NCBI GenBank assembly: GCA_022844135.1
Contig: JALHMG010000018.1
Location: 1 to 64,000, forward strand
Direction: 5' to 3'
Origin: Lysobacterales bacterium
GTDB taxonomy: Bacteria > Pseudomonadota > Gammaproteobacteria > Xanthomonadales > SZUA-5
DNA length: 64,000 bases
The notes below the pieces were generated by a model, which was not told the origin of the DNA, made no database searches, and saw only the letters and a program-made list of their open reading frames with translations. Shown in pieces: positions 1 to 64,000 of this stretch (the first letter of the stretch is position 1; each line of letters starts with the position of its first letter). A program made the translations under genes and the position numbers.

Positions 1-2
1 CG

Positions 3-227
3 TCGGCGCTCTGCCAGCGCCTCTCTACTCAGCTTCCGACCGTCCACAGTCTCCATCTTGAAGTACCTCATCCGAACGACGAAGAATGGACCACGGAAAG
101 AGGCAGAAGTTCATTTATAATTCGTGCCGGCTCGATAGTCGTGACGAAAGCGACCCAGATCCCGGCAACAAAAAACGGCGCAAATGCAGCCTTGAATGCG
201 AAGTCAACGAGGTGGGATTTGAACTGA
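3..227 (+). CDS. Possible 3' end of an unidentified gene
   Basis: One frame stays open from the left edge of the window to a TGA at 225-227, about 74 codons, and could be the end of a gene that starts outside. The translation has no motif that I recognise. The base composition looks less GC-rich than the neighbouring genes, so an open frame of this length could also be chance. Between its end and the stop of the FHA gene at 281 I see nothing else. Confidence 0.2.
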   Translation, partial: SALCQRLSTQLPTVHSLHLEVPHPNDEEWTTERGRSSFIIRAGSIVVTKATQIPATKNGANAALNAKSTRWDLN

Positions 228-280
228 CGAGTCACGGCTCTATGACCAAGACAGCCTCTCTCGCTCTAGATCAACCTCAA

Positions 281-1096
281 CTAGAACACGCCCAGCACCT
301 TAGCCGCGACGGCGCTCAGCGTCAGCAGCGCCACGATCACAATCGACCACATCAACACAGTCTTGGAATTACCGCCGCCTGAAATCGCGGGCACCTGTTT
401 GGTGTCGGCGGCCTGCTTGGGCTGGGCTTGCTGGATGTCTTGCCCTGGGGCGAGCAGCAGGAAGCGGATGGTGTCGAGGCGCAACTCGTCGCCAGACTTC
501 ATCAGGTGTCGGGTGATGCGGCGATCGTTGACGTAAGTGCCATTGGAGGAACCCAGGTCTTCGACCATGATGCCATCGGGCGTGGCTTTGAGTTCGGCGT
601 GGCGGCGCGAGACTTCTTCGGACTGGATCGGGATTTCGCATTCGGCCTGGCGACCGATCACCATCGTCCCATGTACCGGGAAGATCTTGCCAAAAGTGAC
701 GCCGGACACACCTCGGAGCACGAATTTTGGCAATGCAACGCGCACTTTGGTGCGGCCATCGTCGGCCGCGTCGAGCGGCACCGGCGGCGGCGACGGCTTG
801 GCCACGGGAGCGGCTTTTTCAATTGCAGTCAACCTCGCGCGCACACCAGCAAAAGTCAGCAGATCGCCCGGCTTGACTGGCGCGGTGCCGACGATCGCCT
901 TGCCATTCACAGTAATTTCGTTGGCCGGGTGCAGCGAGGTGACCTTGGCATTCGTACCATCCAGATCCATTTCGGCGTGGTGCGGCGCCACGCCGGGAGA
1001 CAGCAGAATGACCTGCGCGTCGTTGCCGCTGCCGATCAACGTCTTGCCGGTCAACACCACCGGCGAATGTTCGCCGTTCGGAAACAAAAGCTTCAT
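281..1096 (-). CDS. FHA-domain protein with two forkhead-associated modules and a C-terminal membrane anchor
   Basis: This 271-residue protein probably reads phosphothreonine on partner proteins. Residues about 15-85 form a weak N-terminal FHA-like module. Residues about 140-215 form a canonical one, with the GRQ..C.I, SRRHAEL and DLGSSNGTYVN signatures of the phosphopeptide-binding loops. A proline-rich linker separates them. The last 25 residues are a hydrophobic helix with almost nothing after it, so the protein is probably tail-anchored with its FHA domains in the cytoplasm. The ATG at 1096 has a GAGAG upstream. The gene lies 19 bases downstream of a Ser/Thr kinase gene on the same strand, so the kinase is the likely partner and the two are probably cotranscribed. 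FHA identity is secure; the partner is inference. Confidence 0.88.
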   Translation of the reverse strand: MKLLFPNGEHSPVVLTGKTLIGSGNDAQVILLSPGVAPHHAEMDLDGTNAKVTSLHPANEITVNGKAIVGTAPVKPGDLLTFAGVRARLTAIEKAAPVAKPSPPPVPLDAADDGRTKVRVALPKFVLRGVSGVTFGKIFPVHGTMVIGRQAECEIPIQSEEVSRRHAELKATPDGIMVEDLGSSNGTYVNDRRITRHLMKSGDELRLDTIRFLLLAPGQDIQQAQPKQAADTKQVPAISGGGNSKTVLMWSIVIVALLTLSAVAAKVLGVF

Positions 1097-1115
1097 AGCG
1101 CTCTCACTGCTGTAC

Positions 1116-3566
1116 TTACTTCAAGTCGCGGGCAACGCGAAAACCGATGGTGTTGCTCAGCCAGTCCTTTTCTTCAAGGCGCCTGACGATCACCGCCGCT
1201 TCATCGCTATCGCTATGCCACGCGCTCCCCATGATCACTCGTTCGTTGCAATCGCCGCTGCCGCGAGCCGTCTGATCCTGCGGGCGACCGCTGTGCGTCT
1301 CATTGGCGCAATCGGCCACCCACTCGCGAACGTTACCTTCCAAATCATATACGCCAGCGGCTGTTGCCCCAAAACGGCCAACCGGGGCGGCATAGGCCAT
1401 GCCATCGTCGCACGATAGCGATTTGCTGCCACCCTCTTTGGCCTTGAAGCTTTGATCGGCTCGGTTGCCGCCTTTGCAGGCAGCGGCTTTGGCGCCGCTC
1501 GCCAGATATTGCCACTCCGCCTCGCTAAGGAGTCGATAGCTTTGGCCATGGCTTGAACTCAACCACTTTACGAATGCCGTCGCATCATTGTAACCAACGC
1601 ATACCACGGGATGATCGTCAGTTTGCGGATACCCAGGTACGCGCCAGGTGCGCTCTTTGGACGCGGAGAAAAAGCCTTCCCGATTGCGGCAACTTTGCGC
1701 GGTCGTGCGATGGCCAGTGGCATCGACAAAGGCTTTGTACTGGCCCACGGTGATTTCTCGTCGCGACACGGCGAACGGCGTGGCAACCGGCACTTTGACG
1801 TCGCCACCGCGTCGGGCACCGCGCAACAAGACCTCGCCGGCCCCAACAATGACCAGCTCCGGGCCCGAGCCGTCGCGAAAACGATAGCCGGGCTTGCCGA
1901 TGACGCCAGCTTCTTTGATCAGGGCATCAAGAGACTTGTCGTCGGGCGCAATCTCTTTGGCGAGCTTGAGCGATTCCAGCGCCTTGTCGCCGTCCCAGTT
2001 TTTCAATGCCGCCAGCCCGTTATCTTTGAGCTCCTTGAGCTTGCGCTGCCAGGGCGCATCGATCTTCTGATTCAGCGCTGCCGTGTCCAGCCCCGGAATT
2101 GCCGCCACCTGGCGCGCACGATCGAGGCGTTCTTTGGATTCGGGCAGCTTCCACGCCGCCAGTTCGGTTTCGGCAAGCACGATGTAGGCGTCCACCACCG
2201 CCACCAGACCCGCCTTGGCTTCAGCGTTATCGGGATCGAGTTCCAGCACACGGGAGAACATCAGCGTCGCGTTGGCTTCCGGCGGCAATTGCAGCCGTTG
2301 CATCTTCAGCAACGCCTGACCCAACGCGAGCAGCGTCGCTTTCTGCTGTCCCGGCAACGGCGGACCGAAGTCGCTCGGCAAGGGCTCAGGATCATCTGTC
2401 GCCGGATCGACCGGCAGCGGCGGTTCGCCCTCGATTGGCGCGATCGCCAAAGGATCGGCAGCGGGCGTTTGCGCCGTTGGTTGCGGCGGTGCAGGCGGGG
2501 GAACTGCAACATCGGCGGCAACGGGTGCAGGCTTGGGCTCTGCGGCGGGCACTGCCGGTGCCCCACGCGAGGTCCAGTAACCGTACCCGGCCGCGCCGAT
2601 ACCGGCAACCAGCACCGCCGACAACGCCAGGGCACCCCAAGGCGGACGCGTGGCCTTCTGCCGCGGCGGCACGTGGCGCGCCAGCGATTCGATCTGCGCG
2701 GTAGTCGACGGCTTCGAGGGTTGCAGCGGCGATTCCAGCGGCGCCGGCATGGTCGACGGCGCTCGTGATAAATCGATAGCCGCGAGGCCGGCAATGAACT
2801 CGTCGGCCGACGCGAAACGATCTTTGGCTTCTTTGGCCAGCGCTTTGTCGATGAACGCTTGCCAGTGCGCGAACTTGCCCGGCAGGCGTGGAATCGGCTC
2901 GAACACGTGCGCGTAAGCCACAGCGAAACCGTCGGCGCCCTGATACGGCGGTGCTCCGACGAGGGCCTCGAAGGTCAGCGCACCCAGGCTATACAGATCG
3001 GAGCGCGCATCGACATCGCCTCCGCGCGCCTGCTCCGGGCTCATGTAATTGCTGGTGCCGATGCTGACGCCGGTGCTGGTGATGCGTGTGGAACCGCTCA
3101 TGGCACGCGCAATGCCGAAGTCGGTCAGCAGCGGCGTATCGGCGGCATCGAACATGATGTTGCCGGGTGTTACATCGCGATGGATAACGCCCTGCGTATG
3201 CGCAAAACCGAGCGCCTTTGCGATGCCGGTCAGCACCCGCACAATCTCGCTTTCGCTGACCCCGCGACGCATGCGCTGAGCGAAATCGCCGCCCGGCAAA
3301 TACTGCATCGAGAAATAATGCAGATGGTCGTTGCTGACGCCGACTTCATAGACCGCAACGATGTGCGGATGCGTGAGCGAGGCGATAGTGCGCGCTTCGC
3401 GCAAAAAGCGTTTTGAGAAGCTTGCATCTGCCGCCAGCGCGGGCGCCATTACCTTCAGCGCTACGCGACGTTCGAGCGAGGATTGAATCGCCAGATACAC
3501 GCGCGCCATTCCGCCCACGCCGAGCTCGCGTTCGATCTCGTATCCTGGAATGACGATAGCCGGCAC
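1116..3566 (-). CDS. Ser/Thr protein kinase fused to a C-terminal FGE-sulfatase-like (SUMF1) domain
   Basis: The 816-residue protein begins with a Hanks-type kinase domain (about 9-265): glycine loop GVGGMARV, lysine in VALKVM (38), HRDVTPGN catalytic loop (129-136), and DFG (149-151). The catalytic loop has Thr-Pro where Lys-Pro is usual. A linker leads to a membrane helix near 315-335, followed by a Pro/Ala-rich segment and a helical, TPR-like stretch. The C-terminal 240 residues are an FGE/SUMF1 fold (EITVGQYKAFVDATGH, LLSEAEWQYLA, GNVREWVADC, IGFRV). The kinase would be cytoplasmic and the FGE-like part periplasmic. The usual FGE active-site cysteine pair is not evident, so a binding role is as likely as catalysis. 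The start is GTG at 3566 with a weak ribosome site. Kinase and FGE assignments are firm; substrates are unknown. Confidence 0.9.
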   Translation of the reverse strand: MPAIVIPGYEIERELGVGGMARVYLAIQSSLERRVALKVMAPALAADASFSKRFLREARTIASLTHPHIVAVYEVGVSNDHLHYFSMQYLPGGDFAQRMRRGVSESEIVRVLTGIAKALGFAHTQGVIHRDVTPGNIMFDAADTPLLTDFGIARAMSGSTRITSTGVSIGTSNYMSPEQARGGDVDARSDLYSLGALTFEALVGAPPYQGADGFAVAYAHVFEPIPRLPGKFAHWQAFIDKALAKEAKDRFASADEFIAGLAAIDLSRAPSTMPAPLESPLQPSKPSTTAQIESLARHVPPRQKATRPPWGALALSAVLVAGIGAAGYGYWTSRGAPAVPAAEPKPAPVAADVAVPPPAPPQPTAQTPAADPLAIAPIEGEPPLPVDPATDDPEPLPSDFGPPLPGQQKATLLALGQALLKMQRLQLPPEANATLMFSRVLELDPDNAEAKAGLVAVVDAYIVLAETELAAWKLPESKERLDRARQVAAIPGLDTAALNQKIDAPWQRKLKELKDNGLAALKNWDGDKALESLKLAKEIAPDDKSLDALIKEAGVIGKPGYRFRDGSGPELVIVGAGEVLLRGARRGGDVKVPVATPFAVSRREITVGQYKAFVDATGHRTTAQSCRNREGFFSASKERTWRVPGYPQTDDHPVVCVGYNDATAFVKWLSSSHGQSYRLLSEAEWQYLASGAKAAACKGGNRADQSFKAKEGGSKSLSCDDGMAYAAPVGRFGATAAGVYDLEGNVREWVADCANETHSGRPQDQTARGSGDCNERVIMGSAWHSDSDEAAVIVRRLEEKDWLSNTIGFRVARDLK

Positions 3567-3692
3567 GAAAACCCGAGGGTCGGGGAAGGACCAGAGAGTC
3601 TAACCGGTTGTTATTGGTTGTTGCTTACCCGTCGCGGTCGTTCGAAGCGATTGGTGATTTGCGGAGTCGCGACAGGTTGTCGAAGAGCATCC

Positions 3693-3772
3693 CCGCCCAG
3701 CCCAAGCTGGGCGGAATCGCAATCGACTGTGGTCTTCTTGCGCATGTCGTCCGGATCGAAGCTGCCGGACGA
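3693..3772. terminator. Two strong hairpins in the gap after the secreted-protein gene
   Basis: A perfect 9-bp stem with a CCAA loop lies at 3693-3714 (CCGCCCAGC/GCTGGGCGG). A second, 8-bp stem (TCGTCCGG/CCGGACGA) lies at 3747-3772, just past the stop of the gene at 3779. Neither has a T-run on the minus strand, so they could be terminators, transcript-end structures or small repeats. Otherwise I see nothing in the 212-base gap from 3567 to 3778. Confidence 0.35.
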
Positions 3773-3778
3773 CCCTCT

Positions 3779-5086
3779 TCACGGACAGCTTGCGCCAACG
3801 CCGCGGTTGAACGTGCGCGTCAGATCAATAGATCCAGCATTGCCCCAGCCGGGCAGCGAAGGCGCGTAATTGAGCGTCAGCTCATTGCAATTGAGGTAGC
3901 GCAGGCGCACGGTTCCCCAGTTGGTGAACGCCACATCTTGCGCGCGGAACGCGGTTCCAAATCGAGCGCCACGGGTGATGGTCACGGGTATCTCGAGCTG
4001 CTGACCCACGGCACTCGCGGTCGCGGTGACCGGGCCAGACAAATACACCGGGTTGCCGTTCGGATCGTAGGTAAACCAGGCGAAGAACAGCAGACTGCGG
4101 TCGATCAGATCCGGATCGGGATGCCTGGCAACCTCGATCAGGATGCCCTCGCCCGCGCGATTCGGATTCCACCAGGTGCCGCCAAAGGTCGCATCCAAGC
4201 CCAAGTAACCCTGCGCTCTGGCCGGCACCAGGGTCACCATCGTCGTACCGCGCGTGTCGCTGACCGTCCCGACACGAATCCAATACGTGGTTCCTACGCT
4301 GGCGTTGATGGTGACTTCCGAATCCAGGTTGCCGTTGATGAAATCGAGATCGTCCAGGCTCTCGACCAACGTAAGAGCGTTAACAGCGGTGCCGGTATAG
4401 ACATGGATGATCGAGTCGAAGGCAGCGTTGACGGTTCGCACGGTGTAACGCTGCGTCGCCGGCGCAGTGAAGCGATACCACGCGGTGCGCGCCGCGCCTG
4501 CAGGCTCACCGTTCTCGAGCGTGGCCACGGGCGAATTCAAGAACACGACATCGCCGACCGCGAGCGCAGCGGCGTTGGCGAAGTTGTCGTTGGGCGGCGC
4601 TATCGCCAGCGGAATGCCGGTGGGCGTGAACGAATAATTGAAGGTGTAATTGCCGCTACCGCTATTGTTGCGCGCGCCATCGATGGCCACATAAAAAGTG
4701 CCGTGGCCTAGCGTCACTTCCACTGCGCTCGACAGATCGCTTTGCGACCGATCGTCGTTGCCTGCCAACAGCGCCAGCTCGCTCAAGTTCGCGCCGCGAT
4801 AGACCGCGAGCGTGGTGTCGAACTGCGAGCCCGCAGTGTTGGCGGTGAAGCGATAGGGCCGATCGGTATTGATCCGAAACCAATGGCTCTTGCCCGTGGC
4901 GAACGGGCTGATGCCGATCTCGCCCAATTGTGCGGTTGCGTTAGTCGTGTCGCCAGTAATGGTTGCCTGGCCGAGTTGCAGCGTCGATGCGGCGGTCACT
5001 TGCCCGAAGCGATCGGTGCCTTGCGCATACGCAGGTACCGCAAGAAACGTGAGTGCGGCAATAAAAAGTGTCGAGTAGATTCTCAT
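3779..5086 (-). CDS. Secreted protein with pre-peptidase C-terminal (PPC)-type domains
   Basis: I place the start at the ATG at 5086, not at an upstream in-frame codon, because it follows GGAGTCTTCC and opens a clean Sec signal peptide (MRIYSTLFIAALTFLAVPAYA, cleaved before QG). The 435-residue product then has two beta-rich modules of about 110-120 residues with PPC features (SHWFRINTDRPYRF, FDTTLAVY, YRFTAPATQRYTV, FDSIIHVYTG). PPC domains are usually found on secreted proteases and surface proteins and are thought to assist secretion or binding. The C-terminal third (FGGTWWNPNRAGEGILIEV, FFAWFTYDPNGNPVYLSG) is a domain often seen in proteins of this lineage, function unknown. No protease motif is present, so this is a stand-alone PPC protein. 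The stop at 3779 is preceded by a C-terminal Cys-Pro. Confidence 0.75.
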   Translation of the reverse strand: MRIYSTLFIAALTFLAVPAYAQGTDRFGQVTAASTLQLGQATITGDTTNATAQLGEIGISPFATGKSHWFRINTDRPYRFTANTAGSQFDTTLAVYRGANLSELALLAGNDDRSQSDLSSAVEVTLGHGTFYVAIDGARNNSGSGNYTFNYSFTPTGIPLAIAPPNDNFANAAALAVGDVVFLNSPVATLENGEPAGAARTAWYRFTAPATQRYTVRTVNAAFDSIIHVYTGTAVNALTLVESLDDLDFINGNLDSEVTINASVGTTYWIRVGTVSDTRGTTMVTLVPARAQGYLGLDATFGGTWWNPNRAGEGILIEVARHPDPDLIDRSLLFFAWFTYDPNGNPVYLSGPVTATASAVGQQLEIPVTITRGARFGTAFRAQDVAFTNWGTVRLRYLNCNELTLNYAPSLPGWGNAGSIDLTRTFNRGVGASCP

Positions 5087-5504
5087 GGAAGACTCCGGGC
5101 GCAATCGGCGCCGATGGCTGTGGATGCAGACCGAGGCATTCGGCTTGCTCATCGCCACTAACGCAGTCGCCCGAAAAATCCGGCAGGGTGCGCCGCCCAG
5201 GCATGGACGCCCTGGCCTCAACCGCAATATGGATTACGCTCGCCCGCGTCCCGACTAACCCGCATATTTCATGAGGTCGCGATGAAATGGCTTGATTTCG
5301 TTGTTACAGCGTGGAAATCATCGAATTGGTCGTACTGACAGAGTGTTCGCTGCCATTTCCTCGCTAACACGGCCCTCGCTCGTTCTTTGCGCCGGACTCT
5401 TCGTTGCTCGTCGTCCCAATGGAACAACCATTCCTCCTCCTCGCGCCTCGATTCCGGCGCAAAGCCCTTCGCGATCTTCCGCGTTCCCTCATGAAATATG
5501 CGGG
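5087..5504. other. Intergenic region, no gene supported
   Basis: These 418 bases separate the secreted-protein gene from the gene ending at 5505, both on the minus strand. Short open frames occur on both strands but show neither a convincing ribosome site nor a recognisable product. The stretch must hold the promoter of the secreted-protein gene; I cannot identify -35/-10 boxes with confidence. Confidence 0.5.
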
Positions 5505-6098
5505 CTAAAGCGCCCCGAGCAACGCCATCTTCTGTTGCGCCGACATGCGATAAAGACGCCGCAGCCACGCGTAAGCCTCGGGGCGTTCGAGCTTCCCTTC
5601 GAAGTGTCGCAGCAGCCATTGGCACGCCTGTGCGGCGCTGCGATGCGCGTCGATATACCGCTGGCGAAGTACGGAACCGAGCGTCGGATCGAACCGCGCA
5701 TTGTCGAATAGCGATGCAAACAGTTTCTCAGGCGGTCCGTGGGTAGCCAGCAGCAGCACGAATTTATCGATCTCAGCCTGCAGCTCCAGCTCAAGCGCAG
5801 TACACGTGGCGTCGCGCTCAGCGCGCCAGGCGACGCACACGAAATGCGAGACGCCCTCAAGCACTGCCGCGAGCGCGTCCAGCGAGTGCGGCGCCGCCGC
5901 GATCAGGGAGGGGTCCAGAAACAGCGACATCTGCAGTTCATCGCCGTTCAACGACACCAGCAACTGCTCTCGCGCCGCGCCCGCCGCCAGCTGCATTCGC
6001 TGGCGCTCGTCGGTAAAGACATGGTCGGAAACGCGCACGGATAAGCTAAGGTCGTAGCGGGCCTCGATGCGATCTTGCCAGGCATCGAGCGCGCTCAT
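5505..6098 (-). CDS. Conserved-looking hypothetical protein, 197 residues
   Basis: I do not recognise the family. The protein is soluble, helical and acidic in parts, with no signal peptide or membrane segment. Its N-terminal half includes LNGDELQMSLFLDPSL and a run around VLEGVSHFVCVAWRAERD, which reads like a small alpha/beta domain. The C-terminal half contains a helical segment with RYIDAHRSAAQACQWLLRHF. It starts only 3 bases after the pepQ stop on the same strand, so it is very likely translated from the pepQ transcript. Codon use looks like its neighbours, which supports a real gene. Its role cannot be inferred beyond a possible link to peptide metabolism through pepQ. Confidence 0.7.
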   Translation of the reverse strand: MSALDAWQDRIEARYDLSLSVRVSDHVFTDERQRMQLAAGAAREQLLVSLNGDELQMSLFLDPSLIAAAPHSLDALAAVLEGVSHFVCVAWRAERDATCTALELELQAEIDKFVLLLATHGPPEKLFASLFDNARFDPTLGSVLRQRYIDAHRSAAQACQWLLRHFEGKLERPEAYAWLRRLYRMSAQQKMALLGAL

Positions 6099-6101
6099 GG
6101 C

Positions 6102-7409
6102 TCAGGCCTCTGCGAAGGCGTTGCGTGTCAGGTTCTCCGGGACGGCGTCCGTCACCAGCACGTCGTCCTCAATGCGAATGCCGCCGTAGGGCAGCAGCGC
6201 CTCGACCGCGGACCAATTCACGCCGCTGGCGTCGGCGCTGCGCAGCTTATCGAGCAGCATCGGTATGAAATAAATCCCAGGCTCCACGGTGACCACATTG
6301 CCGGCCTCCAGACGCCTGGTCAGCCGCAAGAACGGGTGGCCCGGCGGTTTGGGAATCACGCCGCCGTCTTCGTCGCGTTGAAATCCCGCAACATCGTGAA
6401 CCTGGATCCCCAGAAAATGCCCGAGACCGTGCGGAAAGAAAGCACTGGTGATACCGCGCTCAACCTGGCCCTCTGGCGACATGTCCACGAGGCCCGCATC
6501 TTTCAGCACCTGACCGAGATAGCGATGACAGTTGAGGTGCAGGTCGCGATAGTCCGCGCCAGCACGCATCTCCGACACCAGGATTTGTTGTTTCTCGTCG
6601 ACCGCTGCGATGAGATCGGCGAACGCGCCGTCGTGCGCGGCGTACGTGCGCGTGATGTCGCAGGCATAACCGCTGATCTGCGCCCCGGCATCGATCAGAA
6701 AACTCAAGTGTCGCTCAGGCGCCGGACCTGGCGTGTGGTAGTAATGCAGCACCGCGCTATTGGCATTGAGCGCAATGATGTTGCCGTAGGGCAATTGCGC
6801 GTCGGTGCTTTGCGTGGCAGCACAGTACGCGAGATGAATGTCGTGCTCTGAGCCGCCAGCCCTGAACGCCGCTTCGGCAGCGCGATGTCCGCGCACCCCG
6901 CGCCGCGAAGCCTGGCGCATCAGATCAATCTCGTAGGGCGTCTTTCGCGTTCGCGCCATATGCAAGCGCGACAGCACCGCTGCCGGATTATTCGGCACCA
7001 CGCCCTCTAGCGCGGCGCTGGCATCGCCCAGAATCGCTGCAGCGCCAGGTTTCTGCGGCAAGTGCGCAAGCGCCTGTTGCGGTTCGCGGATCACGCGCAC
7101 ATCGAAGTGTTCGGTCCAATAGCCGCTGGGCGCTGCCGGCGGCGCATGCCAGTAGTCGAAGGGCTGGTAGTAGACAAGGGTCGGAATCTGTCCTGGCGTG
7201 ACGACGATCCATGAACAGGGATGATGATCGAGCGGTACCCAGGACAGGAAATGCGGATTAGGCCGGAACGGATAGCTGCGATCGTCGAGAAAACTGTAGG
7301 TTTCGGCGCCACTGGCAATGACCAGTTGATCGAATCCAGCGTGCTCCAAAGCGCGAGCAGCCCGTCGCGCCATCTCCGTTACGTGTTGCCGGTAGGCATC
7401 GTGGCCCAT
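6102..7409 (-). CDS. pepQ: Xaa-Pro dipeptidase, M24 metallopeptidase (PepQ)
   Basis: PepQ cleaves dipeptides with a C-terminal proline in the cytoplasm. The 435-residue product has the PepQ N-terminal domain (FLDDRSYPFRPNPHFLSWVP, resembling the E. coli enzyme) and a pita-bread catalytic domain with all five metal ligands: Asp in LIDAGA, Asp in CDITRTY, His in HGLGHFLG, Glu in TVEPGIY and Glu in GIRIEDD. I chose the ATG at 7409 because homology to PepQ begins there; the open frame continues upstream into the phosphomannomutase gene but makes no sense as PepQ. The gene starts 8 bases after the phosphomannomutase stop, so it may extend the coaBC-dut operon. Length matches the family. Confidence 0.93.
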   Translation of the reverse strand: MGHDAYRQHVTEMARRAARALEHAGFDQLVIASGAETYSFLDDRSYPFRPNPHFLSWVPLDHHPCSWIVVTPGQIPTLVYYQPFDYWHAPPAAPSGYWTEHFDVRVIREPQQALAHLPQKPGAAAILGDASAALEGVVPNNPAAVLSRLHMARTRKTPYEIDLMRQASRRGVRGHRAAEAAFRAGGSEHDIHLAYCAATQSTDAQLPYGNIIALNANSAVLHYYHTPGPAPERHLSFLIDAGAQISGYACDITRTYAAHDGAFADLIAAVDEKQQILVSEMRAGADYRDLHLNCHRYLGQVLKDAGLVDMSPEGQVERGITSAFFPHGLGHFLGIQVHDVAGFQRDEDGGVIPKPPGHPFLRLTRRLEAGNVVTVEPGIYFIPMLLDKLRSADASGVNWSAVEALLPYGGIRIEDDVLVTDAVPENLTRNAFAEA

Positions 7410-7417
7410 AGGGTCCC

Positions 7418-9916
7418 TCAAAACGGCACCGACAGTTTCGCGTCGAGTGCCAGGATCTGACTCTTGAACAGGGTTTGGATACGCGAAAGCGCATCGCCGT
7501 TGTCGGCGTCGAACCGCAAGACCAGACATGGTGTTGTATTCGAACATCGGATAAGGCCCCAGCCGTCCGGCCAATCGGCGCGCACGCCGTCGATCGTCGT
7601 GAGGCGGGCGCCATCGAACCTGGAGCGCTCCTTGAAGCGATCCATGAAGCGATAGTGATCACCCTCGGCCATTGGAATCTTGAGCTCCGGAGTACTCACA
7701 CCCTGGGGAAGCTCATCAAAGAATTCATCGGCTTCGCGGCCATCGCCAGCGAGGATTTCGAGTAACCGGCAGCCGGCATACATGCCATCGTCGAAACCGA
7801 GCCAGCGCTCCTTGAAGAAGAAATGGCCGCTCATTTCGCCCGCCAATTCGGCGCCGGTCTCTTTCATCTTGCGCTTGATCAGCGAATGCCCGGTCTTCCA
7901 CATGATCGGGCTGCCGCCGTGACCCAAGATCACGCTCGACAGATGGCCGGTGCACTTTACGTCGTAGATGATCGTCGCACCCGGCGAACGAACCAGCACA
8001 TCGCGCGCGAACGCCATCAGCAACCGGTCGGGATAGATGATCTTGCCTTTGGGCGTGACCACGCCAAGACGATCGCCATCGCCATCGAACGCCAGGCCAA
8101 TGTCTGCCTTCAATTGTTTGACGGAGACAATCAAGTCTTCAAGGTTATGCGGATCGCTGGGATCGGGATGATGATTCGGGAAGGTGCCATCGACCTCGCA
8201 ATACAACGGCACCACCTCGCACCCGATCGATTCGAACAAGCGTGCGGCGATCGCACCGGGCGAACCGTTGCCGCAGTCGATCACCACCTTCAGCGGCTCC
8301 TCAAGCTGGATATCGCTGGAGATGCGCTCAATGTAGTTTTCGACGATATCCATCTGCGTGAGCGCGCCGCGACCGCTATCGAGGCGATTCTCGACAATGC
8401 GTGAGTACAGTGCCTGGATGTCCTGATCGGCGAGCGTCTCGCCGCCTAGCATGATCTTGAATCCGTTGTAATCGGGAGGATTGTGGCTGCCGGTGACCAT
8501 GACGCCAGAACCCGCACTCAAATCGTAGGTGCCGAAGTACAACACCGGCGTGGCGACCATACCGATATCGATGACATCGCAACCGGACGACACGAGGCCG
8601 CTGATCAACGCATCGCTCAACTCCGGGCCGCTCAAACGGCCGTCGCGTCCCACCAGGATGGTCTGTAAACCGCGTGCCCGGTTCTCGGAGCCAATGGCTT
8701 GGCCGAGCAACTTCGCCACCGACTGGTTTAATGTTGTGCCGACAACGCCACGAACATCGTAAGCACGAAAGATGCTGCGGTCGATCGAGACGGCCCGCAC
8801 CGGCACTGCAGACTTCGGCGAGATTTCCGGCTGCGGCGTCTTCGACGGCTTGCCAGAAGCCGCTGCTTTCGTCGCAGCTTTTTCAGCCGCCAGCCTGGCT
8901 TCCTCGACTGCGCGCTCAGCCACCGTAGCAACAGCAGCGTCGGTGGACTTGCGGTGCAACATGCGCTCAAGCAATTCCGGATTTTTGCGCCAGAGCGTGA
9001 CCAAGACCGACGCCAACAACGCGAAAACAGTCATGAAGCCGTTGATAAAGACGCCATCGGAACCGAGCAGAATCAGCGGCGCCGGCGGTGTGGTTGCTAC
9101 TCGCAGCATGGTGCCGGGCACGGCCGTCGAGGTCATACCGGTGATCAATGTGCCTTCGATCACGGCCTCCGCTCCCCGAGACTCGCCCTGCAAAAGAGCG
9201 ACCCGCAATCCGCCACTCGATACGCTAGAAAACACCTCACGCACCGGCGCATAGGCCAGCTTGGCGAGCGCGAAGCCGACAATGCTGCCGTTGATGGTGA
9301 CCGGATTGACCAGCACCAGTTCCCGCTGTCCGCCGCGAACGCCGTGCACCTGGGCCGGCGCAGGCGCACCCAGGCGCGCTGCGCTGAGCAGCATTTCGGC
9401 GTTTGCGTAACCGAAGCTACCAATATCCTGGCCAATTTCGCCGAGCACGTCCGCGCCAACAAATCGAATGTCTTCAACTTCCGGCATTCTCTCGCGCACG
9501 GCACTCAGGGCACGCACCGGATCGCCCGCGCCAGGACTTGCGAAGTAGCGCTCGATCTCCGGGTGGATAAGCGCCTCAGCAAGCTTGCGTTGCTGTTCGC
9601 TGATGTAACCAGCCAATTGCTGCTTCAACGTGGTGGAGACCGATTCGGTATTGGCGCTGGCGCTGCTGGCGAAGTACGACTGTACGGCCTGAAATGCAAA
9701 CACCGCCGTCAGCGCGATCATCAAAGCCAGAGCGAGCGGCGCCAGCAGTTTACGGACGTCGAGAGGCGTTCCGCGCGGCGCGCGGACTGGCTTCTCATCG
9801 GCACCCTTGTCGCCCATTGCCGTCGACTTGCCGGTCAATCGCTTCAGTAGATCTTGCACGCGCCAGCCCCGCTGCTCATCGTTGCGCTCAACTCTTCCCA
9901 GTATGGCCGAATCCAC
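7418..9916 (-). CDS. algC: Phosphomannomutase/phosphoglucomutase with long membrane-anchored N-terminal extension (AlgC/XanA type)
   Basis: The C-terminal ~460 residues form an alpha-D-phosphohexomutase: active-site serine loop TGSHNPP, metal-binding DGDGDRLG, sugar-binding loop GEMSGHFFF, and phosphate-binding RCSNTTPC. It interconverts hexose 1- and 6-phosphates and feeds GDP-mannose and UDP-glucose for polysaccharides, so it may supply the exopolysaccharide operon at 13-22 kb. The first ~370 residues add two membrane helices (about 55-75 and 285-305) flanking a probable periplasmic sensor-like domain, then an Ala/Lys-rich linker. Long forms of this kind occur in pseudomonads and xanthomonads. 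The start is uncertain: GTG at 9916 overlaps dut by 29 bases, and a later GTG at 9856 or ATG at 9817 is also possible. The order coaBC-dut-algC is conserved in gammaproteobacteria. Confidence 0.92.
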
Positions 9917-10346
9917 CGGCGCCGCGCTCGCTCATCGCGAACGAATCGACCACTTCAAACGCGGGGCGAAAAACAGGCATTAGAACCAGCTGAGCTATGC
10001 GCTCGCCAGGCTCGATGGTATACGCGCTTGAGCTGCGATTCCAACAGCACAGCATCAGCGGCCCCTGGTAATCGGAATCGATGAGACCCACCAGGTTGCC
10101 CAGCACGACACCATGTTTGCTGCCCAGTCCCGAACGCGGCAATACCACCGCGGCGACCGAGGGATCGCCAATATGGATCGCAACGCCGCTCGACACGATT
10201 TGGCTGGCGCCGGCCTCCAGCGTTAACGGCGCGTCCAGGCATGCGCGTAAATCCATGCCTGCAGAGTGCGCAGTCGCGTAGCTCGGCAGCGGCCATTGGC
10301 TGCCGATGCGTGGATCGAGAATGCGTACTTGCAATCGATCAAACAT
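9888..10346 (-). CDS. dut: dUTP diphosphatase (dUTPase)
   Basis: Dut hydrolyses dUTP to dUMP and pyrophosphate, keeping uracil out of DNA and supplying thymidylate synthesis. The 152-residue product carries the five trimeric-dUTPase motifs in order: [35 protein letters not shown], and the C-terminal P-loop-like [11 protein letters not shown]. The start at 10346 is supported by a GGAGG six bases upstream and by a length equal to the E. coli enzyme (151 residues); the longer open frame overlaps coaBC in a different frame. The start overlaps the coaBC stop by 8 bases, which indicates translational coupling. Confidence 0.96.
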
Positions 10347-11511
10347 GGGGCCTCCGAACTTGAGGCGCCAGCCATTCGACCACGGCACGCGCCAGTTGCA
10401 ATTTGGGTTGTCGATCGAAGCGCCGCTCGCCGTCGGCGCTGATGGCAATCAAGGCATTGTCCTCGTGATCGAAGACGCCGTTGCTGACGTCGTTCGCCAA
10501 AATCACGTCTGCGCCTTTGGCCAAACGCTTGTCGCGCGCATGCTCCAACAACCGCTCGGTCTCGGCGGCAAAGCCAACGACGAAAGGGCGCGCTTGCAAA
10601 AGCGCCACCGACGTCAGGATATCCGGATTGCGCACCAGCTTTAGCTCCAGCGAATCGCTGGTCTTTTTGATTTTTTGCCCGGCGATCGACGCTGGTCGGA
10701 AGTCGGCGATCGCCGCAGCTCCAACATACACGTCGCATGCGGCGCAGGCAGAAAGCACCGCATCGGCCATCTGCGCAGCGCTCCGAACGTCGGTGCGTTC
10801 GACGCCTGCGGGGGTTTCCAACGCCACCGGACCACTGACCAGCGTCACGCGGGCGCCAGCTTCGGCGGCGGCCTGCGCTATCGCAAAGCCCATTTTCCCG
10901 CTACTGCGATTGCCGATAAACCGAACCGGATCGATATCCTCGAACGTGGGTCCGGCGCTGACCACCCAATGCTGGCCTGTCAGCGTTTGTTGCGGCCGCA
11001 GCGCGAGCAGAATCTCCTCCGGCTCCAACATGCGACCCGGCCCCACGTCGCCGCAGGCCTGATCGCCGATGCCGGGGCCAAGAATGCGAACACCGCGGGC
11101 ACGTAGTGCACGGAGATTGTCCTGTGTCGCCGGATGGCGCCACATTTGCTGGTTCATTGCCGGCGCCAATGCCAGCGGCGCCGCACTGGCGAGAACCAGT
11201 GTGGTCAACAAATCATCGGCCAGCCCATGCGCGAGACGCGCCATCAAACTGGCCGTGGCGGGGGCGATGAGGATCTGCTCGGCCCATCGGGCCAGTTCGA
11301 TATGGCCCATCGCAGCTTCGGCCGCCTCATCCCATAACGAATCCCGCACTGGATGGCCGGTGACAGCTTGCAGGCTCGTCGGTGCGACGAATTGGCGGGC
11401 GGCATCGGTGAGAACGCAGCGCACCGAGTGGCCGCGCTGCGTGGCGCGCCGCGCCAGTTCCACGGTCTTGTACGCTGCAATTCCGCCGCTGATCCCGAGC
11501 AACAAGCGCAT
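10339..11511 (-). CDS. coaBC: Bifunctional phosphopantothenoylcysteine decarboxylase / phosphopantothenate-cysteine ligase
   Basis: CoaBC performs two steps of coenzyme A synthesis: CTP-dependent joining of 4'-phosphopantothenate and cysteine, then FMN-dependent decarboxylation. The 390-residue protein begins with the flavoprotein CoaC domain ([16 protein letters not shown], then [15 protein letters not shown]). It continues with the CoaB domain ([23 protein letters not shown]-binding region, [18 protein letters not shown], then FAAET). Length is typical. It heads the coaBC-dut-algC transcription unit and is divergent from radC, the arrangement also seen in pseudomonads. Confidence 0.97.
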
Positions 11512-11512
11512 T

Positions 11513-11530
11513 TGTCAGAATTTTCCGACA
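11513..11530. promoter_or_regulatory. Imperfect inverted repeat abutting the coaBC start, possible operator
   Basis: TGTCAGAA-TT-TTCCGACA is an 8-bp inverted repeat with one mismatch. It lies directly against the coaBC start codon in the 122-base divergent gap with radC. The position is compatible with an operator or a leader RNA structure. I know of no regulator with this exact site. Confidence 0.3.
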
Positions 11531-11633
11531 ACACAATGCGCGTAAAGACTACCGGAAAATGCGTGCAGGCCGGTCAGTGCAAAAAAGCAGACGGTTTAGG
11601 CTGGGTTTCCATTTTGCGGATCGCACCCAACCT

Positions 11634-12365
11634 ATGAACAGCACGACGCAATCGACCTCGCCACCTCTGTCCGAACCTGCAGGAAGCGAGCATTTTTCGA
11701 TACACCAGTGGCCGGCCGATGAACGCCCGCGCGAGCGACTTCTCGCCAACGGGGCCTCCCGGCTTTCCGATGCCGAATTGCTGGCGCTACTGCTCGGCAC
11801 GGGAACGCGTGGCCGTAGCGCTGTCGACTGCGCGCGTCGCTGGTTGGCCTTGGGCGAGCTGCGCGAGGCCTTGTCGCGACCCTTGCACGAGTTGCCCAGA
11901 GATCTTGGCGTGGGGCCGGCCAAATGGGCAACGGTGCAGGCAGCGCTGGAGCTGGGTCGGCGTCTGGAAACTGCATCTCTACGGCGCGGCCGGGCGCTGC
12001 GCACGCCTGGCGATGCACAGGGCGCGCTACGGGCTCATCTCGCTGGTCTCGACCATGAAGTGTTCGCAGCCATTTTTCTCGATGCCCGCCACCGGGTGTT
12101 GGCGCAGGAAAACCTTTTTCGCGGCGGCGTTTCGCACGCATCGGTTTACGTCGGCGAAGTGGTCAAGCGCGCGCTCACGATGCGTGCCTCGGCCATGATC
12201 GTTGCGCACAACCACCCCACCGGCATTGCCGAGCCCAGCGATTCCGATATCGATCTGACGCAACGGTTGCGCGCGGCGCTGGCGCTGGTGGATGTGCGAC
12301 TGCTCGATCACGTCATCGTCGGCGCAAACGATCCATTCTCCTTTGCCGAAAACGGTCTGCTCTAG
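11634..12365 (+). CDS. radC: RadC/MPN-family JAB-domain protein
   Basis: The 243-residue protein has an N-terminal helix-hairpin-helix-like region (LSDAELLALLLGTGT) and a C-terminal RadC JAB/MPN metalloprotease-fold domain with HNHPTGIAEPSDSD, matching the HxHPxG-x(n)-SxxD zinc site. The common HNHPSG appears here as HNHPTG, a conservative change. The cellular function is unresolved; an early DNA-repair role was withdrawn for E. coli. The ATG at 11634 is chosen because the upstream in-frame codons give a basic sequence unlike RadC. It is transcribed away from coaBC, as in many gammaproteobacteria. Confidence 0.93.
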   Translation: MNSTTQSTSPPLSEPAGSEHFSIHQWPADERPRERLLANGASRLSDAELLALLLGTGTRGRSAVDCARRWLALGELREALSRPLHELPRDLGVGPAKWATVQAALELGRRLETASLRRGRALRTPGDAQGALRAHLAGLDHEVFAAIFLDARHRVLAQENLFRGGVSHASVYVGEVVKRALTMRASAMIVAHNHPTGIAEPSDSDIDLTQRLRAALALVDVRLLDHVIVGANDPFSFAENGLL

Positions 12366-12414
12366 CCAGGCCAGGATGCAAGGCTGCCCCACAGCGAACG
12401 CAAGTCCTATACTG

Positions 12415-13503
12415 ATGAACAATTCATCGCATCGCGCCCAAATGGTTGTGGATTTCGCCACCGCGTTCCTTTCGCTCGACGACGAGTTCCCGCCAGATGC
12501 TTGCGAGCGTGCTCGCGCATCCCTGGAGGAAGCTGTGGCGGAGTTGCGCCAGCGTCGTCCGGATCTGTTTGCGGTCATGAACGAGGTTGGTCAAGCGTAC
12601 CTGGCTGCTTTCGGCCGGGAATACGCGCCGCTATTGCAGCGGACCTTCGACGCCCTGGCCTTGAGCTTCGTGCGGATGGCCACCAGGCACGGTACCTGGG
12701 GCGACGACCTGCACGAGTACCACAACGAGCATCATTCCTTGGAACTGCTCAACGGGCGCCTGGCGCGGATTAGATTGCAGCTTGGCTGGCGAGCGCTCGA
12801 CGTACGCGAGTGGCTGCTGCTGGCGCTATTCGCCACCTGTCACGATCTGCGTCAACGCGAACCGGTGGCGTTTTGGTGGGATATCGGCGCCAACGAGCGC
12901 GCCAGCATCGCCGAGACCTTTCGCATTCTCGATCGCGTCGGCTTTTCGCGCGTCCAGGACCGCGAGTTTTACGTCACGCTCGGATTGATGATTGCCGGAT
13001 CCACTTTCGATGCGCGCCCGGCTGCCCCGAATCCGTTCAATACCGCGGAAGTGGCATCTTCTGGCGGTTCTCTAGCACCCAAACTGGTCGCCCAACTGGG
13101 CAGCGCCAGACCCAACGATGCGCTGCAGCGACGTACACAAATGATGCTGATCGCTGCCGATCTGGACACCGCCAATGTTGGCGAACCGTTTGCGTCACTG
13201 GCCGGCAGCGCAGTTCGACTGGTCCAGGAGCGCGAGAAGCGGGCGGGACGCGCACTGAACGCCAGCGAATCGGCCCGTCCGGTTTTCGAATTCCTCACGG
13301 ACGGTCAGGAGCGCTATTTCTTCGAGTTGCACCGCTTCGTCTCCGCACTCGGCACAGAAGTCTTCGGCGCAGCCAAGCGCAGCAACGAGTCGCGCGTTCG
13401 CGAGCAATCGAGGCGTATGCGCGAGCGCTTTCCGCAAGGCACACTGCCCGGTCAGACCGGGCAGCAGGTCATCGACGCTTTTCTCGAGTTTGCGGCTCTG
13501 TAG
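12415..13503 (+). CDS. HD-domain-like protein, putative phosphohydrolase
   Basis: The 362-residue soluble protein contains His-rich and HD signatures: EYHNEHHSLELL (about 102-113), ATCHDLRQ (HD at about 143-144) and a later AADLDTANVG. Their spacing recalls the metal ligands of HD phosphohydrolases, where the substrate could be a cyclic dinucleotide or other nucleotide. I cannot place it in a named subfamily, and it lacks the HD-GYP signature. The start is uncertain: ATG at 12415 is preferred, with ATG at 12376 (just after the radC stop) or 12442 also possible. The 3' end overlaps the convergent polymerase gene by 35 bases. Confidence 0.65.
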   Translation: MNNSSHRAQMVVDFATAFLSLDDEFPPDACERARASLEEAVAELRQRRPDLFAVMNEVGQAYLAAFGREYAPLLQRTFDALALSFVRMATRHGTWGDDLHEYHNEHHSLELLNGRLARIRLQLGWRALDVREWLLLALFATCHDLRQREPVAFWWDIGANERASIAETFRILDRVGFSRVQDREFYVTLGLMIAGSTFDARPAAPNPFNTAEVASSGGSLAPKLVAQLGSARPNDALQRRTQMMLIAADLDTANVGEPFASLAGSAVRLVQEREKRAGRALNASESARPVFEFLTDGQERYFFELHRFVSALGTEVFGAAKRSNESRVREQSRRMRERFPQGTLPGQTGQQVIDAFLEFAAL

Positions 13504-14857
13504 CGGGCGCAACCAGCACTACCAGCAGCCACGCAAAAACCACCGATAACGCCGTCGTACGCAACGGATAGTCAAAAAAACTGTGCGCCAAGAGCAGGCA
13601 CAATGCCAGGAAGGCGCCCGCTCGGAAAACCTGTTCGCTATGCACGTCGCGCCAGCGGACGGAGGCCCCCAAACGCCTCAGAAAACTGGCGAACCAAAGG
13701 AGCAAAACGACAAAGATTACGCCAGCATCGACCAGCAACTCGAGATAGTCGTTGTGTGCGTGATTCACGTACAGCGACGTGACCTTTTCCAACGGCTCGA
13801 AGGCTGCATAGGCGGCAGGATAAGTGCCGATGCCGGAGCCCAGAAACCCGAAATGTGCCGCAAGACCGAGCGACGACGGCGCTACGTTCCACCGCAAGTC
13901 GCTGCCGCCCAAAGTGGTCAAGCGATCGGCAATTGCAAGAAACCCGAACTGAAACGCGACCAATGAGGCGAGCACACTGAACCCAATGAGCCACGACCAG
14001 AACTTCGGCTGCTCACGGCGCTGAAGGCTCGCCAGCAGCAGCATCGCCGCGACTCCGAATCCGGCAAAGAGAAATCCCGCCCGCGATCTCGACAACACAA
14101 TGCCGAGGAGCAGGATGCTGCCGAGCAGAAGGCAAGCACCAATCCACAAGTGATTATCGATCGATCGGCGCAACGGCACGATTGGCGCTCGCGCGTAAGT
14201 CAACGCCATCATCAGAGCAACCACCATCAACGCCGCATAGTGATTGCGATTGGCGAACAAACCTACGGCATCGTGTGGATTGGTCGGCAAATACGGGCGT
14301 AACGGACTGTGCGGACCTCCAGCGACTTGCGCAATGCCGATCGGCACCATCAACAATGCTGCTGGCAGCACCAGCAGTCCAATCTGGCGCAGTTGTGACA
14401 GCCTCAACTGCACACCCAGGGCGACGACCGCCAGGGCGGGCAGCAACGACCGGAATGCCGCAAGCGACGCGGCTGGATCAAGCGAAAACGGTTGCCAGAA
14501 GGACTGAACCCCCGCAGCAGATTGTGCCGCGAAAATCTCCGATCGACCGGGCAGCCAGGACCAGAAGAAGTACGGCATCGGGACAACTTGCAGTAAAGGC
14601 ACGAGCGCGACCGTGCCGGCAATCCAGATCAGTTGCCGACGCTCAGTGCTCAGCTGTTCGAGACGAAGCTTGCTCAACGCCAACAACAGGGCAGCAATCG
14701 CCAGCGCCTGGAGAAACAGATCGGTGAACAAATCGTTCTTCGTGCCGCCACCGAACAAAAGCGCAGCACAAGCGATGAGCCACAAGGCGCCAAATCCCGC
14801 CACGCCAAGGTGCGAAATGCGATGGGCCGCATCGTGCGGCCCATCAAGCGTTCCCAT
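13469..14857 (-). CDS. O-antigen ligase/polymerase family membrane protein (Wzy/WaaL-like)
   Basis: About ten hydrophobic helices span this 462-residue protein. Near the C-terminus a loop carries VNHAHNDYLELLVDAG, the His/Asn signature of the Wzy_C (O-antigen ligase) superfamily in which a periplasmic loop transfers glycan chains. As the last gene of the exopolysaccharide operon it is the best candidate for the polymerase. The start at 14857 lies 11 bases after the FecR-like gene; the open frame extends upstream to 14965, but that part overlaps the neighbour and is hydrophilic. Confidence 0.85.
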   Translation of the reverse strand: MGTLDGPHDAAHRISHLGVAGFGALWLIACAALLFGGGTKNDLFTDLFLQALAIAALLLALSKLRLEQLSTERRQLIWIAGTVALVPLLQVVPMPYFFWSWLPGRSEIFAAQSAAGVQSFWQPFSLDPAASLAAFRSLLPALAVVALGVQLRLSQLRQIGLLVLPAALLMVPIGIAQVAGGPHSPLRPYLPTNPHDAVGLFANRNHYAALMVVALMMALTYARAPIVPLRRSIDNHLWIGACLLLGSILLLGIVLSRSRAGFLFAGFGVAAMLLLASLQRREQPKFWSWLIGFSVLASLVAFQFGFLAIADRLTTLGGSDLRWNVAPSSLGLAAHFGFLGSGIGTYPAAYAAFEPLEKVTSLYVNHAHNDYLELLVDAGVIFVVLLLWFASFLRRLGASVRWRDVHSEQVFRAGAFLALCLLLAHSFFDYPLRTTALSVVFAWLLVVLVAPATEPQTREKRR

Positions 14858-14868
14858 GTCGCGACCGG

Positions 14869-15609
14869 TCACGGACTCGGAATGTCGCGGCGACGATTTT
14901 CTGCTGTCACGCAAAGCCCAGCAGCGGCGGCAGACGAGGCCCACCAAACGCCGGGCGAGAAGCAAGGCGAGTTATGCGGCACGGTAAATGTCTCGCCGTC
15001 CTTCGCTTCGATTTCGTCGGTGCAACCATCATCGTAACGCACCAGAATCTTGGCGCCGTCCTTCAAATCGATTCGTTGACCGGCCTTCAGACGCGTACCG
15101 AGACCGATCGGCTCGCCATTAGTGGTGACCGACCCTTCCGATTGCTCCAACGCAGCTGCGAACTCCGAGTAGTCGGTTTCGCGATTGTGGGCAGCCGTCA
15201 GGAGCCCCGCCCCTGCCGCCAATCCAACGGCCGCCAGGGTTCGCGAGTTGTCGGACTTGTTGGCATGCGCAGCACCGCAGGCGACGCCCGCGGCGGCCGG
15301 CGCGGACCACCACAACATGGAGCATGGTGAGCGCCCAGGGATCGAGTACAGCTCTTCGGAATCGAGAGCGATATCGCAACCATCGTTGAACACCAACATG
15401 GCCTTGGCGCCCTCGGTGACCAGCACTTCCTGGTCCGACCTGACCTGTTGTCCCTCAACCACGGGCACCGATTCCTCGCCCTGCTTCAGCAGCACGGTAC
15501 CCACAACATCCTGCAGCGTTCCGATGATTTCGCCTTCCTGCGCCATTGCCGAGGAGGACAGCACCAATGCCACTGCCATCGCGCAAAGGCTACGACGTCC
15601 TGATTTCAT
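14869..15609 (-). CDS. Secreted FecR-like protein with a duplicated domain
   Basis: The ATG at 15609 follows AGGGGGA and opens a Sec signal peptide ending ...SSSAMA before QEGE. The mature protein contains two related modules: one with VLLKQGEESVPVVEGQQV and FNDGCDIALDSEE, the other with GSVTTNGEPIGLGTRLKAGQ and YDDGCTDEIEAKDGE. Each ends in a Cys-containing hydrophobic hairpin (about SMLWWSAPAAAGVACG and SPGVWWASSAAAAGLCV). The first halves resemble FecR periplasmic domains, which sense or bind ligands in iron signalling and in exopolysaccharide loci. Here it sits between the TPR protein and the polymerase, so a periplasmic role in polysaccharide assembly is likely. The internal duplication is clear from the sequence; function is inference. 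Confidence 0.68.
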   Translation of the reverse strand: MKSGRRSLCAMAVALVLSSSAMAQEGEIIGTLQDVVGTVLLKQGEESVPVVEGQQVRSDQEVLVTEGAKAMLVFNDGCDIALDSEELYSIPGRSPCSMLWWSAPAAAGVACGAAHANKSDNSRTLAAVGLAAGAGLLTAAHNRETDYSEFAAALEQSEGSVTTNGEPIGLGTRLKAGQRIDLKDGAKILVRYDDGCTDEIEAKDGETFTVPHNSPCFSPGVWWASSAAAAGLCVTAENRRRDIPSP

Positions 15610-15730
15610 TCGGTCCCCCTCAAAATTCAACGCTAAAGCAAGACTAACGCAGCCCAGCTTGCAAGCTCAAGCGATGACCGCATCGCAGACCGCCTTTTGG
15701 CCATTTCTTGACGAATTGCCAAGACTGGGT

Positions 15731-16924
15731 TCATTGACCGGGCAGTTCTTCCATAGAAGACAGCTCGAACTCATCGAACTCGATCCACCCGTTCAAGTGC
15801 TGCTCGGCCGCGATTCGCGCATACACTTCGAGCTTCAGCGTGCTCAGCAAACACGACTCATCGACCAACACCGGCATCGAGAAGCGACGCCACGGCGTCT
15901 TGCCGGCGAACAACTCGCTGTGTTGCTGACCGCTCGGGCACTGCAGAGTCCAGCGCAGACCATGCGCTGCCTCCAGATCCGATCGTACTTCGCCCCTCAA
16001 CAGATATTGGCCTGGCGACAGCAGTAGCGTGCTCCGTACGCCATCGAAACGGATTCGTTGATTGTGGAAATCGATTCGCAGAACCGACTTGCCGTCCGCG
16101 ACTCTGGGCAATTGGATATCGGTACCCGGCGGCTGCTCGATTTGCCAATCCAGCAGACGATAAGGCCCGACGGCATCGAAGCCGCCGTTGTTCAACAATG
16201 CGGGATCGCGATCGAACTCCTTGAGCCAATCGCGCAGGGCTGGCGCTTCTTGGGCATTGTAGAGTCGAAATGCGTAGGCATTCACCTCGTCCACATTGAG
16301 CTCGCTCCCCGCGCGCCGCAGCGCGCGCACGAAGTCGCGCGCAGTCCTCGGATCAGGCATTTCGCGGAGCAATCGCGTTGTAAATTCAGAACGCCAGTCG
16401 GGATCGGCCGCCAGCCGCACAGCGACAGCATCGACGCCAGCGCGATTGGTAGCAACCGTTGCCATGATCGGAAACACATCGTTGCGCGTTTCAGGCTGAA
16501 AGCGCATCAGCCGGTCCAGGCGATCAAGCGCATCGTCGAGACGGCGTTCGCGCAACGCATGAATGCCCAGCCAGAACTGGGCGCCGCTATCGCGCGGCGT
16601 CAGCGCCGCCGCCCGGCGCATGTGCTCAAGCGCAATCTCGTTCCGTCCTGCACGTTCGGCCACGGCGCCCATCACGCGCCAAGCTTCGCCGCTATACGCA
16701 TTGGCATCGATTGCGCGCCGTGCGTAGCGCTCGGCGGACTCCAGTTCGCCAGCGCGCAAGTGTTGCTCAGCCAGGGCGGCCAGCGCTGTTGGCTGCAGCG
16801 AATACAGCGCAACTGCCCGTGTTGGCGACACTTGCGCCAGATAATCGGCATAGCCGCGAACGAAAACGATATATGCGAGGGCGCACCCTATTGCGGCAAG
16901 GATCAGGGTACGTGAGCGCAACAC
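15731..16924 (-). CDS. Membrane-anchored TPR protein of the exopolysaccharide operon
   Basis: This 397-residue protein starts with a single membrane helix (RTLILAAIGCALAYIVFV), then TPR units from about 45 to 140 (LAEQHLRAGELESAERYARRAI, VMGAVAERAGRNEIALEHM, WLGIHALRERRLDDAL). The C-terminal ~160 residues are beta-rich with LLSPGQYLLRGEVRSD, resembling a carbohydrate-binding-like sandwich. TPR proteins in such operons commonly scaffold the export machinery; here the TPRs are probably periplasmic. The start is GTG at 16924, 12 bases after the J-domain gene. A 121-base gap follows it before the FecR-like gene. Confidence 0.75.
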   Translation of the reverse strand: MLRSRTLILAAIGCALAYIVFVRGYADYLAQVSPTRAVALYSLQPTALAALAEQHLRAGELESAERYARRAIDANAYSGEAWRVMGAVAERAGRNEIALEHMRRAAALTPRDSGAQFWLGIHALRERRLDDALDRLDRLMRFQPETRNDVFPIMATVATNRAGVDAVAVRLAADPDWRSEFTTRLLREMPDPRTARDFVRALRRAGSELNVDEVNAYAFRLYNAQEAPALRDWLKEFDRDPALLNNGGFDAVGPYRLLDWQIEQPPGTDIQLPRVADGKSVLRIDFHNQRIRFDGVRSTLLLSPGQYLLRGEVRSDLEAAHGLRWTLQCPSGQQHSELFAGKTPWRRFSMPVLVDESCLLSTLKLEVYARIAAEQHLNGWIEFDEFELSSMEELPGQ

Positions 16925-16936
16925 GTTCGGCTTAGA

Positions 16937-18619
16937 TCAGCGGCTGAAATCGATGATCAACGTCGCCGCACCCTGAGATGCCAGCGACACGCGCATGCGG
17001 CCGGACTCGGTGATGGCCTTTTTCTGACCGTTCGGCACATACGTATCGCGAAAACTCGCCGATGCGACCGCCTGGTCGGAACGCATGTCGACATCGATCG
17101 TGCCGATTTCCAAAAAGCGCATCTCGGCACCCGCCATGCGCTCGCGCATGGCTCGCAGCGGTGCGGCGTCTGCTGCCCCGGCGGCGAACAGCCGATCGAA
17201 TCGTTGCCGATTGCCCGCAGAATACGCGGACGCAAACTCGCGCAAAGTCGACTGCACGGATGCGGCGCTCGGCGCCGGCGCTGCGGGCGGTGGCGGAACC
17301 ACGGCCGGCGGAACAATCGACGTCGCTGGTGCTGGCGCTGGTGCTGGCGCGGCGGGCACGACCACGGTTGCCGAAGAAAGCTCAACCGGCGCGGGCTCCG
17401 GTGGTTGCACGCGCGCAACGACCGCCGGAGCCGTCGGCCTGGGCGTGCGATCAGGCCTGGGCAATGGCGCCGGCTCCGGAGGCGCCAACGGCTTGGCGAC
17501 CGTCGGTGGCGCGATGTTGGATACCGCCAGCGTCGGTTCGGGCGACATGTCTGATGCCCGCTCAGCGCCGATATCGATGGCGACACGAGCGACCGTTAGG
17601 TCGGTCGGCTCGACAGCGACCGGCGCGACCGGTTCCGCCAGCGCAACGCTGGACGCCGGAGCAACCGGTGCGACGGCAACCATCGGCTCAGGCACCGGCT
17701 CGCTCGTCGACACAGAACCCGCGTCGATTGGATCGCGTGTGTCCGCCGCTGCAACAGCAGCAGCCGGCGGCGACGGCATAGCAGACGACTCGACCTCATC
17801 GCCGCGACCTGCCGCCTGCGGATCGCTGGCGGCTGACGACGGCGCGGTAAATTGAGCGGTCGTGGTATCTGTTGCAGCGCGCGCTTCGGTATCCGCCAGC
17901 AAGGAATTGTCGGACAGCGCCATGGATTCACTGCCGATGTCGTCCGTGAATTCTGTGGCAGCGTTGCTGGCATTGCTCACTGCCGACGGCGCCGCACGCG
18001 CCAACTCGCGCTCGTTGTCGACCTGAACCCAGTACATCAACCCCAAGGTAGCAACCGCGAGCGCCGCCAGACCGCCCAGAATCATCGCCGGCAAACGACG
18101 TACAGTCGATCCAGACAAGATTGGGCTCGCTGATTTCTGGGCGCGAATGGCGACCGGCCGCGGTGCGAAGCCGACAGGCGCGGGTGCCGGAGACGCAGCC
18201 GTGCGCTTGTCGTATTCGGCTCGCCGATCGGGGGTTTTGAGGTCCTGCCAGGCGGCATTCACGCGATCGGCGTAGACCACCTCCCAGCCATCCTGGTTGC
18301 GATCGGGATGCAGCCATTTCATCAGCCAACGATAGTTCTCGCGCAGGCGATCTTGCGTTGCGTCGCTACCGACGCCGAGAACGCGATAAGCATCCGAGTT
18401 GGGGGCAAACAGCAATTGCTGGAGGAAAAACACCGCAGCTTCGCGAATAGTGTCCGCAGGCGCGTCGAGCTGTTCGGCGGCAGCCTCGATGGTCGCGGAT
18501 TCGCCTGCTGCCGCCTTGATGACATCGAGCACCTCCGGCAGCGGGCGATCCCGCAGCTCGCCCAAGCGCGCCGGCTCGCGGAATGTCGCTAGCGCCAACT
18601 CGAGAGATGAGGCACTCAT
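16937..18619 (-). CDS. J-domain membrane protein with Pro/Ala-rich linker
   Basis: The 560-residue protein has an unusual order. An N-terminal helical region (1-65) precedes a J domain at about 78-140, with the diagnostic HPD in WLMKWLHPDRNQDG plus YRVLGVGSDATQDRLRENYR and a tyrosine-aspartate-lysine ending. A membrane helix follows near 178-196. Then comes a ~240-residue Pro/Ala/Val-rich linker, very likely periplasmic, and a C-terminal ~110-residue SnoaL/NTF2-like domain (FASAYSAGNRQRFDRLFAAG, SGRMRVSLAS). J domains stimulate Hsp70 ATPase, so the cytoplasmic part may recruit DnaK to the polysaccharide machinery. It overlaps the Wzc-like gene by 4 bases, so the two are coupled. The J domain is secure; the role is inference. 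Confidence 0.8.
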   Translation of the reverse strand: MSASSLELALATFREPARLGELRDRPLPEVLDVIKAAAGESATIEAAAEQLDAPADTIREAAVFFLQQLLFAPNSDAYRVLGVGSDATQDRLRENYRWLMKWLHPDRNQDGWEVVYADRVNAAWQDLKTPDRRAEYDKRTAASPAPAPVGFAPRPVAIRAQKSASPILSGSTVRRLPAMILGGLAALAVATLGLMYWVQVDNERELARAAPSAVSNASNAATEFTDDIGSESMALSDNSLLADTEARAATDTTTAQFTAPSSAASDPQAAGRGDEVESSAMPSPPAAAVAAADTRDPIDAGSVSTSEPVPEPMVAVAPVAPASSVALAEPVAPVAVEPTDLTVARVAIDIGAERASDMSPEPTLAVSNIAPPTVAKPLAPPEPAPLPRPDRTPRPTAPAVVARVQPPEPAPVELSSATVVVPAAPAPAPAPATSIVPPAVVPPPPAAPAPSAASVQSTLREFASAYSAGNRQRFDRLFAAGAADAAPLRAMRERMAGAEMRFLEIGTIDVDMRSDQAVASASFRDTYVPNGQKKAITESGRMRVSLASQGAATLIIDFSR

Positions 18620-20889
18620 GTTGTCAAGCTCTGCCCGCGGGCGCCGCCGTAGGAGTAGTACTGATATTCGCCATACTCGCCGCCATAACCATAGCCAGCC
18701 ACTTTGGCGTCGTACTTGGTGAGCAATGCGCCGACGACATGCGCCCGCGCTCCCAGCAGTCGCTTGAAGGCCGCTTTCGCAGTGGCGATCCGGGAGCTAC
18801 CAGCTTCGATGACCAACAACGTGCCCGCCGACACATTCGCCAGTATCGGCGAATCCGCCAAGCCCATCACGGGAGGACCGTCGATGATCACCTGATCGAA
18901 CTTCTCGCCGGCCAGCGCCAGTAGCGATAGCATTTTTGGACCGGCCAGCAGCTCCGCCGGATTGGGCGGCAATGGACCGGACGGGATGAACGTCAGACGC
19001 AGAGTCTTCGTTGGCTTGATCGCCGCAGCGGGCTTGATGCTGCCAGCAAGATAGTTGCTCAGGCCCACCGAATTGTCGGTGCCCAGGGTTCGATGCAACG
19101 ATGGATTGCGTAAGTCGGCGTCGATCAGGAGTACGCGCCGCCCGAGCTGCGCAAAATTGCGCGCCAATGTGAGCGCCGTGGTCGATTTGCCTTCCGATGC
19201 CGACGGGCTGGTCACCAGCAAGCACTTCGGCACGCCATCGTCGGTCGAAAACTGCAGCGATGTTCGCACCGAGCGATAGGCCTCGGAGAACGCCGAGCGT
19301 GGATCCAATAAGGCCTCGTCGGGCGTGACTTTGTCGAGCTTTGGAATAACGCCCAAAACGCCGAGACCCAGATGCCGCTCGATTTCGTCCGGGCGCTTGA
19401 GCGTGTCGTCCAGGAACTCGAACAGGAAAGCCAGCAAGATGCCCAGAATCAGGCCCAGCGCACTGGCCAACATCAGATTTCGCCGCAGATCCGGCTTGTA
19501 CGGGCCGCCCGGCACCAGTGCGCTATCGACGACACTCACGTTGTTGGCGTCGACGTTCGAAGTAATGCCGATCTCCTTGTAGCGCTGCAATAGCGCATCG
19601 TATAGCTGGCGATTGGTTTCGACTTCGCGCTCCAGTACGGTGAAGTCGGTGCTGCGGCTTTGCAGGCTCAGCACCTGCGAGGTCAGCTCGTCTACCTGCT
19701 GCTGTAAGCGCGCTTCCATTTCACGCGCCGCCTGCAGGTTCGAGCCCAGGTTATTTCTCACCAACTGCATTTCGTTGGCGAGCTGCTTGTCGATGTTATC
19801 GATCTGGCTCTTGATCTGCTGCATCAAAGGATAGGCGGGTTTGTACACCAGCAGTTTTTCCTGGTACTCAGCCTCAAGCTTGGCGCGCGTCGCGCGCAAC
19901 GCCTGCACTCCTTGGTTCTCCATCATCAGCGGATGCGACATGGCGTTCATGCCCTGCCCTTGCGACATCCGCGCCTCCGCGGCAATCCGTTCCTGTTTGG
20001 CGGCGGTAAGGGCCCCGTTCAGCGCCGACAGGTCGCTGTTGAGCAGCGAACTGCGATCGCCGATGTTGACGATCTGCTCGCGCTGAGCGAATTCAGCGAG
20101 CGCCTTTTCCGAATCCTGCAGCTTGAGCTTGACTTGCTCAAGGCGATCCTCAAGGAATTCTTTTGCGTAGGAGCTGGTATCGATCCGCCGCTCCATGTTC
20201 GACTCGATGAACCCTGTGGCGACGGCATTGGCGACTCGCGCCGAGAGGGCGCCGTCGGGGCTGTCGAAATGGATCCGGGCCAATCGGGAGCGCGATACCG
20301 GCTCAACCATCAACCCGCTCTGCACCAGACCAACCAACTGAGCGCGCCGCGCTGCGGGGTCCACACTCTGCTCGCTGTCCGGTTTGCCCAAGACCATCTG
20401 CTTGAGTTTGACCCAGGGCGACGGCGCGCTCATTACCGCAAAAACTGGGTCGTTTGGATCGAGCTGCGCCGCGACCTTTTCTGCCATCGAGCGCGACTGC
20501 AGCAATTGGAACTGCGTCTCGTAGAACTCCATATCGTACGGATCTTCGACTGGCTCGACGCCCGGCACATTGACGACGCGCATCGATTGCCGTTCGATTT
20601 GCACTGTCGCCGTGGCGCGAAAAATCGGCGTGGTGAGCAGTGTCGCCATCAAACCGGTGAGGAAGACGATCGCGAAGGCGCCCATGACCGTCCACTTGCG
20701 CTTGACGATGACCCGCCAGTACTGGACGAGGTCGATCTCTTTCTCGCCGTTCTCCGACTCGTTGTTGCGAACCAGCGTCGACAACGCCTGCAGGCGCGGG
20801 TCGACAGCAGCGAGTTGGGTCGAGCGCTGCGTCGGACTCGGTAGGTTGGTCACGACGTTGTCGCCGAAGTTATCTGCTGCGTCCTGCAT
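18616..20889 (-). CDS. Polysaccharide copolymerase / tyrosine autokinase (Wzc, BY-kinase)
   Basis: BY-kinases control chain length and export of polysaccharide through cycles of tyrosine autophosphorylation. The 757-residue product has a Wzz-type N-terminal domain (DLVQYWRVIVKRKW and a helix near 72-92), a long periplasmic coiled-coil GNVR region, and a second helix near 480. The cytoplasmic kinase has Walker A SPSASEGKSTTALTLA, Walker A' VLLIDADLRNPSLHR, and Walker B VIIDGPPV. The C-terminus is tyrosine-rich (GYGYGGEYGEYQYYSYGG), the expected phosphorylation cluster. The gene lies 44 bases after the Wza-like lipoprotein gene. All functional parts are present. Confidence 0.93.
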   Translation of the reverse strand: MQDAADNFGDNVVTNLPSPTQRSTQLAAVDPRLQALSTLVRNNESENGEKEIDLVQYWRVIVKRKWTVMGAFAIVFLTGLMATLLTTPIFRATATVQIERQSMRVVNVPGVEPVEDPYDMEFYETQFQLLQSRSMAEKVAAQLDPNDPVFAVMSAPSPWVKLKQMVLGKPDSEQSVDPAARRAQLVGLVQSGLMVEPVSRSRLARIHFDSPDGALSARVANAVATGFIESNMERRIDTSSYAKEFLEDRLEQVKLKLQDSEKALAEFAQREQIVNIGDRSSLLNSDLSALNGALTAAKQERIAAEARMSQGQGMNAMSHPLMMENQGVQALRATRAKLEAEYQEKLLVYKPAYPLMQQIKSQIDNIDKQLANEMQLVRNNLGSNLQAAREMEARLQQQVDELTSQVLSLQSRSTDFTVLEREVETNRQLYDALLQRYKEIGITSNVDANNVSVVDSALVPGGPYKPDLRRNLMLASALGLILGILLAFLFEFLDDTLKRPDEIERHLGLGVLGVIPKLDKVTPDEALLDPRSAFSEAYRSVRTSLQFSTDDGVPKCLLVTSPSASEGKSTTALTLARNFAQLGRRVLLIDADLRNPSLHRTLGTDNSVGLSNYLAGSIKPAAAIKPTKTLRLTFIPSGPLPPNPAELLAGPKMLSLLALAGEKFDQVIIDGPPVMGLADSPILANVSAGTLLVIEAGSSRIATAKAAFKRLLGARAHVVGALLTKYDAKVAGYGYGGEYGEYQYYSYGGARGQSLTT

Positions 20890-20933
20890 CGAAGCTTCCC
20901 TGTTGACTCAAATCGAATTTGCGTTGTCTTGGA

Positions 20934-21650
20934 TCAAAACGCGGTAAACATACCGACCACCGGCATAGTGCGCAGCAAGTCGCGGAAGGCCGACTTCGAT
21001 CCGGATTCGTCGACGACGATCAGATCGTCGCCGAACACTTGCGGGTCTTCAGCGTTGCCGCCGCGAATCATCCGCAAATCGAACACTGCGGCCATGCGCT
21101 TGCCGTCGATGACCCGAAAAATGATGATGCCGCGCGGATTGGCGTACTCGTTGACGCCACCGGCGATGACAATGGCTTGCAGCAAGGTGGTCTTGCCGCT
21201 GAGCGGAAAGATCCCGGGCGAGCGCACCGCACCCTCGATAGTGATCCGTTGGCTGGTGTACTGGCTGACGAACATCGTCACCTGCGGGTTCTGCAGGAAG
21301 TCTTTCTCCAGCATCGCCGTCACTTCCGCCTCAAGTTCCGGGACGGTCTTTCCTGCGGCGCGAATCGGACCCAAAAGCGGCAATGAAATCATGCCCTTGG
21401 AATTGACGCGCACAGTGCGATTCAACTCGCTTAAGTTGAACACTTCGATGCTGATGACGTCCTGCGGGCCAACGCGATAATCGCTGATGCCCTCGTAGGT
21501 TCCATCGGGCCTGGTAGTGTCCGGCGGACCTAGTGTCTCGGTCGTTTCGACCATTTTTGCCCGCCCCTCGCGCACATCGCGCATGCCGTCACCGGCGCAC
21601 GACGCCAACGCAAACGCCATTACCACGCACGCTAAAGCCCTCAGCATCAT
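20934..21650 (-). CDS. Polysaccharide export lipoprotein (Wza-like)
   Basis: This is the outer-membrane exit component of the operon. The 238-residue protein starts at ATG 21650 (or 21647) and has a lipoprotein signal with lipobox ALAS-C. The polysaccharide export (poly_export) domain follows: YRVGPQDVISIEVFNL and GMISLPLLGPIRAAGKT, then a SLBB module (VTMFVSQYTSQRITIEGAV, GGVNEYANPRGIIIFR). It is shorter than E. coli Wza (~380), as is usual for the poly-export partners of BY-kinases. It is the first gene of the operon, so the promoter should lie in the 243-base gap 21651-21893, in which I see no clear boxes. Confidence 0.9.
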   Translation of the reverse strand: MMLRALACVVMAFALASCAGDGMRDVREGRAKMVETTETLGPPDTTRPDGTYEGISDYRVGPQDVISIEVFNLSELNRTVRVNSKGMISLPLLGPIRAAGKTVPELEAEVTAMLEKDFLQNPQVTMFVSQYTSQRITIEGAVRSPGIFPLSGKTTLLQAIVIAGGVNEYANPRGIIIFRVIDGKRMAAVFDLRMIRGGNAEDPQVFGDDLIVVDESGSKSAFRDLLRTMPVVGMFTAF

Positions 21651-21893
21651 GCAGATTCGCCCTTGGATGGGGTTTTGAGAGAGCGCGATTATCACTCGGC
21701 GCACCTTAGAATGAGAAATCGAATCGTGTTTCGTCTATCCAACGGCCTGTTGCGGCACAGCCGACCGAAGCGAACCAATGCCGGCTCGATCATTGACTTG
21801 GCGCCCAAGCAATTGATCCATATAGGATCAACCCCGGCGTGCCTGTGACTCGCAGCTCGACAGACGCCCGGCAAACGCGCTTGGCAATGCCTG

Positions 21894-24800
21894 CTAGCCC
21901 GACCGTGGACGCCCCTCGCGGGCCGGCGTCAGGCGCTCGACCTGCGGCTTTTCCCACGACCCGCCGATACTGTAATGCACCTGGGTCGCAGCTTCGATGT
22001 TGTCGCCGGGAGCGACGATACCCTGCGCCAAGAAGCCCGCCGCCGCACCTACCGGCCCGGCTGCCAGACCTCCGATGACCGGCAGTACGCCCGTCAGCCG
22101 CGGCGCAACCATGACCTGTTGATCGTAATCGCGGGATGCGAGACCGGTGCGACCGATAATCAAGAGATCGGCCGCTGGGCCGCGTACGCTGACGCCCTCG
22201 GTCCAGGCATTGCCGTCGGCGAACTCGAAACGGCCCTCGATGCTGTCGAAACTCATGCCGCTTTCAAAGAAATCGCTGAAGTCGAGCGTGATGCGCCGCG
22301 GCAGCTCGCGCAAGCTGAGCAGTCCGAAGATTCGCCCTGCGCCGGGATCGACGTCGAGAAAACGACCCTGACCGACGCTGACGTCCATGGTGCCACGCAG
22401 ACGCTCCAGCGCGAATTGGTGCGGCGCTCCGGCCCAGCTCGCAGTGAACTTAGCCAACGTCTGGCCACCATCGATGAGACCATCGTAACCCAGGCCCGTG
22501 AGCATGCGGCCCAGGTCCTCGCTGGTCATTTGGATGTCGAATTCCGATGAATCCACCAAACCGCTCTGGGTCCAGCGGCCGTTGGCGCGGATCTCCAGAT
22601 CCGGACTCTTGGCCTCGACGCGTTCGATACGCAATCCGCCGTCTTCCGGATACGCCTCGATACGTACTTCGCCCAGCGAGGCTGCGCCTACGCGCATCGA
22701 TTTGGCGCGCAGGTGGAGCGTGGGAACCATCGCTGGCGACAGCGCCAAACGGCCGCCACCGCCCGCATCCGGAATGCTGAGTCGCTCAAAATCGGCATCG
22801 ACAACAGCCTGGCCGTCTTGACGCCCGAAACGAATCTCGCCTTGCTGTTGCTCGCCTGAAACGCCTAAATTCCACACACCTGCCTGCTTCGACAGCTTCA
22901 GCCGGTGTTGCTCCGCGCCGCTTCCCGCAAGCACGTCCAGATCCTGCAAGATCGGATCTTCATCTCCGGTCGAACGCAGTATCCACCCGGCCCAGCCGGG
23001 AATATCGATCAGCGGCGCGGCGCCGCTCACTCGCAATCCGCGATTCGGCAAATTGGGTTGCCGTCGCGCACCGAACTGCAATTCTCCGGCGAACGGCTGG
23101 CTTTCGTTGCCAACCCTGGCGAACAACCGGGCGCTATCGCCAAGCATTAATGTGAGCGGCGCGCCGCGCTGCGTCGGCAGCGGCACGGTCAAATCGAAAC
23201 CGCGCTCGTCCGCAGCAGCTTTGCCGATCGGCGCGGGAAAACCAACGGCGATGCCCTGCAGATTGGACCGATAGCGAATCACGGAATGCTCGGTCGACGA
23301 GCGTCCTATGGACACGTCGACGGTAAATGGCGCGCGCCCTTGGGCGACATCGAGAATCGGGGCCAGCGCATCGTGGTGACCGAACAAGGTTTGCAAGGAC
23401 GCGGTGGCGGCGACGCCGACCTCCACCGCCAGTCGCGAATCGGGCACAAACTCGCCCACAGCAATCTGCAATTCGGCTGGTTGTCCATCGATGTTCAGGC
23501 GTAATTGATCGGCAGCGAAACCACGATGAGTGAAATCGATACGCCCGCGCAGATCGGCGAAATCCAGATGCCATTTAGCGTCCTTGAACTGCAGACCTTC
23601 CGCCAGCGCGCTACCGCTGACGGTCGTCTTGCCCAGCTCTGCCTTCAATGGGATATCGATGCGCGCGCTGACTTTAGAGGGGCCTGCAAGCGCCATCCCA
23701 AACATCACTTCGCCATGCTCGCGCTTCAGGGGACTGGCCTCGAGGAACTTCAGCCAATCGCCGCCATCGCCGTTCGCCGCCAGCTCGAGCGCCAGCGTCG
23801 GCAGTTTCAGGTCTGCGATGGAACCGGTGCCGGATATGCGAGCGTCGAAGACTTGAGCTTGCAAAGCGTTGACCAGCATGGCGTTGTCGATGAAAGACAC
23901 ATCGGCGCTTTCGATGTGCGCCGCGGGCCACTCGTCGTGATAGTGAAGCGGCGCATCGTACGCCGCGAAGCTCGCTTCGAATCGACCCTCATGCGCGCGA
24001 AACGGCCAATCCGCAAAAGCGCCGCGGAAGACGACCCGACCATCCATGACCTGGCCAGTGCTGAGTGCACGATTCAACCACGCCACGGTCTTCGGCGGCA
24101 TTTTGTTCAGAATCCAGAACGCTGGCGCCGCCTCGATGTCGCTTTCGGGAACATGCGCCCGAAGATCCAGACCGGGTCGCCCCAATTCGTCGCGCCACGA
24201 CGAGCCGTTGGCGTGGATATCGAAGCCTTCGCCAGAAATGCGCAGTGCGGCGACTTCGGGCTCGGCGCCGCGATGCCAGCCTGCCAGCAAATCGAGTCTT
24301 GGCGTCAACGGCGCGCCCAGCATCGGCGAGGCCATTGCCTCAACGATATCGTCGACGGTTCGAATCACCACACCGCCAGCGTCGGCGGCGATGTCGCCAT
24401 CGAATCCGCTCAATGCGAATGCCTGGCCACCAAATAGCCCTCGGCCGCCGAAACCATCCAGCATCGCGTGAAGTTGCCAATCGGTTCCCAACTGAGCGCG
24501 CAACCAGGCGATCCGCCCAGTTCCCCCGAGGCCGTACAGGCGCGCACGCAATTCTGGCGACAAGGCCGGCACCAGCAGTGCTGCATCCGCTAGCGCAGCG
24601 GCCGGCCAGCGCTCGGCAACCAGCGTTGTGCGTTGTTCTGCAAATCGGATGCTGGCAAGGCTCTCCTGACCCAACGAACGGACCGTAAGGTCAGCGACCA
24701 TCGCGCCATCGCGCTGTTCGAGTGCGATGGCGATGTCGCCATCGGGTACGCGAACGTGCGGCGCCAGATCGCCGCCGTCTGTCCAGATAAACGGCGGAGC

Positions 24801-25664
24801 GGTCAGGACCGCATCCCGGAGCGAGAACGCCGCGCGTCCGTCGTTTGTCGCCGTCGTCCACCAGCCCTCGCCATGCAGCGTGCCGCCGATGGCCGACAGC
24901 TCGAACGATTGGGTCAGGCCGTTGATGGCATGCAGCGGAAAGGCATCGGCCTGTATGTATGCCTCGCGCAAACCTTGATCCGTCGCGGCAATGGCGACAT
25001 GCAATCGACCTTCACCCGCGCGCTTCAGCAATCCACCACGCCACGCCTGATCATCGCGTTCGAAACGAAGCTCGACCTGATCCAGCTGCAGCGTACGCTC
25101 GCCCAGGCGCAGGCGCACCGATCCGCCGCTGACGCCGAACTGACCGATTTCCCTGAGCGCACGCAAATCTGCGGCCGCCTGCTGCATGTCGACGCCGCGC
25201 AGACCAATCCGGCCGTCTTCGCGACGTTCCAAATCGACCTGCGCATCCACCAGAACGAATGACTCGATCAGCGGTCGATTCCGAAGCAACAAGGCGTAAC
25301 TGTCGATGCCGATGCGCACTCGGCCAAGATTGATCGCCGCCTCCCCGTGCTGCGGCGCGACTCTGACGCCGAAGGCATCGAGCCACGGGCCGCGCCCGGC
25401 CCAAACAGCCGACACCTGGTCGATTTCCACGCGCTGACCGAGCGTGGAGCTCAGCCAGTTCGCGACGCGTTCAGGCGAACTCAAAACCCAAGGCACGGTC
25501 AGTCTCGCCACTGCCTGCACAGTTGCCGCCAGGACGATGACCATCGCCAACGACAACAGCGCCAGGCGGCGCAAGCGGTGCCAACGTTTTGGCGCTGTCG
25601 GTATCACGGTGGGGCGTGCGGTTCCTATGATCGTGACTAGATTTTGGTGTGGCGTTGCTCGCAC
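21894..25664 (-). CDS. yhdP: YhdP-family AsmA-like envelope protein
   Basis: YhdP-like proteins are inner-membrane-anchored, beta-rich tubes spanning the periplasm and implicated in phospholipid transport to the outer membrane. The 1256-residue product has one N-terminal helix (about 30-52) followed by a very long AsmA-type repeat of beta structure, including the DUF3971 region, and the family's C-terminal FGLLSLRELPRRITLDFSDF and GRTGLASRDYDQQV. Its place just downstream of rng matches the E. coli rng-yhdP pair, although tldD is absent. The start is uncertain: GTG at 25664 gives the longest frame, and a GTG at 25607 follows AGGA. Confidence 0.88.
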   Translation of the reverse strand: MRATPHQNLVTIIGTARPTVIPTAPKRWHRLRRLALLSLAMVIVLAATVQAVARLTVPWVLSSPERVANWLSSTLGQRVEIDQVSAVWAGRGPWLDAFGVRVAPQHGEAAINLGRVRIGIDSYALLLRNRPLIESFVLVDAQVDLERREDGRIGLRGVDMQQAAADLRALREIGQFGVSGGSVRLRLGERTLQLDQVELRFERDDQAWRGGLLKRAGEGRLHVAIAATDQGLREAYIQADAFPLHAINGLTQSFELSAIGGTLHGEGWWTTATNDGRAAFSLRDAVLTAPPFIWTDGGDLAPHVRVPDGDIAIALEQRDGAMVADLTVRSLGQESLASIRFAEQRTTLVAERWPAAALADAALLVPALSPELRARLYGLGGTGRIAWLRAQLGTDWQLHAMLDGFGGRGLFGGQAFALSGFDGDIAADAGGVVIRTVDDIVEAMASPMLGAPLTPRLDLLAGWHRGAEPEVAALRISGEGFDIHANGSSWRDELGRPGLDLRAHVPESDIEAAPAFWILNKMPPKTVAWLNRALSTGQVMDGRVVFRGAFADWPFRAHEGRFEASFAAYDAPLHYHDEWPAAHIESADVSFIDNAMLVNALQAQVFDARISGTGSIADLKLPTLALELAANGDGGDWLKFLEASPLKREHGEVMFGMALAGPSKVSARIDIPLKAELGKTTVSGSALAEGLQFKDAKWHLDFADLRGRIDFTHRGFAADQLRLNIDGQPAELQIAVGEFVPDSRLAVEVGVAATASLQTLFGHHDALAPILDVAQGRAPFTVDVSIGRSSTEHSVIRYRSNLQGIAVGFPAPIGKAAADERGFDLTVPLPTQRGAPLTLMLGDSARLFARVGNESQPFAGELQFGARRQPNLPNRGLRVSGAAPLIDIPGWAGWILRSTGDEDPILQDLDVLAGSGAEQHRLKLSKQAGVWNLGVSGEQQQGEIRFGRQDGQAVVDADFERLSIPDAGGGGRLALSPAMVPTLHLRAKSMRVGAASLGEVRIEAYPEDGGLRIERVEAKSPDLEIRANGRWTQSGLVDSSEFDIQMTSEDLGRMLTGLGYDGLIDGGQTLAKFTASWAGAPHQFALERLRGTMDVSVGQGRFLDVDPGAGRIFGLLSLRELPRRITLDFSDFFESGMSFDSIEGRFEFADGNAWTEGVSVRGPAADLLIIGRTGLASRDYDQQVMVAPRLTGVLPVIGGLAAGPVGAAAGFLAQGIVAPGDNIEAATQVHYSIGGSWEKPQVERLTPAREGRPRSG

Positions 25665-25846
25665 TTCCGCATTGGATTTCCGATCGACCTACAGGCTGTT
25701 GAGACCCAGTCTGCGAACCGGAAATTGTTCGCACACGGATCGCGCTGGAGAGCGATTAGTCCATGGGCGGCACAGGCGCCAGCGTCAAAGCCTGAGAAAA
25801 CCACACCGTGTGTACTCAACAAACTGCAGCTACCGCCAGGCAGACA

Positions 25847-27319
25847 CTAAAGCACCACAACATCGTATTGCTCGGGGGAATACTGCTCCTCCGGCTGGAA
25901 GCGTATCGGTTTGCCGATGAACGCTTCCAGTTCAGCCAGCGCAGCCGATTCCTCGTCGACCACACGCTGCACCACCGCTGGCGGCGCCAGAACCAGCACG
26001 CTGCGCGTTTCGAACTGGCGAACTGCGCGGGTGATTTCGCGAAAGATTTCGTAGCTGACGGTTTCCGCGCTTTTCACTCTACCGCGTCCGGCGCATGCCG
26101 CGCAGGGCTCGCAGAGCTGGCGTTCCAGGCTTTCGGTGGTGCGCTTGCGCGTCATCTCAACGAGGCCGAGCGGGCTCATGTCGTACACCGTACTCTTGGC
26201 ATGATCGCGCGCCAGCGATTTTTCCAGCATGCGCAGCACTTGGCGCTTGTGCTCATCGTCGCTCATGTCGATGAAATCGAGAATGATGATGCCGCCCAGG
26301 TTTCGCAGCCGCAGTTGCCGCGCGATCGCCTGCGCCGCCTCCAGGTTGGTTTTGTATACGGTCTCTTCCAGGTTGCGATGACCGACGAACCCGCCGGTAT
26401 TGACGTCGATAGTCGTCATCGCCTCGGTCTGGTCGATAATCAAATAGCCGCCGGACTTCAGCGGCGATTCTTTGCGCAAGGCGCGCTGGATCTCATCCTC
26501 GACGCCGTACAGATCGAATATCGGTCGCTCGCCGGGGTAATGCTCAAGTCGTTCGGTGAATTCTGGAATGAACTCCTCGGTAAAGCGGATCGCGCGCTCC
26601 AGCGTCTCGCGCGAATCGATGCGTACCTTCTCGACATGCGGCTTCAGGAAGTCGCGAATGGCCTTGAGCGAAAGCGGCAGCTCCTCGTAAATCCGGTCGC
26701 CGACCCTCGCACCGCTCATTGCATCGACGATCGACAACCAGAGTCGGTCGAGAAAGGCCATGTCGGCAGCGAGCGGCTCGGCCGGCACGCCTTCGGCATT
26801 GGTGCGCACGATGAACCCCTGGGTGCGTTCGCCAGCCTGCTGATGCAGCACATCCTTCAGGCGTGCGCGCTCGCTATCATCTTCAATGCGCACCGACACG
26901 CCAAGCGTGCGCGCATACGGCAAAAGGACCAGATAACGGGAAGGAATCGACAGGTGCGTCGTCAGCCGCGCACCTTTGCTGCCGATGGGATCCTTGACCA
27001 CCTGTACGATGATCTCCTGGCCTTCCCGAATCAGATCTCCGATCGGCGGAATCGGCGCGTTGCCGTTTTCGATGGGATCGCCATCATGCGGCAATCGCAC
27101 CACGTCGTTGGCGTGCAGGAACGCGGTCCGGTCGAGGCCGATCTCCACAAACGCCGCCTGCATGCCGGGCATCACGCGCGAGACGCGCCCTTTGTAGATG
27201 TTGCCCACGTAGCCACGCTTTCGCGCACGCTCGACGTAAACCTCTTGCAGCATGCCGTTTTCGACAAGTGCCACACGTGTTTCGCGCGGCGTAACGTTGA
27301 TCAAGATCTCTTCAGACAA
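25847..27319 (-). CDS. rng: Ribonuclease G
   Basis: RNase G is an endoribonuclease that matures the 5' end of 16S rRNA and cleaves selected mRNAs. The 490-residue protein has an S1 RNA-binding domain (YVGNIYKGRVSRVMPGMQAA), the 5'-sensor region, the catalytic DNase-I-like domain with its two acidic motifs (IDVNTGGFVG and ILDFIDM), and the zinc-link region with CEPCAACAGRG near 400. Length matches E. coli Rng (489). The start MSEEILIN is the standard RNase G N-terminus. The maf-like gene that often precedes rng is not present; the 218-base gap upstream (27320-27537) holds nothing I can identify. Confidence 0.97.
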   Translation of the reverse strand: MSEEILINVTPRETRVALVENGMLQEVYVERARKRGYVGNIYKGRVSRVMPGMQAAFVEIGLDRTAFLHANDVVRLPHDGDPIENGNAPIPPIGDLIREGQEIIVQVVKDPIGSKGARLTTHLSIPSRYLVLLPYARTLGVSVRIEDDSERARLKDVLHQQAGERTQGFIVRTNAEGVPAEPLAADMAFLDRLWLSIVDAMSGARVGDRIYEELPLSLKAIRDFLKPHVEKVRIDSRETLERAIRFTEEFIPEFTERLEHYPGERPIFDLYGVEDEIQRALRKESPLKSGGYLIIDQTEAMTTIDVNTGGFVGHRNLEETVYKTNLEAAQAIARQLRLRNLGGIIILDFIDMSDDEHKRQVLRMLEKSLARDHAKSTVYDMSPLGLVEMTRKRTTESLERQLCEPCAACAGRGRVKSAETVSYEIFREITRAVRQFETRSVLVLAPPAVVQRVVDEESAALAELEAFIGKPIRFQPEEQYSPEQYDVVVL

Positions 27320-27537
27320 GGCAGACGCCCAATGCTTGGAACTCGACCCGGCTTATAGCAGTGCCGCGCCAGCGGGATGAAGAGGTCTTCGTCCTCTGCC
27401 GATCGCAGCGGGAAGCAATCGAGGGACCGCGCATTCTCGCTGGCCGCTTTGCGCCAACCCGGTTCGTGACGGACGCACCTGCGAAAGTCAGCCGTAGTCT
27501 TCGGGGAACCTGCGAATAGTCGCCGAGGATATCCGCC

Positions 27538-27813
27538 TCAGCCGGAGCGCCCGCCAGACTCGCATGCGCAAGAACCGGGCTTCGCCGAGTGGGCCCCTGA
27601 AATCGCCAGCGCAATGAAGACAACAGCAAGACAGGCGCTCAGTGCCTTGAGCCAGGGAAGCGGCAGAACGAAGGCCAGAACAAGCAACCAGAACCCGATT
27701 TCAAGGCACACCAGCAGACCACCCAACCTCAGGCGACTCGGAGGCGAATCTGCTCCGCACGCTGGGCAAACTGCCTGGCTGCCAACTTCCCTCTCGCTAC
27801 TAATCCTCATCAT
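27538..27813 (-). CDS. Small zinc-ribbon membrane protein, hypothetical
   Basis: The 91-residue frame has a half zinc ribbon CPACG near residue 18, two hydrophobic helices (about 35-50 and 55-70), and a second cysteine pair CAC near the C-terminus. The CxxC-membrane-CxC arrangement recalls small LITAF-like or zinc-ribbon membrane proteins, but I cannot name the family. Its ATG (27813 or 27810) lies inside the last codons of pspF in another frame (GATGATGAGGATTAG), with overlap typical of coupled genes, which supports it being real. It could be a target or helper of the PspF-linked envelope stress response; that is speculation. Confidence 0.55.
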   Translation of the reverse strand: MMRISSEREVGSQAVCPACGADSPPSRLRLGGLLVCLEIGFWLLVLAFVLPLPWLKALSACLAVVFIALAISGAHSAKPGSCACESGGRSG

Positions 27814-28855
27814 CGCCACCCACCAGCCGATACTTTCGCAGATAACCTCGCAACTGGTGATAGGTCAGCGACAACGACTCTGCAGCCTTGCGCTGATTGA
27901 ACCTGGCATGTTGCATAGCCGCTTGCAGCCATGCCACTTCGGTGTCTTCGATGGCTTGGCGGAAGTCCATGGGCAGCGTGGGAACCTGACCCGCGGCCGT
28001 TGCTGTGGCCGATGCGCCCGAGGGCGCAGTTGCTGCCTTGCTTTGCGGACGCCACGGAGATTCGAAAGGATTGAACTGGATCTCGTCGATGGCTTCGTCC
28101 AGATCTTCGTGTCGATACACCGCGCGCTCGATGACGTTGCGCAACTCGCGCACGTTGCCGGGCCAGGCGTGCGCCAGCAGTTTCTGGCGCGCGCTGGCGG
28201 TGAATCCGGCGAACAAGTCGCGTTTGAGTTCCTGGCTCATCTTGGTCGCGAAATGCTCGGCGAGCGGCAGGATGTCGTCCCTGCGCGCGCGCAGCGGCGG
28301 CAGCGTGATGACGTCGAACGCAAGGCGATCGAGCAAGTCTTCGCGAAAACGACCTGCGGCGGCTTCGCCTGGCAGGTCGAGATTGGTAGCGGCAATGATG
28401 CGCACATTGGTGCGGATGGTTTCGCGGCCGCCGACGCGTTCGAACTCGCCGTATTCGATCACGCGCAGGATTTTCTCCTGGATACGGAGCGATGCCGTGG
28501 CCAACTCGTCGAGGAACAACGTACCTTCGTTGGCGATCTCAAAGCGCCCCAGATGGCGGCGCGTTGCGCCCGTGAAGGAACCCGCTTCGTGCCCGAACAA
28601 CTCGGTCTCGAGCAGCGACTCGGCCAGCGCCGCGCAATTGAGCTTGACCAGCGGGCGATCCCAGCGCTTGCTCAAATAATGCAGACGCGCCGCGATCAGC
28701 TCCTTTCCGGTCCCGCGTTCGCCGATCACCAGCACCGGACGATCCAGGGGCGCGGCGCGCGAGACATGATCGAGCACAGCAGCGAAGCTGGGCGCGGCAC
28801 CCAGTAACGACAAATCGTTCGGATCGCTTCCCGGCATCGGTATCGGAGTTCCCAA
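27800..28855 (-). CDS. pspF: PspF-type sigma-54 activator (bacterial enhancer-binding protein)
   Basis: PspF drives sigma-54-dependent transcription of the phage shock protein operon on envelope stress. The 351-residue protein lacks an N-terminal receiver domain, as PspF does. It consists of an AAA+ domain with Walker A GERGTGKE, GHEAGSFTGATRRHLGRFE (the sigma-54-contacting GAFTGA loop, here GSFTGA), Walker B GTLFLDELAT, and RVIEYGEFERVGG, matching E. coli PspF closely. A C-terminal Fis-type helix-turn-helix follows (FNQRKAAESLSLTYHQLRGY). The usual neighbour pspA is not in the window. It is divergent from purC, with 113 bases between. Confidence 0.93.
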   Translation of the reverse strand: MGTPIPMPGSDPNDLSLLGAAPSFAAVLDHVSRAAPLDRPVLVIGERGTGKELIAARLHYLSKRWDRPLVKLNCAALAESLLETELFGHEAGSFTGATRRHLGRFEIANEGTLFLDELATASLRIQEKILRVIEYGEFERVGGRETIRTNVRIIAATNLDLPGEAAAGRFREDLLDRLAFDVITLPPLRARRDDILPLAEHFATKMSQELKRDLFAGFTASARQKLLAHAWPGNVRELRNVIERAVYRHEDLDEAIDEIQFNPFESPWRPQSKAATAPSGASATATAAGQVPTLPMDFRQAIEDTEVAWLQAAMQHARFNQRKAAESLSLTYHQLRGYLRKYRLVGGDDED

Positions 28856-28968
28856 AGAATTCTGCGCAGTCTAATCCTGCTGTGTGCCTTGCCTGTACAC
28901 GACCAATGGCACCCGCCCGCGCCGCGGCTCAGGCAGACTAAGCTCCTGCCATTTGCGCCGAGGTCCAC

Positions 28969-29853
28969 TTGACCACGTCTTTGAGCGAATCTGCCCTACC
29001 CGGCCTGCCGCTGGTTCACCGCGGCAAGGTGCGCGATGTGTACGCATTGCCGGAGCAGCGCTTGCTGCTGGTCGCCACCGATCGCCTGAGTGCATTCGAT
29101 GTGATCTTGCCCGACCCTATTCCCGGCAAGGGCGAACTGCTGACACAGTTGTCGAACTTCTGGTTCGGCAAGACCGCGCACTTGTGCGCCAATCATCTGA
29201 CCGGCATCGATCCGGTGTCGGTGCTGCCCTCGCCCGTCGATCCCGTGCCCTTCGCGCAGCGCAGCGTGGTGGCCATGCGCTTGAAACCAGTGCCGATCGA
29301 GGCGATCGCTCGCGGCTTCCTGATCGGATCGGGTTTCAAGGAATATTTGGCCAAAGGAAGCGTCAGCGGCATAACGCTGGACGCCGGATTGCCGCTGGCA
29401 GCCGAGTTGCCCGAGCCCATCTTCACACCCTCGACCAAAGCCGCGGTGGGCGACCACGACGAGAACATCAGTTTCGACCGGGTCGTCGCCACCATCGGCG
29501 GCGCATTGGCCGAACAAGTGCGCGCGGCGACGCTGACGCTGTACCGCTACGCCCGCACCTACGCGGCGGCAAGGGGCATCTTGATCGCCGATACCAAATT
29601 CGAGTTCGGCCTGGATGAAAACGGCCAATTGCGCGTGATGGATGAGATGCTGACGCCGGACTCGTCGCGATTCTGGGAAGCCGGCGGCTGGCAGCCCGGG
29701 CGCAATCCGCCGTCGTTCGACAAACAGTTCGTGCGCGATTATCTGGAAACACTGGATTGGGACAAGCGCCCGCCAGCGCCGCACCTGCCTGCAAGCGTGA
29801 TCGAAGGCACCCGGGCGCGTTATGCGGAAGCGCTGGCGCGATTGACCGCATGA
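28969..29853 (+). CDS. purC: SAICAR synthase (phosphoribosylaminoimidazole-succinocarboxamide synthase)
   Basis: PurC joins CAIR and aspartate in an ATP-dependent step of purine synthesis. The 294-residue protein shows the family signatures: [11 protein letters not shown] at the N-terminus, [25 protein letters not shown], the [13 protein letters not shown] stretch, and [10 protein letters not shown] near the C-terminus. It is the longer type related to yeast Ade1 rather than the ~237-residue E. coli enzyme. The start is TTG at 28969 with GAGG upstream. Its stop overlaps the next gene (ATGA). Confidence 0.95.
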
Positions 29854-30854
29854 GCCTGTCCGCCGAGCGCCTGCGCGCGCTGACCGCCTTCGCAACAACG
29901 CACTTCGGCACCCTCGATGTTGCTCCGGTGGCGGCCTCATCGGATGCCAGTTTTCGCAGCTATTGGCGCGTGACCAGCGGCGGGCGGTCGGCGATCGTGA
30001 TGAACGCGCCGCCGGATAAGGAAGACACGCGACCGTTTGTCGACATCGCCGAGCGCCTGCTGGCTGCTGGCCTGCGGGCGCCGCGCATCGCTGCTGTCGA
30101 TGCGGCGCAGGGCTTTCTGCTGCTGGAGGACTTTGGGTCGGCGACGCTCTTGCCGGCACTTACCGACATCAGCGTCGACCAGCACTACGGCACGGCGCTG
30201 GCCGACCTGCTGCGCATGCAGCGCACCGATACGCATTCGCTACCGAGCTACGATTCCGCGCGGTTGGTAGCGGAAATGGAGCTGTTCGAAACCTGGTTTC
30301 TGCGCCGTCATCTTGGCCTGGAACTTTCGCGCAACGATACCGATCGCATCGAAGCCTGCATGTCGCGGCTGGTGGCGAGTGCGCTCGAGCAACCGCAAGT
30401 GTTCGTGCATCGCGACTACCACTCGCGCAATCTGATGCTGCTTAACGATAACGCTTTGGGCGTCATCGATTTCCAGGACGCCTTGCTCGGCCCGATCACC
30501 TACGATCTAGTGTCGCTGCTCAAGGACTGCTACATCCAATGGCCGCTGCCGCGCGTGTATGGCTGGGCCGAAAGCTATCGACGCAAGGCAATGAACGCGG
30601 GCCTGGTGGCCGTGGGCCCGACGCGCTGGCGCCGCTGGTTCGATTGGATGGGATTGCAGCGTCATCTGAAGGTGCTCGGAATCTTTGCGCGACTACACTA
30701 TCGAGACGGCAAATCTGGATATTTGTCGGACTTGCCGCTGGTGCTCGACTACACGCTCGGCGTATGCGAGCGCTATGGCGAGCTTGCGGATTTCGGCCAG
30801 TGGTTGGAGACGCTCACAGCCGCTGCGCGATCGAGATTGACCTGTCCTGGATAG
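29850..30854 (+). CDS. amgK: AmgK-like N-acetylmuramate/N-acetylglucosamine kinase (APH-fold)
   Basis: AmgK phosphorylates the anomeric position of MurNAc released during wall recycling; MurU then makes UDP-MurNAc. The 334-residue product has an aminoglycoside-phosphotransferase fold: [10 protein letters not shown] (N-lobe), LLLEDFG, catalytic [11 protein letters not shown], and [19 protein letters not shown]. The wording of these motifs matches AmgK better than antibiotic phosphotransferases. The ATG at 29850 overlaps the purC stop in ATGA. A murU gene usually follows but bpt follows instead, so the pathway partner is elsewhere or absent. Family assignment is good; the substrate is inferred. 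Confidence 0.85.
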
Positions 30855-30860
30855 CGGCCG

Positions 30861-31556
30861 ATGCGGCTCTTCAAAACGCCCGAGCACGAATGCAGCTACT
30901 ACCCCGAACGCCGGGCCGTGATGAGTGTGCTCGATCCACACGATCCGACACTGCCTGAACGCTACGGCGCGGCGCTCGCGCATGGCTTCCGGCGTACCGG
31001 CGGGATGCTGTACAAACCGATGTGCAGCGCCTGCCGGGCATGCGTGGCGACGCGCCTGACGGTGGCGGATTTTCGGCCAGGCCGAAGTCAGCGGCGTACG
31101 TGGCAGCGCAATCGCGACATCCAGGCGACCTGGCAGCCCCCGTTACCGGATGCGGAGCACCGCACGCTTTATCGCAACTATGTGCAGGCGCGTCATGGTG
31201 GCGAAGAGGCTGAGCGCGATCCCTTCGAGAGCCTGACTGCGCCCTTCCCCACCACGCTGTTTCTGGAACTGCGGCTTGAGGAACGACTGGTTGGCCTGGC
31301 GATTACCGATCGGGTTGGCGATGGCCTGTCTGCGGTGTACACCGCATACGACACAACGCTCGCCCAACGCGGCCTGGGTACGCTCGCAATACTGCATCAA
31401 ATGGCCTACGCGCGTGCGGAAGGATTGCAGTTCTTGTACCTGGGTTTTTGGCTCGATCAGCATCCGCAAATGGATTACAAGCGCCGTTTCGTTCCTCAGG
31501 AGCGCTTGATCGGGGGGCGGTGGTTGTTGATCGAAAACGAGACACCGGGCAAGTGA
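30861..31556 (+). CDS. bpt: Aspartate/glutamate leucyltransferase (Bpt)
   Basis: Bpt adds leucine from Leu-tRNA to proteins with N-terminal Asp or Glu, marking them for ClpS/ClpAP in the bacterial N-end rule. The 231-residue protein has the Ate1-type cysteine-rich start (CSYYPERRAV), the MCSACRACVATR segment, and the C-terminal GNAT-like half (VYTAYDTTLAQRGLGTLAIL, LYLGFWL, MDYKRRFVP). Length fits. It lies 6 bases after amgK on the same strand. Confidence 0.95.
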   Translation: MRLFKTPEHECSYYPERRAVMSVLDPHDPTLPERYGAALAHGFRRTGGMLYKPMCSACRACVATRLTVADFRPGRSQRRTWQRNRDIQATWQPPLPDAEHRTLYRNYVQARHGGEEAERDPFESLTAPFPTTLFLELRLEERLVGLAITDRVGDGLSAVYTAYDTTLAQRGLGTLAILHQMAYARAEGLQFLYLGFWLDQHPQMDYKRRFVPQERLIGGRWLLIENETPGK

Positions 31557-31657
31557 GATGCCTGACGTTGGATGCAGATACGGCCTTGTCCGGAACGCGC
31601 GAAAATCGGAGCGAGTGCAGGCTCGCGATGTCGCCCTGACGTCTTCCAGACCCGTTC

Positions 31658-33541
31658 CTACAACTCCCTTACTACGCGAAATCCGACGCGTCCGCTGCCA
31701 GCATTGCCGAGCGCACTGGCCCGCCAGGCGCTGCGAACTTGCGCAGGGGCCGATCCCCACGAACCACCGCGAATAACGCGCAGGTCGCAGCCCGGATTGA
31801 TCCACGCCACTGGCGAATCCGGCGCGCGTCGATAGTCGTCGTGCCAGCAGTCTTCGACCCATTCCGACACATTGCCGTCCATGTCGTAGAGGCGAAACGC
31901 ATTGGCGAGAAAGCTACGTACCGGCGCCGGGCCCCAGAATCCATCGTCGTAGTTGGCGAAGCCTTGTGTCCAGCGCCGCCCTTGCGCGGACTGATCGGCT
32001 GCGCCGGCGAAATTTCCGACAACGCCAGCCGGATCGCCATCTCCCCAGGCGTAGCGCGTCGCCGTGCCAGCGCGCAACGCGTACTCGAATTCGGCCTCGC
32101 TCGGCAGTCGATAGCGTTTACCGCTGGCTTTGGACAGCCACGCAACGTAAGCGGCCGCGTCGTCGTGGCTCACATGCACCACCGGATCGCCATCGCGTGC
32201 GCGTTTGCCCGTGTAGCTGCGGCGCCACGTGACGCGACGCATCTTGATCATCCGGCCAGTCTTTTCTTCGTACGCTGCCGACGCGCCGCTGCGTTCGGCG
32301 TCGGTGACGTGCTGGGTCGCCTCGATAAAGGCGCGGAATTCCGCCACAGTGATTTCGTTGCGGGCCAGCGCAAAGCCGCGCTCGAAGACGATCTCGCGTT
32401 GCGGTCCTTCGTTTGCGTCGCGCCCGGCTTCGCTTTCAGGCGAACCCATCATGAACCGGCCGACGGGAATCACCACCAATCGGGGACCATCGTTGCCATT
32501 GGACAGCTTGTCGGCGAAGCGCTCGCCTGGCGCAAGACCGCCATACAGGCGCACATTCACGATCTTGCTTTCCATTTCGCGCACTTGCTCCGCATCGACG
32601 AATTGCCTGAGCACGTCGATGGCCTGCTGCGCAGCCTTTGCATCATTCTTGGCCAGCGCATCTTTGAACCGCGTCAATTGATCGGCCTCGGTCTGGGCGC
32701 GAAAAGCACGCACCTGAGCGCGCGCATCGGCCACCGCGGAAGTGTCGGTCTGGATGGCGTCGGCCTGATCCAAAGCCTCAGAGGCACGCTCGAACTTCAG
32801 CGCGAAGGACTGATCGAGCGCGCGCTCGATCAAGCGCCGCTGTACATCCCCCAATCCCTTGAGAGCGCGTGCGTTGGCTGGATCGATCGCGAGCGCTGCG
32901 CGGAAGCGCTCGGTGGCGCTGGCGAATGCGCGTGGACCTGCGCCTTCGCGAGTCAGCTGGCGTTCGCCGCGCACCAGTTGTTCGAGCAGTTCTCGAGTAC
33001 GCTGGCGCGATTGATCGACGGCATCCAGCAGTTTTCTGTCGGCAATCGCCTGACCGAGCGCGGAGGCCTGATCGGCCACCGGCAGCAAGTTTTCAGGCAA
33101 TACCGGCACGCCGACTTGCTTTAGCTCCTCCAGCGCCTTGACCAACACCGACCGCGCCTCCCGGTTCTCCGGATCGGCCGCCAGCACGCGCGCCGCCAGC
33201 GCCATGGCGCTTGAGCCCTTGGGTTCCAGCAAGCGGCCCTCGCGCTGCTGCTCAGTCATAACCTCGATCAGCGCCGCGACATCTTCGTCCTCGACGTCCG
33301 GCGTGGCCGCAACAACCTCGGTGACCACCGCATCGTCGTCGTCGAGCGCATCTTCTTCCTCGTCGATTTCCGCCTGCGGCGAATCGACCACGGCCATCGG
33401 CTCGCCCACGGGTGCCGAGTCGACCGCCGGCGTCAATTCGGTGTCGCTGCGCTGCGCGCGCTTCCAGCCGATCGCTGCGCTGCCGAGAATGATCAGCATC
33501 GCAAGCGCGAAACTGACGAATGAGCGATGCTTCTCACTCAC
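31658..33541 (-). CDS. Membrane-anchored FGE/SUMF1-domain protein with TPR-like region
   Basis: This 627-residue protein has an N-terminal membrane helix (about 10-26) and an acidic linker rich in Asp/Glu. A helical TPR-like region follows at about 95-345 (FASATERFRAALAIDPANARAL, ALDQADAIQTDTSAVADARA). The FGE/SUMF1 domain occupies about 360-627 (GRFMMGSPESEAGRDANEGP, EITVAEFRAFIEATQHV, RLPSEAEFEYALRAGTATRY, DMDGNVSEWVEDCW, VIRGGSWGSAPAQVRSAW). The region between GGSW and GFRVV lacks the paired cysteines of catalytic FGEs, so binding seems more likely than formylglycine formation. The layout resembles the second half of the kinase-FGE protein at 1116-3566, and the two may act in the same system. 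Convergent with bpt, divergent from rnd. Confidence 0.87.
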   Translation of the reverse strand: MSEKHRSFVSFALAMLIILGSAAIGWKRAQRSDTELTPAVDSAPVGEPMAVVDSPQAEIDEEEDALDDDDAVVTEVVAATPDVEDEDVAALIEVMTEQQREGRLLEPKGSSAMALAARVLAADPENREARSVLVKALEELKQVGVPVLPENLLPVADQASALGQAIADRKLLDAVDQSRQRTRELLEQLVRGERQLTREGAGPRAFASATERFRAALAIDPANARALKGLGDVQRRLIERALDQSFALKFERASEALDQADAIQTDTSAVADARAQVRAFRAQTEADQLTRFKDALAKNDAKAAQQAIDVLRQFVDAEQVREMESKIVNVRLYGGLAPGERFADKLSNGNDGPRLVVIPVGRFMMGSPESEAGRDANEGPQREIVFERGFALARNEITVAEFRAFIEATQHVTDAERSGASAAYEEKTGRMIKMRRVTWRRSYTGKRARDGDPVVHVSHDDAAAYVAWLSKASGKRYRLPSEAEFEYALRAGTATRYAWGDGDPAGVVGNFAGAADQSAQGRRWTQGFANYDDGFWGPAPVRSFLANAFRLYDMDGNVSEWVEDCWHDDYRRAPDSPVAWINPGCDLRVIRGGSWGSAPAQVRSAWRASALGNAGSGRVGFRVVREL

Positions 33542-33589
33542 GCGCGAACGGCCTCGACCCGGACAAGGCGCTAATCATGAGGATTTGCT

Positions 33590-34654
33590 TTGACGGCGCC
33601 TAGTCCCATCCGCTGGATCGATCGGCCAGAGATCGCGACTGCGTTCATCGGCAACTTGCCTGACGCACCGATCGCGCTCGACACCGAGTTCATGCGCACG
33701 CAAACCTACTATGCCGAGCTTGCGCTGGTCCAGGTTCGATGCGGCGAGGAATTGGCGCTGATCGACCCTTGCGCCCCCGGCGTTGTCCAGGTTCTGGGGC
33801 CTTTGCTGGCGGACGCGCGCGACAAGATCTTGCACAGCGCCAGCGAAGATCTCGACGTGCTGCTACGGGCACTCGGCGCCGTGCCCGCGCCGCTGTTCGA
33901 TACGCAAATCGCCGCCACCCTGTGCGGCGCGGCGTTGCCGCCGAGCTATCAGAAGCTGGTGGCCAGCGAGCTCGGCGTCGAACTGGCCAAGGGCGCTACG
34001 CGCAGCGATTGGCTGCAGCGCCCGCTCAGCGAGGAGCAGATGCAATATGCGGCCGACGATGTGCGCTACCTGCCCGCATTGCACGGACGGCTGTTTGCGC
34101 GCCTTACGGAATTGGGTCGACTGCCATGGCTCTACGAAGAGGGCGAACGTGCGGCGACGAAGGCACGCGAAGCAGACGCCAATCCTCACCTGAAGGTGCG
34201 CTCTGCAGAACGCCTCACGGCGGCGCAGCAGCAAAGACTGTGGCGCTTGCTCACCTGGCGCGAACGCGAGGCGCGCGCGCGCAACCGGCCGCGAACCTGG
34301 ATTCTCGACAACGCCATCGCGCAGCGCGTGGCACTGCTCGACAAACCTTCGCCGCAGGCCTTAGCCAACGCCTGCACCATCGATGGCCGGGCACAGCCGC
34401 GTCTGGTGGAGAAGCTCGAACGCATCGTGATGGCGGCACCAACCGAGGACGAACTGGTTATTCCGTTGGCCAGCGAGCTCAACGACAGCGAGAAAGCCAG
34501 AGCCCGCGAAATCAAGACGCTCGTCGACGCGCGCGCCGGAGCGCTTGGAATGAGTGCCGATTTCCTGCTGCCAAGACGCGGCATTGAACATTGGGCACGG
34601 GAAGGCGAGCTACCGTCGGATCTACGCGGCTGGCGGAGCGAGGTGCTGGCGTAA
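33590..34654 (+). CDS. rnd: Ribonuclease D
   Basis: RNase D is a 3'-5' exoribonuclease that trims tRNA and other stable RNAs. The 354-residue protein carries the DEDD exonuclease motifs: DTEF near 31-34, SASEDLDVL near 83-91, and YAADDVRYLP near 152-161. An HRDC nucleic-acid-binding domain follows (about 205-285, LWRLLTWREREARARNRP). The start is TTG at 33590, preceded by AGGA; no in-frame ATG fits. The 146-base gap after it (34655-34800) is without visible features. Confidence 0.95.
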   Translation: MTAPSPIRWIDRPEIATAFIGNLPDAPIALDTEFMRTQTYYAELALVQVRCGEELALIDPCAPGVVQVLGPLLADARDKILHSASEDLDVLLRALGAVPAPLFDTQIAATLCGAALPPSYQKLVASELGVELAKGATRSDWLQRPLSEEQMQYAADDVRYLPALHGRLFARLTELGRLPWLYEEGERAATKAREADANPHLKVRSAERLTAAQQQRLWRLLTWREREARARNRPRTWILDNAIAQRVALLDKPSPQALANACTIDGRAQPRLVEKLERIVMAAPTEDELVIPLASELNDSEKARAREIKTLVDARAGALGMSADFLLPRRGIEHWAREGELPSDLRGWRSEVLA

Positions 34655-34800
34655 CAACGCTCCAGCAGGCCGACACTCTGCCGAAGACGCGCCGACTTGC
34701 GCGGCGCTATCTCTGCGCGGGCCGGACCTGTTTTGAATCAGAGCCGAAATCCGGGCACGAGCGACGCGATGAACCGAGCCCTTAAAACCTCAGCGCGAGA

Positions 34801-37029
34801 TCAGAACCGCTTGCGCACCTTGACCAGGAACTGATCGCTATCGCGTAACGACAGTGCATCGGTCAGGAGATCGTCGAAGTCCTCCCGGCGCCCGGTCTCG
34901 GCAAATCCGCCGCGACCATAGACCACGTAGATGTCCGACTGCGGCGCGAACTCGTAGCGATAGCGCAACTGCAGTCCGAAGTTGTTGACGCTGAAATCCT
35001 CGATCGCATCGCCACTGGAACGCGGCACGCCGAAACGATCGACGCGCACGGCGCGCGCGTTTTCAGCGGCAATCGCCAACCACTGCAATTTGACGCGCAA
35101 CTCGTGCCTGGGCTTGGGAAACCAATTGGCGTTGAGTCCACTGGTGACCAGTTCCCGCTCGAAGCGACCCAGCAGGTTCTCGCGTTGCCATATCAGCCAA
35201 TCGTTGCTGCCCCTGAAGTAAAGGTAGCCATCCAAGGACAATTGCTGGCTCGCCGTAAAGGTACCGCCCGCGCCGATCTCGAATGCTCGCCCGCCCAGGC
35301 CCTCTTCGGGCGCACTGGCGCTCAGCTCGTACTGCCAGCGTTCGAAGCGCGGCGAGTCGTATTCGACGTAATACGATTGGCGAAAAGGTATGTTGGTATT
35401 ACCGTTGCCGCGGGTTATCAAATCGTTGACGCCGCTGGTCTCCAGGAAGGCATTTACCAGTAGTGTGGCGCCGCTCTTGTACTGCCATTCTCGATCCAGG
35501 ATGAACGCGCCCGGCAAACGCTCTCCGCTATCGTTGGTGCGCCACTGCCACTCGCCGCGCCAACTTGCGCCGCGCAATGTCTCGTGTTTCAGCGTTTGCT
35601 GATACTCCATGGTCCACTCGATTTCATTGAGGCTGGCGCGACGCTGAAAACCCATATCGTTGAAATTCAGTTCACGATCGAAGTGCGTCAACTCCCATTC
35701 CTGACGGAACGCCGGACTCGGGGTGTAGTCGATGCGCGCCCAAACGCCCGATCCATTGCTGTCATCCTGCATGTCGATGTCGGAGATCAACCATTGCCCG
35801 GTCACCTGCCATCGATCGTTCGCGCGCCAGGTGCCGTCGACCGCATGCACGGTAGCCTGGCGTTCGAGAAAGGGCCGGTCGACCCAAGTGCCCAGATAGC
35901 CCAGGCTCAGTTGCTCGCCGGTCCGAACCAGACGGTGGGCGTAAAACAGGCTGCCGAGGTCATCCGCGTAATCGGCCTCTTGCGCAATCAGCGCACCGTA
36001 GTCCAAGCCCAAGGCGGTGCCGTTGGCTTTGATCGCTGCGTCGATATCGTTCGCCAGCCCAGTACCATCGTCGCGCGGCCCGCCGATGCGCCGCGTGTAA
36101 ATCAGCAGACCATTGTCTGGCGTGCGCAAATCGAATGCGGCTTGATTCTCGGTGAAGAACGGCCGACGGTCGGAGAAAAACGCTTCGATGGCGTCGAAGT
36201 TGACGACCAGCTCGTCGGCCTCCACCTGGCCAAAATCTGGCGCCAGTGCAGCGGTGAGTTGGAAGTCCCCGCTCGGCTTCCAGTAGAGGTCCGCACCCGC
36301 ATTGAACGCCTGTCGGTCGTTTTTCAGATCCGCCGAGACCGTTGCGTAAGGAAAGACCCGAAACAGCGATTGCTGATACTGATCGATCTCGACGCGCGCG
36401 AACTCGGACACATAGCGCGGACGCATGAAGCTCGCCGCCGGAAAGCCGCTGCGTTCAGTTTTCGCGCCGAGCACGCGATCGAACATCAGCGCAATGGTGC
36501 GCCGCGGCGCGTCGCTGTTTTTCATGGCGGCGACGGTCCACGGCAGCAACATCTCCGCGCTCCAATAGTCTTCGCCTTCGAAGGCCGCGTGCTTCCAATC
36601 GCCATCCCAATCGGTACTGAACCGGTTCTCGTTGGTGATCGTCGCGTCTTGAACAGAGCCGGCTATCGATATCGTAAAGTTGAACGCAACCTCGCCATCG
36701 GCATTGAAGTCGATGAAAGCATTCACGCGATCGCCAGGCATATCCGCGTCCCGCGCGGTGAGTTCTCGCTGTCGCGGCACGTCCGCCGGCTGTTCATTCC
36801 AAAAACCGATGGCGATGCCTTCCGGCAGGGCGAGCAATCGAACCTTGGTGGAATACGAAGGCGCCGCTCGGGTGAAAGGCTCCACAACCACGAAATCGTC
36901 GAAAATCTGCGCGTTTTGCCACGCGGGTTCGTCCAGCTTGCCGTCGACAACCAGAACGCTCGCAGTTCGATCTTGCGCCATTGCCAGCACAGGCAGTGCC
37001 AGCCAAATCGCCATCCATAAAAATTTCAA
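34801..37029 (-). CDS. DUF5916-type outer-membrane protein with CBM9-like N-terminal domain
   Basis: The product (~742 residues) starts with a signal peptide (FLWMAIWLALPVLAMA). A CBM9-like sandwich follows (VVDGKLDEPAWQNAQIFDDF, GFWNEQPADV, DRVNAFIDFNADGE), then a long series of amphipathic beta strands ending in a terminal phenylalanine (VKVRKRF), typical of an outer-membrane barrel. Proteins of this family occur widely in Xanthomonadales and Bacteroidetes; their function is not established. I prefer the TTG at 37029 because a GGAG lies upstream and it begins the signal peptide; ATG 37014 and ATG 37104 are alternatives. Confidence 0.85.
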   Translation of the reverse strand: MKFLWMAIWLALPVLAMAQDRTASVLVVDGKLDEPAWQNAQIFDDFVVVEPFTRAAPSYSTKVRLLALPEGIAIGFWNEQPADVPRQRELTARDADMPGDRVNAFIDFNADGEVAFNFTISIAGSVQDATITNENRFSTDWDGDWKHAAFEGEDYWSAEMLLPWTVAAMKNSDAPRRTIALMFDRVLGAKTERSGFPAASFMRPRYVSEFARVEIDQYQQSLFRVFPYATVSADLKNDRQAFNAGADLYWKPSGDFQLTAALAPDFGQVEADELVVNFDAIEAFFSDRRPFFTENQAAFDLRTPDNGLLIYTRRIGGPRDDGTGLANDIDAAIKANGTALGLDYGALIAQEADYADDLGSLFYAHRLVRTGEQLSLGYLGTWVDRPFLERQATVHAVDGTWRANDRWQVTGQWLISDIDMQDDSNGSGVWARIDYTPSPAFRQEWELTHFDRELNFNDMGFQRRASLNEIEWTMEYQQTLKHETLRGASWRGEWQWRTNDSGERLPGAFILDREWQYKSGATLLVNAFLETSGVNDLITRGNGNTNIPFRQSYYVEYDSPRFERWQYELSASAPEEGLGGRAFEIGAGGTFTASQQLSLDGYLYFRGSNDWLIWQRENLLGRFERELVTSGLNANWFPKPRHELRVKLQWLAIAAENARAVRVDRFGVPRSSGDAIEDFSVNNFGLQLRYRYEFAPQSDIYVVYGRGGFAETGRREDFDDLLTDALSLRDSDQFLVKVRKRF

Positions 37030-37308
37030 GTTCCGCTCTCCGCAGCAACGCGCTCCCTGGCGCTCAACAGCATCTGACGCGGCTGCGAGCGTTTTGGTTT
37101 GCATTGAGCGCGCTGCGATATCGAACTGCGCGCGTAAGGTGCGGCGAGAGCTGGGAGAGCAAAAGTTTGCATGCGACGACTGGGCATAGCAGGGCCGCCG
37201 AGTCTAAATGCGCACTGCCATCGATCGGGGTGCCAGAAGTCTTGGCTCACGCCAAACGGTTGCCAGGGGCGGACCAGACGTTGCGGGTTGCACGCGGATG
37301 GATTTGCT

Positions 37309-37330
37309 CATTCCCGCGAGCGCGGGAATG
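37309..37330. repeat. Perfect 10-bp-stem palindrome, REP-like
   Basis: CATTCCCGCG-AG-CGCGGGAATG is a perfect inverted repeat in the 379-base gap (37030-37408) between the DUF5916 gene and msrA. Similar CATTCCCGCG palindromes are common dispersed elements in proteobacterial genomes. It could also stop msrA transcription, but there is no T-run. I see no other feature in this gap. Confidence 0.6.
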
Positions 37331-37408
37331 AACTGCGCAACCAGCAGGTAAAACTTCGCGTGCGTCGGTCTGCGACGGCCGCGCTGACAACCGCTTCTAT
37401 CGAGGCAA

Positions 37409-37996
37409 TTACTTCAAGTCCGCTGCGAAGCGCTTCTTGAACTTGGCCACTTTCGGAGCGATGACGAGGCTGCAGTAGGGCTGCTCGCCGTTCAATTCGA
37501 AGTACTGCTGGTGATAATCCTCGGCCGGATAAAACACCGTCAGCGGCTGCACTTCGGTCACCAGCGGTCCGCGCCATTCGCCGCTGGCGGCGGTAGCGGC
37601 GATAGCCTTCTCGATTGCTGCTTTCTGCTCTTCGTTGCTGAAAAAAGCGATGGACCGATACTGCGGCCCGACATCGTTGCCCTGACGATTCAACGTCGTC
37701 GGATCGTGGATGGTGAAGAACACTTCGAGCAGTTTGTCGCGCGAGATGATGGCCGGATCGAAAGTCACTTCCACCACCTCCGCGTGGCCCGTTTTGCCAC
37801 CGGTCACTTGCTTGTAGGTTGGGTTTGCGACCGCACCGCCAGCATAACCAGAGACGGCCGATTCGACGCCCTTCAGTTCTTCATACACAGCCTCAAGGCA
37901 CCAGAAGCAGCCGCCGCCGAGGACCAGTTTTTCTTTGTTTTGCGCCATGAGAGATTCCGAGGTGAGGGCAAAGAGGAGAAGCAGCAGCACACGCAT
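37409..37996 (-). CDS. msrA: Peptide methionine sulfoxide reductase MsrA, probably periplasmic
   Basis: MsrA reduces methionine S-sulfoxide in proteins. The 195-residue product has the active-site GGGCFWCLEAVYE near 27-39, GYAGGAVANPTYKQVTGGKT, the FFTIHDPTTLNRQGNDVGPQYRS core split over 90-112, and DYHQQYFE. An N-terminal hydrophobic segment (RVLLLLLFALTSESLMA) precedes the enzyme, so the protein is probably exported. The alternative is translation from the ATG at the MAQNKEKL residue, giving a cytoplasmic form. It is divergent from purD across about 200 bases. Confidence 0.95.
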   Translation of the reverse strand: MRVLLLLLFALTSESLMAQNKEKLVLGGGCFWCLEAVYEELKGVESAVSGYAGGAVANPTYKQVTGGKTGHAEVVEVTFDPAIISRDKLLEVFFTIHDPTTLNRQGNDVGPQYRSIAFFSNEEQKAAIEKAIAATAASGEWRGPLVTEVQPLTVFYPAEDYHQQYFELNGEQPYCSLVIAPKVAKFKKRFAADLK

Positions 37997-38198
37997 GATG
38001 GGTTTCCAAGGAAGTGGAGTTTGGGGACGAACCTAACGGATCAAGAGTCAACCGCGTGAGAATCTGGGTCATTGCGCGGGGGCGTTCGCGCTGCAGCAGC
38101 CATCGATCAACCGACCTGTCGCAACGGACCGTCTTTCCGGCCAAAGCATTTCACACCCCCGCTATGCTGTGTCGCATCGACAGCGGGTGGATGGTTCT

Positions 38199-39482
38199 AT
38201 GAAAGTCCTGGTGATTGGCAATGGCGGTCGCGAGCACGCACTGGCCTGGCGGATACGCCAGTCGCCCCAGGTGCGTGAAGTACTGGTTGCACCGGGAAAC
38301 GCAGGAACGGCATTCGAACCCGGCATGCGCAATGCGCCCGTGGCGCCAACGGATATCGATGGCCTGCTGGCACTGGCGCGGCAAGAGCGCGTCGATCTGA
38401 CCGTCGTCGGACCAGAGGCACCGCTGTCGCTGGGCATCGTCGATCGATTTCAGGCGTCAGGATTGCGCTGCTTCGGCCCGACGCAAGCTGCCGCCCAACT
38501 GGAGGCCTCGAAGGCCTTCACCAAGGCCTTTCTGGAACGCCATCGGATTCCCACCGCGCAGTACCGCGTATTCACCGACCTCGATTCCGCCAAAGCCTAC
38601 GTGCGCGACCGCGGCGCGCCGATTGTGGTCAAAGCCGATGGACTGGCGGCCGGCAAGGGCGTGGTCGTGGCACAGTCGGTGGCTGAAGCCGAATCGGCTT
38701 TGGATGCGATGCTGGGCGGCGATTCGGTGGGCGCGGCCGGGCATCGCGTGGTGATCGAAGACTTTCTCGCAGGCGAAGAAGCCAGCTACATCGTCATCGC
38801 CGATGGCACCAACTACATCGCGCTGGCGACCTCCCAAGACCACAAGCGCCGCGACGATGGCGATCTCGGACCGAACACCGGCGGCATGGGCGCGTACTCG
38901 CCGGCGCCCGTGGTCACCGCTGCCGTCGACGCCCAGGTGCGCCGCGAAATCATCGAACCTACGCTCGCTGCGATGCGCGCCGAGGGCCATCCCTTCGTTG
39001 GTTTTCTGTATGCAGGACTGATGATTCATCACGGCCGCGCTTCAGTGCTCGAATACAACGTGCGCTGCGGCGATCCGGAAACGCAGCCCATCATGCTGCG
39101 ACTGAAAAGCGATGTGATCGAACTGTACCAGGCAGCCATCGACGGACGCCTTAGTCAAGTCGCGTGCGCCTGGGATCCACGCAGCGCGGTGGGCGTGGTG
39201 CTCGCGGCGGAAGGTTATCCGGGCCCGGTGCGCAAAGGCGATCCCATCGGCGGTTTGTCGGTGACGCAGTTGCCGGAGGTCAAAGTTTTCCACGCCGGAA
39301 CCCGGCTCCGCGATGGCGTGGCCACGACCGACGGCGGTCGCGTACTCACCGTTTGCGCGCTCGGCGACACACTGTTGGCGGCCCGCAGGCTAGCCTACCA
39401 ACGCGTCGAGTCGATCCAATGGCCGGGGATGTTCTGTCGGCGGGATATTGGAGTGCGGGGGTTGGTGAATTCTTCGGCCTGA
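38199..39482 (+). CDS. purD: Phosphoribosylamine-glycine ligase (GAR synthetase)
   Basis: PurD makes glycinamide ribonucleotide in the second step of purine synthesis. The 427-residue protein has MKVLVIGNGGREHALAWRI (N-domain), the ATP-grasp core (VVKADGLAAGKGVVVA, DHKRRDDGDLGPNTGGMGAYSP, NVRCGDPETQPIM), and the C-terminal WPGMFCRRDIGVRGL. The ATG at 38199 is preferred over the upstream GTG because PurD homology begins exactly there. It is not in an operon with purC, which lies 9 kb away. Confidence 0.96.
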   Translation: MKVLVIGNGGREHALAWRIRQSPQVREVLVAPGNAGTAFEPGMRNAPVAPTDIDGLLALARQERVDLTVVGPEAPLSLGIVDRFQASGLRCFGPTQAAAQLEASKAFTKAFLERHRIPTAQYRVFTDLDSAKAYVRDRGAPIVVKADGLAAGKGVVVAQSVAEAESALDAMLGGDSVGAAGHRVVIEDFLAGEEASYIVIADGTNYIALATSQDHKRRDDGDLGPNTGGMGAYSPAPVVTAAVDAQVRREIIEPTLAAMRAEGHPFVGFLYAGLMIHHGRASVLEYNVRCGDPETQPIMLRLKSDVIELYQAAIDGRLSQVACAWDPRSAVGVVLAAEGYPGPVRKGDPIGGLSVTQLPEVKVFHAGTRLRDGVATTDGGRVLTVCALGDTLLAARRLAYQRVESIQWPGMFCRRDIGVRGLVNSSA

Positions 39483-39654
39483 AAAGTTGGATCGTGATGC
39501 CGACGAATCAGACAGCTATCCACGGGCCGTAACCCATCGATCCGCCGCTGCAGTCGCTGCCGCATAGATGCGGATATGAAACGCAACAATGCTTGCAAAT
39601 CGAAAACTGCTAAGCCATTGTCGATTTAGGACCGACGATCTGGCGGGGGCGTCG

Positions 39655-41088
39655 ATGCATCACGCGGTGATGATTTCAAGCACGTACAGCGATCTCAAGC
39701 GGATGCGGCAAGTTTTGATCGACGCCGCAATCAAGGCTGGGTTCTATCCCAAAGTCATGGAGTACAACGACGGCGCGGTCAACGCCAGCGCGCTGACCAA
39801 TTCCTTAGCCATGGTGAACGACTCGCATGCTTATGTGCTGCTGATCGGTCGTCGCTACGGTCAGCGCCCGGCATCGCCCAGCAATCCCCAGAACTTGTCC
39901 ATCACCGAACTGGAGTTCAACGAAGCCATTCGGCTGAAAAAGCCCGTGAAGTTGATCCTGCTCAGCGACACGTACCCGACTGGTGTCGGCGATCAACTCC
40001 AGACGGACATCGAAAGCCTGAAAGCCTTCCGTCAGCGCGCAAAAACCCTGGATGGCAATGCTGGCGAGCATCGAATCTACAAAGTGGTCAACACCAAGCA
40101 AGAGCTGTCGGACGCGGCCCGCGATGCGATGCGCGATTTGGCTGATTACCTTCGAATGCAGCCCAAGCGGCCGGTCGCAATGCCGACGCCAGCGTCGGCT
40201 GAAACACCCAGCGATCCAAGCGCAATCGCCCAATTCGAATCCGCAGTCCGCATCTTGTTCGGAGCGGAGGGTCCTCTACACAGTTGGAAGAGAATCGAGC
40301 GCGCAAAAGCCCCATCTGTTTTGCCGGCCTCGGTGCAGATGGCGTTGACCAACCCCGATCGAGGTTTGGGCGATCGGCTCAGCAGAATCGTCAGGCACGA
40401 ATTGACCGGCGCTTTGGCCGACGACCTAAGGACCTACCGATTCACACTGTCGCCCAAGGGCCGTGTGGAAGTGCACATGTGCCTGGTGGATTGCATGGAT
40501 GCCGCCATCAAGTTGTGTATGGACCCGGTCAAGCGCGGTGCGTTGCAGCAGATGCGCCAGGGCCTGTTGCACGTGCCTGCCCAAATGATTCCTGGCAGTG
40601 CTCTTGCGTTGAGACTCAGGCCCTTGGACGGCCTTGAACTGAAGCCGAATAGCCCGAATCGTGCTTTAAGCGCAAAACACGTCGCAGAGTTTGGGTTGGA
40701 GGTAGGGCTTGGCGATGACGCCAATTTCAGCCTCGCCAGTCTGGTTTGCTCGATACCGTCCAGTCGCAATCCGGAAGGCCGCGTGATATCGATCAACTCT
40801 GAGCGCGACGTCGAAGAATGGCGCGGCTTTCTGCTCGACGAACGAGGGCAGGGACGGGAGCGTCTGCTGGTTCTAGCACTGGAATTTGGCAATGCCTTGG
40901 GCGATACCGCCATTGCCTGGTTAGATAAGTTTGGCGTCAAGACAGTGCTGCTGGCCGGAGACACGGGCGGCACTTTCTGGTGGTTAGAAGAAAGCGTGCT
41001 CGTGGGACGGGTTAGTGGCTTTATCGAAGATGCCAACGCAATCCTTGGTGACGCTATTCAAGGGGCGAAATTGCAGGGGGCGTTGTAG
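39655..41088 (+). CDS. DUF4062 protein sharing a C-terminal domain with the next gene
   Basis: Residues 1-110 form a DUF4062 domain (MISSTYSDLKRMRQVLIDAA, SHAYVLLIGRRYGQRP, ITELEFNEAIRLKKPV). DUF4062 is a Rossmann-like module found at the N-terminus of NACHT/STAND proteins such as animal NWD1 and TEP1, and in bacterial conflict proteins. After a Pro-rich hinge near 170-190, residues about 195-470 align with the C-terminal half of the kinase encoded next. Shared elements are an LFG..GPL..W start, RxVRHExT, a VDCMDAAIKLCMDP / VSCMDVAIQLCIDP pair, a GxGxDAxFxxA stretch, and a final WLxxFGVKTVLLAGD / WLCDLHILVIKLDG strand pair with F(S)FW following. I prefer the ATG at 39655, which has GCGGGGG upstream, over the longer frame from 39589. 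It is the first gene of a co-directional island. The domain calls are firm; the role as an effector or signalling component is inference. Confidence 0.82.
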   Translation: MHHAVMISSTYSDLKRMRQVLIDAAIKAGFYPKVMEYNDGAVNASALTNSLAMVNDSHAYVLLIGRRYGQRPASPSNPQNLSITELEFNEAIRLKKPVKLILLSDTYPTGVGDQLQTDIESLKAFRQRAKTLDGNAGEHRIYKVVNTKQELSDAARDAMRDLADYLRMQPKRPVAMPTPASAETPSDPSAIAQFESAVRILFGAEGPLHSWKRIERAKAPSVLPASVQMALTNPDRGLGDRLSRIVRHELTGALADDLRTYRFTLSPKGRVEVHMCLVDCMDAAIKLCMDPVKRGALQQMRQGLLHVPAQMIPGSALALRLRPLDGLELKPNSPNRALSAKHVAEFGLEVGLGDDANFSLASLVCSIPSSRNPEGRVISINSERDVEEWRGFLLDERGQGRERLLVLALEFGNALGDTAIAWLDKFGVKTVLLAGDTGGTFWWLEESVLVGRVSGFIEDANAILGDAIQGAKLQGAL

Positions 41089-42722
41089 TGAACGCAAGTG
41101 ACGCCGAAGGGAACGAGATGAACCGAACGCCCGTTCGTTCTGAATCGGTAGCGGCTTGGACGAGGTTTGAATCATGGTGGCTAAAGCCAGACGATTCACC
41201 TGTCGATCACAGCGGACAGGCTCATATCGATTTTCTCTATGATCAACCGCGCGCAGAGGCGAAAGTTGTGGCTGTGCGCAAGCAAATGAAGGTGTTTACA
41301 GATCGCGCTCGTTTTTTACGCGAGATGCAGCTCAATCGACAGTTCTTTGCAGGTGACTTGTTTCTCGCCGGATCTGATACGCACGTTGAAAAATGCTGGA
41401 TGGTTTTGCGCTATCTGTCGGGCGGTTCTCTACGGCAACGCTTTAGTTCGCGCCGTAGAATTCCAGACTGCCAAGCGCTACTGCGAAAGATCGCTCAATG
41501 TGTGGACAAAAACCTGTCGTTGAACGTTCTGCATCGCGATATCAAGCCCGAGAATCTGATGTTTGAAGGCCCAGGCGACGACGACAGGCTTTACTTGATC
41601 GATTATGGCATGGCGGTCGAGGCCGGAAAAGTGGGCGCCGAAACCGCCGCCCCCGAAAATGGTCGCGTTGGCACGCCGGCATACATGGCACAAGAGCGTC
41701 GCAATGGCGAACCGGCAAGCGTTGCGACAGAGATACGTGAGTTCGTAATCACCGCGATCGAAGTTGCACGATATTGTGGAAATTTTGCGCTAGCAGCCCA
41801 GTTCGAGCAGACTTCACCGGATGCGCGGCATGGATTCGACAGCGCCGAAGCTCTGTTGGATGCGGTCTTCATCAGGTCGGGCGGTGGTCCCGATGCCGAG
41901 TTGCTGGCGAAGTTCTGGTGTATCGCGGAGCGCCTGTTTGGTCCGAAAGGACCACTCGGAGCTTGGCAAGGGCAAGGACTGCTGCCCAGAATTCGTTCGC
42001 TTCTCAGCTCCAGTCATCCAAGAAAGGCGCCGAGTCTTGTACGATTTGTTAGACACGAAGTCACCAGCAAGCTGATTGGCGATATCAAGGACAGTCGAGT
42101 TTCTCTCTCTAAATCGCAACTTGGTAACATCGCTGGCGAGCTGGTTTCCTGTATGGACGTTGCCATTCAACTGTGCATAGATCCACAGCGTCGTAATGAG
42201 TTGATAGCTTTCAAGAATGCGCTGATAGAAGATCCGGACCAGACCGCACCCCTCCAACTCCCGGTGGAAACCAGGATAAGCGCCATTGTAGCGGTGCGTG
42301 GAGTCACGCCTGTACATGGGCAGCACCTAAGCGAGACGGCAGATCAAGAACTAGAGAACGGCGCCGGCGAAGATGCTCGCTTTGGATTTGCCGAGTGGGT
42401 TATTCAAAGACTGATCGCTACAACGCCGCTCGGTAAGCCAATTTCCGTGCGCAGCCCGGAAGAATACAAAACCTGGAAAGGGAAATTTGCAGACGATCAG
42501 GCTGGTGGGAAAAGCCGAATATTGGTTCTGAGAAGTGACGAGTATGACAAACTCGGTTCTCAGAAAATCGGATGGCTATGTGACTTGCATATCCTGGTTA
42601 TCAAGCTGGACGGGGCCGGAAGCTCATCGTTCTGGCAAATGAACGAACATCGGATGAATGCCACGGTAACTAATTTTGTGGATGATGTTAAGGAATTGCT
42701 GAAAAAGGCCGAAACCCAATGA
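41088..42722 (+). CDS. Divergent protein kinase with the same C-terminal domain as its neighbour
   Basis: The N-terminal ~215 residues are a protein kinase: LREMQLN (helix C), YLSGGSLRQRF, HRDIKPENLMFEG (149-161), LIDYGMAV with DYG instead of DFG (172-174), and GTPAYMAQE. A standard glycine-rich loop is hard to find (HSGQAHIDFLY lies in its place). HRD, DYG and Asn are present, so activity is likely. Residues about 276-540 are paralogous to the C-terminal half of the preceding DUF4062 protein (ERLFGPKGPLGAW, RFVRHEVTSKLIGDIKD, SCMDVAIQLCIDPQRRNEL). GTG at 41088 overlaps the previous stop by one base; ATG at 41118 is an alternative. The gene ends in ATGA with the MoxR gene. By eye its codon use is less GC-rich than the flanking housekeeping genes, suggesting transfer. 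Confidence 0.85.
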   Translation: MNASDAEGNEMNRTPVRSESVAAWTRFESWWLKPDDSPVDHSGQAHIDFLYDQPRAEAKVVAVRKQMKVFTDRARFLREMQLNRQFFAGDLFLAGSDTHVEKCWMVLRYLSGGSLRQRFSSRRRIPDCQALLRKIAQCVDKNLSLNVLHRDIKPENLMFEGPGDDDRLYLIDYGMAVEAGKVGAETAAPENGRVGTPAYMAQERRNGEPASVATEIREFVITAIEVARYCGNFALAAQFEQTSPDARHGFDSAEALLDAVFIRSGGGPDAELLAKFWCIAERLFGPKGPLGAWQGQGLLPRIRSLLSSSHPRKAPSLVRFVRHEVTSKLIGDIKDSRVSLSKSQLGNIAGELVSCMDVAIQLCIDPQRRNELIAFKNALIEDPDQTAPLQLPVETRISAIVAVRGVTPVHGQHLSETADQELENGAGEDARFGFAEWVIQRLIATTPLGKPISVRSPEEYKTWKGKFADDQAGGKSRILVLRSDEYDKLGSQKIGWLCDLHILVIKLDGAGSSSFWQMNEHRMNATVTNFVDDVKELLKKAETQ

Positions 42723-43669
42723 AAATCCCCGATTACTCAGCAACTCAGCTCGTTTTGCCCGCTATGTCTTCCTGGCCAGCGTCTGTGCACCTTTTCGACT
42801 CGCAGCAGCGGCTGGCCTTGCGGGCCGCGGAGGCTGCGGGAAGGCCGCTGTTGGTACGCGGCGATCCAGGCACTGGCAAGAGCCAGCTTGCGCATGCGGC
42901 GGCCGTGGCTGCGGGGCGTTTGTTTTTGCCTGTCGTGGTCGATGCGAACACGGAGTCTGGCGATTTGCTGTGGCGCTATGACGCGGTCGCGCGCTTGGCA
43001 GATGCGCATTTGAGTGGCGTTCCCGGCGGCGAGGGCAAGCGCAGTTTGTCGGCGAAGAATTACGTGCAGCCTGGGCCATTGTGGTGGGCTTTCGACTGGG
43101 CGAGCGCCCTAGAACAGAACGGCTCGCTTGAAGCTGCGCCAGCTGCGCCAGTCGCGCCAGATAACTGGTCGCCTCAGCGAGGTAGTGTGGTGTTGATCGA
43201 TGAGATCGACAAAGCTGAAGCCGAGCTACCGAACGGGCTGTTGGAAGCGCTGGGAAATGGCGGCTTCCACGTGCCTTTGGTGCCAACGACAGTGCGGCGG
43301 CCGACGGCACTGCCAGCGCCGTTGGTCATCATCACCACTAACGAAGAACGAGAGTTGCCGGCGCCATTTCTGCGCCGCTGCCTGGTGTTGAATCTGAAGC
43401 TGCCGCAGGGTGAGGCTCTGAAGCAGTTCTTGGTGGCGCGTGGCCGTTTGCATTTCCCAGAACTCGCAGCAAGTAGTCCCGAATGCCTGCAGCAAGCGGC
43501 CCAAATGCTGCTGGATGATCGGCATGCTGCGCAGGAAGCGGGCGCCTACCTGCCCGGTTTAGCCGAGTATTTGGATCTCTTGCGCGCGGTGCAGCAAATT
43601 GATCCGGAGAATCCGCTCGCACTATTGCAAGAGGTTCGGCGCTTTGTGTACGTCAAACACAGTGCTTAA
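42719..43669 (+). CDS. MoxR-type AAA+ ATPase
   Basis: MoxR ATPases are AAA+ machines that usually act with a vWA partner to remodel or activate client proteins. The 316-residue product has Walker A GDPGTGKS (48-55), the MoxR-type SGDLLWRYDAVARL insertion, Walker B VVLIDEIDKAE (157-167), sensor 1 IITTNEERELP and a double-arginine finger (FLRRCLVL). Length fits the family. It overlaps the kinase stop by 4 bases (ATGA) and lies 42 bases before the FGE gene. No separate vWA gene is next to it. In predicted MoxR-based conflict systems the ATPase is encoded beside effectors and sensors, which fits this position. Confidence 0.92.
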   Translation: MKIPDYSATQLVLPAMSSWPASVHLFDSQQRLALRAAEAAGRPLLVRGDPGTGKSQLAHAAAVAAGRLFLPVVVDANTESGDLLWRYDAVARLADAHLSGVPGGEGKRSLSAKNYVQPGPLWWAFDWASALEQNGSLEAAPAAPVAPDNWSPQRGSVVLIDEIDKAEAELPNGLLEALGNGGFHVPLVPTTVRRPTALPAPLVIITTNEERELPAPFLRRCLVLNLKLPQGEALKQFLVARGRLHFPELAASSPECLQQAAQMLLDDRHAAQEAGAYLPGLAEYLDLLRAVQQIDPENPLALLQEVRRFVYVKHSA

Positions 43670-43711
43670 GCGTTGCATTGCAGCGATCGCTGCGCCGGAT
43701 GAGCCTCGGAG

Positions 43712-46591
43712 ATGAGTCGTCGGGAACCGCATGCCGTTGAGCCGCCGCGTCTGCATCGCGCCGGCATATGGCGTGGCCATCTCCTGCGAGCGCTTGACAA
43801 TGAGCGCCATTTCTCAAGCGGCGCAGCGGCCGTGATCGCGCTCGAGGCGACGGAGCTGGCGTTGCTGTTCGGCTATGGGGTCAGAGCCGACATTCCAGAG
43901 GTCAGACCACAGGAATACAAGTTGGAGCCGGCTGCCGAGACACCAGCGGAGACAGCCGCCGCGCAGACCGTCGAGAAGCCCAAGCTGCGCGCAACGATGT
44001 ATCAAGTGACCCAGGTGCCAACCAACAAGGAGTCCGCTGATTCCGCTCAGCCAGCACCGATTCCCCTGGTGAAGCTGCCGCTTGCCGATAGGAAGCTGAA
44101 ACCACCTATCCAGCGCTTGTTGGTGCCCGACGCACGGCTTGCGGCTTTTGTCCGGCGCAACCTGAGGCAAGGCAAGCCGGGCAATCAGATCGATCTTCTA
44201 CGCTGGATCGCTTTGGTGGCGCGTGCCGAAGTGCCAAAGCGCCTGCCAAAGCGGATGCGGAATAAGTGGGGTGCTCATTGCGCTGTGATCGTCAACAACT
44301 ACGGCGATTGCGAGCCCATCCGCGAAGATCTGAATCAGCTCGTCCAGGTGGTGCAGTTGCGCTCGGGCGGCGCGACGCCGATTTATCTGCTGGATCCCGA
44401 AGGGCAACTCTGGCGTCGCAAATCAGCAAAGGCAACAGCCGGGAGCGCTTGGCGTGAATGCGCGCCAGACACGCCGCTGCAGCATCGCCATTGGCTTTGG
44501 GCAGGCGCCGATCCATGGCATGAGCCGCTTTCGAACTGGCGCGATGCACTTGCAGCCAAAGCGCGCGGCGCTGGCGTGACCTGGCTAACGCTGGCTGCCG
44601 CAGACAGCGCAGCGCTGCCTGGCGCGAAGCGCGTCACGTGGGAGTTCGCCGCAGCGTTGCGCGTGCAGCGCGGACCAGCGGCCGCTGTCAAAGTGGAGCA
44701 GGTTGAGCGCCTGCTGACGGCCATGGCTTTCGCTATCCGGATCGAACCGGCGTTGTTGCGAGAGCTGCGGCTGCTATTGCGTTTGTCTGTGGCGACCGAG
44801 CTGGCAGCTTGGCAGCACCCCGACTCACAGTCTTGCCCGATCGCTTGCTGGCTAAGGCAGGACGCGATAGCGGCCAGGCGTGCCGCCGCGCTGCAACTTC
44901 CGGAGTCTCTGCGCACGGAAATCGCTCGCACGGTAGCCGGGCAGCACCACGCGCTATCGCCGCTGATACAGGCTGAAGAATCGGCTTTGGCCTCCGTATT
45001 GGCGCCCGGCGCGTGCATCGATCGCGACGGACAATTGTGGGCGAATATCGTGGCAACCTTGCGTGCCAACAACGCCCAAGCAGAAGACTGCGCCCGTTAT
45101 GTGCGGCGCATCCGCGCGCGCGCGCACCCAGAGTTCTGGCGGCAAAACGAAGCGATTGCCGAGGCGTGGCTGTTGAGCGAGCGAGATAGTCTGCAAGAGG
45201 GCGGCGAGCTGCCGGAGGGCATTTCGGGCGAGTTGGCGGCGCGTGTGTTGGCTGAAGACAGCGCCCACGCGCTGCGAAGCGACTGGAGCCTGGTTCAAAA
45301 CCGGGAGAGGCTGCAGTTAGTGCCTGGCGTGATCCGCCACAGGTTGGCGCGGCTGACGGTGGCTGGCAGTGGGATACAAATCGGACAAAACGGTTCTCTG
45401 CGGCGTGTTGCGCTGTCGCAAGGTGCCGGTCTGGGCGAGGCACAACTTGCGCCGATCATGCTCTGGCACGCAGACGAACGTATTGAGATTCTGCATGTCG
45501 ACCGCCCCGCCTGGGCTCAGGAATTCGGCCGCGACCGCGCGGGTGTTTACGCACTCACGCCAGCGTTCGCCGGTACGCAGGCGAAGTTCCACCTATTGCC
45601 ACCCGAGCAAGCCTGCACCGAAAGTCCGTTTCTGCGTGCAGATGAGGATCAACGCTGCATTGAATTTGTCCGTGGAAAGGTGCTGTGCCGGTTGGGTTTC
45701 GACCTGGCTTTCGGCGCCTTTGCTGAGCTGCAAATTGGCAAGGCCGTTCAGCGCTTTCGCTGGGTCTCGCCCGGCAAGTTTTGGATGGGCTCGCCGGACA
45801 ACGAGCCTGAGCGCGACAGCGATGAGGGCCCGCGTCACGTTGTGCGAATCAGCCAAGGCTTTTGGCTGGCCGATACCGCATGCACCCAAGCGTTGTGGCG
45901 GGCGGTGATGGACCAGAACCCCAGCCATTTCGAGGGCGATGAGCTGCGGCCCGTGGATAGTGTCAGTTGGCTGGACGCTCAAAAGATGTTCAAGCAGATG
46001 GCGGAACTGGGTTTACCGGGTGCGGATTTGCCCACGGAGGCGCAGTGGGAATACGCGTGCCGTTCGGGCACGCAGACGCCGTTTCATTTTGGCGCGCAGA
46101 TTGATCCCGGCAAGGCGAATTACGACGGCAATTTTCCCTATGCCGGCGGTGAAAAGGGCGAATATCGCGAGTGCACCGTGGCGGTGAAAGCGCTGCCAGC
46201 AAACGACTGGGGGCTGTTTCAGATGCATGGCAATGTGTGGGAGTGGTGCAAAGACGGCTTGCGCGATTACGTGGCGCATGGCGAAGCCGTGTCGGACCCG
46301 GAGGGGCCGCAAGGCAAGGATGCGCAGCGTGCGCTGCGCGGCGGCTCTTGGCTCAGCGACGCCGGGGACTTGCGCGCCGCCTATCGCAGCGCGTACTTGC
46401 CCGAGGGCCGGAGCGGCTACTGGGGCTTGCGTCTTGTCCTGAGGTCCACGAGCCCAGACCAGACCAGCGTGGCGGCGGAGCCGCCATTGAAGGCGCCTGC
46501 GGAGCAGGCGGCTGGGCTTGGCGCCGCTGGAGGCGGCGTCGGCCCGGCGGGACGCCGGGCCGGCAACAAGTCTGAAGGTGAGCATTCATGA
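43712..46591 (+). CDS. 959-residue protein with unknown N-terminal region and C-terminal FGE/CLec domain bearing a hypervariable block
   Basis: Residues 1-680 are unfamiliar. They contain an alpha/beta stretch at about 185-330 (CAVIVNNYGDCEPIREDLNQ, WLWAGADPWHEPLSNWRDAL) that could be a degenerate vWA-like Rossmann fold, then a long helical part. No signal peptide or membrane helix is visible. Residues about 683-910 are an FGE/SUMF1 domain (FRWVSPGKFWMGSP, GFWLADTACTQALWRAVM, LPTEAQWEYACR, MHGNVWEWCKDG, ALRGGSW). The stretch that aligns with the active-site cysteines of catalytic FGEs has none and is hypervariable relative to the next FGE gene (residues 881-903). The domain therefore looks like a ligand-binding C-type-lectin scaffold. 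The Ala/Gly/Pro-rich tail (904-959) is encoded by hairpins. The stop overlaps the start of a small ORF (ATGA). FGE fold certain, N-terminal region unassigned. Confidence 0.85.
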   Translation: MSRREPHAVEPPRLHRAGIWRGHLLRALDNERHFSSGAAAVIALEATELALLFGYGVRADIPEVRPQEYKLEPAAETPAETAAAQTVEKPKLRATMYQVTQVPTNKESADSAQPAPIPLVKLPLADRKLKPPIQRLLVPDARLAAFVRRNLRQGKPGNQIDLLRWIALVARAEVPKRLPKRMRNKWGAHCAVIVNNYGDCEPIREDLNQLVQVVQLRSGGATPIYLLDPEGQLWRRKSAKATAGSAWRECAPDTPLQHRHWLWAGADPWHEPLSNWRDALAAKARGAGVTWLTLAAADSAALPGAKRVTWEFAAALRVQRGPAAAVKVEQVERLLTAMAFAIRIEPALLRELRLLLRLSVATELAAWQHPDSQSCPIACWLRQDAIAARRAAALQLPESLRTEIARTVAGQHHALSPLIQAEESALASVLAPGACIDRDGQLWANIVATLRANNAQAEDCARYVRRIRARAHPEFWRQNEAIAEAWLLSERDSLQEGGELPEGISGELAARVLAEDSAHALRSDWSLVQNRERLQLVPGVIRHRLARLTVAGSGIQIGQNGSLRRVALSQGAGLGEAQLAPIMLWHADERIEILHVDRPAWAQEFGRDRAGVYALTPAFAGTQAKFHLLPPEQACTESPFLRADEDQRCIEFVRGKVLCRLGFDLAFGAFAELQIGKAVQRFRWVSPGKFWMGSPDNEPERDSDEGPRHVVRISQGFWLADTACTQALWRAVMDQNPSHFEGDELRPVDSVSWLDAQKMFKQMAELGLPGADLPTEAQWEYACRSGTQTPFHFGAQIDPGKANYDGNFPYAGGEKGEYRECTVAVKALPANDWGLFQMHGNVWEWCKDGLRDYVAHGEAVSDPEGPQGKDAQRALRGGSWLSDAGDLRAAYRSAYLPEGRSGYWGLRLVLRSTSPDQTSVAAEPPLKAPAEQAAGLGAAGGGVGPAGRRAGNKSEGEHS
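46352..46420 (+). other. Variable-repeat-like block 1 (candidate DGR VR)
   Basis: These 23 codons (CTC at 46352-46354 to TAC at 46418-46420) align without gaps to 47615-47683. Twelve codons differ, with 17 base changes, every one in codon position 1 or 2. The third base is unchanged in all twelve (C in ten, G in two). The 72 bases that follow are identical in the two copies, and the 57 before differ at one site. This is the pattern made by DGR mutagenesis of A residues in AAC-type template codons. Confidence 0.8.
46471..46561 (+). repeat. Array of four GC-rich hairpins with GGA loops, copy 1
   Basis: Four stems, each with GGA as the loop, follow the variable block: 46471-46485 (GGCGGC/GCCGCC), 46494-46510 (CGCCTGC/GCAGGCG), 46522-46538 (CGCCGCT/GGCGGCG with one G-T pair) and 46541-46561 (GGCCCGGCG/CGCCGGGCC, 9 bp perfect). 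They lie inside the coding tail of the FGE gene. In known DGRs a hairpin just downstream of the VR is needed for efficient retrohoming. Confidence 0.75.
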
Positions 46592-46776
46592 GCCTGCATT
46601 TTTTTGCCGTTCCTGCTTTGGATGGCGGCAGCGCAGAAGAGGCGCTGAATCGCTGGTTGTTCGCGCAACGCGTCGTCCAGATCGAGCGCCAGTTTGTCGC
46701 CGATGAGACACGCTCGTTTTGGGCGATGTGTGCCACCGTGATTTCAGGCGCTGGCCGGAAAGCGCGGGCGCCATGA
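46588..46776 (+). pseudogene. Truncated DGR-accessory-like ORF, copy 1
   Basis: A 62-codon ORF starts at an ATG overlapping the FGE stop (ATGA). It encodes SLHFFAVPALDGGSAEEALN followed by RWLFAQRVVQIERQFV and SFWAMCATV. From memory this matches the N-terminus of HRDC-domain proteins encoded between the variable protein and the reverse transcriptase in some proteobacterial DGR cassettes. Those proteins are far longer, so this one is truncated. The frame ends at the TGA inside the left arm of the inverted repeat at 46764-46829, whose insertion probably broke it. The identity needs a database search. Confidence 0.55.
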
Positions 46777-46829
46777 ATGGCGCCCCTACGGTTGCAAGGT
46801 CTCGTAGGGGCGCGATTCATCGCGCCCGG
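46764..46829. repeat. Pair of inverted REP-like palindromes (BIME-like)
   Basis: Two 27-base arms, 46764-46790 and 46803-46829, are inverted copies with three differences, separated by 12 bases. Each arm is itself a palindrome around ATGAAT/ATTCAT, of the form GGGCGC-n-ATGAAT-n-GCGCCC, and ends in CCTACG (or its complement). Two of the differences are C/G swaps that keep each arm's own pairing, so structure is conserved. Such CGTAGGGGCG palindromes are dispersed elements mobilised in trans. It lies exactly where the accessory ORF breaks off. Confidence 0.8.
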
Positions 46830-46900
46830 TGCGAGACCACGTCTTATGCCCAGTTGCCGAATGTTTCGTGCCGATTCGGTGGCACAACGTTGGGTCGACA

Positions 46901-47848
46901 ATGCCCGAGCCGCTAATGGATCGTTACCCCGAACCCTTTCCACCGCCGTGGGCCGACGCCTGGGGCGATGATCAATATGGGCTTTGGGCCGAATTCGAGA
47001 TCAATGAGGTGCGGCAGCGCATGCGCTGGATTGAGCCGGGTGAGTTTTGGATGGGCTCGCCAGACGATGAGGCCGAGCGCATCTCCGCGCGCGAGGGTCC
47101 GCGTCATTGGGTGCAGATCAGCCAAGGCTTTTGGCTGGCCGACACTGCGTGCACCCAAGCTTTGTGGCGGGCGGTGATGGACCAGAACCCCAGCCATTTC
47201 GAGGGCGATGAGCTACGGCCCGTGGATAGTGTCAGTTGGCTGGACGCTCAAAAGATGTTCAAGCAGATGGCGGAACTGGGTTTACCGGGTGCGGATTTGC
47301 CCACGGAGGCACAGTGGGAATACGCGTGCCGTGCGGGCACGCAGACGCCGTTTCATTTTGGCGCGCAGATTGATCCCGGCAAGGTGAATTACGACGGCAA
47401 TTTTCCCTATGCCGGCGGTGAAAAGGGCGAGTTTCGCGGCCGCACGGTGCCGGTGAAATCGCTGCCCGCGAACGACTGGGGCCTGTATCAAATGCATGGC
47501 AATGTTTGGGAGTGGTGCAAGGATGGTTTGCGCGATTACGCCCAGCGTGCGGTGACGGACCCGGAGGGGCCGCAAGGCAAGGATACGCAGCGTGCGCTGC
47601 GCGGCGGCTCTTGGGGCGGCTACGCCAGGTTCTTGCGCGCCGCCTATCGCGGCGCGGGCTCGCCCGAGCGCCGGGTCAACTTCTGGGGCTTGCGTCTTGT
47701 CCTGAGGTCCACGAGCCCAGACCAGACCAGCGTGGCGGCGGAGCCGCCATTGAAGACGCCTGCGGAGCAGGCGCTTGAGGCTGGCGCCGCCGGAGGCGGC
47801 GTTGTACCGGCGGGACGCCCGGCCGGCAAGAAGCCGGGCGGGCGTTGA
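46901..47848 (+). CDS. FGE/CLec-domain protein with hypervariable block, stand-alone copy
   Basis: The 315-residue protein is essentially an FGE domain. It has a short N-terminal segment with RYPEPFPPPWADAWGDDQYG, a style I recall from DGR-diversified FGE proteins, then FRW-like RMRWIEPGEFWMGSP, GFWLADTACTQALW, LPTEAQWEYACRAG, MHGNVWEWCKDG, and RALRGGSW followed by the variable residues 239-261. From about 47160 onward the DNA is nearly identical to the FGE part of the 959-residue gene. Upstream differences are mostly third-position, while within 47615-47683 they are never third-position. Cysteines of catalytic FGEs are absent there. I prefer ATG 46901 or 46916; the frame opens at 46829 inside the repeat. 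It probably arose by duplication of the first FGE module. Confidence 0.85.
   Translation: MPEPLMDRYPEPFPPPWADAWGDDQYGLWAEFEINEVRQRMRWIEPGEFWMGSPDDEAERISAREGPRHWVQISQGFWLADTACTQALWRAVMDQNPSHFEGDELRPVDSVSWLDAQKMFKQMAELGLPGADLPTEAQWEYACRAGTQTPFHFGAQIDPGKVNYDGNFPYAGGEKGEFRGRTVPVKSLPANDWGLYQMHGNVWEWCKDGLRDYAQRAVTDPEGPQGKDTQRALRGGSWGGYARFLRAAYRGAGSPERRVNFWGLRLVLRSTSPDQTSVAAEPPLKTPAEQALEAGAAGGGVVPAGRPAGKKPGGR
47615..47683 (+). other. Variable-repeat-like block 2 (candidate DGR VR)
   Basis: This is the counterpart of 46352-46420. The twelve differing codons are CTC/GGC, AGC/GGC, GAC/TAC, GGG/AGG, GAC/TTC, AGC/GGC, TAC/GGC, TTG/TCG, GGC/CGC, AGC/GTC, GGC/AAC and TAC/TTC (copy 1/copy 2). A template with A at each changed base, mostly AAC codons, explains both alleles. 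Every difference changes the amino acid. Confidence 0.8.
47734..47822 (+). repeat. Array of GGA-loop hairpins, copy 2
   Basis: The second FGE gene carries the same array: 47734-47748 (GGCGGC/GCCGCC), 47757-47773 (CGCCTGC/GCAGGCG), 47785-47801 (CGCCGCC/GGCGGCG, perfect here) and an imperfect stem around 47807-47822 (GGCG/CGCC core). The third stem differs from copy 1 by a change that restores a Watson-Crick pair, while the fourth has decayed. Confidence 0.7.
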
Positions 47849-47958
47849 TCAGCTTGCATTTGCGTGCCATCCCGGCACTCGATGGCAGCGCTGCATCGGA
47901 TGTGCTGAATCGTCGCCAAGTCACGGCTTGTTGGCGAATCGAGGCGCGGGCAAACTAA
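47845..47958 (+). pseudogene. Truncated DGR-accessory-like ORF, copy 2
   Basis: Beginning at a TTG that overlaps the FGE stop (TTGA), 37 codons encode SLHLRAIPALDGSAASDVLN and then an unrelated tail to a TAA. The first ~20 residues clearly match the start of the ORF at 46588, in the same position relative to the FGE gene. Homology is lost after LNR, so this is a second decayed copy of the same downstream gene. Confidence 0.6.
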
Positions 47959-47991
47959 CTTTTCTAAACTAAGTCCGTAGAGATGATCGCC

Positions 47992-48204
47992 ATGGACGTG
48001 ATCAATATCCACGACGCCAAAACGCAGCTTTCGAAGTTGGTGGAGCTGGCCGCCACTGTGCGGGAGTTCATCATCGCCAAAGCGGGTAAACCGATGGTGC
48101 GAGTGGTGCCGTACCACATTGAGGCGTTGCATCATTTGGGCGGCTTAAAGGGGCAGGCCGTCTTGGATTTGGACCTCAAGGCGGACTTTAGCGACGAGAT
48201 TTAA
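47992..48204 (+). CDS. Phd/YefM-family antitoxin, apparently orphan
   Basis: The 70-residue protein matches Phd/YefM antitoxins, which bind DNA and neutralise a partner toxin: VINIHDAKTQLSKLVELAA, EFIIAKAGKPMVRVVPY, then the LGGLKGQ and DFSDEI pattern seen in antitoxins paired with PIN toxins. The length is complete. ATG 47992 begins the family homology; ATG 47983 is also in frame. A toxin would be expected immediately downstream, but the next 60 bases hold no open frame before the convergent glycosyltransferase. The toxin has been lost or never arrived. Confidence 0.75.
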   Translation: MDVINIHDAKTQLSKLVELAATVREFIIAKAGKPMVRVVPYHIEALHHLGGLKGQAVLDLDLKADFSDEI

Positions 48205-48265
48205 GCGATGTTTTCAGGATCAGGCCGCGAAGCGACCTAGGACTAATTCCCGCGAATGTCTTGCC

Positions 48266-49429
48266 TCAGCGCAAATGCTCCTGAAGCCGCTCGGCGACGG
48301 TTGACCAATCGAACTGCGGGTCTCGCACGTGCGCCAATGCAGCGGCGCTGGCGGTGGTCCAATGCGGCTCGTGGTGCAGTTGCGTGAGCGCGGTAGCGAT
48401 GTCGTTGGGCTGCACCTCCACCATCCGCAGCGGCGAGATTGGTGTGCGTATGGGTCTTGCTGGCAGGCAATGCGCGTTCGTGCCCCACAGCTCGATCAGC
48501 GCGGCCTGTCCCGGCACGATTTGCGGCGCGCCGGTGGCGGCGTGTTCGAAGCTCACCAGGCCAAAACCTTCACCGTGCGCGGTGTTAATGCCAACACTGC
48601 ACGCGTTGTAGAGCGCGTTGAGATCGATGTCGCTGAGTGGCCCTGGGGTTTTCGGCCAGAACAGTACGCGATTTTGAATGCCGAGCGCGGCGGCCTGCTG
48701 GCGCAATGCATCGATGGCCGGTGTGTGTTCGATCGCGTGATGCAGGCACAGGTACGCGTCTGCGTGTGCCCTGGCAAAAGGCGCGAAACCGGCCAAGGTG
48801 AGATCGATGCGTTTGCGCGGATCGGGACGGGCGGCGTTGAGGATTACGAAGGCCGGTGCGTCGAGGCCAAATAGCGTTTGTGCCTGGCGTTTCTTCTCCT
48901 CAAGCGTGAGCGCGGTTGGTCGAAATCTCGAGCGATCGACGCCGTGCCCCGCAACGGCCACGGGCAGATCAAGATGCGCCTCGCGCGCAACCGCGCGCAC
49001 GTTGTCGGCGGCCGATTCGGTGTACGTGACCAGCGTGCTGAACGCGACCAGCGCTTCGATCCAGCGCGGGTCGTCGAGGATGCCGTCGATGGGCGCATAA
49101 CCCACCATCGGCACCGCGCCGCGCAGCGGGCCGAGCGTGTGCGTGTAGTGTTTGAGATACCAAAGATCGTTGAGCGCGAGCACCGCATCAGGCGCGAGTT
49201 CCTCCCAGGCAGCGGCGGCAGCATAAGCGCCAACCAGATCGCCACCGCGAAGGTTCGTAGGCAGAACTTTGACGCCCGGCATGGGTTCGAAGACATCGCC
49301 CTTGAAGCCGACGCCGTACCACGTGATGCGGAATTCTTGCGCCAGATATGGCAGCAGCGATTCCAGCACGCGCGTAAAGCCCGTGCCGGGTTTGTACCAG
49401 CCAAGCAGCAGCAGGTGGCGTTTCGTCAC
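48266..49429 (-). CDS. Glycosyltransferase family 4 (group 1) protein
   Basis: The 387-residue product has the GT-B fold: N-terminal LLLLGWYKPGTGFTRVLESL, a central GHGVDRSRFRP, VILNAARPDPRKRIDLTLAGF (start of the nucleotide-sugar-binding domain), and the retaining GT4 motif GEGFGLVSFEHAATGAPQIV with its EX7E glutamates. It would transfer a sugar from a nucleotide donor to an unknown acceptor. The start at GTG 49429 is chosen because the family begins there; the frame extends to 49519 through low-quality sequence. It stands alone; the nearest polysaccharide genes are 27 kb away. Confidence 0.85.
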   Translation of the reverse strand: MTKRHLLLLGWYKPGTGFTRVLESLLPYLAQEFRITWYGVGFKGDVFEPMPGVKVLPTNLRGGDLVGAYAAAAAWEELAPDAVLALNDLWYLKHYTHTLGPLRGAVPMVGYAPIDGILDDPRWIEALVAFSTLVTYTESAADNVRAVAREAHLDLPVAVAGHGVDRSRFRPTALTLEEKKRQAQTLFGLDAPAFVILNAARPDPRKRIDLTLAGFAPFARAHADAYLCLHHAIEHTPAIDALRQQAAALGIQNRVLFWPKTPGPLSDIDLNALYNACSVGINTAHGEGFGLVSFEHAATGAPQIVPGQAALIELWGTNAHCLPARPIRTPISPLRMVEVQPNDIATALTQLHHEPHWTTASAAALAHVRDPQFDWSTVAERLQEHLR

Positions 49430-49516
49430 GCTATCGAGTCTTCGGGTATGGGTTGTTGCCCTGAAAGGGAGGCAGCTCGGTTTGATGCAACGATCCCGGT
49501 CCGCCACTTTCGCGTT

Positions 49517-49600
49517 CACACGAAGACCGAAACCACGAAGAGGTCAGGATTCCCTTATGCGAGGAGACTTCGTGTCTTGATGTCTTCGCGGCTTCGTGTG
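49517..49600. repeat. CTTCGTG-rich interrupted inverted repeat
   Basis: The left arm (49517-49541) contains CACACGAAGACC and AACCACGAAGA, and the right arm (49567-49600) contains CTTCGTGTCTTG and CGGCTTCGTGTG. The arms are complementary in several blocks of the CTTCGTG word. Such tracts occur between genes in several bacterial groups and look like decayed small repeats. The whole gap 49430-49654 holds no gene. Confidence 0.5.
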
Positions 49601-49617
49601 GGCTGGCTTCGGGCACA

Positions 49618-49641
49618 GCCAGCGCCGCAAGCGGCGCTGGC
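49618..49641. terminator. Perfect 11-bp-stem hairpin downstream of the 178-residue gene
   Basis: GCCAGCGCCGC-AA-GCGGCGCTGGC forms a very stable hairpin 14 bases past the stop at 49655 on the minus strand. There is no T-run, so rho-independent termination is only possible; it may be an extra REP-like element. Confidence 0.4.
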
Positions 49642-49654
49642 GGCGCGCTGCGCA

Positions 49655-50191
49655 TCAGCTCCCCAACTGCACCGGCGTGTAAATCACGCCACCGTTGGGC
49701 TGTTTTACCGGATCGAGCAGCAGGGTTTGGATGCACTGGATGCCGGTGTCGCTGCTGGCGTCCATCGCTTCGAAACCAGGATTGCTGTCGCCATAGGTGG
49801 TGACGAAGGAATACGCGAAACCGCCCAGGGTGCCGCAACCGAACTGATTACCCAACTGCTCGATGGCGAGCAAGCCAACACCTGCCCCGTTTTCCTGCAG
49901 GAAGCTCGTCAGCGAGCCCTGTGGTTGATTGTCGAAGGTGACGCCAAGCGTGGTCACAATCAAGATGTCGCCGGGGCTTGCCGCCAGGGCTGGCGCCTGG
50001 TTGCCAGAAGCCTGAAACACATTAGCGACTACTTTGAGCGTTGCCGAGTCGAGCACCAGAAACCAATAGCCTTGCAGGCCTGGGTTCGTCGTCTGTTGGT
50101 TATAAGTGTTGGTTCCCACCGCGATGTTCGAAAACGGATAGCTGGACGTGGGCATGTATGAAAACAGCGAAAGCGGTACAGGTGAGGCCAT
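49655..50191 (-). CDS. Hypothetical protein, paralogue of the next gene
   Basis: The 178-residue protein has no recognised family. It shares with the 176-residue protein encoded upstream a core TFDNQPQGSLTSFLQENGAG, LLAIEQLGNQFGCGTLGGF, FVTTYGDSNPGFEA and a C-terminal QPNGGVIYTPVQL. It has no signal peptide; it starts MASPVPLSLFSYMPTSSYP after a GGAGA. A conserved single cysteine sits in the GCG motif, a second in the variable C-terminal part. The neighbours are tail-collar proteins and a giant adhesin, so a surface or particle role is conceivable. I do not assign a function. Confidence 0.7.
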   Translation of the reverse strand: MASPVPLSLFSYMPTSSYPFSNIAVGTNTYNQQTTNPGLQGYWFLVLDSATLKVVANVFQASGNQAPALAASPGDILIVTTLGVTFDNQPQGSLTSFLQENGAGVGLLAIEQLGNQFGCGTLGGFAYSFVTTYGDSNPGFEAMDASSDTGIQCIQTLLLDPVKQPNGGVIYTPVQLGS

Positions 50192-50296
50192 TGCAGTTCT
50201 CCAAGGTTGGTCAAAGCTGTGGCGCTGCAATCAACGGTATGGACGCGCTCTGCGCGCCCGGCACCGCAACGGATGCGGGATCTGCTGATCCGGTCG

Positions 50297-50827
50297 TCAG
50301 GCCAGCGCGATCGGTGTGTACATCACGCCGCCATTGGGCTGATTGACAGCCAGCAATGACAATGTCTGGATGGCAGTGTAGCCGGGTTGTACTTCGGTGT
50401 TGCATGCCTCGAAGCCCGGATTGGGGTCGTTGAGCGTGGTGACGAAGGTGTACGTGAACCCGCCCAGCGAGCCGCAGCCGATCTGCGTGGCCAACTGCTC
50501 GATAGCCAGCAGGCTCGTGCTTGCGCCATTGGCCATCAGGAAATTAAAGAGCGCGCCTTGCGGCTGGTTGTCGAAGGTGACACCGAGCGTTACGACCGCA
50601 AGCAGATACCCCGGGCCGCTGACACCAAAGTTCGGCACTGTGCTGCCGCTCTGCTCAACCGCGTTGAACACAACGTTGAGATTCGAGGCGTCCAGCACAA
50701 CGTACCAATAGCCTTGTTGATAGTTCGATAACTGTTGCGTCAATCGGTTGGTGCCGACTGCAATGATTCCAGCCGCATATTGTGCGGGTCTTGTACCCAT
50801 GACACTGATCGGAACGGTGTTCGCCAC
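50297..50827 (-). CDS. Hypothetical protein, paralogue of the preceding gene
   Basis: GTG at 50827 is preceded by a perfect AAGGAGG. The 176-residue product has TFDNQPQGALFNFLMANGAS, LLAIEQLATQIGCGSLGGF, FVTTLNDPNPGFEA and QPNGGVMYTPIAL, matching the 178-residue protein in the same order. Neither carries a signal peptide. The tandem pair must come from duplication. A strong ribosome site suggests abundant expression. Function unknown. Confidence 0.72.
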   Translation of the reverse strand: MANTVPISVMGTRPAQYAAGIIAVGTNRLTQQLSNYQQGYWYVVLDASNLNVVFNAVEQSGSTVPNFGVSGPGYLLAVVTLGVTFDNQPQGALFNFLMANGASTSLLAIEQLATQIGCGSLGGFTYTFVTTLNDPNPGFEACNTEVQPGYTAIQTLSLLAVNQPNGGVMYTPIALA

Positions 50828-50908
50828 GGCAACCTCCTTCGCGTTGTGTTATCGAAGTCTACAACTGCGAAATTGCGCTAACATGATTTTTTTCAGGAGG
50901 GACAGGGC

Positions 50909-51202
50909 ATGGGTGAGTTGCTGACGACGCTGCGGTTAGAGGACTTCAGCGCGCTGGTTGGGCGCACCATCGATGTGCAAATCGATGATCGTTTTGTCGC
51001 TTCGCAAGTTTTGGCCGCGCGCAAGGTGGGCGGTAGTTCGTTGCGTGAGGGCGGTGGATTCGCTGTCGATTTGCGGCTGCCGCTGCACACGCCTCGCCAA
51101 GGCGTTCTGCTGACGCGATTGCCGCAGGGTGAGGTGGGCATTTTCATGTCGCCGCGTAAAGTTGTCGGCGGGGAAGTCGAATACGAGGCAGTTTTCAACT
51201 GA
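50909..51202 (+). CDS. DUF6916-like small protein
   Basis: The 97-residue protein is preceded by CAGGAGGGACAGGGC, a strong ribosome site. It begins LTTLRLEDFSALVGRTIDVQ and is a small beta-rich domain (GGGFAVDLRLPLHTPRQGVL, GEVGIFMSPRKVVGG). I recall short proteins of this sort (DUF6916) encoded beside microcystin-dependent, tail-collar-type genes, which fits here. It is transcribed opposite to the rest of the cluster. Function unknown. Confidence 0.72.
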   Translation: MGELLTTLRLEDFSALVGRTIDVQIDDRFVASQVLAARKVGGSSLREGGGFAVDLRLPLHTPRQGVLLTRLPQGEVGIFMSPRKVVGGEVEYEAVFN

Positions 51203-51226
51203 TCCAGCACTCGCTGCGGTTGAACC

Positions 51227-51436
51227 TCAAGCGCTCGCTTCGCCGCGATGCGTTTTGCGGAAGATCGAAATAGAGCGTCTGCCGCGACCGGTGCCAACGC
51301 CGAGTTCCAGCACGCGACAGCTGCCCGCAGGCCGTGCGACTTCGCTGAGGCAGCCTGGGTCTAATAGTGGATAGAGCTGGTCGTAGATCGACGCGTTGCT
51401 GTCGCCATAACAGCAATCAGGCAGGCGCTCGGACAT
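51227..51436 (-). pseudogene. Broken class I SAM-methyltransferase fragment
   Basis: ATG 51436 overlaps the end of the GNAT gene by 20 bases. The first ~50 residues read like the start of a class I methyltransferase, with IYDQLYPLLDPGCL and motif I RVLELGVGTGRG. After GTGRG the sequence changes to a basic, unrelated tail and stops at 51227. The catalytic part is missing. The fragment is therefore the 5' end of a once-coupled gene cut off by a deletion; the convergent DUF6916 gene lies beyond the break. Confidence 0.6.
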
Positions 51437-51947
51437 TCGCCGCTCGCACCAGGAACTGATAAACGCCGCGGTCTTCCGAATGCTCAAAACCTAACCGCAG
51501 ATACCACGCCATCGCTGGATTGTTCGACTCGACGTGTAGCGAGATGCCGGCGCCAGAGCTTTCGGATTCGTCGATCAGTTCGGCCAACATCGCCCGACCG
51601 AATCCGCGTCCGCGACAGGACCGCAGCAGCGCGATATCCATCAGGCGAATGTCGCTGGCCGAACGAAATATGTAGACACGTCCAATGGCTTGCCCATCGA
51701 AAGCCACGAGCAAGCGGTCGGCGCCAACGTAGTTCGTCGAATAGTAGCTGTGCTGCTGATTGAACTGCTGCTGCAAGAAGGCCAGCTTGGCTTCCTCCGG
51801 CCATTGAACCGGCGCCAGTTCTTCATGCCGCATGTCTGCATAGAGGGCGGCCAAAAAAGGCAGGTCGCCATCGTCGATTGGCCGAAACGATAGCCCGTGA
51901 GGGCGCGCGGGATGGGCTGGAGTGAGGAAAGCGCGCGATTGCGTCAT
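51417..51947 (-). CDS. GNAT-family N-acetyltransferase
   Basis: GNAT enzymes transfer acetyl groups from acetyl-CoA to amines. The 176-residue protein has the family layout: an N-terminal strand FRPIDDGDLPFLAALY, the YNQ-like middle, LMDIALLRSCRGRGFGRAML (motif A, with the R/Q-x-x-G-x-G/A CoA loop as RGRGFG), and a C-terminal MAWYLRLGFEHSEDRGVYQF. The substrate is unknown. Its start overlaps the end of the preceding gene by 4 bases, which suggests a common transcript. Confidence 0.88.
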   Translation of the reverse strand: MTQSRAFLTPAHPARPHGLSFRPIDDGDLPFLAALYADMRHEELAPVQWPEEAKLAFLQQQFNQQHSYYSTNYVGADRLLVAFDGQAIGRVYIFRSASDIRLMDIALLRSCRGRGFGRAMLAELIDESESSGAGISLHVESNNPAMAWYLRLGFEHSEDRGVYQFLVRAANVRAPA

Positions 51948-52540
51948 GTGGTCTCGATCAGCAGTGCGTCGAAGTCGCGTGGTGAGCCATCGGCCAAACG
52001 CAAGTCCCGCTCGCCTGGGAAGTAACGCAAGTCCATCAACTGCGGCGGACGACCAGAGCTGGAACGGGCGCTGGCGAGTACGACCAAACTGCCGCCGGGC
52101 ACCTGTTCAGACCACGCGCTTCGGTTCGATGCTGATTTTTCTCCAAGACCGCGGACAGAACTGACGGCAACATGCGCACGTGCGCCCAATGGGAATTGCA
52201 TTTTGACGGGATTGCCCGTCATGCATTGATGCGCCGATCTGGAGAGATGCCACGCCATAATCACGCGTGTGATGCCGCCACTATCTGGCAGCGACAAATC
52301 GACGCTCCAGGTTTTCAGGCGGTTGTCTGACGGTGTCTCGTCCGGCCAGAACTTGCGGATGTGAATCGCGGAAATCGGAGCGTTGGCCTGCGTCCGGACC
52401 TCAATCGGAATGAATGCGGAAGACTCTTGAAACGTCGGCGCAGCGCTGATCGTTCTCGTAGAGAAGGTTGCGCCTGCCGGTCGGCTCAAGCCGGCAAAGG
52501 CAATGGCCCCACCAGCCCCGATCACGCTGCGACGGTTCAT
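51944..52540 (-). CDS. Hypothetical exported protein with Tat-like signal
   Basis: I start this gene at the ATG 52540, which follows GAGG. The 198-residue product begins MNRRSVIGAGGAIAFAGLSR, a twin-arginine-like signal. The mature part is beta-rich (FIPIEVRTQANAPISAIHIR, WSVDLSLPDSGGITRVIMAW, CMTGNPVKMQFPLGARAHVA). The pattern has features of secreted sulfur-carrier or thiosulfate-oxidation-type beta sandwiches (SoxY/SoxZ), but I cannot confirm this. The longer frame from 52651 adds an unlikely basic N-terminus. Confidence 0.6.
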   Translation of the reverse strand: MNRRSVIGAGGAIAFAGLSRPAGATFSTRTISAAPTFQESSAFIPIEVRTQANAPISAIHIRKFWPDETPSDNRLKTWSVDLSLPDSGGITRVIMAWHLSRSAHQCMTGNPVKMQFPLGARAHVAVSSVRGLGEKSASNRSAWSEQVPGGSLVVLASARSSSGRPPQLMDLRYFPGERDLRLADGSPRDFDALLIETT

Positions 52541-52705
52541 ATCAGACCTCAGACGGGCGGCAGGATTGCGCGCTCGGAGACTGGCGGTAGTTCGCATGCG
52601 GGTCAATATCTGCGAAGTACCTAATTGAAACCTCACGTTGGTGCGAATCATCGGCGGCGTGTCGAAACTTTATCGCTCGGGTTCCGATGGCTCTGAACGA
52701 TTGCC

Positions 52706-53332
52706 TCAGAGCCTGCCGGCGAGCGCCTCGCGGTAGTCGATGGGCCAGAAACCCTGCCAGCTCGACCATGGTCGATGGTGTTCCAGGAGCCGTGCCACGT
52801 CGTCATCGACACTGTCCCCGTCCGGGTCTGGCCAGATGTCGTGCCATACGGTGTCGAACAGCAGGTTGGCCGTGGGTCGCCAGTGATACGCGTCACCATG
52901 AACGATCGCGACCCGGTCGCCGAACTGTTGTTGCAGGTGCGGCGCCACGAGTTGGATCACGTCTGCCGATTGCTCGATCACGGTGATGGTGCCGACCGGG
53001 GCCAGGGAAGGCTGAGCCAAGATCGCCTCAACCACCATTCCTAAGCCCAGGCCGGTGATAAGCACATTGCCGCCGACCTGGCGCGCCCGCTCGATGGCCC
53101 GTCGCTGCGTCCACCATTCGTCGTACAAATCGGTCATGAAAGTGACGCCACCATGGCGCAGCTCGGTGTATTCGCCGGGGCGGAAACGAAACGCGTCCGG
53201 GCGGGAGTCGACCACGCTCGTGGCTGCCCGTTCCGGCAGCCTGAGCTTGGTCAACGTCCAGTTTCCGCTGCGCCCGGCCGGAAGCGAACTCGGCCGATAG
53301 GGCGGAAGGGCAAAAGCCGAGTTCGGGTCCAT
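52706..53332 (-). CDS. Spermidine-synthase-like / SAM-binding protein
   Basis: The 208-residue protein contains a Rossmann nucleotide-binding motif VLITGLGLGMVVEAIL, then TVIEQSADVIQLV (acidic residue for the ribose) and IVHGDAYHW, with FDTVWHDIWPD as a likely active-site region. This is the layout of spermidine synthase and related class I methyltransferases, but it is shorter than spermidine synthases (~290) and the polyamine pocket is not evident. I therefore call only the fold. It sits next to the tail-collar genes on the same strand, 18 bases before the first of them. Confidence 0.72.
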   Translation of the reverse strand: MDPNSAFALPPYRPSSLPAGRSGNWTLTKLRLPERAATSVVDSRPDAFRFRPGEYTELRHGGVTFMTDLYDEWWTQRRAIERARQVGGNVLITGLGLGMVVEAILAQPSLAPVGTITVIEQSADVIQLVAPHLQQQFGDRVAIVHGDAYHWRPTANLLFDTVWHDIWPDPDGDSVDDDVARLLEHHRPWSSWQGFWPIDYREALAGRL

Positions 53333-53350
53333 CTGATCAGAGGCTTCCTG

Positions 53351-53878
53351 TCACGTACGAGGCGGAAATACGCCCTGGAGAGCGATGCAGAAGTAAAAGG
53401 TGAGATAGGGTTGCATGTTGTTGTGCGGCTGATCGCCCCCGGACGGCGCCAATGCGTTCTGGTCCATCATCTGCAATGGCGTAGTTGCGGTCGTGTAGAG
53501 GTTGTTGCCGCGACCAAATGGACGCGCCGCCAATTGTCCCGCAGGCGCATTGGTTGTCGCGCTATCGTTATTCGGACGCAATGCGTGCGAATGCGACGGA
53601 ATTTCGCTCTCGAGCAAGGTAACTGTCTCGCTGCCGCCCATTTCGCCCAGAAAGTGCAACGAAAGTCCGGGCCCTTGACCGGGGTGCATTGGCGCATTTC
53701 CCTGCAGATTGGGCAGGGCGAAATTGCTCTTGCCGTTACCACCGTAAGTGGTGCCCAGCAACGAGAACAAAGCGGTGTTCTGCGACAGCGGCAAGAGCTG
53801 CCCGTCGCACCACGCCCAGCCTTTGGGCGGGAAATTGAATGGAAATATGCGGATTTCGGCAACAAAAGGATCAGCCAT
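53351..53878 (-). CDS. Tail-collar (microcystin-dependent-protein-like) protein 1
   Basis: This 175-residue protein is one of three tandem copies. It has the phage tail-collar fold: VAEIRIFPFNFPPKGWAWCD, GQLLPLSQNTALFSLLGTTY, GGNGKSNFALPNLQGNAP, a glycine-rich centre, IPSHSHAL, and the C-terminal QPHNNMQPYLTFYFCIALQG. The related bacterial Mdp proteins are surface or secreted; their role is not established. No other phage structural gene is nearby, so this is not a prophage tail. Start ATG 53878 begins the family sequence MADPFVAEI. Confidence 0.88.
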   Translation of the reverse strand: MADPFVAEIRIFPFNFPPKGWAWCDGQLLPLSQNTALFSLLGTTYGGNGKSNFALPNLQGNAPMHPGQGPGLSLHFLGEMGGSETVTLLESEIPSHSHALRPNNDSATTNAPAGQLAARPFGRGNNLYTTATTPLQMMDQNALAPSGGDQPHNNMQPYLTFYFCIALQGVFPPRT

Positions 53879-53945
53879 GGTCAGAACCTCGAATATGGGG
53901 TGGTTCAACGAAGCGCATCGACGAAAACGTTGGGTGAAGCGCGCA

Positions 53946-54449
53946 TCAGCTCGGCGACGGGAAAATGCCGAACAACGAGATGATGAAGTTCACGCACAAA
54001 TAGGGCTGAAAGTTGTTGTGCGGCTGGTTGCCGCCTATCGCGGAAACGGCTTGCGGGCTCATGTTGACCTGCATGCCAGTCACCCCGCTGTAAATGTTGC
54101 CAACGGTCGTGGCCAGCAAATTGCTCGCTGGCGAACTGGCGCTGCCAAGGTTCGAGGTGGCCAGCATGGGATGGCTGTGCGATGGAATCTGGTTGACTGT
54201 CAGCGTGATCTCTTCTGCCCCGCCTGTCTCTGCCAGGATAAAGCCGTTTCCTTGGTGCAGCGGCAGCCGGCCACGCAGGTCGGGCAGGGCAAAGGTGCTC
54301 TGCCCATCGCCACCGTAGGTGGTACCAATGAGCTGGAACAGCACCTCATTTTCTGAGATTGATACCAACTGGCCCTCGCAGAACATCCATCCGGCTGGCG
54401 CAAAGTTGCCGGCAAACATGCGAATTTCACCCACATAAGGTTGTGCCAT
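53946..54449 (-). CDS. Tail-collar (microcystin-dependent-protein-like) protein 2
   Basis: The second copy, 167 residues, has the same order: MAQPYVGEIRMFAGNFAPAG, GQLVSISENEVLFQLIGTTY, GGDGQSTFALPDLRGRLPL, IPSHSHPM and QPHNNFQPYLCVNFIISLFG. Here the C-terminus is INFIISLFG rather than FCIALQG, so it is the most divergent of the three. Start ATG 54449 is the family start. It lies 67 bases upstream of copy 1 and 16 bases after copy 3, consistent with one transcript. Confidence 0.88.
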   Translation of the reverse strand: MAQPYVGEIRMFAGNFAPAGWMFCEGQLVSISENEVLFQLIGTTYGGDGQSTFALPDLRGRLPLHQGNGFILAETGGAEEITLTVNQIPSHSHPMLATSNLGSASSPASNLLATTVGNIYSGVTGMQVNMSPQAVSAIGGNQPHNNFQPYLCVNFIISLFGIFPSPS

Positions 54450-54465
54450 GGCGTGGTCCTCTAGG

Positions 54466-54975
54466 TCAGTTCTGAGACGGGAAGATGCCCTGGAGGGCAA
54501 TGCAGAAAGACAAGGTCAGAAACGGCTGCATGTTCAAATGCGCCTGCGATCCGCCCGTGTTGCCGGTCATGCCTGGATTCAACGCCACAACATTAAGGGG
54601 CGGCCCGTAGACTGCCCCCAATGCGGACGACGGCGCTGCAAAAAAACCGCCGGTTGGATCAGCTGTGGCCGCGTTACCCACATTGGCCATGGCGACATGG
54701 GTGTGGGTTGGCATTTCGCCAATCGTCAATGTATGCGCTTGTTCGCCACCGCGCTCGCCCAACGTGTGGCCGTTGCCCACGTGGATCGGCACTCGGCCTC
54801 GTAAGTCTGGCAAGCCAAAATTCACTCGGCCATCGCCACCAAACGTGGTTCCAAGTAACGAAAACAATCCCTGATTCTGATTGATGGGCAGCAGTTGCCC
54901 GTTGCACAACGCCCAGCCTCTGGGCGGAAACGCAAAGGACATTAAACGGATTTCGCTGAGAAAGGGTTCTGCCAT
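54466..54975 (-). CDS. Tail-collar (microcystin-dependent-protein-like) protein 3
   Basis: The third copy, 169 residues, has MAEPFLSEIRLMSFAFPPRG, GQLLPINQNQGLFSLLGTTF, GGDGRVNFGLPDLRGRVPI, MPTHTHVAM and MQPFLTLSFCIALQGIFP. It resembles copy 1 more than copy 2. The centre, between the HTH motif and the MQPFL motif, differs among all three, as in the known family. It starts at ATG 54975, 117 bases after the giant gene's stop, and is therefore probably the first collar gene of its transcript. Confidence 0.88.
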   Translation of the reverse strand: MAEPFLSEIRLMSFAFPPRGWALCNGQLLPINQNQGLFSLLGTTFGGDGRVNFGLPDLRGRVPIHVGNGHTLGERGGEQAHTLTIGEMPTHTHVAMANVGNAATADPTGGFFAAPSSALGAVYGPPLNVVALNPGMTGNTGGSQAHLNMQPFLTLSFCIALQGIFPSQN

Positions 54976-55039
54976 GGCTGTCTCCGATGATCGAGATGGC
55001 GGTGCGGCGGTTGGGGTTGGTGCAGCGGTGGGGCATTTT

Positions 55040-55065
55040 GCTGGCTGGCCTTTCGGCCAACCAGC
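55040..55065. terminator. Hairpin between the giant gene and the tail-collar genes
   Basis: GCTGGCTGGCC-TTTC-GGCCAACCAGC forms an 11-bp stem with one mismatch, 28 bases past the stop of the giant gene. No T-run follows on the minus strand, so termination is only probable. It may reduce read-through into the collar genes. Confidence 0.4.
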
Positions 55066-55092
55066 GGTGCAACATAAGTCCCGGAAAAACGA

Positions 55093-58000
55093 TTAGAACG
55101 GGGCGCCCGTGGGAATCGGGCACGCGGTGTTGTTTACCGTGACCGTTCCGAACACATTGACGAATGGCGGATTGGTCGTGTCCACACCCGCGCCACCGAG
55201 ATTCCCGTTGCCCTGGAAGACGGTCTGACAAGTGGGCGATGGACTACCAACAGCGCACGACCCGGCAGCAGCGACGGTACGGACAGTGCCGGCGAGCTGT
55301 TCCAGCGAGTAGCCATCCGGCGATCGGTTGTTCAAGAACCGGCTGCATACCGTCGGGCCGGCGCCGGTGTTCAGCGCCCGCACCTCTACGGTCTGGCCCG
55401 GGTCGAAGCCGGTGTCATGACGTGCCATCAGATTGTTTTCCATGGTGAAGTTCAGCGTCGCACCATTCTCAGCATCGGCCAATGCGCGCAGGCCGGGGGC
55501 GAAATAACCGCCGCCACAGGCAAGGTCAGTCGTGCATGGGAACGCGCCACGAATGACCGTGTTCCCCACAAAGCGGGCAGTCATCACCGACGCCGCCGAT
55601 CCGCGAGACTGCACCAACCACGGCGCATTCCCAGGCCGGTCGAAGGTGTTGTTCTGGACCAGCGCTTGTACCGGTCCACCTTGGGCGATCAGCGACAGCT
55701 GACCCACGCCGCCGCTGGCGTTTGTGACCAGCTCGAACAAATTGTTCTCTACGATGGTATCCATCGTGCCGGAACCCAGATTAAAGACCAGCGTGCCGCC
55801 CATCGGGAAATCGAAATTGCCGCCGATGCCGCTGGAGTGGTCATTCACACGGAAATTGTTGCGCGCGATGATGGCGTCGGTGTTGGCTCCCGCCCCTGTT
55901 TGATTGACCACCCGGATGGAGCCCAGTCGACAGTTCAGGAAGTTATTGCCGAGCGCATTCGTTGTTCGGTCTCCAATGACGATGTTCGCAGACGCGCCCG
56001 CCAACACTCGCACATCGATGCAGTGGTTACCGATGGAGGCGCGCACGCCGCTGGTGAACTCTTTGTAGGAGCGGTCGAAGTTGTTGGCCGTGACTGTCAG
56101 GTTCAAGGCACCAGAGGTGACTTCCAGATCCAGCGGTTGGGCGCCCAGGCTGAAGGTGCTGTTGGTGACGTTAACGGTTCCACGTATGCCAAGTATGCGA
56201 ACGGTGCCCTCATTGTTGGCGTCCCCGGAGTTAGCCACGTTGTAGCGGTTGGTGTTTTCGGTCGTCACGTTCGACAGGGTAAGTCCGTTCCATACCGTGG
56301 GGGTGTCACTCATGCTGCCCTGCGTGCCGCCGTGAATGGCCTGATCGCTGATGCGGCGAATCGTGGTGCCGGTCAGGCTCAGGCCAGCATTGACGTTCAG
56401 TCCCTGGATACCATCGTGACCACTGCGGGTGTCGATGTCGCCGGCAGTGCTGCCGATGTCCTCGATGATCATGCGATTGAGCGTGATCAGACCGCCAGTG
56501 GTGTCCAACTGCACTGCGTCGACCGACTTGTTGGAGATGGTGCCGCCAGTGCCGGCCGCGCCAGTCCCGGTCACGCTGAAGGCACCGGCACCCGTGTTAT
56601 TGAGGATGATGGCCGTGTTGGCAGAGGTTCCAGTCGAGTTGATCGACTCGAAGGTCATGCCGCCTCCGCCGATGGCCGTGGCATTGACGTTCACCGCCGT
56701 ACCGGTGGTGGTGGTCACGGTATTGCCCGCTCCTTGCACGCTCACTGTACCGCCACCGGTGGCGCTGAAACCGGTTCCACTGGTGGTCGTGACGGCAAGG
56801 CCGCCGCCGGTGAAATTGATGGTGCCACCGGTGTTGGTGGAAAGGGCGATCGCCGGGTTGGCGGCCGAGCTTGAAAAGGCCTTGGTGGCGCCCGAGAACG
56901 CGACCGTGCCGCCGGTGCGATTCGCAATGCGCAAGCCATCATTGCCGCCGCCAGTGCCGCAACTGGTAAGGCAACTGATGTTGCCGCCGAAGGTGATGTT
57001 GCCGGTGCCACCGGAGATATCGATCACGCGCCCCGCGGTGGCCTTCGCCACTGAACCGCCGTAGCTAAAGGTACCCGCACTATTGCTCAAGACCACAGCC
57101 GTGGAACCAGCCAACGAATTGCTGATAGCGCCACCTGCAATGTTGATCGAACCGGTGAAGTTCGTCGCACTGAGGTTCGGTCCAACCGCGCCGCCGGTGG
57201 AGGTCAGTGTGCCAAGCGTGATACTGACTGCCGAGTTAGTGACCGACAGCGTGTTGACTGGCGTGGTGAGCGAACCGCCGGTCACCGTGGTTAAACCTGA
57301 GCTGCCGGAGACGGTCATCGAGGTCGTGGTGTTCAGCACCACGTTGCCGAGATTGATCGGACTGGCGTTGCCGGTCAGGCTGATCGAACCATTGCCAAGG
57401 GTGCTGCTCAAGCCGCCAGTCAGCGTCACACCGCCGCCTGCCGGCATATTGGCGATGGAGAATGCGCCAATCGTAACGCCGGTAAGGTCGACCTGATTCT
57501 GTACCGACCACGTGCCGCCCACAGCATTCAAGGTCAACGACCCGCTTCCTGCATTGGCATTGAGGTCCAGGAAGCTGCCATTCAGCGTCCCGGTCGTCAG
57601 GTTCATCGTCGTGCCACTGCCAGTGAGCGTGAGCTCTGCAACGGTCAGCGTGCCGAAAGTGGTGCCTCCGATGTCGGTACCGGTGGCGCCCGAATCGCCG
57701 ATGGTGAAACCGCGCAGACTGTGCACGTTGAGTGCGCCCGTGTTATTGAGTGTCAGGCAGGTGATATTGCTGCACGTGATGACAGGCGGCGTTGTGCTGA
57801 CCGCGGGGAACGAGCTGCCAGCAACCACCGCGACGCCACTGAATGTCTCGATGGTCGCCGAGCTGCCGCCGCCGATAATCTGCTGTCCGGCGCGCAAGGT
57901 CAGGCCACCGGTGTGGTTGCCTTCGATGTAAATCGTGTCGCCATTGCCATCAGCCGCAAAATCATCGAAGCTGCCCGCGCCAGTGAGCGCATTGAAGGGT

Positions 58001-61000
58001 CGGGCTTGAGTGCCGTCACCGCTGGCAGCGGCTGCGGCATTGACGAACCAGACTCGCGACTGATTCTGGATGCTGAACTCGATGTTGGCAGTATCGCCGC
58101 CGGTGACGGTGTAGCAGAACGTGCGCGTTACCGTGGTCAATGCCGCTGGCGGCTCGTACGAGAAGCTGCCGTTGGCATTCAATGTCAGGCGACCATTGGC
58201 GGCACCTGCATTCAATTGCGCGCCCGGCGCTGTGCCGGTACAAGAGGGCGAAAAGCCAAAACCGGTGATCGTCCCGGCGCCCAGAATGTCGTTTGCCGCC
58301 ACTCCGCCGCCTTGTGTGCCGGTGGTCGGGATGTTCAGCGTCAAGTGCGGCGTAACGTTATAGGTGTCGTTCTCGGCGATGGCGCCGAAGCCGATGGTCG
58401 CTGTGAAGTCGGCCAACGGGTTGTTCGGCGGATCGATTGCGTCGTTGTCGGCGATGCCAGCTGCACGCACGGTGAGCAGGCAGGTTTGGCCAGCGATCGC
58501 GTTGTCTTCAGGGTTGATGACGACGGTTGCGGCCGGGCTCGCGGTAACGACCGTGAAGTTCGTCGGGGTGCCGCCTGGGCATTCGAGATCGAAGCTGGTG
58601 TTGGCGGCGTTGGCGACGGTGTCGAAGACCACCGACTCGTTGAAATTCACGGTGATCGTGCCAGTTGGATTCTGGTTCGTCGCACCGCCCGCAGGCGCGG
58701 TGGTGGTGACGATCGGTGCCTGATCGACGCTGAAGCTGCGCGTCACATCATCGGCATCGCCATCGACGATGTCGCCGGAGTTATCGCCATCCAGTTCGTT
58801 CGGTGGATCGACGCCATCGACATCCGTGATCAAAGTCGATTCCAGCGTGACGGTGCAGCCGGCGCCGTTCGGCAGCGCTGCCGTGGGCGTCAACGTCAAT
58901 GTGGTGACGTTGTTCTGCGGCAGGGCGGGGGTGAACGCAACCGCCGATCCACAGGCAAACGTGATACCGCCAGCGGCGACATTCACCGCTTCGCTGAAAT
59001 TCAGCGTGACCGTCTGCGTGTTCGGCACTACCGCTGAGGCGGACGGTGTCGGGATCGTGACCGTGGGAGCAACATCGCGCACGGTAAAGGTGAACACCGC
59101 ATTGGCCGCCATCAGGTCCGGCGGATCGATGGCATCGTCGTCACTGACTTGCGCGGCGACGACGGTGAAGGTGCAGGTTTCACCTGGGGTCAGGTTGGTG
59201 GTCGGGTTTAGTGTGAATACTGGATCTGCTGCGGTGACGACCAGACCCGAACCCACACTCTGTGTGCCGGAGATTGCGCATGCGAGCGTCGCCCAGGTAC
59301 CGGTCGGGTTCACGGCTTCGCTGAAGGTCACGCGCACATCCGTGTCCGCATCGGCAAAGCCTGCGCCGAGCGGCAGGTTGGTGAACACGTTCGACACTTC
59401 CACTGCCGCGTTACTCACGGTGGGTGCGGTGTCGACCGTCGTGAAGCTCCAGGTAAAATTGGCCAACATGTTATTCGGCGGATCGCCGGCATCATTGTCC
59501 GTGACCTGTGCGGCGACAACAGTGCCATTGCAGGTCGATGTGGCTGGCAGCGCTGCGCTGGGCGTGAACGTCCAGGTATCGGCATCGACACTGGCAACGG
59601 TGCCGGCAATCGGGCTGCCGCAATTGAGCGTGATGCCAGTGCCACTGACGGTAACCGCTTCGCTGAAGTCGACACTGACGATTGCGTTAGTTGCTACGTT
59701 CGTTGCGGCGTTGGCCGGGCTGACGGTGGTCACCGTGGGTGCGGCATCGATACTGAAGCTGGCGACAAAGTTAGCTGCCATGTTGTCGGGCGGGTCGATG
59801 GCATCATCGTCCGTAACCTGGGCGGCAAACACCGTTAGCGTGCAACTCTCGCCCGGCGTGAAGTTGATCGACGACGTCAGCACAAAGACCGGATCGAGAA
59901 CCGTCACGGCCAGGCCGGACAGGACCGTACGGCTGCCGGAGACGGTGCAAAGCAATTGCGCCCAGGCGCCTGTGGGGTTGACGGTTTCGCTGAAAGTCAC
60001 CCGCACTTGTGTGTTGGAGTCCGATCCCAGGCCCGGCCCGAGCGGCAACGCTGTAAAGGTGTTGCCGATCTCGACCTCAACGGTGGCCACCGATGGCGCA
60101 CTGTCGTTGACGGTGGTGAAGCTGACAGTGGTGATGCCAGTGCCCACATTCGGCGGATCGGCAACGTCGACGTCTTGCAGTTGCGCTGCATCGATGGTCA
60201 GCACGCACAGCGTGTTGATCGGCAGCGTGGCGGGCGTCGGGTCGATGGTCGCCTGGTTAGTGCCCGAACCGGTGACGGTGAACGGAATCGCTGTGGCAGC
60301 TGGGCATTCGAGTGTGAATGCGCCAGCCGGGAAGGTGACCGGCTCGCTGAAGTTAACGGTCAGGTTGTTGGCAATGCCGACGTTCGTCGCACCATTAGCG
60401 GGTACGGTCGTGGTGACTGCAGGCGCAGCATCGACGGTGAACGTGCGCACGATATCCGCTGCCGGATTCTGCGGCGGATCGATGAGGTCGTTATCGCCGA
60501 TCTGTGCCGCGACGGCGGTTGCGGTACAGCTCGCGCCCGGGGTCAATGCGGCGCTTGGCGTAAACGTCAACGTGGACGTGCCGCCGCCGGTGATCGTGCC
60601 GGTCACAGCACCGCCGCAATTCAGTGTGATCGCGGTGCCGAGGTTGGCGACATTCTCATTGAAGGTGAAGCTGACGACCTGGCCGGTGCCGACGACGGCG
60701 CCATTGGCGGCCGGTACCGAGCTGACGAAGGCCGGTGCGGCGTCGGTGGTAAAGGTGGTGACCACGTTCGCCCCAATGGTATCTGGCGGGTCGGTGACGT
60801 CGCTGTCGGCGATCGTGCCATTGACGATGAACGTGCACGATGCCCCGGCCGGCAGGGGGCTGGACGGCACGATTGTTACGCTGGTGGTCGACGCCGGCAG
60901 GACCGGCGGCGAAGTCACCGAGTAGGCGATCGGCGTACCGGTTGGGCACTGAACCTGGAAGTCGGCAGCGCTGGTGATGTCGACCGGTTCGCTGAATGTC

Positions 61001-64000
61001 GCCGTGAGGGACGTGTTGGTCGCCACAGTTGCGCCATTGGTCGGCGTGGTGGCGGTTACGCTGGGCGCGGCGTCGACGGTGAAGTTGGCGACGTAGTTGG
61101 CGACCATCTGATCCGGCGGATCGATGGCGTCGAAGTCGGTGATGTTGGCCGCGAGCACGGTCAGCGTGCACGCGCCAGAGGGCAGCGGCGCTGCATACGT
61201 TGGCGTCAGGCTGGTGACGTTGCTGCCGGTGGTACCGCCCGTGATCAGATTCGGGCCGCCGCAGGTCAACGTGACGCTGCCGGCGGTGGCGACGATGGCC
61301 TCGGAGAACGTTACGCTCAAGGCTTGATTGTTGGCTACGGTCGCGCCCGGCGCCGGCACGCTGGCGGTTACCGTCGGCGGATTGTCGTTGACCGTGGTGA
61401 AGTTGACCGTCGTGATGCCGGTGCCGACATTCGGCGGATCGGCGGTGTCGACGTCTTGCAACTGCGCGGCATCGATGGTCAACACGCAGAGCGTATTGAT
61501 CGGCAGCGTGGCGGGCGTCGGGTCGATGGTCGCCTGATTGGTGCCGGAACCGGAGACCGTGAACGGGATCGGCGAACCGCTCGGGCAGTTCAGCGTAAAC
61601 GCGGCGCCGGTGAAGGTGACCGCTTCGCTGAAGTTGACGACGAGATTGGTGGCAAGGCCGACATCGATCGCGCCATTGGCGGGCACGGTGGTGCCAACCG
61701 CGGGCGCGGCGTCTACCGTGAACGCGCGTACCACATCGGCCACTGGATTTTGCGGCGGATCGATGGTGTCGCTATCGCCGATTTGCGCGGCCACGGCGGT
61801 TGCGGTGCAGCTTGCACCCGCAGTGAGCGGATTGGTCGGCGTAAACGTAAGCGTCGACGTGCCGCTTCCGGAGATCGCGCCGGCCACCGCGCCACCGCAG
61901 TTGAGCGTGATTGCGGTGCCGAGATTGGCGACATTCTCATCAAAGGTGAAGCTCACGGTCTGACCCGTACCAACCACGGCGGCAGCAGCGGGTGTGGCGC
62001 TGACGAAGGCTGGTGCGGCATCGACGCTGAATGCGATGGTGCTGTTCGCCAGCGGGTTCTGCGGCGGATCGAATGCATCAGCGTCGTTGATCTGCGCCGC
62101 GACGGCGGTCGCGGTGCAACTTGCGCCAGCTGGCAAGGGATTGGTCGGCGTGAACGTCAATGTCGCCGTGCCCGAACCGCTGACCGCGCCGGCAATCGCG
62201 CCGCCGCAATTGAGCGTGATGGCGCCACCGGCATCGGTGACCGCTTCGTTGTAGGTGAAGCTCACGGTCTGCGCGGTGTTGACCACGGCCGCAGCGGCCG
62301 GTGCGCTGCTGACCAGCGCCGGTGCTGCGTCGACAGTGAACGTTGCAACGTACGGGCCGACCGGGTTGTTCGGCGGATCGATAGTGTCGACGTCCTGCAC
62401 GGCTGCAGCGGGTACGGTGAGCGTGCAGGTGCCCGAAGGCAGTGGTGCGGTGTACGGCAGCGTCAAGAACGTGACATTGGTGCCAGTGGCGCCGATCAAC
62501 AAATTCGGGCCGCCGCAGGTGAGCGTGCTGAGGGAGGCAATGTTCACCGGTTCGCTGAAGTTCAACGTGATGGTCGCGTTGTTGGCGATCGTCGCGCCAT
62601 TCGCGGGCGTGCTCGTGACCACCGGTGCGGAATCGACGTTAACGGTAATGGTATCGGTATCGATCTGCGCGCCACCCGAACCGGTATTGCCCTGATCGTT
62701 GGTGATCATGGTGATCGTTCGTGCGGCCGTCGTGCCGGTGACCGGCGTGTAGGTCAGGCTGCCGCTGGGGCCATTCAGCGCCGCATTCAGCGCGGTCAGC
62801 GTGCCCGTGGCGATGACTTGTTCGGTGCCGTTGCCAGTCAGCGTGGTGAGCGCACCGCCCGGATTGGCGAGCGTCAGCGTACCGTTGGCGGGAGCGCCGG
62901 TGCCGAACGAGACCTGCAGAATGCCGGCCGCGGCATCCAGATCGGCGATGCTGATGGCGTTGGTATTAGCGGTACTGAACACCAGCGGCGTGACGTCGCC
63001 AGTAGTCTGCGCGCCCGGCACGGTGTTCACCGGTGCATCGTTCACCGCATTGACGGTGATCGTAAACGTCTGCGGCGCGCTGGTGTTGGCATTTGGCGGC
63101 GGCGCACCTGGGCCATTGTCGCTCAAGGTCAAGGTAATTGTTGCCACGCCATTGGCATTGGCCGCTGGCGTGTAGGTCAGCACGCCGGTGCTGCTGACTG
63201 CTGGTGCGGTACTGAACAGCGCGGCGTTGGTATTGCCGGTGATGTTGAACGTCAGCATCTGGCCGGCCTCATCCGCAGGCCCAGGGCTGATTGCCGTTGC
63301 CCAAGGATTAACTGTTTGCGCACCGGCGTCCTCGTTCACCGTCTGGTTGGCGCCAGCGGTAAAGCTCGGCGCATCGTTGATCGCATTCACGGTAATCGTG
63401 AAGCTCTGCGGCGCGCTGGTGTTGACGTTCGGCGCAACGTTCGAGCCGTTGTCGCTCAGCGTGAGCGTGATGGTTGCCGTTCCGTTGGCATTGGGGGCTG
63501 GCGTATACGTCAGCACGCCCGCAGCGCTGACCGCCGGACCGGCGCTGAACAATGCTGCATTGGTATTGCCGGTGACATTGAACGTCAGCGCCTGCGTGAC
63601 TTCGGGATCGCCGTCGTCGATGGCCGTCGCCCAGGGATTCACCGTCTGCGGACCAGCGTCTTCATTCACCGTCTGGTTCGGGCCGGCGGTGAATGTTGGC
63701 GCATCGTTGATGCCGGCAACCGTAATGGTGAACGTCTGCGGCGCGCTGATGTTGACGTTCGGCGCGACGTTGCTGCCGTTATCTTGCAGGCGCACTTCAA
63801 CGGTAGCCACGCCATTGGTGTTGGGCGCCACGGCGTAGGTCAGCGTTCCAGTCGTTGCATCGATTGCAGGCGGCGTGGTGAAAGCGAGGTTGCTGGTCGT
63901 TCCAGTGACCGTCGGCAGGAATGTCAGCGTCTGGGTGAGTTCTGGATCGCCATCGTTGATGGCCGTGGCCCAGCCGACGACGGTCTGCGCGGCGGCATCT
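55093..64000 (-). CDS. Giant secreted repeat protein (cadherin-like, Ig-like and beta-helix domains), start beyond the window
   Basis: About 2970 residues are visible and the frame is open to the right edge, so the true start lies outside. The GTG at 63831 is an internal valine. In order there are at least three cadherin-like repeats with the words NQTVNEDAGAQTVNPWATAI and NDAPxFTAG. Then come 13 bacterial Ig-like (Big_5/SbsA-type) repeats of 80-105 residues, each with a PANGATxV start, FSExV, TLTVxAAQ and DxxDPPxN. A tandem-95-like domain follows, and finally a right-handed beta-helix (about 55093-58045) with GDTIYIEGNHTGGLTLRAGQ. Two Ig units are almost identical, showing recent internal duplication. 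It ends without a visible anchor or sorting signal. The likely role is a large surface or secreted adhesin or matrix protein. Cysteines recur in pairs in the Ig units. Confidence 0.88.
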   Translation of the reverse strand, partial: DAAAQTVVGWATAINDGDPELTQTLTFLPTVTGTTSNLAFTTPPAIDATTGTLTYAVAPNTNGVATVEVRLQDNGSNVAPNVNISAPQTFTITVAGINDAPTFTAGPNQTVNEDAGPQTVNPWATAIDDGDPEVTQALTFNVTGNTNAALFSAGPAVSAAGVLTYTPAPNANGTATITLTLSDNGSNVAPNVNTSAPQSFTITVNAINDAPSFTAGANQTVNEDAGAQTVNPWATAISPGPADEAGQMLTFNITGNTNAALFSTAPAVSSTGVLTYTPAANANGVATITLTLSDNGPGAPPPNANTSAPQTFTITVNAVNDAPVNTVPGAQTTGDVTPLVFSTANTNAISIADLDAAAGILQVSFGTGAPANGTLTLANPGGALTTLTGNGTEQVIATGTLTALNAALNGPSGSLTYTPVTGTTAARTITMITNDQGNTGSGGAQIDTDTITVNVDSAPVVTSTPANGATIANNATITLNFSEPVNIASLSTLTCGGPNLLIGATGTNVTFLTLPYTAPLPSGTCTLTVPAAAVQDVDTIDPPNNPVGPYVATFTVDAAPALVSSAPAAAAVVNTAQTVSFTYNEAVTDAGGAITLNCGGAIAGAVSGSGTATLTFTPTNPLPAGASCTATAVAAQINDADAFDPPQNPLANSTIAFSVDAAPAFVSATPAAAAVVGTGQTVSFTFDENVANLGTAITLNCGGAVAGAISGSGTSTLTFTPTNPLTAGASCTATAVAAQIGDSDTIDPPQNPVADVVRAFTVDAAPAVGTTVPANGAIDVGLATNLVVNFSEAVTFTGAAFTLNCPSGSPIPFTVSGSGTNQATIDPTPATLPINTLCVLTIDAAQLQDVDTADPPNVGTGITTVNFTTVNDNPPTVTASVPAPGATVANNQALSVTFSEAIVATAGSVTLTCGGPNLITGGTTGSNVTSLTPTYAAPLPSGACTLTVLAANITDFDAIDPPDQMVANYVANFTVDAAPSVTATTPTNGATVATNTSLTATFSEPVDITSAADFQVQCPTGTPIAYSVTSPPVLPASTTSVTIVPSSPLPAGASCTFIVNGTIADSDVTDPPDTIGANVVTTFTTDAAPAFVSSVPAANGAVVGTGQVVSFTFNENVANLGTAITLNCGGAVTGTITGGGTSTLTFTPSAALTPGASCTATAVAAQIGDNDLIDPPQNPAADIVRTFTVDAAPAVTTTVPANGATNVGIANNLTVNFSEPVTFPAGAFTLECPAATAIPFTVTGSGTNQATIDPTPATLPINTLCVLTIDAAQLQDVDVADPPNVGTGITTVSFTTVNDSAPSVATVEVEIGNTFTALPLGPGLGSDSNTQVRVTFSETVNPTGAWAQLLCTVSGSRTVLSGLAVTVLDPVFVLTSSINFTPGESCTLTVFAAQVTDDDAIDPPDNMAANFVASFSIDAAPTVTTVSPANAATNVATNAIVSVDFSEAVTVSGTGITLNCGSPIAGTVASVDADTWTFTPSAALPATSTCNGTVVAAQVTDNDAGDPPNNMLANFTWSFTTVDTAPTVSNAAVEVSNVFTNLPLGAGFADADTDVRVTFSEAVNPTGTWATLACAISGTQSVGSGLVVTAADPVFTLNPTTNLTPGETCTFTVVAAQVSDDDAIDPPDLMAANAVFTFTVRDVAPTVTIPTPSASAVVPNTQTVTLNFSEAVNVAAGGITFACGSAVAFTPALPQNNVTTLTLTPTAALPNGAGCTVTLESTLITDVDGVDPPNELDGDNSGDIVDGDADDVTRSFSVDQAPIVTTTAPAGGATNQNPTGTITVNFNESVVFDTVANAANTSFDLECPGGTPTNFTVVTASPAATVVINPEDNAIAGQTCLLTVRAAGIADNDAIDPPNNPLADFTATIGFGAIAENDTYNVTPHLTLNIPTTGTQGGGVAANDILGAGTITGFGFSPSCTGTAPGAQLNAGAANGRLTLNANGSFSYEPPAALTTVTRTFCYTVTGGDTANIEFSIQNQSRVWFVNAAAAASGDGTQARPFNALTGAGSFDDFAADGNGDTIYIEGNHTGGLTLRAGQQIIGGGSSATIETFSGVAVVAGSSFPAVSTTPPVITCSNITCLTLNNTGALNVHSLRGFTIGDSGATGTDIGGTTFGTLTVAELTLTGSGTTMNLTTGTLNGSFLDLNANAGSGSLTLNAVGGTWSVQNQVDLTGVTIGAFSIANMPAGGGVTLTGGLSSTLGNGSISLTGNASPINLGNVVLNTTTSMTVSGSSGLTTVTGGSLTTPVNTLSVTNSAVSITLGTLTSTGGAVGPNLSATNFTGSINIAGGAISNSLAGSTAVVLSNSAGTFSYGGSVAKATAGRVIDISGGTGNITFGGNISCLTSCGTGGGNDGLRIANRTGGTVAFSGATKAFSSSAANPAIALSTNTGGTINFTGGGLAVTTTSGTGFSATGGGTVSVQGAGNTVTTTTGTAVNVNATAIGGGGMTFESINSTGTSANTAIILNNTGAGAFSVTGTGAAGTGGTISNKSVDAVQLDTTGGLITLNRMIIEDIGSTAGDIDTRSGHDGIQGLNVNAGLSLTGTTIRRISDQAIHGGTQGSMSDTPTVWNGLTLSNVTTENTNRYNVANSGDANNEGTVRILGIRGTVNVTNSTFSLGAQPLDLEVTSGALNLTVTANNFDRSYKEFTSGVRASIGNHCIDVRVLAGASANIVIGDRTTNALGNNFLNCRLGSIRVVNQTGAGANTDAIIARNNFRVNDHSSGIGGNFDFPMGGTLVFNLGSGTMDTIVENNLFELVTNASGGVGQLSLIAQGGPVQALVQNNTFDRPGNAPWLVQSRGSAASVMTARFVGNTVIRGAFPCTTDLACGGGYFAPGLRALADAENGATLNFTMENNLMARHDTGFDPGQTVEVRALNTGAGPTVCSRFLNNRSPDGYSLEQLAGTVRTVAAAGSCAVGSPSPTCQTVFQGNGNLGGAGVDTTNPPFVNVFGTVTVNNTACPIPTGAPF

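What the first reader, a model, noticed from the sequence alone, without database searches (positions are those of the whole stretch)
46352..47683. Diversity-generating-retroelement footprint: two FGE genes differ almost only at codon positions 1 and 2
Between 46352-46420 and 47615-47683, 12 of 23 codons differ through 17 substitutions. All lie in codon positions 1 or 2, none in position 3, and every one is non-synonymous. The next 72 bases are identical and the 57 before differ once. Elsewhere in the same genes the differences are mostly third-position (for example GAT/GAC, ACC/ACT, GCA/GCG). Ordinary drift or selection leaves third-position changes; DGR mutagenesis of template adenines in AAC codons gives exactly this pattern. 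A single template with A at all changed sites explains both alleles. Two adenines, in TAT and GAG, are shared by both copies; DGR mutagenesis is incomplete, so this does not conflict. The block sits in an FGE/C-type-lectin domain at the site where DGR targets vary and where catalytic FGEs carry their cysteines.
Basis: partly seen in the sequence, partly recalled or inferred. Interest (0 to 1): 0.95.

Follow-up and report, generated by a model that had tools for sequence, protein, structure and literature searches.

The report
Frozen remains of a gene-diversifying retroelement
Two neighbouring sensor-like genes carry the scars of a machine that randomises chosen letters of a gene; the machine was not found in this bacterium, but its sister species still carries the template, which predicts 16 of the 17 letters that differ.

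Summary
The only other genome of the genus held (G001) keeps, at the syntenic site, a template repeat rich in AAC codons beside the C-terminal end of a DGR-like reverse transcriptase (RT). Sixteen of the 17 differing sites are adenines in that template (p about 1e-12), and the two window copies agree at 97 of 98 non-adenine sites. DGRs elsewhere carry templates in the same FGE/C-type-lectin domain at the same codons.

It is not a working DGR in this assembly. The two RTs found are a CRISPR-type and a retron-type one, and no template was found. Between the two targets lie a truncated accessory gene and a dispersed palindromic repeat instead. Three similar loci exist; two show the same scars.

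Best reading: relics of a DGR, laid out like clade 5A of Doré et al. 2024, that diversified the sensors of a MoxR-type conflict system and is now frozen. New member of a known kind.

The parts
39589..41088 (+). DUF4062 protein, first gene of the module; also the upstream neighbour of the remnant in the sister species
   Evidence: Pfam DUF4062 E 5e-18; sister copy 77% identical DNA over 590 bases
41088..42722 (+). protein-kinase-like protein, possible effector or signal part
   Evidence: Pfam Pkinase E 7e-14; PADLOC PD-T4-6 kinase model E 1.5e-18, mad6 E 4e-16
42719..43669 (+). MoxR-like AAA_5 ATPase directly upstream of target 1
   Evidence: Pfam AAA_5 E 1.6e-10; 'MoxR-like' is an inference from that and from the layout
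43712..46591 (+). target 1: long N-terminal extension without a Pfam match plus C-terminal FGE/C-type-lectin domain
46323..46446 (+). variable repeat 1 (stretch homologous to the sister's template); varied codons 46352-46420
46588..46758 (+). relic: first 57 codons of a DGR accessory gene
   Evidence: 46% identical over 52 residues, E 5e-12, to the ORF between target and RT in L043
46755..46835 (.). palindromic dispersed (MITE/REP-like) repeat where accessory 3' part, RT and template are missing
   Evidence: 19 matches in the genome, self-matches included; folds 5.65 sd below shuffles as DNA
46901..47848 (+). target 2: short FGE/C-type-lectin protein (frame listed from GTG 46829; ATG 46901 fits the sister's start)
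47586..47709 (+). variable repeat 2; varied codons 47615-47683
47848..47913 (+). second, 22-codon echo of the accessory gene's start after target 2
   Evidence: 59% identical to the first relic, E 7e-4

Best explanation
The two blocks are variable repeats of a diversity-generating retroelement that has since been dismantled. In an ancestor the locus most likely read: DUF4062 gene, kinase, MoxR-like ATPase, long lectin target, accessory gene, RT, template repeat, short lectin target. The RT copied the template RNA with errors at adenines and the cDNA overwrote both variable repeats, randomising about a dozen codons of each lectin domain while leaving third positions alone. Later the accessory gene's 3' part, the RT and the template were lost here, where a palindromic dispersed repeat now lies. 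The sister species lost most of the RT, the genes between it and the DUF4062 gene, and part of target 2, but kept the template. What remains in the window is two open, now probably fixed lectin-like sensors beside ATPase and kinase genes. Shown: the adenine match, the template, the RT fragment, the relics, the gene order. Inferred: overwriting by homing, the order of losses, sensing of ligands in a conflict system, and absence of RT supplied in trans.
For: 16 of 17 window differences lie at adenines of the sister's template (p 1.5e-12 over 124 sites; 1e-6 if only codon positions 1 and 2 are compared); each window copy departs from it at 16 and 19 of 26 adenines but at 10 and 9 of 98 other sites. 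The two copies agree at 97 of 98 non-adenine sites. RT C-terminal fragment beside the template: 22.3 bits against a DGR-RT profile, best of 500 shuffles 2.6. Accessory relic. dS 0 and dN 0.44 in the block against dS 0.25, dN 0.05 before it; same contrast at C7 and C5. The 17 sites match template adenines of unrelated bacteria 17/17 (L060), 16/17 (L109), 13/17 (L105), 12/17 (L042). Best structural and sequence match is TvpA, a DGR variable protein.
Against: No DGR RT or template found in the own genome. One of 17 differences is not at an adenine. Identity of the two copies goes on for 46 bases past the template-homologous stretch, so ordinary gene conversion or duplication also shaped the region. 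The C21 pair lacks the third-position signature (Fisher p 0.18). The RT fragment is short and its direct tblastn match is weak (E 0.006 and 3e-4); the accessory gene has no Pfam match.
Confidence: 0.92

Rival explanations
1. The variable repeats are still being diversified: an RT and template exist in the cell on DNA missing from the assembly, or are supplied in trans by a mobile element, or persist in other strains.
For: The genome is in 75 contigs; the two copies agree at 97 of 98 non-adenine sites, so the last overwriting looks recent compared with the divergence before the block. Doré et al. report RT-less loci diversified in trans or by coexisting intact variants.
Against: The C18 locus is contiguous and lacks both parts; RT searches of the whole assembly find only a CRISPR-type and a retron-type RT; no template for either backbone.
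Confidence: 0.2
2. Diversifying selection alone: the two lectin domains diverged by point mutation under selection at a binding surface.
For: All 12 codon changes are non-synonymous and fall in an FGE region that is variable in homologues.
Against: Silent divergence drops to 0 in the block (0.05 at C7 and C5, where it is above 1 before it) while protein divergence peaks; changes coincide with template adenines even among codon positions 1 and 2 (p 1e-6).
Confidence: 0.03
3. Gene conversion or recombination from other FGE paralogues brought in two different cassettes.
For: The genes share long near-identical stretches outside the block, and the genome has 13 FGE-family matches.
Against: No other place in the genome matches the block's backbone (the nearest, C21, has 3 mismatches in a looser pattern); conversion does not single out template adenines.
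Confidence: 0.03
4. The targets at C7, C5 and C21 arrived or were duplicated without machinery and were only ever served in trans.
For: No accessory or RT relic was found at these loci by tblastn; C7 and C5 share one block backbone although the sequence before it has diverged.
Against: Applies to those loci only; at C18 the accessory relic and the sister's template in synteny show that the element stood there.
Confidence: 0.4

Closest known systems
Clade 5A DGR loci, including DGR 8 of Thiohalocapsa PB-PSB1 (Doré et al. 2024, PMC10907252; outline, sections 6, 7, 13 and search passages seen)
   Same: ATPase directly upstream of a target with an undefined N-terminal extension and a C-terminal lectin domain, plus a short lectin-only target; TIR genes beside the C7 and C5 loci
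   Different: No RT or template detected in this genome; kinase and DUF4062 genes at the window locus; RT clade cannot be tested
RT-less or template-less loci DGR 4, 5 and 7 of PB-PSB1 (same paper)
   Same: Core parts missing, with MITE-like repeats in their place
   Different: There, RTs remain elsewhere in the genome or in coexisting variants; here none was found
Treponema denticola TvpA and its DGR (PDB 2y3c; PMC4891356, passages seen)
   Different: 35% identity; T. denticola has RT and template
VMAP ternary conflict systems with DGR-coupled FGS domains (Kaur et al. 2020, PMC7159879; section 25 and passages seen)
   Same: MoxR-type ATPase and hypervariable FGE-fold domain
   Different: No vWA or VMAP match in the five window proteins scanned
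Formylglycine-generating enzyme
   Same: Pfam family and fold
   Different: No cysteine in the block in either window copy; catalysis unlikely

Membership tests
Diversity-generating retroelement (complete) | DGR-type RT gene | tested here: not met
   Own assembly: two RTs, CRISPR-type and retron-type. Sister: C-terminal fragment only. So filed as remains of a DGR, not as a DGR.
Diversity-generating retroelement (complete) | template repeat in the same genome | tested here: not met
   Patterns for both backbones find only variable repeats
Diversity-generating retroelement (remains of one) | variable repeats differing from a template at adenines | tested here: met
   Template in the sister species at the syntenic site; 16 of 17 sites
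Diversity-generating retroelement (remains of one) | variable repeat at the C-terminal end of a C-type-lectin-fold target | tested here: met
Diversity-generating retroelement (remains of one) | accessory gene | tested here: met
   57-codon relic homologous to the ORF between target and RT in L043; HRDC type is recalled, no Pfam match
Diversity-generating retroelement (remains of one) | IMH/IMH* sequences at the 3' end | tested here: inconclusive
   Homology between template and window copies stops just after 46444; differences there could be IMH/IMH* but no motif was tested
Clade 5A-type DGR locus | ATPase upstream of a long target and a short lectin-only target | tested here: met
   Gene order against section 13 of PMC10907252
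Clade 5A-type DGR locus | RT in clade 5A | not testable with these tools
   RT missing; sister fragment of 108 residues too short
VMAP ternary conflict system | vWA and VMAP proteins beside the MoxR ATPase | tested here: inconclusive
   None in the five proteins 39589-47848 by Pfam; neighbours beyond were not scanned
Formylglycine-generating enzyme (catalytic) | cysteine pair in the block region | tested here: not met
   Neither block encodes cysteine

The most novel reading that the evidence does not exclude
Freezing is a stage in the life of such systems: a bacterium first randomises its lectin sensors with DGRs, then drops the mutator and keeps the selected sensors, turning an anticipatory repertoire into a fixed, inherited one. 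This genome would hold three, perhaps four, frozen sensor pairs, with kinase or TIR genes beside three of them, while its sister dismantled the same locus in the complementary way, so loss of hypermutation would be recurrent and perhaps favoured.
Probability: 0.3. Interest if true: 0.72.

Novelty: new member of a known kind. Interest (0 to 1): 0.6.

Why it matters
A DGR footprint was predicted from raw sequence with no RT or template nearby, and the missing template then turned up at the same place in a sister species, agreeing at 16 of 17 sites. So dead DGRs can be recognised from their targets alone (silent divergence near zero where protein divergence peaks), and surveys that start from the RT will miss such genes. 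Frozen sensor pairs also offer a natural test of what DGR-diversified sensors do once diversification stops.

Tried and rejected
RT candidates in the own genome: the C2 RT is the best match to the BPP-1 RT (E 1.8e-9) but its frame starts with a Cas6-like part (Pfam E 0.007, below the cut-off) and is followed by an ORF that I take for Cas1 from memory; the C1 RT scores best with the retron St85 model, though below its cut-off. The C24 hit (E 0.04) is a short frame of about 90 residues opposite a longer ORF and was judged chance (one search translated a different frame of the same place). The RT hit of the same family (G004, E 1e-37) reads like a group II intron RT by eye, and no template pair was found near it. 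The RT profile search used E 1e-15, so it would miss fragments: it did not report the G001 fragment. tblastn of 13 RTs on the window and 11 fetched loci gave only that G001 fragment.

Template finder: self-comparison for adenine-biased repeats over loci L041-L120, L020-L022, L130-L132 and window 38001-50000 found L109, L060 and L105. It also printed T-biased or short rows for L041 and L048, which look like tandem or dispersed repeats. It missed L042 (17 of 27 mismatches at adenines) and found nothing at L064 and L043, which have RTs. As a positive control it found pairs in 9 of 11 RT loci of the same order, with the threshold lowered to 60%. In L043 the middle repeat is only weakly adenine-biased (10 of 19 and 9 of 20 mismatches) and is not counted as a template.

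The accessory relic was not found in plasmids or, by confirmed match, in viral contigs. Rfam found nothing in 38000-52000. The C21 pair does not show the third-position signature. For the fold alignment A3, 39 of 46 candidate homologues were used; seven further copies from loci already represented were left out. The line for the window 'before VR' covers only 9 codons through a wrong start and is replaced. Ternary-system VMAP filing was considered and left open.
Full report
OBSERVATION. The two 69-base blocks differ at 17 bases in 12 of 23 codons: 10 at codon position 1, 7 at position 2, none at position 3, all non-synonymous; the 57 bases before differ once and the 72 after are identical. In the other aligned parts of the two genes 59 differences are at positions 1+2 and 56 at position 3 (Fisher p = 3.9e-5). 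In the block dS is 0 and dN 0.44; in 193 aligned FGE codons before it dS is 0.25 and dN 0.05; in 46421-46570 dS is 0.08 and dN 0.09. Silent divergence is lowest where protein divergence is highest, which selection alone does not readily produce.

GENES. The window is 1-64000 of contig C18 of an unnamed 5.34-Mb genome in 75 contigs, rated 99.8% complete. The order on the + strand is: DUF4062 protein, kinase-like protein, AAA_5 (MoxR-like) ATPase, long target with a C-terminal FGE domain, short FGE target. The short target's domain is modelled with mean pLDDT 95. Neither block encodes a cysteine.

OTHER LOCI IN THE GENOME. Of 13 FGE-family matches, three more loci (C7, C5, C21) carry paired, closely related FGE domains. 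At C7 and C5 an AAA_5 ATPase and a TIR protein stand beside them, at C7 with DUF4062 and TIR in one protein. The C7 and C5 pairs repeat the pattern: position counts [8,9,1] and [7,11,1] in the block (Fisher p 4e-4 and 1e-4); dS 0.06 and 0.05 in the block against 1.48 and 1.09 before it, with dN 0.44 and 0.48 in the block against 0.37 and 0.23. C7 and C5 share one backbone in the block although the sequence before it has diverged, as expected if one template wrote both. The C21 pair does not follow (17 third-position differences, Fisher p 0.18).

NO MACHINERY FOUND HERE. Pfam RVT_1 finds two RTs in the genome: one in a frame with a weak Cas6 match, one scoring best with the retron St85 model. 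The BPP-1 RT, searched up to E 1, finds the first of these plus one weak short hit that I judge chance. A profile of four DGR RTs, run on 299 genomes of the order with the own genome included, has a match at E 1e-15 in 25 of 299; in the own genome this is the CRISPR-type RT. Patterns with the variable sites left free find only the variable repeats. An RT on DNA missing from the assembly, or a small fragment below these cut-offs, cannot be excluded.

THE TEMPLATE IS IN THE SISTER SPECIES. The only other genome of the genus held (G001) is 88% identical over 3 kb of the downstream flank. There, between a DUF4062 gene and the same glycosyltransferase, lies a repeat that reads GGSWNNNARNLRAACRNANSPENRNNN and stands outside the target gene. 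A pattern with free variable sites matches it without mismatch; of 9 family genomes searched, only G001 and the own one match. Over 124 bases it has 26 adenines. The window copies differ from it at 16 and 19 of these but at 10 and 9 of 98 other sites (Fisher 2e-7 and 2e-10), and from each other at 17 sites of which 16 are template adenines (p 1.5e-12; 1e-6 if only codon positions 1 and 2 are compared). At the non-adenine sites the two copies share 9 differences from the sister's template and differ from each other once, so both seem to descend from one template of their own lineage. These p values treat sites as independent.

RELICS. Directly upstream of the template G001 has a 108-residue frame that a profile of 13 RTs matches in its C-terminal part (22.3 bits; best of 500 shuffles 2.6); by tblastn it matches the RT of the Lamellibrachia endosymbiont (L043) weakly (E 0.006 and 3e-4). 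In the window, 46588-46758 encodes 57 residues, 46% identical over 52 (E 5e-12) to the ORF that stands between the long target and the RT in L043, and a 22-residue echo follows target 2. I take this for the DGR accessory gene. HRDC accessory genes are described for the T. denticola DGR (passages of PMC4891356), but the HRDC name for the relic is from memory and Pfam gives no match for the L043 piece. Overlapping the relic's end is a palindrome that recurs in the genome (19 matches, self-matches included). So the window kept the targets and lost RT and template; the sister kept the template, the RT's end and part of target 2. L043 shows the order ATPase, long target, accessory, RT, repeat, short target, itself with a shortened RT.

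INDEPENDENT DGRS IN THE SAME DOMAIN. Of the 80 best homologous loci kept from a capped scan of public genomes, four carry a DGR-like RT by phmmer with the BPP-1 RT (L043, L060, L064, L109). L109 (Methylococcaceae) has RT, template and three variable repeats with 12/12, 14/15 and 16/16 mismatches at template adenines; L060 (a cyanobacterium) has 19/20; L105 has 15/15. L042 (Rhodocyclaceae), among the three closest homologues, has a template-like repeat (17 of 27 mismatches at adenines, p 7e-9) beside a transposase gene. The window's 17 differing sites fall on adenines of these templates 17/17 (L060), 16/17 (L109), 13/17 (L105) and 12/17 (L042).

MECHANISM. Shown: adenine-specific difference, template, RT fragment, relics, synteny. 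Inferred: error-prone copying of the template and overwriting of both repeats; later loss of the machinery; sensing of invaders by the lectin domains and signalling through the ATPase to kinase or TIR partners, as Doré et al. propose for such targets and leave to be tested.

COMPARISON. Doré et al. describe clade 5A loci with a MoxR-like ATPase upstream of a target with an undefined N-terminal extension and a second, short lectin-only target, with effectors such as TIR nearby, and, at other loci, RT or template replaced by MITE-like arrays (sections 13 and 7). The window fits this closely, in a decayed state; it is a new member of a known kind. Because a complete DGR needs an RT and a template and neither was found here, it is filed as the remains of a DGR. 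Paper searches for decayed, orphan or remnant DGR targets gave Doré et al. as the closest; the other papers in those lists were seen only as listings, except Kaur et al. (section 25 and passages).

Noticed in passing
G000:C7 (L020), G000:C5 (L021), G000:C21 (L022): Three more loci with paired FGE targets; C7 has DUF4062 and TIR in one protein, C5 a TIR protein and both FGE domains in one 1236-residue frame.
   Followed up: partly
G000:C2:119612-123235 (L001): CRISPR-type RT frame with a Cas6-like start and an in-frame TAA inside the RT part, followed by a Cas1-like ORF (Cas1 from memory).
   Followed up: no
G000:C1:5940-9581 (L002): Retron-St85-like RT of 326 residues.
   Followed up: no
window 1128-1862 (-) and 31667-32485 (-): Two further FGE-domain genes in the window, not of the paired type.
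   Followed up: no
window 49655-50230 (-) and 50297-50827 (-): Two similar small proteins in tandem beside the module; the sister species has such a pair too (L132 3579-4776).
   Followed up: no
L041 5064-5251 and 12211-12435: Repeats of about 80 bases stand near both FGE genes of this gammaproteobacterial contig, possibly MITE-like.
   Followed up: no
L042 104-1588: Transposase gene beside a template-like repeat and an FGE target, perhaps where an RT once stood.
   Followed up: partly
L074 4590-6137: Two tandem FGE copies with the same block sequence, unlike the DGR-type pairs.
   Followed up: no
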